Positions 1 to 38,010 of a DNA stretch of 38,010 nucleotides are shown here, piece by piece; within the stretch, counting starts at the first letter, position 1, and each line of letters begins with the position of its first letter. The notes under the pieces were generated by a model that saw only the letters and a program-made list of their open reading frames with translations, did no database searches and was not told where the DNA came from. The DNA comes from a virus: positions 1 to 38,010 of IMG/VR virus record IMGVR_UViG_3300009481_003511; one strand, written 5' to 3'. A program made the position numbers and the translations under genes.

Positions 1-195
1 CTCTCTAACGTAAGTTCTTTTCTCTTTCATAATCAAAAATATAGCACTCGTAGCACTATTGACTGAACAAGCATATTTAGCTCCTACGTATTGAGCTATC
101 TTTTTTTCAAACTCCTCAACACAATCATCGTGTAGAAGATTTGAAAATTCAGAAGTATCTATGTTATGAGAATTAATGTTAAATAGTTGTATCAT
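1..195 (-). CDS. DegT/DnrJ/EryC1-type sugar aminotransferase, N-terminal part (cut by left edge)
   Basis: Only the first 65 codons are in the window; the frame is open to base 1. The start is the ATG at 195-193, which overlaps the end of the RmlD-like gene upstream by 17 bases. The visible protein has the DegT-family opening: a short lead, then an acidic helix (VEEFEKKIAQYVGAKYA) followed by SVNSATSAIFL, the segment that contacts the cofactor phosphate. The family transfers an amino group to keto-sugar nucleotides using PLP. The Schiff-base lysine lies beyond the edge, so activity cannot be judged. Next to an FdtA-type 3,4-ketoisomerase it would fit an FdtB-like role, making a 3-amino-deoxysugar nucleotide. 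That pairing is inference. Confidence 0.75.
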   Translation of the reverse strand, partial: MIQLFNINSHNIDTSEFSNLLHDDCVEEFEKKIAQYVGAKYACSVNSATSAIFLIMKEKRTYVRE

Positions 196-916
196 CTAAA
201 ACCTTTTTTAATTTTTCTGTGTTCATTGAACAATCTGTAGCCATATTTACATCACCTATATCAGATAAATATACTTTACCAACACTAGGATTTGATTTTT
301 TTACAAAATCATAAACCGTTTGAGATTTTCCTCCTACATTAATTATACCAGTCTTATCTAACAATTTAGGAATAATCTTAGCTACATCATCAATCCACAT
401 TAAACTCTTTCTCATATCTGCTAGAGCCTTAGGGTGAGGGAATGGTTTCTTATTCATAGCTAATCTTAAAATCAAATGATTAGGATACATTTGTACAGCA
501 CATTCTCCTCCTAATTTAGACCAACCATATTTTGTAAAAGGTTTTAACGTGTCTGTTTCTTTGTAGTTACCATCTGTACCAGGATAGACATAATCAGTTG
601 ATAGATATATTATCTTCTTGTTGTAACGTTCACAACACAAAACTACGTTAGAGGTTCCTATAATGTTTGTCTTGATACTTAACGTGGGTTTTTCTTCGTG
701 AATCACCATAGGTCTTGTGATAGCTCCAGCATGTATTACATAATCATAGTCTTTTTGATAATTGTAGAAATATCTATCCATATACCAAAAAGAGGTTACA
801 TCACATTCTGATTTACTAGGTGTTAATATTTGACAATCAGGATTATGTTTTACTAATTGTTTAGCAAACTCTCCTTCACCACCTGTAACTAATATTTTAT
901 ACAACTTCTTTTTCAT
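179..916 (-). CDS. RmlD-like NAD(P)-dependent sugar-nucleotide reductase/epimerase (extended SDR)
   Basis: The protein is an extended short-chain dehydrogenase of the dTDP-4-dehydrorhamnose reductase type. Counting from the Met at 916, the Rossmann glycine motif TGGEGEFA is at residues 11-18, STDYVYPG at about 106-113, and the catalytic Tyr-Lys pair in YGWSKLGGE at Y130 and K134. It would reduce or epimerise a 4-keto sugar nucleotide in the cytoplasm. An in-frame ATG at 958 adds 14 residues with no family resemblance and deepens the overlap with the upstream oxygenase to 62 bases. I prefer 916, which overlaps by 20, though an AGGA lies just before the 958 start. At about 245 residues it is shorter than typical RmlD (about 290). 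The exact substrate is unknown. Confidence 0.8.
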   Translation of the reverse strand: MKKKLYKILVTGGEGEFAKQLVKHNPDCQILTPSKSECDVTSFWYMDRYFYNYQKDYDYVIHAGAITRPMVIHEEKPTLSIKTNIIGTSNVVLCCERYNKKIIYLSTDYVYPGTDGNYKETDTLKPFTKYGWSKLGGECAVQMYPNHLILRLAMNKKPFPHPKALADMRKSLMWIDDVAKIIPKLLDKTGIINVGGKSQTVYDFVKKSNPSVGKVYLSDIGDVNMATDCSMNTEKLKKVLDDTTI

Positions 917-1556
917 TCCAAAACTTAGCCTTAACTCTAACATTATCAACATCTTCATCTGGTATCCTAGACCAATACATTACACCTAATGTTTTTCTAT
1001 CAAGTCCCTTTGTTATCTCAGGTAAACCGTGCCAGGAAGATTCTGAACATTTAAAAACATTTAATTGATTAAATTTATAAGGTATTTTTTTAGAGTTACC
1101 TTCATCGTCTCGTATCTCTAAATCGAAAGACGAATCATATTCTTCTGATAAACATAATATAGCACTATATTCTCTTTTCCAATTATCGTGTCTACCATGA
1201 GTTGTAGCATCAACGTGAAAACCTAAATGTCCTCCTTCATTATTACGATTAGGTGTTAACATCATACCCCCTCCGTAATATTCTGTATCAGGAAAGGCTC
1301 TTGTGTAGAATCCAAACTCTGTATCTGGATTAAAATTCATTGATATGTGGTCTAACACCATCAAAGCTGCTGAAGGGATATTCAGTCTACCTAAAGGGTT
1401 ACAATATTGAATTTGACCGTCTCCTTCTTTACCATATTTGACCCACTCATCATCATTCATCACATCGTAACTTCTAGCCGCTGCTCTTACTATTGACATA
1501 GGTAAATAATTATCAATAGTCATCCACGGATAAGGTTTATCTCCTCTTTTCATCAT
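897..1556 (-). CDS. 2-oxoglutarate/Fe(II)-dependent oxygenase
   Basis: The 219-residue protein shows the double-stranded beta-helix iron site of 2OG-Fe(II) oxygenases: H114-x-D116 in GFHVDA, the distal H176 in SSWHGLPE, and R187 as the likely 2-oxoglutarate contact. It resembles prolyl-4-hydroxylase-like phage oxygenases, which hydroxylate proteins or small molecules. Two adjacent Met codons start the gene; AAGGAG lies about 8 bases upstream. It overlaps the FdtA-like gene by 20 bases and sits inside the deoxysugar subcluster, so a sugar or sugar-nucleotide substrate is possible. Phage oxygenases of this class are also found acting on nucleobases or proteins, so the target is open. Confidence 0.75.
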   Translation of the reverse strand: MMKRGDKPYPWMTIDNYLPMSIVRAAARSYDVMNDDEWVKYGKEGDGQIQYCNPLGRLNIPSAALMVLDHISMNFNPDTEFGFYTRAFPDTEYYGGGMMLTPNRNNEGGHLGFHVDATTHGRHDNWKREYSAILCLSEEYDSSFDLEIRDDEGNSKKIPYKFNQLNVFKCSESSWHGLPEITKGLDRKTLGVMYWSRIPDEDVDNVRVKAKFWNEKEVV

Positions 1557-1956
1557 TTTTTAACTCCTTAAATTTTTCATAATCTTCAATATAATCATTA
1601 ATATTATATTTTGTATTAGCTAAAACTAATAAAATAGAATCCTCTGTAGTATAAATTTGTTCGTCCCAAATCATTTCAGGTATGTATAAAGCTTTCTTAG
1701 GGTCATCTAATATCCATTGTTTTCTGTTTCGACCATCATCACAATTAACTTTAACTCTTCCCTGTAGACATATTAATACTTGTTTTGTTTTGTGGTGGCT
1801 ATGTCTACCTCTATCATTCTGGTCTTTTACACTAAACACATAAAAAATTCTTCTTATGTTAAATGGTATATCAGTATTTTCTATTGGAACTAAGTTACCA
1901 TCAGGTTCAATAAAAGTTCTTAGACTAATTAATTTTACATCGCTAATAGATGTCAT
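1537..1956 (-). CDS. fdtA: FdtA/QdtA-type sugar 3,4-ketoisomerase (cupin)
   Basis: The 139-residue single-domain cupin matches the dTDP-4-oxo-6-deoxyglucose 3,4-ketoisomerase family in length and motifs: RRIFYVF at about 35-41, the histidine-rich RGRHSHHKTKQ at 49-59 that carries the catalytic histidines, and IPEMIW at 92-97, with a family-typical ending LVLANTKYNINDYIEDY. The enzyme moves the keto group from C4 to C3 so that a DegT aminotransferase can make a 3-amino sugar. The start ATG overlaps the preceding stop as ATGA. RmlA and RmlB, which make the substrate, are not in the window; they may lie beyond the left edge or come from the host. Confidence 0.85.
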   Translation of the reverse strand: MTSISDVKLISLRTFIEPDGNLVPIENTDIPFNIRRIFYVFSVKDQNDRGRHSHHKTKQVLICLQGRVKVNCDDGRNRKQWILDDPKKALYIPEMIWDEQIYTTEDSILLVLANTKYNINDYIEDYEKFKELKNDEKRR

Positions 1957-2336
1957 TTGTTAGGTACTTCCCATTCTTCACCAAAGTGTCCTACAGGAAC
2001 TCTAAACTCATCATCGGGATTATATTTTTCAGTTAAGTAATACATCAGAATCGAATTAGGTTCTAAAGCTGTATAACCATGATATATTCCTGGTTTCATT
2101 TCGATTACTTGAGGATTCTTATCTGATAGATAAACGAAATCACATCCGTCCTCTTCAGTAGCCATACCTACTTTAAATGAACCTTTAATACAAGTCCAAT
2201 AATCTGATTGTATGTTATGTTTATGCCAAGCTACAACGTGTCCTACTCTATTAACGTATGAAACATTTATTTGACCATCTAATACATCGAACACATCGAA
2301 TAGTCTTTGTGCTCTGTCATCTTCGTGATAATACAT
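1953..2336 (-). CDS. RmlC-like dTDP-4-keto-6-deoxysugar 3,5-epimerase (short cupin)
   Basis: This is a cupin with the RmlC layout in compact form: WHKHNIQSDYW at 37-47 holds the candidate catalytic histidine, KPGIYHGY at 81-88 corresponds to the conserved P-x-G-x-x-HG strand, and LTEKYNPDDEFRVP near 101-114 matches the conserved C-terminal segment. RmlC epimerises C3 and C5 of a 4-keto sugar nucleotide, giving L-sugars. At 127 residues it is about 50 shorter than classical RmlC, lacking the N-terminal strands, so it may act at only one carbon or serve as a related isomerase. Start and upstream stop share a base (TAATG), pointing to coupled translation with the C-methyltransferase. Confidence 0.7.
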   Translation of the reverse strand: MYYHEDDRAQRLFDVFDVLDGQINVSYVNRVGHVVAWHKHNIQSDYWTCIKGSFKVGMATEEDGCDFVYLSDKNPQVIEMKPGIYHGYTALEPNSILMYYLTEKYNPDDEFRVPVGHFGEEWEVPNK

Positions 2337-3550
2337 TATGAAAACTCCATTACTTCTGGAACGTGTGTTATAAATTTACCACCAGCTTTGATGAAGTCTT
2401 GTTCTTTATTTGCTATACTATCTTTGAAGTTCCAAGCTCCTAAGAACAAATAATCAAACTCTAAGATATCAACTTCATCTCGATTCTTTACGGGTATATG
2501 ACTACCTGGTGCATATAGTCCAATCTTATCAGGTGTAGTATCAGTTATTACTTTTATTAAATCACTTCCAATTCCACAATAATTAAATACCGTAGTTGAT
2601 TTAGAAGTAGCTCCATAACTAGCAACTCTCTTACCCTCACTCTTTAAGTCTTTTAATTTCTTCACTAAATCATCCTTTGACTTCTTCACTCTATCAGCAA
2701 ACACCTCATAGGTTTCAAACTTATCAATACCAAATTCTTTTTCTTCGTGTATAGCTGAAAAAACTGAACCCTCAATATCAAACATATCTGAATTTATGTT
2801 CATATGCCTAACATAGATTCTATTAGAACCACCGTGAACTGATAAGTTTTCTACTTTGAACAAATTCAATCCATTTCTGGCTAGTATTTTCTTTAATGCT
2901 ATTACTGAAAACACGTGAGCATGTTCATCGTAAATTTGGTCATACGAACCTCTCTCCATCATTCTTAACAATGATGGGTCCTCAAATACGAACATACCCT
3001 TTTCTGAAAGTGAGTTTTTTACAGCTGTGAAACAATCATCTAAATCTTGAATATGACATATACAATTAGCTGAGTAAATCAAATCCATTTTAGTACCACG
3101 TTCTTCTACTATCTTTTCTGCTAAATCCGTTGTCCAAAAATCTGTATATGTTTTGTAACCCATTTTTTCAGTCATCTCAGCAAAGTTACCACAAGGTTCT
3201 ACACAAGTGCCTTGACCTGTTTTGAAATTACTTATGAAAGGTCCATCATTTGAACCTATTTCTAAGACGTTAAGTGTCGGGTAACCCCATTGTTGTCTTT
3301 GTTCTTTTAAATGATTTGCTGTATCTTTAAAATGTTTTACCATAGGAACTGATAAAGAGGTATTATATTTATACTCATCATTAAACATAAGTTCTGGTTT
3401 TACAAACTCTTTTAATGAGACTAACTTTGTTTCTTCATCAAACACTACTTTTAAATCAAAGAAAAACTCATTCTCATCCATAGTTTCTTCAAAGTATAAA
3501 AACTTGTTTGCTATAGGTTGTTGTCCTAAATCTAAAAATTCTTTTTTCAT
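2336..3550 (-). CDS. NDP-sugar C-methyltransferase (TylC3/TcaB9-like) with degenerate zinc domain
   Basis: The 404-residue protein has the three-part layout of sugar C-methyltransferases. Residues 1-65 match the N-terminal zinc-binding domain, 90-240 are a class I SAM domain (LEIGSNDG at 96-103), and about 305-400 are the C-terminal domain, including YGATSKSTT. The Tyr-x-Glu-His motif of C3-methyltransferases is present in YDQIYDEHAHVFS (203-215). Such enzymes add a methyl branch to a keto-sugar nucleotide. The N-terminal domain keeps its scaffold (LDLGQQPIANKFL) but has no cysteine at all in its first 65 residues: the first CxxC is missing before the start and the second position reads FDEETKLVSL. 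Its start overlaps the upstream stop as ATGA. Confidence 0.85.
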   Translation of the reverse strand: MKKEFLDLGQQPIANKFLYFEETMDENEFFFDLKVVFDEETKLVSLKEFVKPELMFNDEYKYNTSLSVPMVKHFKDTANHLKEQRQQWGYPTLNVLEIGSNDGPFISNFKTGQGTCVEPCGNFAEMTEKMGYKTYTDFWTTDLAEKIVEERGTKMDLIYSANCICHIQDLDDCFTAVKNSLSEKGMFVFEDPSLLRMMERGSYDQIYDEHAHVFSVIALKKILARNGLNLFKVENLSVHGGSNRIYVRHMNINSDMFDIEGSVFSAIHEEKEFGIDKFETYEVFADRVKKSKDDLVKKLKDLKSEGKRVASYGATSKSTTVFNYCGIGSDLIKVITDTTPDKIGLYAPGSHIPVKNRDEVDILEFDYLFLGAWNFKDSIANKEQDFIKAGGKFITHVPEVMEFS

Positions 3551-4269
3551 TCTACTTCCTCAATGTTTAAATTACTATAAGTTCCCATTCTATCAATGAG
3601 AGCTTTACACTTAGTTTTTAAATTTACTTGTATGTTAGGTTTATGTTCAACTAAATCACACAATGTATTTTGTACTTTATATTGCCAATCATCTAAATCA
3701 GGTATATCTAATCGTTTTGTTTGTAACTCTGGATTTTCCACTTGTAATTCACTTAAATCTGTCCAGTAATCTCTTCCTGCATTATCTTGTACTAAATAAT
3801 TAGATTGACCATAATATAGATTATCATAAAAATCTAATCCCACTATGTTGACTACATCAGGTTTATAATCTAACATAGCATAAGCCACACCTGCTATACC
3901 CGTACCTGGATACTCGTAGGAATATTTGTATCCTTTATACATAAATTGTTTGTGGTGTTCACTTAAAAATTCATCTGGTAAGTTAATACTTTGTCCTGAA
4001 CTTCCAGGTTGTCTATCTCCTGTTACATAAGGTCGTACCAACTTAGTTACGTTAAACGTCTCAAAAAATCCTATTTCTTGATAACCTCTATCTGCTCCTG
4101 TTACCATATTGAAAACAAGATTTATTTCTTTGTCAAGTAAATACTCTTTCAGTCCATTAACTTCCTCTACTTCTCTGTCCATATCGTTTGCTAAGAAAAC
4201 TATATCAGCAGGACCTAATGTATTAAACTCAGATAAACTTCTTCCTCTCAAAAGAATATTAATAATCAT
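3547..4269 (-). CDS. putative glycosyltransferase, sialyltransferase (GT42/GT29)-like or DUF115-like
   Basis: I recognise this only at the level of fold. A GRSL motif near the N-terminus (residues 8-11) parallels the G-N/R-G-P/R-S-L opening of GT42 and GT29 sialyltransferases and of DUF115 proteins. TGIAGVAYAMLDY at 123-135 followed by NIVGLDFYD at 141-149 closely parallels the 'SGxxxxxxAxxLGYxxIxLxGIDFY' core of those families. If right, it would transfer a CMP-activated nonulosonic acid, which suits the NeuB-like and cytidylyltransferase genes a few kilobases upstream. No membrane segment is evident. It overlaps the HAD gene upstream by 11 bases. Confidence 0.5.
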   Translation of the reverse strand: MIINILLRGRSLSEFNTLGPADIVFLANDMDREVEEVNGLKEYLLDKEINLVFNMVTGADRGYQEIGFFETFNVTKLVRPYVTGDRQPGSSGQSINLPDEFLSEHHKQFMYKGYKYSYEYPGTGIAGVAYAMLDYKPDVVNIVGLDFYDNLYYGQSNYLVQDNAGRDYWTDLSELQVENPELQTKRLDIPDLDDWQYKVQNTLCDLVEHKPNIQVNLKTKCKALIDRMGTYSNLNIEEVE

Positions 4270-4555
4270 AAAGTTCCTCTATTAATTTTGATTTATCATC
4301 TATCCATAAATCATATTGTGGTTTTCCAACTCTTACATCGTGATATTTAACACCCCAATTATCAAGTTGATTCTTTGTTAAATCTAACCAATTTATTTGT
4401 GTAACCGTGCCTCTTGCTGTCCAATAGATAATAGTATTACCTACATCGTACAATCTATTTATTTTAGATATTTGATTCTTTCTTGGTTTTGCATTTACAT
4501 AATCTGAACCTTCAGTCTCACAAATAGTTCCATCTATATCTACATAAATTATCAT
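4259..4555 (-). CDS. small HAD-superfamily phosphatase
   Basis: The 98-residue protein carries the HAD catalytic set: nucleophile D6 and acid D8 in VDIDGTIC, motif II Thr in YWTARG (44-49), motif III K78 in GKPQYD, and motif IV D86-D87 in WIDD. There is no room for a cap domain. It resembles the small HAD proteins encoded in capsule and polysaccharide clusters. Dephosphorylation of a sugar phosphate, such as a nonulosonate 9-phosphate or hexose phosphate, is the likely role but the substrate is not shown. Its start overlaps the upstream cupin stop as ATGA. Confidence 0.8.
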   Translation of the reverse strand: MIIYVDIDGTICETEGSDYVNAKPRKNQISKINRLYDVGNTIIYWTARGTVTQINWLDLTKNQLDNWGVKYHDVRVGKPQYDLWIDDKSKLIEELYDY

Positions 4556-4920
4556 TGACTATCACCCTTCATAACTCTATATGAATCTGAATCTTCGTGA
4601 TGAGTTGATACTTCGAATATCAATCCATCTGTCAATGCTATTAATTGATGTGGTTGACCTGGTCTTTGTCTTACTACATCACCTTTACGTAATATGGATT
4701 CATTCATATCTGCATTTTCAGTATCTATCCATCTATATAAAAATTCACCCTTTTGTACATACCAAGTTTCATCTTTATCCATATGATAATGCATTGAAAA
4801 TTTACAATCACTTTTAAACTTTAATAACTTACCACAATACATTTCATTGTTTTCAATTATAAGTTCGTTTCCCCAACCTTTAGGTACATAACAACCCTCA
4901 ACAACTTCTGGTTTTACCAT
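4552..4920 (-). CDS. cupin, related to the mannose-6-phosphate isomerase type II domain
   Basis: A single cupin domain of 122 residues. KGWGNE at 14-19 is the typical opening of ManC/AlgA-type isomerase domains; the metal set is visible as H44, H46, E51 and H91. KGDVVRQRPGQPHQ at 79-92 is the second cupin motif. Stand-alone cupins like this occur in sialic-acid-like and other sugar clusters, where they are thought to isomerise sugars or sugar phosphates. It sits between a HAD phosphatase and an SDR, overlapping each by a few bases, so it probably acts on the same intermediate. Confidence 0.7.
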   Translation of the reverse strand: MVKPEVVEGCYVPKGWGNELIIENNEMYCGKLLKFKSDCKFSMHYHMDKDETWYVQKGEFLYRWIDTENADMNESILRKGDVVRQRPGQPHQLIALTDGLIFEVSTHHEDSDSYRVMKGDSQ

Positions 4921-5726
4921 ATAGTTCTTCCTCCATCTATAACTAAATTATGACCATTTACAAAAGAACTTGCTTCAGAACATAAAAATGCTACTGCACC
5001 TTTGAACTCGTGTGGTAGTGCCATTCTATTCATAGGTATAAGTTTTGAAATCTCTTGTGAAAAATCTTCAGATACTTTTTCATTCTTCACACCTGCAGGA
5101 CTTATAGAATTTACTCTTATATTCTTTTTTGCAAAGTATGTAGCCATATATTTTGTAAGATTTACTACACCAGCTTTTGCCACACCATAACTTGCAGGTT
5201 TAACTATATTTTCATCTTTATAAATTCTTTGGTCTGGTGATATGACAGCTAAATCTGAAGCTACGTTTAGAATTATTCCACCATCTCTACAATACTCACT
5301 CTCTAATCCTGTAGATAACATTTTATTTACTACCACTTGTGAACATAAAAATGTACCTGTCAAGGTAACCTCTAACATTTTATTCCACGAATCTAATTCT
5401 AAATGTTCAAACTTATTTTTCCAATCAAGACCTTCCTCTATTTTCGGGTCTATACCAGCATTGTTGATTAGCACGTCTATTTTAGTGTATCTATCGACAG
5501 CTTTTTGTATAGATGACTTGTCTGTTATGTCCATAAACACTGCACTCATACTTTCAAGTGGAAACTTTTCTCTTAATTTATCAATGACCCATTTCTGTTT
5601 GTATTTATCAACAATATCAGCTAGTACGACATCACCCCCACACTCTAATATAGCCTCAGCGTGTTGTTGTCCTAATTGTCCACAACCTCCAGTAATTAAT
5701 ACGGTTCTTCCTGATAAATCAAACAT
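4914..5726 (-). CDS. classical SDR oxidoreductase (PtmA-like)
   Basis: The 270-residue enzyme is a complete classical short-chain dehydrogenase: TGGCGQLG cofactor motif at 12-19, NNAG at 88-91, catalytic Ser near S157, and Y180-xxx-K184. The end (FVNGHNLVIDGGRTIW) is the usual C-terminal SDR signature. It looks like 3-oxoacyl-ACP reductase relatives found in legionaminic/sialic-acid-like clusters (PtmA type), where they oxidise or reduce a sugar intermediate with NAD(P)H. Its start and the aminotransferase stop overlap as TAATG. Specific substrate unknown. Confidence 0.85.
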   Translation of the reverse strand: MFDLSGRTVLITGGCGQLGQQHAEAILECGGDVVLADIVDKYKQKWVIDKLREKFPLESMSAVFMDITDKSSIQKAVDRYTKIDVLINNAGIDPKIEEGLDWKNKFEHLELDSWNKMLEVTLTGTFLCSQVVVNKMLSTGLESEYCRDGGIILNVASDLAVISPDQRIYKDENIVKPASYGVAKAGVVNLTKYMATYFAKKNIRVNSISPAGVKNEKVSEDFSQEISKLIPMNRMALPHEFKGAVAFLCSEASSFVNGHNLVIDGGRTIW

Positions 5727-6709
5727 TATTTACGTACCAATGAAGATATAAAACCTCCATCGTCCTCTGTATTTTTTGACCAATTTTCCATTTGTTTAAT
5801 AAAATCTACTCCTACATTTTCAGACCATTTATCAGCAATCATTTTTGTAATAGGACCCATAATGTTTTCTTTTAGATTATCGTTTATATATCTTCCATTC
5901 AATCTGTTACAAGGTAAAAGATTAACAAATGTACCAGTGAACATTGCTTCATCACAATTCATAACATCATACAAATCAAAGTTTTTATTCACGACTTGTA
6001 TTCCAAGTTGAGGTGCTAATGTTTCAAGTACATACATCATACTTTCCCCCCTTAACATATTTCTTAACTCAGGTGTTACTATCTTACCATTCTCTATCAT
6101 AACAAAATTAGCTCCAGTGCTCTCAGTAACAAAACCATCTTCATCTAACATCAAAGGCATTGTATCCTTACCGAAATTAAAATTAGATACTTCTATGTTA
6201 GCTACTTGATAATGCATTCTACTTACGTTCTTAACTTTGTTCTCTAAAAGTCTTGCAGGTATTTGTCTCTGTACAGGTACAACAGCATTAGCTCCAGTCT
6301 CGTAAAAGTGACCTAAGTTTTTAGCTGTCTTACTGAGTGGCCAAGCATCTATAATAAAAGTCGGTTCAAGTTTATCGAAAACTTCACCATACATTGGTAA
6401 TGGACCTCGTGAGGCATTTATATATAATCTAACTTCTTCACCCTCTGGAAAATGTTCTTTGTTTCTTTCAAGTATCTCTCTACACAATTCAATTATTTCT
6501 TGTTTAGTATAACATATGGTCATTTGTAAATAATCAGCACTACGAAATAACCTATCTATATGTTTTTCTAAAATAAAATATTCTTGATTGAAGGTTCTCA
6601 CCATTTCAAATATACCATCACCAAAAAATGATTGTGAATCATATATATGTATTCCAGCTTTTGATACGGGTACCCAATCCCCAGTATGATATACTACTCT
6701 TTCATTCAT
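5726..6709 (-). CDS. fold-type IV PLP aminotransferase (IlvE/D-amino-acid aminotransferase family)
   Basis: Starting at the ATG at 6709, which overlaps the upstream stop as ATGA and has GAGAGG directly before it, the protein is 327 residues. SFFGDGIFEMVRTF at 27-40 is the family's N-terminal motif, K160 in VKNVSRMHY is the expected Schiff-base lysine, and E196 to N201 in TESTGANFVMI matches the cofactor-binding segment. Family members transaminate branched-chain or D-amino acids or act as aminodeoxychorismate lyase. A fold-IV enzyme is unusual among sugar genes, where DegT-type (fold I) enzymes do amination. It may provide an amino acid or keto acid used to decorate or build the acidic sugar. 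An in-frame Met 15 codons upstream is rejected. Confidence 0.85.
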   Translation of the reverse strand: MNERVVYHTGDWVPVSKAGIHIYDSQSFFGDGIFEMVRTFNQEYFILEKHIDRLFRSADYLQMTICYTKQEIIELCREILERNKEHFPEGEEVRLYINASRGPLPMYGEVFDKLEPTFIIDAWPLSKTAKNLGHFYETGANAVVPVQRQIPARLLENKVKNVSRMHYQVANIEVSNFNFGKDTMPLMLDEDGFVTESTGANFVMIENGKIVTPELRNMLRGESMMYVLETLAPQLGIQVVNKNFDLYDVMNCDEAMFTGTFVNLLPCNRLNGRYINDNLKENIMGPITKMIADKWSENVGVDFIKQMENWSKNTEDDGGFISSLVRK

Positions 6710-7455
6710 ATCGACCTCTCTTGATTTTCTTTCCAATCTTGTTCTCTGTGCCAATTTATATTTGACACCTCTGGATTTTCTTCTATGTATTTTATGATAT
6801 CTTCAAACTCCATTTCTTTAGATTCATCTAAAAAATATTCTATAACACTCTTAAACATTTCAAAATCTTCCTCATAATCTAAAGTCAATCTCATTTTCTT
6901 CTTTTTGTATTTATCCGGTACATTAAGTAATTTTTGTATATTAATATATTCTTCAATATCATAGAAAAATGGTTTAATAAATTCAGTCTCATTACTTTGT
7001 TTCGATTCACATACCATTTTAAGACCACGACTACTCATACCATAAACATCATTGTACTGACCTTGACCATCTATAAAATCTAAATCTTTACCTACCCAAT
7101 ACGCATATTCATTCTGTTCAAAACAAATATCTGCTAATCCAGCATCAAAAAATATATCATCACCATCAACGTTCACAAAAAAGTCAACACCATATTCTTC
7201 AGTAGCACCTAACCATCTTTCTAATTTGTCTGGTGATGAACCTCTGAAATAATCTATATCATTTTCTCTAGCTATATCACATAAAACATCATCTTCTTTT
7301 AGTTCTGTAGTACATAAAATAACTTTTTCAGCGTACTTTGATTTTTTCAATCTATCAATCAAGTATTCTATCATTGTTTTATCACGAATTTCATATAACG
7401 CTTTTTCAGGTAATCGTGAAGAACCTGTCCTTACGGATAAAAATATAACATTCAT
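6706..7455 (-). CDS. SpsF-like cytidylyltransferase (CMP-sugar synthase family)
   Basis: The 249-residue protein begins with the nucleotide-binding motif of the KdsB/NeuA/SpsF family (RTGSSRLPEK at 9-18) and has the metal-binding VDGDD at 96-100. The family activates acidic or other sugars with CTP. Together with the NeuB-like synthase two genes upstream it forms the minimal synthase plus activator pair of a nonulosonic acid pathway, although SpsF enzymes can also activate sugar phosphates. It is separated from the radical SAM gene by only 4 bases. The C-terminal third is acidic and lysine-rich without a further domain I can name. Confidence 0.8.
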   Translation of the reverse strand: MNVIFLSVRTGSSRLPEKALYEIRDKTMIEYLIDRLKKSKYAEKVILCTTELKEDDVLCDIARENDIDYFRGSSPDKLERWLGATEEYGVDFFVNVDGDDIFFDAGLADICFEQNEYAYWVGKDLDFIDGQGQYNDVYGMSSRGLKMVCESKQSNETEFIKPFFYDIEEYINIQKLLNVPDKYKKKKMRLTLDYEEDFEMFKSVIEYFLDESKEMEFEDIIKYIEENPEVSNINWHREQDWKENQERSI

Positions 7456-7459
7456 AAAT

Positions 7460-9139
7460 TTACATCTCTAATATTTTCTCTATCTGGTCATTATCAATAT
7501 GTTCTCTGGCCTGTAAAAATTGGTCCATTGGCATTTCACCAAAATTAACTGGATTACCGTCCTTATCATTTAAAATCTTTGTAGCATCATCTAACTCTAA
7601 AACATAATTGTGAAAGTTGTTATCACAAACTGGTTCTCCCATACCATCAAAACTTATATCAAAGTGATTTTGTAAATCTCTTCTAACAACTTTCCACATT
7701 TCAGTTCCAGGATATGCTGTAGCTGTAAACATAGCTCTATTTACTCCATCCCGTAGTCTTTCATAAATGCTGCTGCCCTTTTGATGTCCTTTAGTCCAAA
7801 ATCGTTGTTGCCAAAGTATAAAAGCTACACTTGTCTTTAAGTGTTTCAAATCTTCTCCTGGATAAGCCATAATCCAGGTACAATTAGCATGTATCCCAGC
7901 ATCAGCACAAGTCTCTACTGCCGTCATCATTGTTTTAGGAAACTGATAAGTGTTTCCATTTACTTTTGTAGGGACAAGTCCGTTCTTCAGTATGAAGCCA
8001 CCTTTCTGCATTCTTGTCAAAGTGTACTCATCAGCTGATTCAGCTCCGAATCCAATATAAACACAACCTGATTCTGCCATATCATAAGCTCTCGCGTCAG
8101 CTTCATCCATTCGAGTATGTGTACCCCATCTAACGTGGTCAAGTCCAAACTCTTTAAATACAGGAACCATCTTCTTTATTCTTCGTTTATCAACAGCGAA
8201 GTTATCATCAGGAAATCCTATAAAATCTAAATCATACTTATCAACGTATTCTCTAATCTGTACAGCTATGTGGTCTGCACTTCTCATTCCGTAATTACGC
8301 TCTCCTTGTGCTCCCCTATAACAAAAGGCACAAGCATAAGGACAACCTCGACTACTAACTGACGTTAAACTTCTATTCATCGTAAAAGGTGTTGCTGAAC
8401 TATTGTTAGCAGCTATACCCCAAACAGGTGTATTGATATAATCTTCTAAAACATTATAACCATATGGGTCTGATTCTAATAAGTCTATAGCGGCATATGG
8501 TATATCATCTAAGTTAGAAGGTCTAAACCCCTCATAGATAAATCTATGTTTATCTAATATTTCACCAGCATAACTTTTACTTAATTTACCAGAATTTATT
8601 GCCTTATTTATTCCTTTGTCTCTGACTACTTTACCATCTTTACATATATCAAATATAACACCATCTCCCTCTGACCTGGCAATAGCATCTAATTCAGGTA
8701 TCCAAGTGAACAATCCACTTTTTATCTCTGTGGCTAAACCATTACCAGTAACTAAAAAACAATCTGGTTGTAATCTTTTAACTATTTTTGCAACCTCTTC
8801 TTGCCATCTTAGAGTAGTTATTTTTCCTGAAAAAGCAAATACATCTTGTTCACCTACATTTTCTAAATGTTTAGATATTAAATCTTCTGCTTCTTTATAG
8901 GTCAAATGTCTACCATTAGGTAGTCCTCTTTGTTCAGCAATCTTATCTTTTACCCTGTAACCATTCAAGTCTATGATATGTGGTTCTCCACCATATCGTC
9001 TGACGATAGCAGCTAAAATACCTGGACCTTCTGGTGGTGTATTAGGTGTAGCTGCTTCTCTCAAAGGCATATTAATAAAAGTAATTTTTATGCCTTTTAG
9101 TTCAGTATAAGATATGTCTTTTAGTATTTCTTGGTTCAT
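7460..9139 (-). CDS. B12-binding-type radical SAM enzyme
   Basis: A 559-residue protein. Residues about 15-160 form the Rossmann-like cobalamin-binding domain seen in B12-dependent radical SAM enzymes (INMPLREAATPNTPPEGPG, then IIDLNGYRV). The 4Fe-4S motif CxxxCxxC is at C266, C270 and C273 in GCPYACAFC, followed by the usual TIM-barrel features, for example DDNFAVDK and GFGAESADEYT. This class makes C- or P-methylations, ring contractions and similar radical chemistry. Between the NeuB-like synthase and the cytidylyltransferase it probably modifies the acidic sugar, perhaps by C-methylation. The classical DxHxxG cobalamin motif is not seen, so base-off binding is uncertain. Confidence 0.85.
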   Translation of the reverse strand: MNQEILKDISYTELKGIKITFINMPLREAATPNTPPEGPGILAAIVRRYGGEPHIIDLNGYRVKDKIAEQRGLPNGRHLTYKEAEDLISKHLENVGEQDVFAFSGKITTLRWQEEVAKIVKRLQPDCFLVTGNGLATEIKSGLFTWIPELDAIARSEGDGVIFDICKDGKVVRDKGINKAINSGKLSKSYAGEILDKHRFIYEGFRPSNLDDIPYAAIDLLESDPYGYNVLEDYINTPVWGIAANNSSATPFTMNRSLTSVSSRGCPYACAFCYRGAQGERNYGMRSADHIAVQIREYVDKYDLDFIGFPDDNFAVDKRRIKKMVPVFKEFGLDHVRWGTHTRMDEADARAYDMAESGCVYIGFGAESADEYTLTRMQKGGFILKNGLVPTKVNGNTYQFPKTMMTAVETCADAGIHANCTWIMAYPGEDLKHLKTSVAFILWQQRFWTKGHQKGSSIYERLRDGVNRAMFTATAYPGTEMWKVVRRDLQNHFDISFDGMGEPVCDNNFHNYVLELDDATKILNDKDGNPVNFGEMPMDQFLQAREHIDNDQIEKILEM

Positions 9140-9150
9140 ACCTATAAATA

Positions 9151-9984
9151 TCAGTCTATTGTATCATTTACTTTTCTTAATTTAGCTGCTATAGGAATTT
9201 CTGAACCATAAACTACTTTTATACCATCACCTACCATTAATTCCATTTTACGAACAGCATCGACTAAATCATCAACGTCTTGAATTGAAGCTGGTTGGTC
9301 AGAACCATACATCGTTCTATCTTTAGTGATATGAAATTCGACACACTCAGCACCAAGAACTACAGACCCCACACAAGCATCCATTCCATTATAATGATTA
9401 GAAAATCCTACCTTCGTATCAGGATAAAGACGTTTCAATGTTTCAACATATCGTAGATTTATTTCTTCAGCTTTTGTTGGATATGTGCTTGTACACGCTA
9501 AGACATACTCTACGTTATTTAATATATCCATAGCTGCTTGAACCTCATCATCGGTACACATTCCTACAGATAGTATTACTGGTTTACCAGTATCATTTAG
9601 TTTTTCAAGAAACTCTTTATCTGTTGCCATAGCTGAGGCTACTTTGTGATACTTGACATCTAAATACATTTCAACTAAATCTAAACTCATCTTATCCCAA
9701 CAAGAAACTATAAAGTCTACAGAATATTTTTTAGAGTAGTCTTGTAACTCTATGTATTGTTTAATACTAAACTCTATTCCTTCTTTTTGTTCTCTCGTTG
9801 TTGTACCAAAAGGTGATTCTCTTGGTGTGTCTAACTCATCTTTTGTGTAAACAGAATCAATATCTCGTTTTTGAAATTTAACTGCATCACATCCAGCCTT
9901 AGCTGCTTTCCTAATCAACTCTTTAGCGAGTTTCATATCTCCGTTGTGATTGATACCAATTTCTGCTATAACATAAGTACTCAT
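9151..9984 (-). CDS. NeuB-like nonulosonic acid synthase lacking the SAF domain
   Basis: The 277-residue protein is the TIM-barrel half of sialic acid synthase: AEIGINHNGD at 7-16, DAVKFQKR at 33-40, and late VEFHITKDRTMYGSDQPAS, matching the active-site strand with the metal and PEP ligands. NeuB-family enzymes condense PEP with a hexosamine to make a nine-carbon acid. Normal members have about 345 residues and end in an antifreeze-like SAF domain that completes the neighbouring subunit's active site; here it is absent. The gene follows a 35-base gap containing AGGAG and an AT-rich tract, the only appreciable gap in the glycan block. A weak -10-like TATATT lies at 10005-10010, but I see no -35. 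Confidence 0.85.
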   Translation of the reverse strand: MSTYVIAEIGINHNGDMKLAKELIRKAAKAGCDAVKFQKRDIDSVYTKDELDTPRESPFGTTTREQKEGIEFSIKQYIELQDYSKKYSVDFIVSCWDKMSLDLVEMYLDVKYHKVASAMATDKEFLEKLNDTGKPVILSVGMCTDDEVQAAMDILNNVEYVLACTSTYPTKAEEINLRYVETLKRLYPDTKVGFSNHYNGMDACVGSVVLGAECVEFHITKDRTMYGSDQPASIQDVDDLVDAVRKMELMVGDGIKVVYGSEIPIAAKLRKVNDTID

Positions 9985-10019
9985 AACCTTACTCCTACTT
10001 TATTAATATATATCTAATT

Positions 10020-10670
10020 TTATTTGTAAAAACACAAATCTTTTTGAACTACAATATCTTTCCATTGTGGCTCTGATGAATAATGTTCTCCTATTTCTAT
10101 GTGATTATTATAACCATAGTCTTTCATAAATTCTATTACTTCTTCAGCTAAAGGAGCCCCTTCGTTATACTCAACGTAAGAAACTTCTAATATTATACCC
10201 TCAGCTTTTTTACATAAGTTTGTACCACCTCTTAAAATATCTAACTCTGAACCTTGTGTATCTAATTTAACAAGTTGAAACTCACTACCTTCTTCAAATA
10301 AATCATCTAACGTTTGTAGTGTTTTAGGTATCTCCTTAACAAGATGTGGAATGTCCCAGTAATTTGATTCCTTATAATAAGATGCTCCTTCAGTCTGTGG
10401 TTTATCACTACGAGTATAAAACTTTACGTTTCTTTCTGTATCACCCAAGGTTGCTATGACGTAATTATCATTACTATCTTTTGTTACATCTTGTAAAGCT
10501 GGTTCGTGTACTTCATTGGCCTCAACCATCCATATCACAGAAGTTGGCCAAACATCTTTAGCCCAACTATAGAATTGACCAGTATGGGCTCCTACATCTA
10601 ATATAGCTACAGGGTCACCTATAATACTTTTTACCTCGTGTAGTTTCATTGATTGTCCGTCTTTATACAT
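10020..10670 (-). CDS. FkbM-family SAM methyltransferase
   Basis: The 216-residue protein has the SAM motif LDVGAHTGQF at 24-33 and the FkbM signature VKLDTQGSELDIL at 134-146. FkbM enzymes O-methylate hydroxyls, commonly on sugars of polysaccharides or glycolipids. The first Met overlaps the upstream stop by 8 bases and has GAGAG 13 to 14 bases before it; Met8 is an alternative with little difference to the fold. Its place directly after a DUF5672 protein and a second methyltransferase suggests it methylates the assembled oligosaccharide. Confidence 0.85.
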   Translation of the reverse strand: MYKDGQSMKLHEVKSIIGDPVAILDVGAHTGQFYSWAKDVWPTSVIWMVEANEVHEPALQDVTKDSNDNYVIATLGDTERNVKFYTRSDKPQTEGASYYKESNYWDIPHLVKEIPKTLQTLDDLFEEGSEFQLVKLDTQGSELDILRGGTNLCKKAEGIILEVSYVEYNEGAPLAEEVIEFMKDYGYNNHIEIGEHYSSEPQWKDIVVQKDLCFYK

Positions 10671-11385
10671 TGTGTAAACTCTCTAACAATTCAACATCTT
10701 CACATTTTTCTTTAATTTCATTGTAAGCTCTACCGTGACCTTTAGCTGGTATTTCTCCCCAAGGTTTATGTAGACCAAAAGGTACTCCAACTACAGGTGC
10801 TACATAACCGTTATCGATTGAAAAACTTAAAACTTCTGATACTAATGGTTTCTTATCAAGACAAGCACTAAAGAAGTAATCTTCACATTCATTACCACCG
10901 TGCTTTAAATAATCAGCACGTTTGTACTTTATACAATCTAAAAGATATTGTTTTTTTCTTAATGAAAAACCACCATTCATCACCCACGTGTACTCAGTAT
11001 TTAAATCAGGAATATTATTCCCCCAATAACCTCCTATGTAATCAAAATGTTCAAAATCACCAATCTTATAGTTTGAATTAGGACATATCATAGAATCTGC
11101 CTCAAAGTATAATATAGTATCACCTTCACATTGTTCCCATAGTGCTTCTGTAACCATCAAATCATTTGATTCTGGCCATTGAGGTAAACTATCAAATCCT
11201 AAATTAGTTGTAATCGTCCTATCAAAATATTTTCTGTTTGTAATTCTCTTGACATAATTAGCATTACCGGTACCATGAAATATTTGTAACTTCCAATCAT
11301 CATCGAGTTGATTCATTACACTATCTATCACAAAAGGTAAAGCTTTGTGTTCTCGTGTTTCTATTATGAGTGCTACTTTACTCAT
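10663..11385 (-). CDS. DUF5672-type putative glycosyltransferase
   Basis: Starting at the ATG at 11385 (ATGA overlap with the upstream stop, GGAG eight bases before), the protein is 240 residues. It shows the DUF5672 features: a LIIETREHKALPFVI start, FEADSM at 94-99 in place of the GT-A DxD, FDYIGGYW at 114-121 and NGGFSLR at 137-143. Members occur in eukaryotic, bacterial and viral glycan clusters and are regarded as GT-A-like transferases, though few have been characterised. A longer reading from 11418 exists but its first 11 residues are not family-like. Donor and acceptor are unknown. Confidence 0.75.
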   Translation of the reverse strand: MSKVALIIETREHKALPFVIDSVMNQLDDDWKLQIFHGTGNANYVKRITNRKYFDRTITTNLGFDSLPQWPESNDLMVTEALWEQCEGDTILYFEADSMICPNSNYKIGDFEHFDYIGGYWGNNIPDLNTEYTWVMNGGFSLRKKQYLLDCIKYKRADYLKHGGNECEDYFFSACLDKKPLVSEVLSFSIDNGYVAPVVGVPFGLHKPWGEIPAKGHGRAYNEIKEKCEDVELLESLHNV

Positions 11386-12086
11386 TTTTTCTCCATAAAA
11401 CTTAACAATGTTGGCCAAATATAATCTTTATAACTTGTATTACCTGTTTCTAATTTACAACTCTCAATATTATCACGAATGTATTTCATTTGTTCTTCGT
11501 TAATATAACTCGTCTTTTGTATGTTATTGTAATTTGTTTCAATATCGTTTATTATATCTGTTGTTAGAGTATCACCTGGTTCTATAACCTCGAAGCCATA
11601 TAATGATTTCCATTGTCCACTACAAGTGTGTAGGTCCTCAATCACATATTGCCCTCCTGATTTAACAGCATCAAGTAACACGGTTAACGTAGTCTGCATT
11701 TGTCTCATAGTATGACCACCGTCATCTATTATTAAATCAAAATCTTTACCATGCAGTGTAACAAATCTATTTAAATCATTCACATCTTGTTGATTACCCT
11801 TAAATAAAACTGACCGGTTTAAGTATGGATTGTCTTTCATTTTCTCTCTAAATATATCACAATAACCTGACCTGTCCTCTTCATTAAAGATATCGAATCC
11901 ATATATTGTAGCATTAGGAAAATACTCTAACCACATTCTATGTGAACAACCTGTTTCAACTCCTATCTCTAAAACTTTCTTAACATCGTATCTGATTGTA
12001 TCAAATCGATTTTCATAATGTTTAAGGTAACCTAATTCGTACATATCGACATCATATTTTTCTGCTAAATCAAATAAAACTCCCAT
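11382..12086 (-). CDS. class I SAM-dependent sugar O-methyltransferase (MycE/cephalosporin hydroxylase-like fold)
   Basis: A 234-residue methyltransferase with LEIGVETGCS at 39-48, the metal-binding IIDDGGHTMRQM at 119-130 and YVIEDLHT at 147-154. This IDDGSHxxxQ pattern is typical of the metal-dependent macrolide-sugar O-methyltransferases (MycE, MycF) and relatives in O-antigen clusters. It probably methylates a hydroxyl on a sugar of the phage glycan. It starts one base after the glycosyltransferase upstream ends. Confidence 0.8.
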   Translation of the reverse strand: MGVLFDLAEKYDVDMYELGYLKHYENRFDTIRYDVKKVLEIGVETGCSHRMWLEYFPNATIYGFDIFNEEDRSGYCDIFREKMKDNPYLNRSVLFKGNQQDVNDLNRFVTLHGKDFDLIIDDGGHTMRQMQTTLTVLLDAVKSGGQYVIEDLHTCSGQWKSLYGFEVIEPGDTLTTDIINDIETNYNNIQKTSYINEEQMKYIRDNIESCKLETGNTSYKDYIWPTLLSFMEKK

Positions 12087-12087
12087 A

Positions 12088-12831
12088 TTATTCCTCTTTC
12101 ATCAAATAGTGTTCTTTGACATTCGTATGTCCTACGTGTAGTATAATTTCATTACCACAACCTACATCACCTTGACCTACACCCCATTGTATTGGCATCG
12201 CATATGGATGCACTCCCGTATTCCAAGCAGCTCTACTCATTTGTAGTGGAGCTCTTTTTGGATTTGTCGCCATTAATCTAGCAAATTCTGTTAACCACAT
12301 TCTAGCTCTGTGATTCTTAGTATGAAATGACATCCACCATAAATCATAAGTTAAAGCATTTCCTCTACTACCATCCTCTTCTATGTGATAATCACCGTCA
12401 TTTCCTCTTGTGTGAATACCATCAACTTTTACTAATTGTCTTTCATTTTGTGGTACACAAATTCCAAATTTCTGAGTTATAGGTATTACCGTACGCACTT
12501 CTTCATCTACAAACACAATATCAGAATCCATCGAGATTGCTATATCGGCATCTGATGCTAACAACCCTACGGCTTGATAATAATCACAACAATGCCAACC
12601 CCATTTTTTATGTGATTTATCAAACGGACTTTTATCAACATCTATTTGTCTAACTTCGACATCATAACCTTCACCTAATTCAGGTAAATCAGTATATAAC
12701 ACTAACTTAGCTTCAGGAAAGAATTGTTTGACGGCTGAATAAGTTGGGTCTAACCTAGAGTTTTCATCTAAATTAGTTTGATTCCAACCACGTGTTTTAC
12801 CAAACTCTGCAAATATAATTTCTAAATTCAT
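12088..12831 (-). CDS. GT-A fold putative glycosyltransferase
   Basis: The 247-residue protein has a nucleotide-diphosphosugar transferase look: SMDSDIVF with the metal-binding DSD at 102-104 after a hydrophobic strand, and a distal VGQGDVGCG segment. A central WWMSFHTKNHRAR stretch and MATNPKRAP resemble other uncharacterised phage and marine bacterial GT-A proteins. No membrane segments. Its start overlaps the GT9 gene's stop as ATGA. Family number and donor cannot be assigned by eye. Confidence 0.6.
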   Translation of the reverse strand: MNLEIIFAEFGKTRGWNQTNLDENSRLDPTYSAVKQFFPEAKLVLYTDLPELGEGYDVEVRQIDVDKSPFDKSHKKWGWHCCDYYQAVGLLASDADIAISMDSDIVFVDEEVRTVIPITQKFGICVPQNERQLVKVDGIHTRGNDGDYHIEEDGSRGNALTYDLWWMSFHTKNHRARMWLTEFARLMATNPKRAPLQMSRAAWNTGVHPYAMPIQWGVGQGDVGCGNEIILHVGHTNVKEHYLMKEE

Positions 12832-13946
12832 AATAACTCCTTTATACTTTTATGAACCGTTTCTGGTGTAATCAAACTCATACATTTACCATCATATGGA
12901 CAAGGAAACTGGTCATAACAATTTAAACAATCTAATTCTTTACGAACTAATTTTTTACCAAGTCCAAACAAATTTACCTCTTGATGTGGTGTAGGTCCAA
13001 AGAAACTAACTATCTTCGTGTTTAACGAGATTGCTATGTGTAATGCCACCGTATCTCCAGTAACCACTAAATCACATAGGTCTACTAAACTACAAAATTG
13101 TTCAATCGAATACTGATTAGTTGTATTGATAACTCTGAATGACCGATGGCTCTCCCATAGTTTTAAATTAGTTTCTGTCTCTGAATGTGAACCGGCTAAA
13201 ATTATTTTATTATTTCTATCTTGTAATAAATATTCAATTAATTTATCAAACCCTTCAAATGTCCATTTTTTATGTGGATAAACTGGTCCACAACCTGTGT
13301 TTAAAAGTATTAATTTATGTTCAGGTTTAATATTATGTTTCGAGTAAAACATTTTTCTAAACGTATCATTAAATTCTTTATCTAAATTTATTATTGGTTT
13401 TTCATCTTTATACTCTATCTCCGCAATTTGATATATAAGTTCTTGATAACTTAATTTATTTTTAGTTTTAGCTCCCCAATTATCTAAACACATATCATAA
13501 TGATAAATAGAACCTTTATTTAGAGGCATAGGATAACCTTCTTCGTGTAATCCATATCCTCTGTATTCATCTGCTGTGAATGACATTATCATTGAAGTTG
13601 CCTTTGGGTCTTTATCTAAATTAATTATGATATCAAATTTTTCGTGTTGTAATATTCTAACGGTCTCAGAATTATATTTTAATATTCTATCTACATACGA
13701 ATTGTTTTTAATAAAAAATGTGGCTTCGGGTTGAGTTACCCAAGTTAATTGTGAATCAGGATACTTTCGTTTTATACCTTCAGCTAATGCTGTACTTCTA
13801 ACGACATCTCCTAAAGCATCTAATTTAATCAGTAAGATTCTTTCCTTGTAAGGATTATAGTGGGAACTATTTTCACAATCTGTACAACCCATAGTCCAAT
13901 AATACTTACAGGGTCTATCTCCTTTAAAATGTCTACAGGCTTTCAT
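12828..13946 (-). CDS. GT9 glycosyltransferase (heptosyltransferase-like)
   Basis: The 372-residue GT-B protein matches ADP-heptose:LPS heptosyltransferase relatives: LIKLDALGDVVRSTAL at 39-54 is the GT9 N-terminal signature, GCGPVYPHKKW marks the start of the second Rossmann domain, and VTGDTVALHIAISLNTKIVSFFGPTP is the nucleotide-sugar site. A cysteine motif (C4, C13, C21, C24) with CRHFKGDRPC opens the protein, as in other GT9 proteins of this subtype, and may bind metal; a second cluster, LDCLNCYDQFPC, is near the end. It would add a heptose or similar sugar. Overlap with the gene upstream is 14 bases. Confidence 0.85.
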   Translation of the reverse strand: MKACRHFKGDRPCKYYWTMGCTDCENSSHYNPYKERILLIKLDALGDVVRSTALAEGIKRKYPDSQLTWVTQPEATFFIKNNSYVDRILKYNSETVRILQHEKFDIIINLDKDPKATSMIMSFTADEYRGYGLHEEGYPMPLNKGSIYHYDMCLDNWGAKTKNKLSYQELIYQIAEIEYKDEKPIINLDKEFNDTFRKMFYSKHNIKPEHKLILLNTGCGPVYPHKKWTFEGFDKLIEYLLQDRNNKIILAGSHSETETNLKLWESHRSFRVINTTNQYSIEQFCSLVDLCDLVVTGDTVALHIAISLNTKIVSFFGPTPHQEVNLFGLGKKLVRKELDCLNCYDQFPCPYDGKCMSLITPETVHKSIKELL

Positions 13947-14706
13947 ACAACTCTCGATATGTTCGTTCTATCCAGTAAGTTGCATCTCTGTTCATTGGGT
14001 TAGGGGGTATTGAATTATAATGATAAACCCAACCAGCAGTTAAGAAATGTAGTTCATCTGACCACCATTCTTTACCGTGAACATATAATAAATTTTTTCT
14101 GTAAAGGTCTTGTAAGTTGTAACAACTCGGTAACATTTTTACATCGATACCTTCCTCGTGTAACATATAATTTACAATAGTTTGGTCAGTACCACATCTT
14201 AACGTATCGATAGCTGTCGTAATCTTTTCAGTATTACTTAAATAATATTCTTTCATTCTTTCAAAGAAAGGTTTGTGGTCTGAATTAACTACTTGAAATC
14301 CTCCGTTGATATATCTCCAAGGGTGTATTCGTTTTCCTTCGAATAACATATCACCGAAACCTTTTATACTTCTTGTTACCCATTCGTAACAACCATCTAC
14401 TTGTACACCACAATATCTTCTATCAGTCTCTTCAAAGAAATTAGGACAATTAGGATGTACTATTGTATCAGCATCGACCATAAGAATTTGGTCATAGTCA
14501 ATATTATTTGCTTCTAAAATATCAAACATATAGTATCTTTGCCAAGTAATCTTCATATAGTCTACTGGATATATTAAATCTTCCCATACGATTAATTCAC
14601 TATCATTGTTATCACACCAGTGTTTCCAACTCTTAACTGAATAATGATAAGATTTATTTCTTCCGTTTCCTACATCTATGTTTGGTATAAAAACTATGTT
14701 CTTCAT
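13933..14706 (-). CDS. GT-A fold putative glycosyltransferase (GT8-like)
   Basis: The 257-residue protein has MVDADTIVHP with a DAD metal motif at 78-80, RYINGGFQVVNSD further on, and a DQTIVNYML segment, a pattern shared with GT8/GT34-type retaining transferases. The FIPNIDVGNGRNKSYHYSVKSW opening is like other phage and marine GT-A proteins of unknown specificity. It overlaps the DUF616 gene by 4 bases (ATGA) and the GT9 gene by 14. Donor sugar unknown. Confidence 0.65.
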   Translation of the reverse strand: MKNIVFIPNIDVGNGRNKSYHYSVKSWKHWCDNNDSELIVWEDLIYPVDYMKITWQRYYMFDILEANNIDYDQILMVDADTIVHPNCPNFFEETDRRYCGVQVDGCYEWVTRSIKGFGDMLFEGKRIHPWRYINGGFQVVNSDHKPFFERMKEYYLSNTEKITTAIDTLRCGTDQTIVNYMLHEEGIDVKMLPSCYNLQDLYRKNLLYVHGKEWWSDELHFLTAGWVYHYNSIPPNPMNRDATYWIERTYRELYESL

Positions 14707-15392
14707 TTTTTACCTTTGTGAGGTTTAGTATCTCTTTTGAAATATTCGTTGTTTCGTGAATCACCTTGCATATAATTAAACTTGAGTTGATTCTTCCAAG
14801 CCACGTAATTAAAACTTAATTGGTCTCGTTTACTATTATATTTTATTTCAGTCCACCAATCTTCCATAGTGTCAATACAATCTTGTTCGTTGTGTCGTCT
14901 CAATATTACCATACCAGTAATCAATCCGTTTTGTGCTGGATATCCTAATGTAGCATATTTATCGAGTTGTTTTTTAATCACGTGAGGATTATCTTTGTAG
15001 TTTAACATACCTCGTTCTGGTGTTTTTTCCATCCAAGAGTTACCTGCTGTAATAATCAAATTAGCTTCATCGTAAATACAATTTCTAGCATCAAGAGCAT
15101 TTTGATTATGACTGAAGAAGGCTACATTACTATCTGATAAATACTTTTCTACTAACTCACCAATGTTACCTACAACACTCATATTACCATCGATAAAAAT
15201 ACTATACTCATAATCTTGTAAGTATCTATGTGGTAAGACTTTAAATCTTTTTGCATTTCTATTGTTATCTGAGTATAAAGATAGACTATTTTCTTCACTA
15301 AAACATTTCCAATCCCAACCTGTAGGTAATTGTTGTTCTTTAACATCATCGTAGTTCCCAAAAATAGAAGTATAAACTATAGAGTTTGACAT
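14703..15392 (-). CDS. DUF616 (TOD1/MUCI70-like) glycosyltransferase
   Basis: The 229-residue protein carries DUF616 hallmarks: YTSIFGNYD at 7-15, AKRFKVLPHRYL at 47-58, and FIDGN at 66-70, where the family has W-I-D-G-N and the DxD-like metal site. Plant members such as MUCI70 and TOD1 are proposed transferases; bacterial and phage members sit in glycan clusters. The late motif RDQLSFNYVAWK is also family-typical. It overlaps the downstream-reading GT8-like gene by ATGA and the large fusion gene by 16 bases. Confidence 0.75.
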   Translation of the reverse strand: MSNSIVYTSIFGNYDDVKEQQLPTGWDWKCFSEENSLSLYSDNNRNAKRFKVLPHRYLQDYEYSIFIDGNMSVVGNIGELVEKYLSDSNVAFFSHNQNALDARNCIYDEANLIITAGNSWMEKTPERGMLNYKDNPHVIKKQLDKYATLGYPAQNGLITGMVILRRHNEQDCIDTMEDWWTEIKYNSKRDQLSFNYVAWKNQLKFNYMQGDSRNNEYFKRDTKPHKGKK

Positions 15393-16846
15393 ATCAATCC
15401 CTCACTATCTCTTAGTATTTTATTTTGAGTTTTAGGATAAAACTTACCTGCATGTTCTCCTATTTTTTTTAGAATCTTCAATTTACCTGCTTCTACATAT
15501 TCATCAATTAATTGTTTTAAGTCTGGAAATAAACCATAGTCATCAAATATAATAATGGGTTTATTAAATGTATTAATACTATTATCTATATCACTTTTTA
15601 AAGTTTGATATGTGTGAACACAATCAATAAAAACAATAGAATCTTTATCTTCAAAGTCCCACATTTGATTGTAAACATCCATTAATTTAAACTCAACGTT
15701 GTCTACCTCTCCTAAATACTCTCGAGCATAGTCATGCTTTTCGGGGGAAACATCTACTGCTATAACTTTTTTAAATAATTTACACAATACTTTTGTTCCG
15801 TGTCCAAGTGAACTTCCTATTTCAACCAATGTCTTAGTTAGATGGTCTGAATCTCTGAAGAAGTCGATGATATCAGCTTTAAATTTTAATGATGTCGTTG
15901 TTTTTGATTCTGATTTATCAATCACATCTTCTAATAACATTCGTTTAAAATCATCAACCAGATAATGCTCACCTTTGACTATGTTTCCTGCTATCGGAAA
16001 TTGTCTCTTTACATCATATACCTTAGAATCTCTGACTACAAGTTGTAAAGCTCCACTTTGATTACCTACATTTAACTTTGCTTTAGAACGAATATATAAT
16101 TGTGTTCTCATATCCATATGTCTTAAATTAAGAACTTTGTTTATGTAATCAAAAGAAGTTTCTTTTAAAGGTACAGGTGAATAGTAAAAGTAAGGTAAAT
16201 CCTTATCCATATCTAATACATCTTTTATCATATTATCGTCTGTAAAATTATATCTATCAGAGATTAATAGTACACCAAAATTACCATCAGTATATTCATT
16301 GATTATTTCATCACCTATTTTCTGTTCTTCTTTAGAAAAATATAACTCAGGTTGTGAATCTGATAATTCATCTGGTTCGAACTGCCAAAACTTTAGTATT
16401 TGTTCTAATAAGGGAATATCTGTTTTGTCTTTATTGTATATTCTGTAGTGGTCGTGAAATACTTCACCTACTATTTCATCCTTATAACCATCGACATAAG
16501 GATTATTATCAAAGATAGTTTTAACATTGTCAAACGGATTATTCCATACACTCCAATGTCCTGCATACTCTTTAAATAAATCGTTAAGTAGTTTAGGTGT
16601 AGGTAAGTAAACTTTACTTTCGGGATACTTTTGTTTAAGTAATCTTGGCATAGCAGACATTATACCCCAATCACCAATCCCGTGAGCAGTTCTCATAACT
16701 ACAAATTCTTGTTTTTCAAGATATTCATCTGGTATCCTGAAACCCTCTGATTCCTCAAATCCCAAATTATCAACGTGATTCACACCATATAATTTATTAT
16801 CAACCAATCTCCAAAAAAGTTGTTGTGGGTATTTTTTATCTGACAT
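15377..16846 (-). CDS. two-domain protein: GT9-like glycosyltransferase fused to SAM methyltransferase
   Basis: The 489 residues split into two parts. The N-terminal 300 look like a divergent GT9/GT-B protein: RTAHGIGDWGIMSAMPRLL at 52-70 replaces the heptosyltransferase GDxxxxxP motif and GNQSGALQLV at 261-270 stands where GT9 has GxDSG. The C-terminal part is a class I methyltransferase with VEIGSSLGHG at 341-350, VIAVDVSPEK at 361-370 and FIDCVHTYQT, like the Methyltransf_24 group. A single polypeptide would transfer and methylate a sugar in sequence. The join near residue 310 (KSESKTTTS) reads as a linker. No frameshift is needed. Confidence 0.7.
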   Translation of the reverse strand: MSDKKYPQQLFWRLVDNKLYGVNHVDNLGFEESEGFRIPDEYLEKQEFVVMRTAHGIGDWGIMSAMPRLLKQKYPESKVYLPTPKLLNDLFKEYAGHWSVWNNPFDNVKTIFDNNPYVDGYKDEIVGEVFHDHYRIYNKDKTDIPLLEQILKFWQFEPDELSDSQPELYFSKEEQKIGDEIINEYTDGNFGVLLISDRYNFTDDNMIKDVLDMDKDLPYFYYSPVPLKETSFDYINKVLNLRHMDMRTQLYIRSKAKLNVGNQSGALQLVVRDSKVYDVKRQFPIAGNIVKGEHYLVDDFKRMLLEDVIDKSESKTTTSLKFKADIIDFFRDSDHLTKTLVEIGSSLGHGTKVLCKLFKKVIAVDVSPEKHDYAREYLGEVDNVEFKLMDVYNQMWDFEDKDSIVFIDCVHTYQTLKSDIDNSINTFNKPIIIFDDYGLFPDLKQLIDEYVEAGKLKILKKIGEHAGKFYPKTQNKILRDSEGLICQTL

Positions 16847-17477
16847 TCAACTCTCTACTAAAATTTTGATTATAAAATAAGTTTTGTTGTTCTTGTTTTT
16901 GTATCGTCTTTGGGTGATATAAACTTAATTCTTCGTGTGGTGGTAAGTGTGAATATGTTTTACAACCTGTTATGTATTCGTGTAAGGGTCTTGTCCATCT
17001 TATGTTTTTATCGTTACGAAATACTCTTGCTTGATAATCAGGATAGTTTACCCAACCTTTTTCTGTTACTCTCCAACCCCACTTTTGTATATGTTTTTGT
17101 TCCATCCCATCTACCGTATTAACTCTTGGTATCCAAATCAAATCAATCCCATCATTCATTTCTATTATTTGTTTAAGTTGTTGTAATAATGTTTCGTGTG
17201 GATACTCATCGGCATCTATGTGAAATATATAATCACCTGTTGAATTTTCTATAACTGAATTTTTATGAGCGGCAAAATCACCGTCAAGTTTTCTTTTGTA
17301 AACTATAGCTTTGTTTTCAGATAGATATTCACCTAAAACAGCCTCTACCTTTTCATCATCACCATCTATACAAACTACAATTTCATCCTCAGAATCTATG
17401 TAATTATTTAATATTTGTAATAACTTATTTAATTCTTCGAATTCATTATGAACCGTAATACCGTAACTAATTTTCAA
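16836..17477 (-). CDS. GT2 family glycosyltransferase
   Basis: A compact 213-residue GT-A protein of family 2: MKISYGITVHNEFEEL opening, VVCIDGDD at 34-41, the acceptor-side KNSVIENSTGDYIFHIDADE with the DAD metal site at 88-90, and a W-rich acceptor region with HEY in PLHEYITG. It resembles SunS/Kdo-core type GT2 enzymes that lack membrane segments. It probably acts early in glycan assembly, being among the first glycosyltransferases transcribed after the GT4 pair. It overlaps its neighbours on both sides by 11 bases. Confidence 0.85.
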   Translation of the reverse strand: MKISYGITVHNEFEELNKLLQILNNYIDSEDEIVVCIDGDDEKVEAVLGEYLSENKAIVYKRKLDGDFAAHKNSVIENSTGDYIFHIDADEYPHETLLQQLKQIIEMNDGIDLIWIPRVNTVDGMEQKHIQKWGWRVTEKGWVNYPDYQARVFRNDKNIRWTRPLHEYITGCKTYSHLPPHEELSLYHPKTIQKQEQQNLFYNQNFSRELNVR

Positions 17478-17934
17478 GAGTTATTATATCCCTAAATCTT
17501 TGTGGTAAGATAATTGGTTCTAAAAATACGGTAGAGTTAGTGGCTTGTTCCCACAAATAAGTTCTATACACTCCGTGTTCTTCAAAATATCTTTTTAATC
17601 GTTTATAACCTGCCTGTCTAAATCCTCGAGGACCAGTGCCTTTAATATCAACTTTGTAAATTTGATTTTTAGCATCAACAATCTGTAAAGTACCTATACG
17701 ATTTAAAAGTTCTACAAGTTCCTCTTTGTTTCTAATGTGAGGAATGTTACCTTGTTTTTCTAACTTCAATCCAACTAAATGAAAAGTAGAAGTACCATCT
17801 TTTCTTTTGTGTGGTATTTTAGGATTCAAAACAAGTATTGTGGTTAAAGTTCCTGTTGCTTTGTTTCCTTTATATCTAAAAGATATAATATCACCAGCCT
17901 TTACTTTAGCCCAATTATATATTTGTTTAGCCAT
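17467..17934 (-). CDS. conserved phage-type protein of unknown function (SH3-like barrel suspected)
   Basis: I do not recognise a named family. The 155-residue protein opens with a beta-rich part (GDIISFRYKG, LTTILVLNPK, TFHLVGLKLEKQG) that reads like a small barrel, then a basic second half with RQAGYKRLKRYFEEHGVYRTYLW. The composition is basic with no signal peptide or membrane segment. Together with the next gene upstream it interrupts the run of glycosyltransferases; the two overlap by 8 bases and probably work together. A virion or DNA-binding role is possible but not shown. Confidence 0.6.
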   Translation of the reverse strand: MAKQIYNWAKVKAGDIISFRYKGNKATGTLTTILVLNPKIPHKRKDGTSTFHLVGLKLEKQGNIPHIRNKEELVELLNRIGTLQIVDAKNQIYKVDIKGTGPRGFRQAGYKRLKRYFEEHGVYRTYLWEQATNSTVFLEPIILPQRFRDIITLEN

Positions 17935-18412
17935 TAGGTTTTATGTCCCTTGTTACACCCATTTCTTTACATGCATCCATAAATTCATATTTATCAAAGA
18001 CCATTGCATTTTCTACATCTAATCTCTTATCATAATTATTAAAATTCTGACGTTCTTCTTCAGGGACATCAACTACTTTAGCATATTTCCAAACATAATT
18101 TTGTGTTCTGTTATCGAAACTAGCCTCTTTTTGTTTTTGTTCACGTATATCGGGAAATATTATTCCCATTTCACCCATATTAATAACTGCAGGGAACCAA
18201 ACTATACCTCTATCTGAATCTTCAAATTGTAGGTCTCGAACTAATTGAGGTGAGTTTTTCAAATTATCCATTAATTGTAATCCACCAATTTCATATCGTG
18301 AATCACTCATAAATCCACAATTAAAACACAAATAAGATTTATGTGTATCCTGTATATCTTCAAAACATCTATCGGTGTCATAACATACTGGACAATCTAT
18401 CACTCTTTCCAT
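17927..18412 (-). CDS. zinc-ribbon phage protein of unknown function
   Basis: The 161-residue protein starts with a four-cysteine metal site: C7-x-x-C10 and C29-x-x-C32 in CPVC and CFNCG, a small zinc ribbon. The rest (GIVWFPAVINMGEMGIIFPD and an acidic C-terminal half) matches no family I can name. It is followed at once by the barrel-like protein above and preceded by a GT4 gene two bases away. The pair may be an insertion in the glycan operon or a structural gene pair that the operon grew around. Confidence 0.6.
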   Translation of the reverse strand: MERVIDCPVCYDTDRCFEDIQDTHKSYLCFNCGFMSDSRYEIGGLQLMDNLKNSPQLVRDLQFEDSDRGIVWFPAVINMGEMGIIFPDIREQKQKEASFDNRTQNYVWKYAKVVDVPEEERQNFNNYDKRLDVENAMVFDKYEFMDACKEMGVTRDIKPNG

Positions 18413-18413
18413 A

Positions 18414-19775
18414 TCACACTCTCTTTAATTTTGGTAATTTCATTTCAGGTGTAGGTTGTTTAGTATCACCTGTATCTCCTTTTGCTCCGGAAGCTTCGAC
18501 CTTTTTTAACTTAGGTAAACTTAACTTCACTTCTTTTGGGAACTCTGGTACATAGTTATCAAGAATTTTTCCTAACTCTTTTGTCATAGCATCCAATGAA
18601 AACTTAGATTTATTACCTATTGTTAATTTTTCTGCATTAAGTTGATACTTTCTATAATTAGTAAACACATCTTTCATTATAGCAGAAGTTTGTCTGTAGT
18701 TTACCGTGAACCATTTAGACCCTGGAACATACATATCACCTGGAAATGATTCTTTTGGCACATCTGTTAGTTGTCCATCAACTAATACAGCTAAATCTTT
18801 TGGTAAGAAATCTTTATGACCACTCCAATCAGAAGCTATCACAGGTTTTTTTGACATTGTTGCTTCAAGTAAGGGTCTACCGAATCCTTCGCCGTGAGTT
18901 ATGTTAATGTGTGCTTTAACTTTAGGGTGATTGTATAATTCATTCATTTCTTCATCGGAAAAATCACCATGTAAAAGATAAACGTTAGGTAACTCCCCTT
19001 TAACGTGTTCTCTTACTGAATTAATCTTAGACAAAATACTTTCTCTATCCATTACTGAAAATCCAGCACCACTTGTTTTTAATATCAGTCCGGGTTTTTT
19101 CTTTGTGTTTTTAAAAGTCTCATAAAAAACTTTTAACATCATACCAACGTCTTTTCTATCTTTACCTAAACCACCCTGTAACCAATGTCCTACAAATAAA
19201 AAATTAAAAGTCTCTTCTATATTTTTAAATTCATCAACTAATAACGGACTAAACTCCTTAGTCTTTTTATAAATATCTGTATCGGTTCCTTCAAATAACA
19301 CTTCTATTGGTTTAGTTGATTTTAATTCACCTTTTACTTGTTTAGTTTTTTCATCTTGAACATCAAACACCGTTTTTTCTACAACGTCTTTAACAAAACT
19401 TGAAGGTACTATATTCATATTCATTCTATTTAATCCTTCAATCCACTTGGCTGGACAAGCAGTACTTTCTAATCCTGCTGTTATTCCTATATTGTATTTA
19501 GCCATAGGTTGAAATTCATTCGGAATAACAACGTGTATATGAATCTCAGGTTGTTGTGGTAGATTAGGAGTTTGTAATAATCTATCTATAATAACTTTAT
19601 CATTTGGGTCATCTGCATTTAATGCATTCATTGGTGTATTACCCCAACGAACATTCCAGATTTTTACATCATACTTATCTAACTTAATTAATGCTCTAAC
19701 AATATCTCTACCATGTGCACCATATCCACTTCTTGTTGCAACTGGTGCGGTAACTAAACATACTGGTTTACTCAT
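18414..19775 (-). CDS. GT4 glycosyltransferase with repetitive C-terminal tail
   Basis: The 453-residue GT-B protein has SGYGAHGRD at 16-24 near the acceptor side and HGEGFGRPLLEA at 294-305, the GT4 E-x7-E donor-binding motif, followed by KPVIASDWSGHKDF. It would transfer a sugar from a nucleotide donor with retention. After the catalytic fold ends near residue 415 there is a 34-residue tail in which LPKLKKV (420-426) and KLPKLKRV (446-453) flank a GAKGDTGDTK stretch. Such a tail is not part of GT4 and may tether the enzyme to a partner. No membrane helix is visible. Confidence 0.85.
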   Translation of the reverse strand: MSKPVCLVTAPVATRSGYGAHGRDIVRALIKLDKYDVKIWNVRWGNTPMNALNADDPNDKVIIDRLLQTPNLPQQPEIHIHVVIPNEFQPMAKYNIGITAGLESTACPAKWIEGLNRMNMNIVPSSFVKDVVEKTVFDVQDEKTKQVKGELKSTKPIEVLFEGTDTDIYKKTKEFSPLLVDEFKNIEETFNFLFVGHWLQGGLGKDRKDVGMMLKVFYETFKNTKKKPGLILKTSGAGFSVMDRESILSKINSVREHVKGELPNVYLLHGDFSDEEMNELYNHPKVKAHINITHGEGFGRPLLEATMSKKPVIASDWSGHKDFLPKDLAVLVDGQLTDVPKESFPGDMYVPGSKWFTVNYRQTSAIMKDVFTNYRKYQLNAEKLTIGNKSKFSLDAMTKELGKILDNYVPEFPKEVKLSLPKLKKVEASGAKGDTGDTKQPTPEMKLPKLKRV

Positions 19776-19783
19776 TATAACTC

Positions 19784-21169
19784 CTACGTCTTAAAAATAC
19801 TAAAAGGTTTTCTTGGTTTCCACATTTCAAAAGCTTTGTCCATATGGTCAATAAAGTTCTGAGACATTGCTGTTGTGGACATCATAGTTTTCTCATCCAT
19901 AACAAATTTATGACCACTTAATCCACATGCATCTCTTTCCTCTTTACCCATATCATACCATTCTTTTATACCATCGGCTACATCGTCCCATCTACATCTA
20001 TCATCAAAGATATATGGTGTTGGTATTGAACCCATTAATGCTCTGTTAGATGGCCAGATTGGTTTAACCCATTCACCCCAAGTCAAATCAGGATTGTCTT
20101 TCCATTTTCTATCATCGTGAAATGATTTTATCTCTGAATAATCTTTGTGTGTAACAAATTTATCTTTGATTTTGAATCCACATTGGTCTTGTAATCCACC
20201 TGTAACATTAACAATAATTGGTGTTCCTGCCATCAAAGATTCACAAGTTCCTAATCCAAATCCTTCGTTAGAAGCTATATTAATTGTTACGTCAGCCATA
20301 TTGTATAGATAATTTAATTGATGTGTCTCTAATTTTCTATCACTAAAATAAACTTTACAACCCGGTGCCATATTTTTAGCTACTTCAGGTAAATCTGTAC
20401 CATTTTCATCACGTGGTTGTGTATGCATTAATAATGCACATTTATCAGCCATATCCTTAGGTAACAAATCACAAAATGTTTTAAACGATAAGATGACATC
20501 TCCTGGCATTTTTCTTCTTATGTTTCTATTATTATATAAAACAAGAAATTCAACATCATCTTCCGTAAGTTGTTGTCTCATTTTTTCTACTTCTTTATAT
20601 TCTTCGTCAAAGATATCAATAGGATAAAACTTTTCACTTACACCGTGAGGTAGATATGTTACTTGCCAATCTTCAGGTGGATTTTTTTCCCACACGTCTT
20701 GTACAATTGCATAAGTTTGTTTTGAAATATTCATAATCAAATCACAACTCTCATAAAAGAACTCGTTGTACTTAGGAGCAGGCCAGTCGTCCCATATATT
20801 GTAATAAAAGATAGGAATCTCCTGTCTAACTTCGTGTTCCATTTCATATAACCATCTCCAAAATCGTGGGTCTGTATAGTGTAGAATAGCATCTGGTTTT
20901 TCTCGATTGAGTACTTCGCGTAATAAATCTGGACTACCATAACCACTGATAGGATAAATTGTTAATTTAGCATCCTCAACACCAGTTTCTTCTCGAATTG
21001 ATTTATTCATATCGACAACTTTACCCTCTTCAGGATGTTTTATTGCTCCACCAATTTGTACCCAATCATAATGATGGGCAGTGCCCAATACAAATTCTTT
21101 TGACATTGTTCCCACACCCGAACTCATTCTCAGGTCATCTGATAATAGTAATATCTTCTTTTTAGACAT
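19784..21169 (-). CDS. GT4-type glycosyltransferase
   Basis: A 461-residue GT-B protein. SSGVGTMSKEF at 16-26 is the glycine-rich N-terminal loop, LPHGVSEKFYPI begins the second domain, and NEGFGLGTCESLMAGTPIIV at 301-320 is the GT4 donor site with the E-x7-E pair. It differs from the next gene in sequence and has a longer C-terminal region rich in tryptophan. Being the first glycosyltransferase in the transcript, it may start the glycan on its acceptor; that is a guess from order. It ends 8 bases before the other GT4 gene. Confidence 0.85.
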   Translation of the reverse strand: MSKKKILLLSDDLRMSSGVGTMSKEFVLGTAHHYDWVQIGGAIKHPEEGKVVDMNKSIREETGVEDAKLTIYPISGYGSPDLLREVLNREKPDAILHYTDPRFWRWLYEMEHEVRQEIPIFYYNIWDDWPAPKYNEFFYESCDLIMNISKQTYAIVQDVWEKNPPEDWQVTYLPHGVSEKFYPIDIFDEEYKEVEKMRQQLTEDDVEFLVLYNNRNIRRKMPGDVILSFKTFCDLLPKDMADKCALLMHTQPRDENGTDLPEVAKNMAPGCKVYFSDRKLETHQLNYLYNMADVTINIASNEGFGLGTCESLMAGTPIIVNVTGGLQDQCGFKIKDKFVTHKDYSEIKSFHDDRKWKDNPDLTWGEWVKPIWPSNRALMGSIPTPYIFDDRCRWDDVADGIKEWYDMGKEERDACGLSGHKFVMDEKTMMSTTAMSQNFIDHMDKAFEMWKPRKPFSIFKT

Positions 21170-21178
21170 ATAACCTCT

Positions 21179-21415
21179 TTAATCGTTTAATAATTTTTTA
21201 TTATCCTCTGAAGTATTAGAGAAATGTTTATTCAATACTTCTAATTTATCCTCATAACTAGCCAGCATATCTAATTCTTTTTCAATCGTCTCTATGATAT
21301 CAGAATGCTCTCCTATACCTGTGGTATTATTTAAGTAAACTTCGATATTAGCTTTGTGTTTTTGGATATTTCCTTTTAAGTAACTTTCTAATGATTTTAG
21401 TAAAGTTTCCCTCAT
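21179..21415 (-). CDS. small helical protein of unknown function
   Basis: A 78-residue protein with no recognisable family. It is mostly helical by composition: a basic N-terminal helix (LLKSLESYLKGNIQKHKANIE), a GIGEHSD turn, then an acidic heptad-like helix (IIETIEKELDMLASYEDKLEVLNKHF) that could form a coiled coil. The start overlaps the RHH-like gene's stop as ATGA and GGGAG precedes it, so translation is probably coupled to that gene. The pair heads the transcript of the glycan block. Confidence 0.6.
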   Translation of the reverse strand: MRETLLKSLESYLKGNIQKHKANIEVYLNNTTGIGEHSDIIETIEKELDMLASYEDKLEVLNKHFSNTSEDNKKLLND

Positions 21416-21603
21416 AATCTGCTCCCACTTGGTATTAAGTTATCGTATTTTTGAATTAAAGTCTTAAATTCATCATCTACTACATATAAATCCATAGACC
21501 TATTTACTAATTTTTGTAGTGTAAATTCATCGTCTAATGTATTGGACTTAAATTTTTTGTATAACGATTTCAGAATTTTGACCGATGTCAATTTGTATTC
21601 CAT
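21412..21603 (-). CDS. ribbon-helix-helix-like small protein, candidate regulator
   Basis: The 63-residue protein fits the ribbon-helix-helix pattern: a short N-terminal strand (KLTSVKI), helix 1 (LKSLYKKFKS), then a turn and helix 2 (FTLQKLVNRSMDLYV). RHH proteins dimerise and bind palindromic operators, often their own. A 12-base perfect palindrome lies between this gene's ribosome site (GAGG) and a likely promoter. The call is by pattern only; an unrelated small helical protein is possible. It overlaps the next gene by ATGA. Confidence 0.45.
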   Translation of the reverse strand: MEYKLTSVKILKSLYKKFKSNTLDDEFTLQKLVNRSMDLYVVDDEFKTLIQKYDNLIPSGSRL

Positions 21604-21617
21604 AAAAAAAACCTCTT

Positions 21618-21635
21618 CATATATATATGTATATA
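21618..21635. repeat. AT palindrome and repeated 18-mer upstream of the RHH-like gene (operator candidate)
   Basis: Bases 21618-21629 read CATATATATATG, a perfect 12-base palindrome, extended to CATATATATATGTATATA at 21618-21635. The same 18 bases occur inverted at 26270-26287, between the polymerase and clamp genes. Here the palindrome falls just downstream of a probable -10 box, a normal operator position. The sequence is low-complexity and could recur by chance in AT-rich DNA. Confidence 0.4.
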
Positions 21636-21664
21636 AATATATATTACGTTAATATTTTAATCAA
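21636..21664 (-). promoter_or_regulatory. probable sigma70-type promoter for the RHH-like gene and glycan operon
   Basis: On the minus strand TTGATT (21664-21659) and TATATT (21641-21636) are spaced by 17 bases. The -35 lies inside the end of the SLOG gene. The predicted start point lies about 7 bases below the -10, next to the palindrome at 21618-21629, and GAGG precedes the gene's ATG. This is the best promoter I can see for the long glycan transcript. Confidence 0.45.
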
Positions 21665-22054
21665 CTTTTTTAATTTTTCAGCATATTGTATTGTATTTTT
21701 TGTACCATTTGATTCAACTCCCTCAGGTATAAATGCTACAATTATATCACTATATTCTGCTATTTGTTTATTTCTTTTAAAATAATTTGAAACATAGTAT
21801 GGTCTATCATATTGTGAAGCTGGTAACTTACAATGCATATTCCATCTATAATGTACTGGTGGAAATTCTACGTAATTCATACCTAATTCTAATGCAAACT
21901 TCTTAGCAAATCCATCAGCCCCTTCTCGTTGTCCACCACTGACTATCTCGGCATCAGGATTCTTTTGTTTTATATCAAATATTAAATCTTTAACCTTTTT
22001 CTTATTAGTGTATGCTCTACTACCAACAATACCTACTTTAATCTTCGTAGTCAT
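21644..22054 (-). CDS. SLOG/DUF2493-family nucleotide-binding protein
   Basis: The 136-residue protein is a single Rossmann-like SLOG domain of the YspA/DUF2493 type: VGIVGSRAYTN at 7-17, IVSGGQREGAD at 37-47 with the GGxxGaD phosphate loop, and a late NKQIAEYSDIIVAFIPEG segment where the family has RNxxMA-x-x-AD. SLOG proteins bind nucleotides or their derivatives; some sense signal nucleotides in conflict systems and others process modified nucleotides. It overlaps the gene upstream by 17 bases and lies three genes from a DUF1599/Nmad1 protein. Confidence 0.8.
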   Translation of the reverse strand: MTTKIKVGIVGSRAYTNKKKVKDLIFDIKQKNPDAEIVSGGQREGADGFAKKFALELGMNYVEFPPVHYRWNMHCKLPASQYDRPYYVSNYFKRNKQIAEYSDIIVAFIPEGVESNGTKNTIQYAEKLKKLIKILT

Positions 22055-22457
22055 TTCTTTTTTGTTTTTTCATTGTTTTATCTGAGGTTACAAATTTAGT
22101 AACCTTATAAAATTCTTCTAAACCAGTAAAAAGTCCACTGGTAGTTTTGTAAGTATAACAAAATCTTGTGTGTTGATTGTCAACTGATTCTGGTCTTATG
22201 TCAAAAAACACAAAATCATTTGATTTAGTTTCACTGCCTTGTTTTACAATCGTCTTGAATGACATTTCATCTTCCCATCGCATTAAAAAGTCTCTTAACT
22301 CTGTACCCTCAAAATCACCCTCATCGAACCAAAGATATAACAATATTGCTATCTGTAGTTCATTATGAATAGCATTGACTTTTTCCATAACATATTTTTC
22401 GACATCTGTATTTATAAAATCAGTCAATTTTAGACGTAAGGTTGTTTTACTTGTCAT
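22038..22457 (-). CDS. hypothetical protein
   Basis: I recognise no family in these 139 residues. There is a helical N-terminal half (VEKYVMEKVNAIHNELQIA), a central acidic stretch (DEGDFEGTELRDFLMRWEDE) and a beta-rich middle (SNDFVFFDIRPES), ending in a basic tail. No signal peptide or transmembrane helix. The start shares a base with the nuclease stop (TAATG), and it overlaps the SLOG gene by 17 bases, so it is certainly translated with them. A partner of the nuclease is a reasonable guess. Confidence 0.55.
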   Translation of the reverse strand: MTSKTTLRLKLTDFINTDVEKYVMEKVNAIHNELQIAILLYLWFDEGDFEGTELRDFLMRWEDEMSFKTIVKQGSETKSNDFVFFDIRPESVDNQHTRFCYTYKTTSGLFTGLEEFYKVTKFVTSDKTMKKQKRNDYED

Positions 22458-23320
22458 TACTTAACTCCTGCATCACAATGTTCCGTTTGATTGAATTCAC
22501 AAAACCTACAATTTTTCTTAGATGGTCTCTTAATATAATTATGTTCTAAATTATATTCTCCATCAACAAAAGATTCATCAATGAATTGATTCAAATTATT
22601 TATTACTTTATTTACACTTGGTTTACCACTAGCAGGTGAAAACGTTTGAACTCTACGTTGTGGAAAATCTAATTTTTCATATAATTTTCTCTTAACGATA
22701 AAATATTCTACATCTACTTTATCTATAGGTATATCAAGTTGAGCACTATAAAAATATTTATACAATAACAACTGGTCAGTTTTATTCTTGTCGGCTTTCA
22801 TATACTTATTCCAACCCATTGTAGAAGTTTTGATATCTATAATCTTGTATCTATCTCTAAAAGTATCGTGTAACACGACATCCATATAACCTATAAATTT
22901 AATTTTATTAGGTAACTCGTACTCAACCGGAACTTCTATACCAACTAATTCATAGTTCTTCTTACTGAAATACATATTACGTTTCTTTTTGAACCAATCG
23001 AGTATAGATAGTCCGTGTGAATAAAATTCTTCCATATCCTCTTGTTCACAAAATACCTCACCTCCATTATTTTCCATAGCATTGGTATAGTTTTTTTTCA
23101 TTCTATGTAATAGCATTTCATCTAAAGGAAGAGCATCAGCCATCTTAATAGTATCATTATACATTACGGTAAGATACGTCTGTAATACCTCGTGCATACT
23201 TGTACCAAATAACGTGTGAATATTATCTGTAAATTCACCTAATTTATCAATATAGTTTAATTTCCATTTGTAAGGACACGTGTCCCATTGACTATATTGA
23301 CTATAACTTATTCGTTTCAT
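22457..23320 (-). CDS. PD-(D/E)XK nuclease with Fe-S cysteine cluster (Cas4/AddB-like)
   Basis: The 287-residue protein follows the PDDEXK_1 plan of Cas4 and the AddB/RecB C-terminus. SYSQYSQWDTCPYKW at 5-19 is the opening, FGTSMHEVLQ carries H43, GYMDVV has D147, IDIKTS has D162 and K164, and Q183/Y187 complete the site. C15 with C271, C274 and C282 matches the four-cysteine iron-sulphur cluster that holds such nucleases together. Members are DNA exonucleases working in recombination or end processing. Here it is beside the replisome, so a recombination or host DNA degradation role is likely. Overlap with the upstream gene is ATGA. Confidence 0.85.
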   Translation of the reverse strand: MKRISYSQYSQWDTCPYKWKLNYIDKLGEFTDNIHTLFGTSMHEVLQTYLTVMYNDTIKMADALPLDEMLLHRMKKNYTNAMENNGGEVFCEQEDMEEFYSHGLSILDWFKKKRNMYFSKKNYELVGIEVPVEYELPNKIKFIGYMDVVLHDTFRDRYKIIDIKTSTMGWNKYMKADKNKTDQLLLYKYFYSAQLDIPIDKVDVEYFIVKRKLYEKLDFPQRRVQTFSPASGKPSVNKVINNLNQFIDESFVDGEYNLEHNYIKRPSKKNCRFCEFNQTEHCDAGVK

Positions 23321-23700
23321 TTACCCCACTTATCACGACCAACTATTGTAGCCATAATTCCATAATTAGATACATCAAGATACGCATCTTCTAACGGTTC
23401 GTCTTTTACAGCTGAATCACGACCAGTCATCAACAAAGTTTTAACTCGTTGTAACTTATCATTCATTCTAAACCACAAACCTGTAAGTGATAACTTTATT
23501 TCTTCTGGTGTTTGTAATTGTGTTCCAACACTAATATTACCTGGACCATAATCGTGTTGTTTGTGTAAGAACAATTCATATTGTTCTCGTTGAATCTTCT
23601 TAAACTCTTTGGTCATCTCTGGCCACTCTTCTTCCATCTTTTCTATAACGTCATAATCCTCTGAATCTACACGAGGACTATCTTTTATAACCTTTGACAT
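23317..23700 (-). CDS. DUF1599/Nmad1 protein (nucleotide-modification-associated domain)
   Basis: A 127-residue single-domain protein. The family motif is plain: LFLHKQHDYGPGNISVG (K47, D50, G54-N55), RMNDKLQRV with D81-K82, and EPLEDAYLDVSNYGIMA with E101, D105 and D109. Nmad1 was defined as a domain recurring in gene neighbourhoods for modified DNA bases in phages, and is proposed to process modified nucleotides; biochemistry is sparse. It has its own strong promoter (23726-23755) and AGGAG ribosome site. A MazG-like all-alpha pyrophosphatase is an alternative fold reading. Confidence 0.75.
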   Translation of the reverse strand: MSKVIKDSPRVDSEDYDVIEKMEEEWPEMTKEFKKIQREQYELFLHKQHDYGPGNISVGTQLQTPEEIKLSLTGLWFRMNDKLQRVKTLLMTGRDSAVKDEPLEDAYLDVSNYGIMATIVGRDKWGK

Positions 23701-23725
23701 ATATGTCTCCTAATTTACATACTTG

Positions 23726-23755
23726 AATATACGAATAAAAATGTATACAAGTCAA
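23726..23755 (-). promoter_or_regulatory. strong sigma70-type promoter, copy 1 of a repeated promoter
   Basis: On the minus strand TTGACT (23755-23750), an 18-base spacer and TATATT (23731-23726) lie in the 60-base gap between gp62 and the Nmad1 gene. The 13 bases ATTCGTATATTCA across the -10, the ACTTGAC at the -35 and a GTATA at the same place in the spacer are identical to those upstream of the polymerase at 28828-28857. It reads into the Nmad1, nuclease and SLOG genes. Confidence 0.75.
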
Positions 23756-23760
23756 GTCTT

Positions 23761-24270
23761 TTATTCATTACCTGCTGTATATCCACCTGTACTACCAAGA
23801 ACATTTAAACCAGCTTCTTCTATTTTTTTAGATTCAACTCCCCATTTCTGAGCAAGTTCTCCTAATTCTAACATACCACCTTCTGTGAGCATATACATTT
23901 CTACCATGTCGTAAGCTTCTTTCTTACTGACTTGTTCGTGATTTGCAACTATATTGATTAACCAATCTGGTTGTGCCATTTGATTTCTCCCTTTTGTATA
24001 TTTTAACCATTGATTACCTTTTGGTAAAATATTTGTGTATAATTTATATAACTCTTTAGGTTTTAAGTTATACTTTTGAAATTCATTTACTAACTCGACC
24101 CATTCCATTTTCATAGATAAGAATCGATGTGTCATATAATTTGACCAAGACTTTTTATCTTCGTCTGATATCTCTTCCCAATAATTAGGACTTTGAACTG
24201 ACGTTATTTGTTTTATGTGGTCGAATAGACTTTTCTTTTTTATTAAAGATTTTTTTCCAGTTTTCTTCAT
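23761..24270 (-). CDS. 62: clamp loader small subunit, T4 gp62-like
   Basis: The 169-residue protein matches marine T4-type gp62: SLFDHIKQIT followed by NYWEEISDEDKKSWSNYMTHRFLSM, then LYKLYTNILPKG and LKYTKG. gp62 is the single non-ATPase subunit joined to four gp44 subunits in the loader that opens and places the sliding clamp. The likely start is the ATG at 24270, which has no good ribosome site directly upstream and lies inside the 51-residue gene, so translation is probably coupled. gp62 follows gp44 and gp45 as in other T4-like phages, with two small genes between. Confidence 0.8.
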   Translation of the reverse strand: MKKTGKKSLIKKKSLFDHIKQITSVQSPNYWEEISDEDKKSWSNYMTHRFLSMKMEWVELVNEFQKYNLKPKELYKLYTNILPKGNQWLKYTKGRNQMAQPDWLINIVANHEQVSKKEAYDMVEMYMLTEGGMLELGELAQKWGVESKKIEEAGLNVLGSTGGYTAGNE

Positions 24271-24340
24271 ATTTTTTTATATCGGAAACTCTATTTGAAT
24301 CTCCCTTTCCTGCTTCTGAATATTTAGCTTTTTTCGACAT
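24185..24340 (-). CDS. 51-residue conserved small phage protein overlapping gp62
   Basis: This short frame runs from ATG at 24340-24338 to a TAA at 24187-24185. The protein opens MSKKAKYSEAGKGDSNRVSD and continues IKKYEENWKKIFNKK. The GKGDSxR...KYxENWxxIF pattern is familiar from short phage proteins of unknown function (often GKGDSPR with KYxENYDxIF), which supports real coding. Its first 17 bases overlap the zinc-ribbon gene and its last 86 overlap the start of gp62 in another frame. The C-terminal 16 residues look unconserved and may simply be the read-through of gp62 sequence. Confidence 0.6.
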   Translation of the reverse strand: MSKKAKYSEAGKGDSNRVSDIKKYEENWKKIFNKKEKSIRPHKTNNVSSKS

Positions 24341-24605
24341 TCGTAGTTTCTTCACCTATTCCTGAACCCGCTAACATAGATTTAGGCACTCTACCACAAT
24401 TTCCACAACTATAAACATCAATCGGTACTAATGCTTCCTCACCTGTTGGTGATACTAAAGGTGATATTCTTTTTATAATTGTAGAACTAATAAATAAATA
24501 ATTCCCACAATACTCACATTTCATAGTTTCTGCTTGTTTCAAGTCAACTTTTACTTGTGCTTGTTGTGGTTGTTTATTGATTGGACCTTTTGGGTGCATA
24601 CTCAT
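24324..24605 (-). CDS. small zinc-ribbon protein of unknown function
   Basis: A 93-residue protein with a clear zinc ribbon: C30-x-x-C33 in CEYCG and C67-x-x-C70 in CGNCG, separated by a hydrophobic beta stretch. A proline/glutamine-rich lead (PINKQPQQAQ) precedes it. I know no function; it lies among the clamp loader genes and could be a small replication or transcription accessory protein. It starts at ATG 24605, overlapping the gp44 stop as ATGA, with GGAG before it. Confidence 0.65.
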   Translation of the reverse strand: MSMHPKGPINKQPQQAQVKVDLKQAETMKCEYCGNYLFISSTIIKRISPLVSPTGEEALVPIDVYSCGNCGRVPKSMLAGSGIGEETTNVEKS

Positions 24606-25516
24606 TTAGTAACTCCTAATAATTCTATTATCATAGCCATAACATTTATTTCCTTATCGACCACCTGACTATCTGATAGTTCGTATCTCGCAATAATCAA
24701 AATACACTCTGCAACGTGTCCTTTACCATAACCATCTACCTCATCATATAACAAACGAAACAAATCAGCATAGTCTGTAATCTTATTATCAGCTAATAGT
24801 TGTCTGATTTCTTTGAATGCATTTTTCTTATTTTGTGTCTCTAAAATCTTCAATAGTTTTAACTTATAATCATTCTGAATAATACTTGACGTATCTAATT
24901 TAAGTTTACCATTAACTACGTTACGTTGAGCTGAATTGATAACTCTACGAATATCTGGATAATTTGTATCCACTAATACTTTTATATCTTTCATATTATC
25001 GATAACGTTTTCTTGTATTAAAATATTGTGAAGATGTTTTGCAACTTCACTTTTAGATGGCGGAACTATTTGAAAAGACTGACACCTACTTTGTATCGGG
25101 TCAATGATTCGTTCTACATAATTACAAGTCAATATAAATCTACAATGTTTACTAAATGTTTCCATTAGATTACGAAGAGCGGCTTGTGCATTTGGTGTAA
25201 TGTAATCACACTCATCTAATATAATTATTTTTAAGTCTTTGAATCCTACCGTTGATGCAAATTGTTTTACTTTTGTCCTAACCGTATCTACATTGTTTTC
25301 GTCTGAAGCATTTATATAAATGTAATCACATTCTATATTTTTTACAAGAATCTTAGCGAGAGTGGTTTTACCTGTACCAGCCTTTCCATATAATAGAAGA
25401 TGTGGTAAGTCTCCACTCTCAAGATAAATAGATACTTTGTCTCGAAGATGTTCGTTACCAATATAAGTGTTTAATTCAACTGGTCGATATTTCTCAACCC
25501 ACAAAGTATTAGACAC
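24602..25516 (-). CDS. 44: clamp loader ATPase subunit, T4 gp44/RFC-like
   Basis: The 304-residue AAA+ protein has WVEKYRP at 6-12 (RFC box II), Walker A GKAGTGKT at 44-51, Walker B IIILDECD at 97-104, and the arginine finger motif SRC at 143-145. It is the ATPase of the gp44/62 loader that places the gp45 clamp on primer-template DNA. The start codon is GTG (25516-25514), not ATG: the clamp gene's TAG and this GTG overlap as TAGTG, with GGAGG seven bases ahead. Coupled translation with the clamp is likely. Confidence 0.93.
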   Translation of the reverse strand: MSNTLWVEKYRPVELNTYIGNEHLRDKVSIYLESGDLPHLLLYGKAGTGKTTLAKILVKNIECDYIYINASDENNVDTVRTKVKQFASTVGFKDLKIIILDECDYITPNAQAALRNLMETFSKHCRFILTCNYVERIIDPIQSRCQSFQIVPPSKSEVAKHLHNILIQENVIDNMKDIKVLVDTNYPDIRRVINSAQRNVVNGKLKLDTSSIIQNDYKLKLLKILETQNKKNAFKEIRQLLADNKITDYADLFRLLYDEVDGYGKGHVAECILIIARYELSDSQVVDKEINVMAMIIELLGVTK

Positions 25517-26241
25517 TAATCAACCTCCGTTGTAGCTACTAACCAATATTGAGTTGTAAAATCATCAATTTTGAATGATAACTTAGCTAGACCCTCACTA
25601 CTAACCTCTAAAGTAGCACTTTCACATTCTTTGTTAGCTAACAAAATATTACTAAAATACTCAGCATTGAAAGAAACATTTTCTATATTAGAAAAACTTG
25701 AAGTTTGTACTGGAATGTTCACTCTATTAGTATTAACTGATGAGTACCCAATAATTAAATTAGTTTTATCTTCATCTGTAACTACGGTGAACGTTGTTAC
25801 TTCAGCTAAAGCTGATTTACCTGCTATAAACTTATTAATTAAACTAGGTGTAACATCAATTTTTAATTCAAACTCAGGAATATTTTGTAACTGAGGCGGG
25901 TCATTAATAATTGAAGGGTCTGATAACATATAATTTACTGAAGTTACTGAATCTGATATTTTCATTGAAAGAGCCTTCTCTCCAGCCTTTGTAATCGATA
26001 CTTTAATATCTTCATCTACGACACCCAATAACTTTAATAATTGGTCTGTCGTGTATATACCAATAGTGGCATCCTCAAAATCCCAATTATCCATTTGAAC
26101 TGCACCTAATAGTGTTTTATCACTCGATACAAATTTAGTTTTTAATTGTCGTTTCTCTGAAGTACTATTAAGTACAACCGATTGAGCAATACCATTCAAA
26201 TGATATTTGTTAATAAAACGAACCAGTTTCTGTTTATTCAT
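25516..26241 (-). CDS. 45: DNA polymerase sliding clamp, T4 gp45-like
   Basis: At 241 residues it matches the T4-type processivity clamp in length and pattern: a basic helical start (LVRFINKYHLNGIAQ), a VSSDKTLLGAV strand, a DVTPSLINKFIAGKSAL helix in the second domain, and a hydrophobic C-terminal strand (TTQYWLVATTEVD). gp45 is a ring-shaped trimer that holds polymerase on DNA and in T4 also activates late transcription. Context is decisive: it sits between the polymerase and clamp loader genes. AGGAG is about 9 bases before the ATG. Confidence 0.88.
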   Translation of the reverse strand: MNKQKLVRFINKYHLNGIAQSVVLNSTSEKRQLKTKFVSSDKTLLGAVQMDNWDFEDATIGIYTTDQLLKLLGVVDEDIKVSITKAGEKALSMKISDSVTSVNYMLSDPSIINDPPQLQNIPEFELKIDVTPSLINKFIAGKSALAEVTTFTVVTDEDKTNLIIGYSSVNTNRVNIPVQTSSFSNIENVSFNAEYFSNILLANKECESATLEVSSEGLAKLSFKIDDFTTQYWLVATTEVD

Positions 26242-26304
26242 AGTGAATTACTCCTAATAATTATAACCATATATACATATATATATGATTTTATTTTGTC
26301 AAAA
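26242..26304 (-). promoter_or_regulatory. intergenic promoter and palindrome upstream of the clamp gene
   Basis: On the minus strand a perfect -35 TTGACA (26302-26297) is followed 17 bases later by TATGTA (26279-26274), a usable -10. Bases 26276-26287 are the palindrome CATATATATATG, falling between the two boxes; the 18-mer 26270-26287 is the same as that upstream of the RHH-like gene, in inverted orientation. A further TATAAT sits just before the AGGAG. Which -10 is used cannot be told by eye. Confidence 0.5.
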
Positions 26305-28797
26305 TCAAAAAAATCTTTCTATTGTTTTTGTAGCATCTGTTGGTTCGTCCCAACCGAGAGCTTCATATAACATCATAATTTTCTTGTGTAAAGCTTTATC
26401 GTACAACTTAGTATGATGAATGTACTTTCTTATAAAATCTAAAACTTCAGGCGGGTCTTCGTGTCCTTTATAAGCAATTGTACTTAGTCCTAATGGATTT
26501 TGTTTCAAGTACACCCATTTAATTTTATCACCATTAGATATTCCTGAATATTGTCTTGATATCTTATGATGTTTTAGAAAATCATTATAGTACAGAGAAC
26601 TTTTCACGTGAACTGGTGTACCTAAATGATGAGACTTGAATATATCACCATCTTTTCTACGATACTTATGAATACCTTTAACACCAATAGGAATAGATAT
26701 TTTGTTAAAATCCATTAATTTCATACTTTCTTTGAAGTTAATAATAAACTCATCTAACTTCTTTTTAGGAACACTCATCAAAATATCTTCTAATACTTTG
26801 GATAACATTGTTCTCATAGCTACAGGAAAACTTGAACGAACCGTATCTAAACCTTTTACTAATAACTTATCAACTTTCTTACCATTGTCGTTGATAATCT
26901 TTAGTCCATATCTTTTCTTTGTAACGAATAGACCACTTTTAGCAATAACCTCTTGTTTGATATCAAAACGATGTTTATCTAAATTACAAAACTTTTTACC
27001 AAAATAATCATAACCCTTGTTTAAATAATTCTGAACCTCACTTGCTACTTCAAGGATAGCTTTCGACATCTTATCTTCATCTTTTGTATTCAAGTTAGGA
27101 AATCTTTTCTCAACTAAAGGCAGAGCTGAATAGAATACTGAATCTGTGTCGATATAAATACAATGGTCTTTTACATCACCAAGTTCTTTGTTGTAATACG
27201 CATTACCTATTTTTCTTGTAAATTTAATCAATGACTGACCTGTACTTGTTACAGCCTCAGCATTATCTAAATCATAAAATCTAAAAGCCGGAAGTCCTAA
27301 TACACCATACAAACTATTTAAAACAATTTTCTGAAGATGCTGTCGTCTATCAAAATAATCTGATTTTTCTCTATCACCTTCTTCGTGAAACTTTTTAGAT
27401 AACTTACGATATTCTACACGTTCATCAAACCATTTTCTCAAGAGAGCAGAAAGTAATCCGTTTTTATCTGTACGATACATTACACCATTCGTAGCTATTC
27501 CTATTTGTTCGTTATCTAACATACGTTTTAATTCTGTCTCTGTATATCTGTTTAATACTTTTTCATTGTGTGTAATCGAGTATGTTTTTTTGTTGTCCTT
27601 TTTCAAAAACTCTTCAGGATTCCAACCTTCTATCTTACCTAATTTTGTCTCAGGTGATATGTTTAATGACATAATACAAGATGGATACATACTTGTAATA
27701 TCTAAATCATACACCCAGTCGTGTTTACCCTTTTGAGGGTCTTGTACGTAAGCACCTTCAAATTTTTCTAATTTAGTAATTCCCTTTTTAGGTTTGTTTG
27801 GAGCAACAATACTTTGTTTTCTTAAATAAACTAAAATAGCTCCTTCAAGATACCTAGAACTCATAAAAACATCTTCGTACGGACAATGACCGAGATGTGC
27901 TAGACCACGAGCAATCTCAATAAAATCTAATTTATCGTCAATTTTCTTGACAAGTTTTACGTCTTGTAAGTTATAATCAACAAATTTTTCTAAATCATTT
28001 TCATATAAATCATTAAGTGTACCTTCATACTCAACTTTCTTTTCACCTACTTCATGCTCACCTATAGCATCTAATCTATATGATGGTCGTTGACTGAATG
28101 TAAACTTTTTATATAGAGTTAAGTAATCTAAAATACTCACACCAGCTATTTTGTAACGATTAGAAAAATCACTCCAATGTACTTGTCCAATAGGTGATAA
28201 TAAATCAGCAACATTTTTTCCAACTATTTGTTGAGCTCTGTTATATAAATAAGGAACATCAAAAAACTCTACATTCCAACCTGTTAAAATAGTTGGTTGA
28301 ATCTCCATATACTTTTTAAAGAATGCATTTAATAAATCATATTCATCTTTAAAAGATACTATAGTATCTTCACTCTTATTGTTTGTTAATTTACTTTTAG
28401 GGTCTAACACATAACAAAAATATTCATCTAATAATGGGTCATTGAAACCAATTGAAGTTATTGTGTTTTCAGCTTTCTGTATGTTAGGGAAACCTTCTGT
28501 TACCTCAACCTCAATATCAAATATCATAGTACGATGACCTTCTGATGCATCGTCTGAATCTGTATAATTATCAACTAATACACGTATCTCTGGGTTCACG
28601 TCTGATTCAAATAACTCTGGTTGTTCTTTGTCCCACTCAGTAATTCTTTTCAGTTTATCACCATACAAAGATACAAAGTTACCTGCTCTATGTTTTACAT
28701 AGGCATATTTTTTGTAACGAAAAGTCTGATGTCCAAACTTATCGTCCCAAATATGCATTTTGTTAATTCGTCTATCGTAATAGATGTTCTGATACAT
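26305..28797 (-). CDS. 43: family B DNA polymerase, T4 gp43-like
   Basis: The 830-residue replicative polymerase is complete. Exonuclease motifs: FDIEVE with D94 and E96, GWNVEFFDVPYLYNR at 173-187, and YNLQDVKLV at 275-283. Polymerase motifs: DLDITSMYPSCIMSLNI at 364-380 (A), KIVLNSLYGVLG at 490-501 (B) and YIDTDS at 548-553 (C, with the catalytic aspartates). It copies the phage genome with proofreading, held by the gp45 clamp. It is about 70 residues shorter than T4 gp43, like the polymerases of marine T4 relatives. A promoter (28828-28857) lies immediately upstream. Confidence 0.96.
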   Translation of the reverse strand: MYQNIYYDRRINKMHIWDDKFGHQTFRYKKYAYVKHRAGNFVSLYGDKLKRITEWDKEQPELFESDVNPEIRVLVDNYTDSDDASEGHRTMIFDIEVEVTEGFPNIQKAENTITSIGFNDPLLDEYFCYVLDPKSKLTNNKSEDTIVSFKDEYDLLNAFFKKYMEIQPTILTGWNVEFFDVPYLYNRAQQIVGKNVADLLSPIGQVHWSDFSNRYKIAGVSILDYLTLYKKFTFSQRPSYRLDAIGEHEVGEKKVEYEGTLNDLYENDLEKFVDYNLQDVKLVKKIDDKLDFIEIARGLAHLGHCPYEDVFMSSRYLEGAILVYLRKQSIVAPNKPKKGITKLEKFEGAYVQDPQKGKHDWVYDLDITSMYPSCIMSLNISPETKLGKIEGWNPEEFLKKDNKKTYSITHNEKVLNRYTETELKRMLDNEQIGIATNGVMYRTDKNGLLSALLRKWFDERVEYRKLSKKFHEEGDREKSDYFDRRQHLQKIVLNSLYGVLGLPAFRFYDLDNAEAVTSTGQSLIKFTRKIGNAYYNKELGDVKDHCIYIDTDSVFYSALPLVEKRFPNLNTKDEDKMSKAILEVASEVQNYLNKGYDYFGKKFCNLDKHRFDIKQEVIAKSGLFVTKKRYGLKIINDNGKKVDKLLVKGLDTVRSSFPVAMRTMLSKVLEDILMSVPKKKLDEFIINFKESMKLMDFNKISIPIGVKGIHKYRRKDGDIFKSHHLGTPVHVKSSLYYNDFLKHHKISRQYSGISNGDKIKWVYLKQNPLGLSTIAYKGHEDPPEVLDFIRKYIHHTKLYDKALHKKIMMLYEALGWDEPTDATKTIERFF

Positions 28798-28827
28798 TTA
28801 GGTTATATACCTTAATTTAGATATGTG

Positions 28828-28857
28828 AATATACGAATGAATTCCTATACGCGTCAA
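28828..28857 (-). promoter_or_regulatory. strong sigma70-type promoter, copy 2, upstream of the polymerase
   Basis: On the minus strand TTGACG (28857-28852), an 18-base spacer and TATATT (28833-28828). The -35 overlaps the last codons and stop of the reductase gene. It shares ACTTGAC, GTATA and ATTCGTATATTCA at identical offsets with the promoter at 23726-23755. The start point would be about 25 bases before the polymerase ATG. Confidence 0.7.
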
Positions 28858-30845
28858 GTACTTTTTATTTCTTCTCCAGGAATTTCACAACTATCATTAT
28901 TACAGAATTTGTCTACTTCTGCTTCTTCACCTTCGACACCTACAAAACTTAACTTACCAAGTTTTTTAACTTGTTTATTGTAAGTCTTTTCATCTATAGC
29001 TTCATACGGCATCTGTTTGTATGCACCATAGTCGTGTCTTGGTAAAAGAGAAATACCTTTTAATCTGTATTGGAAATAATTTAAAACGTGAGGTAATTGT
29101 TCAGCCTCTGTTTCAGGATTAAATGTTGCTGTACAACTTACTTGATTGTCTGCCCAATGTCGTTGTAAGAATGCGGCCAAACTGAATTGTTCCCAAATCG
29201 AAAGTTCAGCCGCTGTTCTTATACCCTCTCCTACATCTACAGGCACTTCTACAACCATCGTAGAATCCTCTGAACCAAATGCTGGTTCTAATTTATACCC
29301 TGCTTTTTTCAGTGGTTCTATTAGCTCTGAATGTTTAGATAACCTCATTCTACGAATATAAAATCTTGATTCTGGATAATGCATTCCTGGTGTTGCACCC
29401 ACTAATAATGATACCGTACCACTTGGTTTTACAGAAGTAGTTTTAACTGAGCGAGGCACTGCAAACCAATCTGAATACATATTATCCCACTCCTGTATCG
29501 TATCATATCCACTCTCTAACCACGCTCTTAATTCTTCCATTCCGTGCTGTGTAATAAATTGTGCGACACCACTTACACTACAACCAATTCTACGATTTCT
29601 TAACATAACTCTATTTGTATCACTCCAATGTGTTTTACCAAGTGTTACGGTTTTAGCATACAAATAAGCATATTTAAGTGTTCTTTGATAATCTTCTAAG
29701 GAATCGTGATTCGTTGGAAATGTCTCTACTAAACAACACAACTCATACGATTCAAGTGATTGTTCAAGACAAGGATTACCACCAGCTACTCTATGGTCTT
29801 TATCATCACCCCCATTTTTCATACGAGAATAATGTCTCATATTCTCTAACCAAGCAAATCCAGGTTCTCCATTATCTGTAATTCTTTTACACACATCGGT
29901 ATAATCCATACCTAACTCAGCAAATATACTATTGTTTGATGTCCAACCATATTGGTCTCTATGTGGATTTACTTTGTAATTTTTCAAATCTAAATATTCT
30001 TCTGATTCAGGGTCTCCGAACACAATCTCAGCAGTTCTTCTAACATTACCTGCTACAACACACTTACCGATAAGATTCATTATATCTACGATTGTTGTGA
30101 TTGTGATGGGTTCACCTACATTATTTTCTAATACTTTAATGATATCTTGATGAACTTCTGCTAATGGTTCAGGTCCTGAACTAACACCACCAAAACCTTT
30201 GATTGGTTCACCAGCTGGTCTAATTTGATTGTAATCAAACTCTATAGGTGCAGTTCCGTGAAAATAACTTTCTAAAAGTAATCTCATAGATTCTACCCAA
30301 CCCTCACGTGTATCAGGTATCAGAAAAATCTCTTCGTTTCTATCTTTGTTTACACCTTTGACTATAATCTCACCAGCACCTTTAGTGTCAAAACCGACAC
30401 CAACACCTAACATAGAGGCATCCATCAGGAAACAAAATGGTTTTGAGTAATCTTCTTTTAATGTTTTTGTTGATACGAAAGCACAATTATTTAATGCGGC
30501 ATATAATCCTTTTTCTTCTGTAATTGGTGTACCCATTGCCCATAGACCACGACCTGGTGGGAGAAATTTCATATTAAACATTCTATCGTACATTTCTTGT
30601 GCTGACTTTTGAGCTTGCCAAGCATTCCAACCTAATTGATGTGATTCAATCCAATTTTTTTGCATTGAATACGTACCTTCAACAACCCTTTTTACCGTTT
30701 CCCACCATCTTTCGTTTTTACCATTCTCTTTGATTCGAGAATATGTTCTCATATAAACTAATTCACCTAGTCCGTTGAAACCAAATGGTGGTTTTTTTCT
30801 TTTGTACTTGTCTATAAACTTTTCGGATAACTTAAATTTTTCCAT
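28854..30845 (-). CDS. nrdJ: adenosylcobalamin-dependent (class II) ribonucleotide reductase
   Basis: The 663-residue protein is a monomeric class II reductase like the Lactobacillus leichmannii ribonucleoside-triphosphate reductase. C121 (NNCAFVST) and C370 are the redox pair, N357, C359 and E361 in NPCLE form the radical site, SVKPSGTVSLL is the phosphate loop, and the tail has C648 and C653 with the same five-residue spacing as the family's electron-relay cysteines. It makes deoxyribonucleotides without oxygen or an iron radical subunit, using coenzyme B12. It is about 75 residues shorter than the L. leichmannii enzyme. T4 itself uses class I NrdAB, so this is a replacement. Confidence 0.93.
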   Translation of the reverse strand: MEKFKLSEKFIDKYKRKKPPFGFNGLGELVYMRTYSRIKENGKNERWWETVKRVVEGTYSMQKNWIESHQLGWNAWQAQKSAQEMYDRMFNMKFLPPGRGLWAMGTPITEEKGLYAALNNCAFVSTKTLKEDYSKPFCFLMDASMLGVGVGFDTKGAGEIIVKGVNKDRNEEIFLIPDTREGWVESMRLLLESYFHGTAPIEFDYNQIRPAGEPIKGFGGVSSGPEPLAEVHQDIIKVLENNVGEPITITTIVDIMNLIGKCVVAGNVRRTAEIVFGDPESEEYLDLKNYKVNPHRDQYGWTSNNSIFAELGMDYTDVCKRITDNGEPGFAWLENMRHYSRMKNGGDDKDHRVAGGNPCLEQSLESYELCCLVETFPTNHDSLEDYQRTLKYAYLYAKTVTLGKTHWSDTNRVMLRNRRIGCSVSGVAQFITQHGMEELRAWLESGYDTIQEWDNMYSDWFAVPRSVKTTSVKPSGTVSLLVGATPGMHYPESRFYIRRMRLSKHSELIEPLKKAGYKLEPAFGSEDSTMVVEVPVDVGEGIRTAAELSIWEQFSLAAFLQRHWADNQVSCTATFNPETEAEQLPHVLNYFQYRLKGISLLPRHDYGAYKQMPYEAIDEKTYNKQVKKLGKLSFVGVEGEEAEVDKFCNNDSCEIPGEEIKST

Positions 30846-30919
30846 TCACTAACTCCTGTTGTAATCTTTTATTCCCGTAACAAATATAAGTATAATATAT
30901 ACCAAACTAAATTTAGGAT
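30846..30919 (-). promoter_or_regulatory. intergenic region before the reductase, with a shared ATTATACTTAT motif
   Basis: The minus strand carries ATTATACTTAT at 30896-30886, also present upstream of SSB at 35676-35666, about 40 to 75 bases ahead of each ATG. A possible -10 TATATT with a weak -35 (TTTAGT, 17-base spacer) overlaps it. AGGAG precedes the reductase start. It is probably a promoter region, type unknown. Confidence 0.4.
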
Positions 30920-32287
30920 TTATTCAAATCCTTCAACTTTATTTTCCATATCTTTATATTTGTTCGCTAATTCCTTCCTTAAAAACTCTTCACTATTATT
31001 CATCTTACTTTGTGCATCTTTTCCGAACTGACTACTACCTTCAAATATCTGAACTTGTCCAATATTTGTGTTTATTGTTGAAGGATAAGTAACACCATCG
31101 ATTCCAAATCTATTTTTAATCACGTGAAATCTACCCGTGTTGGCTATTTTATCTTCTACTTTTCTACTCATACTCATAACAAAATCAGCTGTCATTACTT
31201 TACTATAATCTTCAGCTACTTTGTCAGCACCAATTACATCCTCTTCAAGAGCTGAACGATTAGCTTGAGAAGCAGTCCATATTGGAACTTCTAACTCACC
31301 AGCTAATCCTCTTAAATCTTCATATATGTTACCTATTGCATGTCGTTTTTCTCTGAAGTTGCCTGTCGGCATTAATATATCAGCATAGTCAACTAAAACA
31401 ATATCAGGTTTTACACCACTTAACTCTATTTGTTTTAAATGTGCTCCTATTGTCTGTACACTAGCAGCTTTAGTAGGAAAATATTTAATCAATAACTTAC
31501 CAGGTAATTTTGATATCTTATTTTTTACATCCTCTTTATAATACTTGATGTTAGCTGTTGTTACACCTGTAAAGATACTATCATATCTTAGTCCAACATA
31601 ATTTTCATTTAATTCTAATGTATAGTGTACAACCGTTTTACTTGTTTTCAACGCTCCAGCTCCTAAAGCTTGAAGTGTCCAAGATTTACCGATACCAGCA
31701 GGAGCAACAATCACACCAAGTTCACCTTGACCTAAACCACCATCCATAATCTCATTGATAACGTCCCACGGCGTTTGAGTTGTAGTTCTGGCTGAAGCTT
31801 CAAGTCGTAAATCTAATGATGAAATATAATCTTGTCCTAAATCTCTTTCAGTTCCTGCCTTCATAGCTTCATCTATGATAGATTTTATACCATCGTAGTC
31901 TTTATTCTCTAATAGATTAACTGATTCTAATATAGCTCCCTTTAAGGATTGATTCTTACAGAAGTCTAATGTTTGTTCTTGTACAAATTCTAAATCTGTA
32001 GATTCGATATTTTTCCAAACGTCTCTTAATTTATCTACAACACCTGACTTTAAAACATCATTCTCTATTTCATCTATTTTATATTTTACTACTTCAAGTG
32101 TAGGTTGTTTTTTATATTGTGTATAATAATCTTTAATAGTTTGTACAAGCCAAGTATTAGAATCTGAATCAAACATTGATGGATTTAAAATATCACTAAT
32201 AGTCTGAATAAATTTTATATCTCTTAATAAAGATGCAATAATCTTAGACTGAAATGATGTTCCAAATTGTGTTAATGTTTCACTCAT
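30920..32287 (-). CDS. 41: replicative DNA helicase, DnaB/T4 gp41-like
   Basis: The 455-residue helicase has an N-terminal helical domain (about 1-150) and a RecA-like motor with Walker A APAGIGKS at 195-202 and Walker B DIVLVDYADIL near 290-300. IWTASQANR follows as motif H3. This is the DnaB superfamily 4 layout of T4 gp41, the hexameric helicase that unwinds the fork and works with primase; no gp61-type primase is seen in the window. The start overlaps the glycosylase stop as ATGA. The C-terminal 40 residues are charged and helical. Confidence 0.92.
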   Translation of the reverse strand: MSETLTQFGTSFQSKIIASLLRDIKFIQTISDILNPSMFDSDSNTWLVQTIKDYYTQYKKQPTLEVVKYKIDEIENDVLKSGVVDKLRDVWKNIESTDLEFVQEQTLDFCKNQSLKGAILESVNLLENKDYDGIKSIIDEAMKAGTERDLGQDYISSLDLRLEASARTTTQTPWDVINEIMDGGLGQGELGVIVAPAGIGKSWTLQALGAGALKTSKTVVHYTLELNENYVGLRYDSIFTGVTTANIKYYKEDVKNKISKLPGKLLIKYFPTKAASVQTIGAHLKQIELSGVKPDIVLVDYADILMPTGNFREKRHAIGNIYEDLRGLAGELEVPIWTASQANRSALEEDVIGADKVAEDYSKVMTADFVMSMSRKVEDKIANTGRFHVIKNRFGIDGVTYPSTINTNIGQVQIFEGSSQFGKDAQSKMNNSEEFLRKELANKYKDMENKVEGFE

Positions 32288-32700
32288 CTATGTGTCTCTA
32301 CTCTCAAATATTCTTGTAAAACCAAATCAGTCGGTTTCACATTATGATTTCCACGTTGAAATATTTCCCACGAATCTATAGCATATTGACCGATACCATA
32401 CAACTCATCTACAGATTTGAATCCATTCACATACCCCTCACTCATCTTTATCAATCGTTGAGCTCTTGTATTATATAATCCTAATGGTTTGATTATATTC
32501 ACCAACTCTGAATGTTTAGCGTTCATCATATCTTTAGCTGTAGGATATGTACTGAAGAGCTCATCTCTAACGGTATCAACTTGTTTTCTATTAGTTTGAT
32601 TTAATAACATACAACAAACTAACATCTTCCAATCATCATCTTGATATATCTCTTGTAGTAATGGTCTAATTATATGTCTAATCATTTGTTTTCTCTGCAT
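32284..32700 (-). CDS. HhH-GPD DNA glycosylase of the MBD4 type
   Basis: The 138-residue protein is a short HhH-GPD glycosylase: DDWKMLVCCMLLNQTNRKQV at 22-41, the hairpin LYGIGQYAIDSWEIF at 100-114, and the catalytic Asp as D125 in PTDLVLQEY. This matches the catalytic domain of MBD4 (GIGKYGNDSYRIF, then PEDHKLNKY) better than EndoIII, and it lacks the EndoIII iron-sulphur cysteines. MBD4 removes thymine or uracil opposite guanine, especially after deamination of methylcytosine. It lies between the exonuclease and helicase genes. Whether the activity is kept is not shown. Confidence 0.8.
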   Translation of the reverse strand: MQRKQMIRHIIRPLLQEIYQDDDWKMLVCCMLLNQTNRKQVDTVRDELFSTYPTAKDMMNAKHSELVNIIKPLGLYNTRAQRLIKMSEGYVNGFKSVDELYGIGQYAIDSWEIFQRGNHNVKPTDLVLQEYLRVETHR

Positions 32701-33694
32701 AATGATTTAATTGATTAAAGTTAGTTAACAACCAACTATTAAGATTAGGAAGAGCAGCATATAATTTATCTTCCAAAAACATTTTTTGAAATTTATACTT
32801 TACTAACCTATTAATCGGTTCGTTAACTCTCGCTACTATCTTTGTTTTTGTAGAACCAGAAATGTCCACATCAGATAACTGCATTAATTTGTAATTCAAT
32901 TCTATGATATCTTTTGATTCTGGTAATTCTGTAATAACCTCATCTATATTAACTATACGATTCTCGCTCAAAAACGGTAATTTTTTTTGAATTGTTTTTA
33001 ATCCTAGACCTCTTACACCTGATATATTATCCGACTTGTCTCCATCTAACACTCTATACCAAATAAGATTGTGAGATGATATACCAAACTCATCTAATAC
33101 AGCATCTTCATCATACAATTTCTTTTTAGTTGGACTCCATACTTTTATCCTACCATTTGCTAACTGAAGAAAATCTTTATCAGTCGACATAATTGTAATT
33201 TGAGATTCAGTAAGAACTTGTCTACATAGATAACCAATCGTATCATCAGCTTCAATGTTATCATACGATAGAACCGTTACAGGAAGTGTGTCTAAGTATT
33301 CTACGATACGTTGTAATTGCATAATCATATTTTGTTTCTCATCTTCTTGAGAAGCAAAATCGTATGTGCGATTCACTCTGTATTTTGTTTTTCTATTCTG
33401 TTTGTATTCAGGGTACAACTTTCTACGGCGTGTAGACCCACCCTTACCATCAAACACTATGATGACACGGGTAGGTCTAAACATATTTATAGTATAACCG
33501 ATACTTCTTAGAAAACCAACTATTCCACCAACGTGAATACCATCATCATTGGTAGTCGGTATAACTGAAAATACTCTAATAAAAGTATTTAAGCCATCTA
33601 TTACAAGTACTTTATCATTAGGTTCACCACCGTCTAAAGAACCACCTTTCTTCTTGATTTCATCAAGAATAGAAAGATATTTTCCATTACTCAC
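32678..33694 (-). CDS. rnh: 5'-3' exonuclease / RNase H, FEN family (T4 rnh-like)
   Basis: The 338-residue protein has the metal-binding acids of the flap nuclease family: D33 in VIDGLN, D82 in FDGKGG, E148-x-D150-D151 in IEADDTIGY, D172-x-D174 in STDKDF and D218/D222 in DGDKSDN, followed by the helix-hairpin-helix GVRGLGLKTI. T4 RNase H removes RNA primers and adjacent DNA from Okazaki fragments. A 25-residue lead before the first motif is longer than usual. It overlaps the UvsX-like gene by 8 bases and the glycosylase by 23. Confidence 0.92.
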   Translation of the reverse strand: MSNGKYLSILDEIKKKGGSLDGGEPNDKVLVIDGLNTFIRVFSVIPTTNDDGIHVGGIVGFLRSIGYTINMFRPTRVIIVFDGKGGSTRRRKLYPEYKQNRKTKYRVNRTYDFASQEDEKQNMIMQLQRIVEYLDTLPVTVLSYDNIEADDTIGYLCRQVLTESQITIMSTDKDFLQLANGRIKVWSPTKKKLYDEDAVLDEFGISSHNLIWYRVLDGDKSDNISGVRGLGLKTIQKKLPFLSENRIVNIDEVITELPESKDIIELNYKLMQLSDVDISGSTKTKIVARVNEPINRLVKYKFQKMFLEDKLYAALPNLNSWLLTNFNQLNHYAEKTND

Positions 33695-34778
33695 TTAATT
33701 CCTCTTCTACAACCACATCATCAATACCGAAATTCTTTTCGTACTTTAGTATAACCTTGTCGCAAATTAAGTTATAGCAATGAGTTCTGAAGTCTTTATC
33801 TTTAAGTTGTTCACTCCAATCTTTAGATTGAAATTTGAGTTCTTTACCCTTATGATTATCCATCGTATACCAGGCTCCACCTTGTTTTACAAGTTTATGT
33901 TCTTTCATAACTTTTAACCAGCTACCCTCATCATCGATACCACTTTCAAAGTAAAGTTCAAAATCAGCATGTCTCATAGGAGGACCAAGTCTGTTTTTAA
34001 TGACTTGAGCTCTCATCTTCATACCAATAGTATTATTCTTTTTATCTTTAATTTGACCTGTATTTTTCAATCTGATACGAGTTGAAGCATGAAAAGGAAG
34101 AGCTTTACCACCACTTGTAGTCCACGGGTCACCAAACATAACTCCGAGTTTTTGTCTGAGTTGATTTGTGAATACGAGAGCAATACGTTGTCTACCAATC
34201 ATCTGAGTAATCTTTCTCATAGCTTTTGATATCACAATAGCTTTAGAAGTAGCCCAACCATCTTTATCAAAATCAGCATCTAATTCAACTTTAGTTGTAG
34301 CAGCAGCTAGTGAATCGACTAAGATAGTAACTAATCTATCTTTATCTGATTCACGAACTTTAGCTACAATCTCTTCTATAGCTGAAAAAATATCCTCTAC
34401 GGTTTCTAAATGTAGATATAACATACTCTCTACATCGACACCTATAGAAGAAAGAAACTCTGTACTAACTGCAGTTTCTGTATCAATGTATACAGCAACT
34501 CCACCTTTCTTTTGTGTTTCGGCAAGCATATGAGCACCGATTAGTGATTTACCACTCGATTCTAATCCATTTAGTTCTGTAATTCTACCTACAGCAATTC
34601 CACCCTCAGGTTTATTTGATATTGCTAAGTCTAACATAGTAGAACCTGTAGATACAAAATCTTTAATGTCTGTAGGTGTAGTGTCGGAACCATCCAAGAA
34701 ATATGCTACTTTCATATCCTTGAATTGTTTATTTAAGGTGTCGGCTAAGACACCAGCTAATTCATCTCTTGTTGACAT
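33687..34778 (-). CDS. uvsX: RecA-family recombinase, UvsX-like
   Basis: The 363-residue strand-exchange protein has Walker A GLESSGKS at 71-78, the catalytic glutamate region YIDTETAVS, Walker B ILVDSLAAAT, and FTNQLRQKLGVMFGDPWTTSGGKALPFHAS as in RecA/UvsX loop 2. It coats single-stranded DNA and pairs homologous strands for recombination-dependent replication. It ends with an acidic tail (VVVEEELSE). The start has GGAG 10 bases ahead and follows the SSB gene with a hairpin in between. Confidence 0.93.
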   Translation of the reverse strand: MSTRDELAGVLADTLNKQFKDMKVAYFLDGSDTTPTDIKDFVSTGSTMLDLAISNKPEGGIAVGRITELNGLESSGKSLIGAHMLAETQKKGGVAVYIDTETAVSTEFLSSIGVDVESMLYLHLETVEDIFSAIEEIVAKVRESDKDRLVTILVDSLAAATTKVELDADFDKDGWATSKAIVISKAMRKITQMIGRQRIALVFTNQLRQKLGVMFGDPWTTSGGKALPFHASTRIRLKNTGQIKDKKNNTIGMKMRAQVIKNRLGPPMRHADFELYFESGIDDEGSWLKVMKEHKLVKQGGAWYTMDNHKGKELKFQSKDWSEQLKDKDFRTHCYNLICDKVILKYEKNFGIDDVVVEEELSE

Positions 34779-34810
34779 AAATTATCTCCAATTTTATTGT
34801 TAGTAAAAGT

Positions 34811-34840
34811 GGGGGTATAATAAATACACCCCCGTTTTTA
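34811..34840. terminator. hairpin terminator between SSB and UvsX genes
   Basis: Arms 34811-34819 (GGGGGTATA) and 34825-34833 (TACACCCCC) form a 9-base-pair stem with five G-C pairs and a 5-base loop. On the plus strand it is followed by GTTTTTATTT, and on the minus strand by ACTTTTACT. Transcription here is minus-strand, so it would end or weaken the SSB transcript; the T-run is better for plus-strand transcripts. Likely bidirectional or partial, since UvsX has no other clear promoter. Confidence 0.65.
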
Positions 34841-34841
34841 T

Positions 34842-35600
34842 TTAGCTATTGAACAAATCATCAAATGCATCTGACGTTTCTTTGGCGTTGTAAGAACTTT
34901 CTTTTTTGGGTTCTGCTACTTTTTCTGTAGTTTCTTCCTCTGAAGATTCTGAATCACCATTGAGATAATCATTTAGTGCTTGTGTCAATTCATCATAAGA
35001 TTGTTCCTGATAGATTTCAGTAATATTCTTTTGAGTTTCTTTGATTGTTTCAAGCACTGAGGCATCCTCTGTGATTGGAGTTTGATTTGGTTTTACCCTT
35101 ATTGAAGTTGAAGGGAATGATTTACCGGTTTCTTCTGCAGTTTTAAACTCTACAGCCACATCACGTCCACTTGTAGCATCTGTGATATCACCATAGTCGG
35201 GGTCTGCAATAATGGAAAGCAGTTCTTGATAAACCGTCTTACCGAATCCCCAGAATCGAACACCTTGAGATTCTTCTCCTCGTACTAATACGGGAGCAAA
35301 AGTTCTCATTTTAGCTTCGATTTTTCTACCAAGACGATAATCATCTTTTGAACCAGTTGCCTTGAGTTTTTGAGCAAACTCTTCGATAGGGTCTGGTCTA
35401 CCAAATGAAATTGGTGAAAGATAATTTTTACCACCTAAATCATAATGAAAATATAACTCAATGAAAGGATTGTCCTTGTTAAATTTATAAGGAACAATTC
35501 TAACTAATTGAGTACCCGGTGATGGTTTCCATAAGTTTGATGTTCTTGTAGTTGATGTCTGAAGTTGACTAAGACGATTTTTGATTGCATTTAAGTCCAT
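34842..35600 (-). CDS. 32: single-stranded DNA-binding protein, T4 gp32-like
   Basis: The 252-residue protein has the gp32 layout: a basic N-terminal segment (LNAIKNRLSQLQ), an OB-fold core (QLVRIVPYKFNKDN, PFIELYFHYDLGG, VRFWGFGKTVYQ), and a serine/glutamate-rich tail ending in DAFDDLF, the acidic tip that recruits replication proteins. It protects template strands and organises replication and recombination. It contains no cysteine, so it lacks the zinc site of T4 gp32. A hairpin follows the gene. Confidence 0.88.
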   Translation of the reverse strand: MDLNAIKNRLSQLQTSTTRTSNLWKPSPGTQLVRIVPYKFNKDNPFIELYFHYDLGGKNYLSPISFGRPDPIEEFAQKLKATGSKDDYRLGRKIEAKMRTFAPVLVRGEESQGVRFWGFGKTVYQELLSIIADPDYGDITDATSGRDVAVEFKTAEETGKSFPSTSIRVKPNQTPITEDASVLETIKETQKNITEIYQEQSYDELTQALNDYLNGDSESSEEETTEKVAEPKKESSYNAKETSDAFDDLFNS

Positions 35601-35695
35601 TAAATATCTCCTATTTTTTATTCGTTAATTAGTAATTTTTAATCAAGTATAACCTTGATACATAAATAAGTATAATGAATCGTTTCAAAATACAA
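35601..35695 (-). promoter_or_regulatory. intergenic region before SSB: candidate promoter and small inverted repeat
   Basis: The minus strand has TTGAAA with TATGTA 18 bases further, ATTATACTTAT at 35676-35666, shared with the reductase upstream region, and an inverted repeat, ATCAAG and CTTGAT around a 6-base centre, at about 35642-35659. GGAG precedes the SSB ATG. The TTATAC element occurs twice, 17 bases apart. The region is clearly regulatory in look but which box is used is uncertain. Confidence 0.4.
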
Positions 35696-36112
35696 TTATT
35701 TTTTTTCTTTTGTCCAAGTTTTTGTATCCACGATTGAATATATGCGCGTTGGTATTTTATTTAGTCCATTTTCATTTGTCAATAGTAAGCAATTCTTATA
35801 GTTTTCCCACTCTATAGGAAATGATTTATCTAATTTACCACCATTCAATTCACGAATTAAATCATTGAGTGCATTAATAGTGTAAAGTGTATTCGTATTC
35901 TTCTTTCTATGGAGCGAAATAGTATCTGGAATCCCTTGCATAAAGTCCTCATCATACTCTACATTATAAGTACAGATTAATTGGTGGTGGTCATTTTCAT
36001 TTTGAAATACATAAACTTTATTAAACACAATATCATTACAAGTAATAATCACATCTATTACTTCGTTTAGTTTGTTTCGTTTGGTAAATGTACAAAGTAG
36101 TTGTGTTTTCAT
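35696..36112 (-). CDS. conserved phage-type hypothetical protein
   Basis: A 138-residue protein without a family I can name. It is beta-rich at the start (TQLLCTFTKRNKL, EVIDVIITCNDIVFNKVYVF), with a charged middle (HRKKNTNTLYTINALNDLIREL) and a lysine-rich end (TKTWTKEKK). No signal peptide or membrane segment. It shares a base with the stop of the large upstream gene, so the two are probably translated together, and the promoter region for SSB follows it. It is not a RegA homologue by eye. Confidence 0.6.
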   Translation of the reverse strand: MKTQLLCTFTKRNKLNEVIDVIITCNDIVFNKVYVFQNENDHHQLICTYNVEYDEDFMQGIPDTISLHRKKNTNTLYTINALNDLIRELNGGKLDKSFPIEWENYKNCLLLTNENGLNKIPTRIYSIVDTKTWTKEKK

Positions 36113-38010
36113 TAGCTAATCCCCAGTCTACGTTTTTCTTTATCACTAATTTCAGGTTCGGGTGGATACTCTTCTTTATTAGCAGTATGTAATTGTTGGG
36201 CAAAATCTTTAGCTATATCAAATTCTAAACCAACACTTGAAGCATAACCTAAACCTTTTTGTCTAACTCTGACTTCTGATATTTTTACTTCTTTTGCAGG
36301 TGCTTTACTCTCATACACTAAATAGTTGTTACCATCTTCATCTTCCTTAATAGTTAGACCTGCTTTAAAATCTTCATAATTATCAACTCCAAATAGTCTT
36401 TTTAATGTAGCTGGGTCTGCAGATAATCCACCTATTGCCATAGCCTCTTCACCCTCAATCATAGACTTTAAAGGTAACTTTTCAGCTAAAGCATTCAATA
36501 ATCCCTCTTTAGCTTCCTCATCGTCAACTAAAAATTGAACCGTGTCATTTTGATATCTTTTAATCGAACCCTCTGGAAATTTACCATCTTCTCCTTTTGC
36601 GTAACCAATTTGTTTATTTAAAAAATCTAAAGCTTCTTTATCACCATTAGCCGCACTTATAGCTGCATGAATTACCATACCTTTTTTAAATCTATCTTGA
36701 GCTCCACTACCAAACTCGTCTTTAAATCTAGCTGAATCAATAGGAGGTGGTACTTCCAATTGTTCTAAAGCTTGGATTATTTTTCTACCTGACGGGTTCA
36801 TCTCCCATTCACCTTTTTTATTTTTACGAATGACACCTGTAGCTACAAGTGTACTTCTTAATGCTTTATTTTCTTTTTCGAGAATACTACCTGTTAATAA
36901 TTTAGATTCATCAACCTCTAATGTTTTTGCTTTCTTACCATATTCAATTGGTCTTTCAATCTCACCTTTTTTATAAACTTCTACATCAACTTCAGGAGGT
37001 ACATTTGATGACCATTTTTTAATTTCTGTAACTACCCCGTTGAATAATTTAGCTACTGAATCCTTTTTTAATGAAATTTCATCTAAAACATCTTTACCAT
37101 CAACTTCTATTTTTGCATACATATCACTTGAAAAACCTTTATTATTTTCATAATCATCGTTACCTAAAGCATTAAATTCTTCTTTTACGTCCCAGGCTGT
37201 ATTTTTTATTTTCCAATTACCCTTACCATATTTTTTATCAAGTCGTTTTTTAGTTACCGTTCTTACAGCTCTAACAGAATCTAACCAATCTTTAGTAACA
37301 ATTGGTTTTGAACCTTTTGGATATTTTTCTACTTGTTTTTCTAAAATACTAATGAACTCTTCAAACTCATCATCGTTCATACCGACACTAGCCATAGTTA
37401 TTACTTCACCGGCTTGAGCTTGTAATTCACCAGCTCCTACACCTTTTAAAAAATTAGTTATTTTTGTTTTTGAACCTTTTTGACTATTTAATAAACGTGT
37501 AATAACTTTAGCATATTTTTTAGGTATTCTACCTGATTCGAAAAATTTCTCTATATCTTCCGTTCTTAACTCATCACTTTCGTTTTCAAATACAGGTTCT
37601 ATTTCTTGTTGATTACTAAATTCTTCATCATCTATTCCCGTGTCTGTGGTTGAATAGGTCTCGGAGTTAGAAGTCTCAACGTTTTGTTTTAGTGATTTGT
37701 CTTTTTGATTAGGTTCACCTGATTTAATCTTTTCTGGTTCATCTTCTTCTTTATCTTTTTTAACCTTTTCAATATCATCCTTAGAAGCATCTTTTTTTAT
37801 TAATTTTTGACCTCTATCAGGATTATGTTTCTTTACGGTATAAGATGAACCATAACTACCATCTGCTTGTTTTTTCTGTACTATATCAACTTCGTTTATA
37901 TTTTGTAAAAATTCATCAATAACTTCGAAAGGCCATTTATACTCAATCAGTATTTCAGAAAGATGATATAAGTGTGTAGAATTATTTGGATTAGGTTTAC
38001 CATCATCTAC
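36112..38010 (-). CDS. large phage protein of unknown function, N-terminus beyond the right edge
   Basis: The frame is open to base 38010, so at least 632 residues belong to one protein; the Met codon near 37395 is internal. The visible start has a helical hydrophobic segment (HLSEILIEYKWPFEVIDEFL). From about residue 75 to 150 it is a long low-complexity linker rich in Lys, Glu, Asp, Ser and Asn (for example KKDKEEDEPEK). A folded C-terminal part follows, about 430 residues, with no motif I recognise. No signal or membrane segment. Size, linker and position next to replication genes could suit a structural or injected internal protein; I claim no function. Confidence 0.8.
   Translation of the reverse strand, partial: VDDGKPNPNNSTHLYHLSEILIEYKWPFEVIDEFLQNINEVDIVQKKQADGSYGSSYTVKKHNPDRGQKLIKKDASKDDIEKVKKDKEEDEPEKIKSGEPNQKDKSLKQNVETSNSETYSTTDTGIDDEEFSNQQEIEPVFENESDELRTEDIEKFFESGRIPKKYAKVITRLLNSQKGSKTKITNFLKGVGAGELQAQAGEVITMASVGMNDDEFEEFISILEKQVEKYPKGSKPIVTKDWLDSVRAVRTVTKKRLDKKYGKGNWKIKNTAWDVKEEFNALGNDDYENNKGFSSDMYAKIEVDGKDVLDEISLKKDSVAKLFNGVVTEIKKWSSNVPPEVDVEVYKKGEIERPIEYGKKAKTLEVDESKLLTGSILEKENKALRSTLVATGVIRKNKKGEWEMNPSGRKIIQALEQLEVPPPIDSARFKDEFGSGAQDRFKKGMVIHAAISAANGDKEALDFLNKQIGYAKGEDGKFPEGSIKRYQNDTVQFLVDDEEAKEGLLNALAEKLPLKSMIEGEEAMAIGGLSADPATLKRLFGVDNYEDFKAGLTIKEDEDGNNYLVYESKAPAKEVKISEVRVRQKGLGYASSVGLEFDIAKDFAQQLHTANKEEYPPEPEISDKEKRRLGIS

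Follow-up and report, generated by a model that had tools for sequence, protein, structure and literature searches.

We analyzed a 38,010-base IMG/VR fragment of an uncultivated marine virus, referred to below as the window. Its minus strand carries a T4-type replication module comprising SSB, UvsX, a FEN-like nuclease, an HhH-GPD protein, the gp41 helicase, ribonucleotide reductase, a family B polymerase, the sliding clamp, the clamp loader gp44, a zinc protein, and gp62, with some of these names taken from reading the sequence and from the annotation of Microcystis phage Mel-JY01 rather than from a family search of each gene. The same phage provided the closest tblastn match to the window polymerase (46%). 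Immediately downstream comes a four-gene unit, which a pair of small genes separates from an extended sugar cluster. The four minus-strand open reading frames of the unit were confirmed at positions 21644-23700 and overlap by 4, 1, and 17 nt in the order Nmad1, nuclease, U139, and SLOG (Table 1). The initial annotation had described a single overlapping unit and had assigned family names to its genes; the reading frames bear out the former, and Pfam and profile searches matched the latter, with a cysteine signature placing the nuclease among the [Fe-S] type.

Table 1. Features of the four-gene unit and its surroundings in the window
Feature	Position	Strand	Support or location
Clamp-loader small subunit (gp62-like), constant upstream neighbor	23761..24270	-	phrog_225 E=9e-11 and synteny
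Conserved promoter element TTGACTTGTATACATTTTTATTCGTATATTCA, -35 TTGACT, 18 nt, -10 TATATT	23724..23755	-	Upstream of Nmad1
Nmad1 / DUF1599 protein, 127 aa	23317..23700	-	PF07659, 28.4 bits against a cut-off of 25
Cas4-like PD-(D/E)XK nuclease, probable [Fe-S] cluster, 287 aa	22457..23320	-	PF12705 PDDEXK_1 E=1.8e-20
U139, 139 aa, alpha/beta, without Pfam family	22038..22457	-	67 distinct homologues, same position
SLOG-superfamily protein (YspA/cpYpsA-related, DprA-like Rossmann domain), 136 aa	21644..22054	-	PF10686 E=5.7e-9
A/T-only 20-nt element TATAYTTATATATGTATATA, 3' edge of the unit	21622..21641	-	Between the SLOG gene and u63
Family B (T4-type) DNA polymerase gene	26305..28797	-	tblastn to T4-type polymerases
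Second copy of the 32-nt promoter element	28826..28857	-	Upstream of the DNA polymerase gene

A search for the unit in other phages, which the initial annotation had suggested, recovered all four genes at 62 of the 74 nuclease-bearing IMG/VR loci with enough flanking sequence; since a locus entered the set by resembling the nuclease or Nmad1, the figure speaks for relatives and not for phages at large. Six of the 74 lacked U139 only, and four lacked a detectable Nmad1 only. In the nearest IMG/VR relatives, the complete order gp62-Nmad1-nuclease-U139-SLOG-u63-u78-GT-GT was kept. The overlaps go beyond chance, since spacings of -4 (Nmad1-nuclease), -1 (nuclease-U139), and -17 nt (U139-SLOG) were modal across distinct relatives. 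Many relatives tolerate insertions at the gp62-Nmad1 and Nmad1-nuclease junctions, where genes for ClpP, thioredoxin, an N6/N4-type methylase-like protein, and a 2OG oxygenase were found around Nmad1. The nuclease-U139-SLOG trio was almost never broken up, its -1 and -17 nt overlaps being present in most distinct pairs. Judged from sequence, the four genes are a genuine conserved, co-regulated unit linked to replication.

The initial annotation had also placed the unit under a dedicated strong promoter. A TTGACT-18-TATATT pair sits about 25 nt before the Nmad1 start, inside the 60-nt gp62-Nmad1 gap, and TTGAC(W)-18-TATATT with its 18-nt spacing was kept in 33 of 36 distinct gp62-Nmad1 gaps of 45-110 nt, embedded in a longer conserved stretch. 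In about nine relatives, Nmad1 overlaps gp62 by 4 nt, which leaves no gap for a promoter. An extended 32-nt pattern matched twice in the window (0.01 expected from shuffles), with no mismatch at the Nmad1 site and two at the DNA polymerase site. A weight matrix built from both sites found further copies in long relatives, where they precede the polymerase gene and a number of others, and the element thus represents a phage promoter class rather than one private to the unit: the conserved promoter stands, while its dedication to the four genes does not. A generic sigma-70 scan of the region showed no enrichment (32 found, 25.8 expected), and the promoter was therefore assessed by conservation. 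The T4 late promoter TATAAATA was not in excess either (9 in the window, 9.7 expected).

At the other edge of the unit, no terminator-like sites were found on the minus strand between the four genes and the glycosyltransferase genes; the unit and the glycosyltransferase cluster may therefore share a transcript. The A/T-only element TATAYTTATATATGTATATA was present once per contig in nearly all relatives. Its inverted-repeat stems were barely longer than those of shuffled sequences (8.7 versus 7.3 pairs), so we withhold any structural claim for it.

Its family marks the nuclease as a likely RecB/AddB/Cas4-type end-processing enzyme. It matched the phrog_69 exonuclease (1e-27), its residues D147, D162, K164, Q183, and Y187 were invariant in the alignment, and QxxxY was present in all 87 homologues. 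The window protein also has the four cysteines of the [Fe-S] signature (C15, C271, C274, and C282). The N-terminal cysteine was found in 86 of the 87 homologues and the C-terminal CxxC..C in 77, the other ten keeping Cys-rich tails with altered spacing. The nuclease shares its family, QxxxY, D..DxK, and the four-Cys signature with phage Cas4-like and RecB-family exonucleases (PF12705; phrog_69, phrog_1218), and differs from other PF12705 phage exonucleases in being embedded with Nmad1, U139, and SLOG. Phylogenomics has linked Cas4 with RecB, AddB, and Dna2 and described phage PF12705 proteins outside CRISPR loci (PMC5704561). Assignment as a CRISPR-associated Cas4 was rejected, the PADLOC matches to Cas4 being weak (E ~1e-3 or worse) against 1.8e-20 for PF12705, and no cas genes were recognized among the nuclease neighbors searched.

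The SLOG protein belongs to the YAcAr family (PF10686, 36.1 bits with a cut-off of 28.2), to which it scored better than to DprA. Its profile matched solved DprA structures over positions 3-136 (E=8e-6), and the GSR, SGG, and RN motifs were present in 62 of 62 distinct homologues, from which the LOG GGxGT motif was absent. It therefore resembles the DprA/Smf recombination mediator in its SLOG Rossmann domain, its motifs, and a full-length profile match, but it consists of a Rossmann-like domain only and lies well below the equivalog cut-off; assignment as a DprA equivalog was rejected accordingly (TIGR00732, 30.8 bits with a cut-off of 191). The neighboring U139 is predicted to adopt an alpha/beta fold (pLDDT 90), and its model gave no significant fold match in the PDB or BFVD. 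Its C-terminal tail, KQKRNDYED, is conserved and lies partly within the overlap with the SLOG gene, and the protein diverges much faster than the neighboring genes. Identity with RegA was considered and dropped, as hhalign with the HTVC008M RegA gave nothing.

Membership of Nmad1 in PF07659 is indicated by a score above the gathering threshold and by the presence of the core residues. The model is all-alpha (predicted fold, pLDDT 80), and K47, Y51, R78, K82, R85, E101, D105, D109, and Y113 were invariant over 15 distant homologues. A fold search of the PDB gave no match, a sequence search of the PDB returned noise or marginal coiled helices only, and no biochemical data on the family were found in the literature searched. 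A MazG-type enzyme (an all-alpha NTP pyrophosphatase), still a possible identity, drew neither profile nor fold support; hhalign against a phage MazG alignment, a shallow comparison with three sequences, gave a probability of 0.2%. Among relatives, both Nmad1 and the nuclease are strongly conserved, and the divergence of Nmad1 is uncoupled from that of neighboring genes. Nmad1 was 80-91% identical in phages whose PolB was only ~54-61% identical, with 89-91% against ~54-57% in some of them, a contrast that is subject to retrieval bias and could reflect exchange or strong constraint. Synonymous-site identity was also somewhat raised in those loci; for this reason, and because the loci had been retrieved by Nmad1 similarity, a reading as extreme constraint was set aside.

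The Nmad names reportedly originate with Iyer et al. 2013. The window protein exceeds the curated cut-off of the family and carries the nine invariant residues, but no modification enzyme was recognized near it in the window, and its context is one of replication and recombination. The initial annotation had stated that the Nmad1 family recurs near modified-nucleotide systems. We found DUF1599 in unrelated phages mostly among replication, recombination, and dNTP genes, a pattern rather than a statistic, since the contexts were hand-picked without comparison to a random gene. In crAss-like phages, for example, DUF1599 follows DNA polymerase A at a distance of one or two genes; in Methylophilales phage Melnitz, it comes straight after gp47-gp46-type genes; and in HTVC008M, it sits two genes past an exonuclease. 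In a Streptococcus agalactiae phage, the module that contains it also encodes RecT, a PDDEXK protein, and a Holliday resolvase, and in other phages DUF1599 adjoins or lies near dUTPase, SSB, ThyX, or thymidine kinase. In Streptococcus phage Str-PAP-1, it directly precedes a gene annotated as a DNA repair exonuclease, in whose product metallophosphoesterase-like motifs were seen by eye and no Pfam match was found. A Geobacillus phage and a Vagococcus plasmid carry DNA methyltransferases close to DUF1599, and the Paenibacillus and Lactobacillus contexts were less telling. In Brochothrix phage BL3, DUF1599 forms the C-terminal part of the 305-aa protein gp58 (2832-3749), whose N-terminal part matched no Pfam family.

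As in T4-type phages with gp46/gp47 and UvsX/UvsY, a predicted phage-encoded end resection lies beside UvsX and a T4-type replisome; here the nuclease is Cas4-like PD-(D/E)XK rather than Mre11/Rad50-type, SLOG and U139 are additional, and UvsY was undetected in relatives. UvsY was detected in T4 and HTVC008M and in none of 11 related records searched, including the complete Mel-JY01 and Flavobacterium phage immuto. The gp46-type AAA_23 domain was detected in T4, HTVC008M, and Mel-JY01 and was not found in immuto or nine marine fragments. Both absences are weak for the marine relatives, because contigs are incomplete and the genes may be unseen or too diverged. The Mel-JY01 locus shares the order gp44-Zn-gp62-Nmad1-...-nuclease-...-GT-GT with the window and differs by the insertion of MetK and a C5 DNA methylase and by SLOG and U139, which were not detected there. 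Mel-JY01 keeps Nmad1 and the nuclease and has an AAA_23 protein, so not every nuclease-bearing phage needs all four genes. In immuto, a DUF3310 gene (8676-8945) directly precedes the nuclease, in the slot held by Nmad1 elsewhere.

At about even odds, we read the locus as an accessory unit for replication and recombination in a large group of marine T4-like phages, acting through nuclease resection, a SLOG/DprA-like mediator, and Nmad1 working on nucleotides. The unit, its order, its overlaps, the promoter conservation, the domain assignments, and the conserved catalytic residues are directly supported; what each enzyme does, whether the proteins share a pathway, and which part each plays are inferred, at about an even chance. 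A role in replication is supported by the promoter element, found within the window only upstream of PolB and Nmad1, and the constant position of the unit between the clamp loader and u63 in many relatives also counts toward it, with the caution that synteny is not function. The nuclease motifs, the DprA profile match of SLOG, the undetected UvsY and gp46-type genes, and the DUF1599 contexts in other phages favor the reading as well. Weighing against it are the subset of genes kept by Mel-JY01 together with its AAA_23 protein, the closer match of SLOG to YAcAr than to DprA, the short PADLOC match to ShosA, and the failure to find a PDB fold match or a MazG profile relation for Nmad1. The four genes would be switched on together with the DNA polymerase through the common promoter class. 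The Cas4/AddB-like [Fe-S] nuclease would most likely resect DNA ends and feed the phage UvsX recombinase. The single-domain SLOG/DprA-like protein would most likely bind ssDNA or a nucleotide and help load or regulate UvsX, replacing a detectable UvsY; for jumbo phages with a replaced UvsY, a published survey put forward a DprA-type SLOG protein as a further ssDNA-binding protein (PMC7824862). Nmad1/DUF1599 would most likely be a small enzyme or regulator of all-alpha fold whose targets are dNTPs or the nucleotides freed at DNA ends, with U139 as a putative partner protein in the unit.

The proposal of the initial annotation, in which Nmad1 and SLOG make or handle bases that are modified or glycosylated while the nuclease degrades host DNA lacking such modification, appears quite improbable. 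It draws on the family name of PF07659, on the methyltransferases found near DUF1599 in the Geobacillus phage and the Vagococcus plasmid, and on those near Nmad1 in some relatives. N6/N4 methylase matches occurred in 10 of 22 records and a C5 methylase in Mel-JY01 only, so that some relatives may well methylate their DNA in the ordinary way. A cluster of 364-aa N6/N4-type methylase-like proteins is inserted near Nmad1 in some of them. In Mel-JY01, the stretch separating Nmad1 from the nuclease (7413-10004) holds a SAM synthetase and the C5-cytosine DNA methylase, both of which carry no annotation beyond "hypothetical". An 85.5-kb relative that keeps the unit gave no methylase match, which speaks against the proposal, as does the presence of DUF1599 in many temperate-type Streptococcus phages and in Lactococcus phages. 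The thymidylate-synthase family PF00303, which includes the phage dCMP and dUMP hydroxymethylases, was absent from the window, itself a fragment of its genome. It was also missing from 16 marine relatives and from the complete genome of Mel-JY01, the nearest named phage, which together make up 17 of the 18 related records; six of the relatives searched had ThyX instead. The only related record with PF00303 was immuto, in which no Nmad1 was found. A search for Tet/JBP oxygenases, run without a positive control, gave no matches. As for glycosylated DNA, the glycosyltransferases of the next operon to which the initial annotation had pointed sit in a cluster (179-17477) with NeuB, a CMP-sugar-type cytidylyltransferase, a GT9 heptosyltransferase-type protein, a radical SAM protein, FkbM, C-methyltransferases, and a 2OG oxygenase. 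Since NeuB, the cytidylyltransferase, GT9, and the FkbM and C-methyltransferases stand alongside them, the gene content suggests phage-encoded synthesis of a surface glycan. Together with the absence of PF00303, this cluster makes glycosylated DNA unlikely without disproving it.

Two other explanations leave modified bases aside. In one, the unit serves host takeover or counter-defense: the nuclease would degrade host DNA or disturb CRISPR adaptation, and SLOG and Nmad1 would sense or destroy NAD- or nucleotide-derived signals. Phage Cas4-like proteins can indeed influence host spacer acquisition (PMC5704561; PMC4283603), NAD-type ligands have been predicted for YAcAr SLOG proteins (PMC7824862), U139 diverges fast relative to its neighbors, and PADLOC gave weak matches to ShosA, DruK, and Cas4, that to ShosA over a short stretch only. 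We nevertheless consider this role unlikely, given the fixed place of the unit inside the replication module, the promoter class in common with PolB, a conservation of Nmad1 and the nuclease unlike that of typical arms-race genes, and the recurrence of DUF1599 with recombination genes in unrelated phages. It is also improbable that the locus is a loose neighborhood, in which four individually useful genes occupy a recombination-prone slot behind one promoter and do not act together. The uncoupled divergence of Nmad1, the subsets kept by Mel-JY01 and immuto, and the genes for ClpP, thioredoxin, methylase-like, and other proteins inserted around Nmad1 in many relatives fit such a slot, but the nearly unbroken nuclease-U139-SLOG trio and its overlaps argue against it.

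Beyond the accessory role in replication and recombination, a broader proposal can be made, which we regard as doubtful. Here DUF1599/Nmad1 would be a general partner of unrelated phage recombination exonucleases (Cas4-like, gp46/47, and other), dealing with the nucleotides freed at ends or controlling resection; it would function in recombination-dependent replication, its name would be misleading, and the marine SLOG protein and U139, as a new protein family, would substitute for UvsY. If this is true, phage replication and recombination would become the assigned role of a domain that annotations widely call "nucleotide modification associated", and recombination in a large group of marine phages would run with a toolkit other than that of T4. 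The analysis also yields a promoter class conserved among these phages, along with a set of four genes open to in vitro work.
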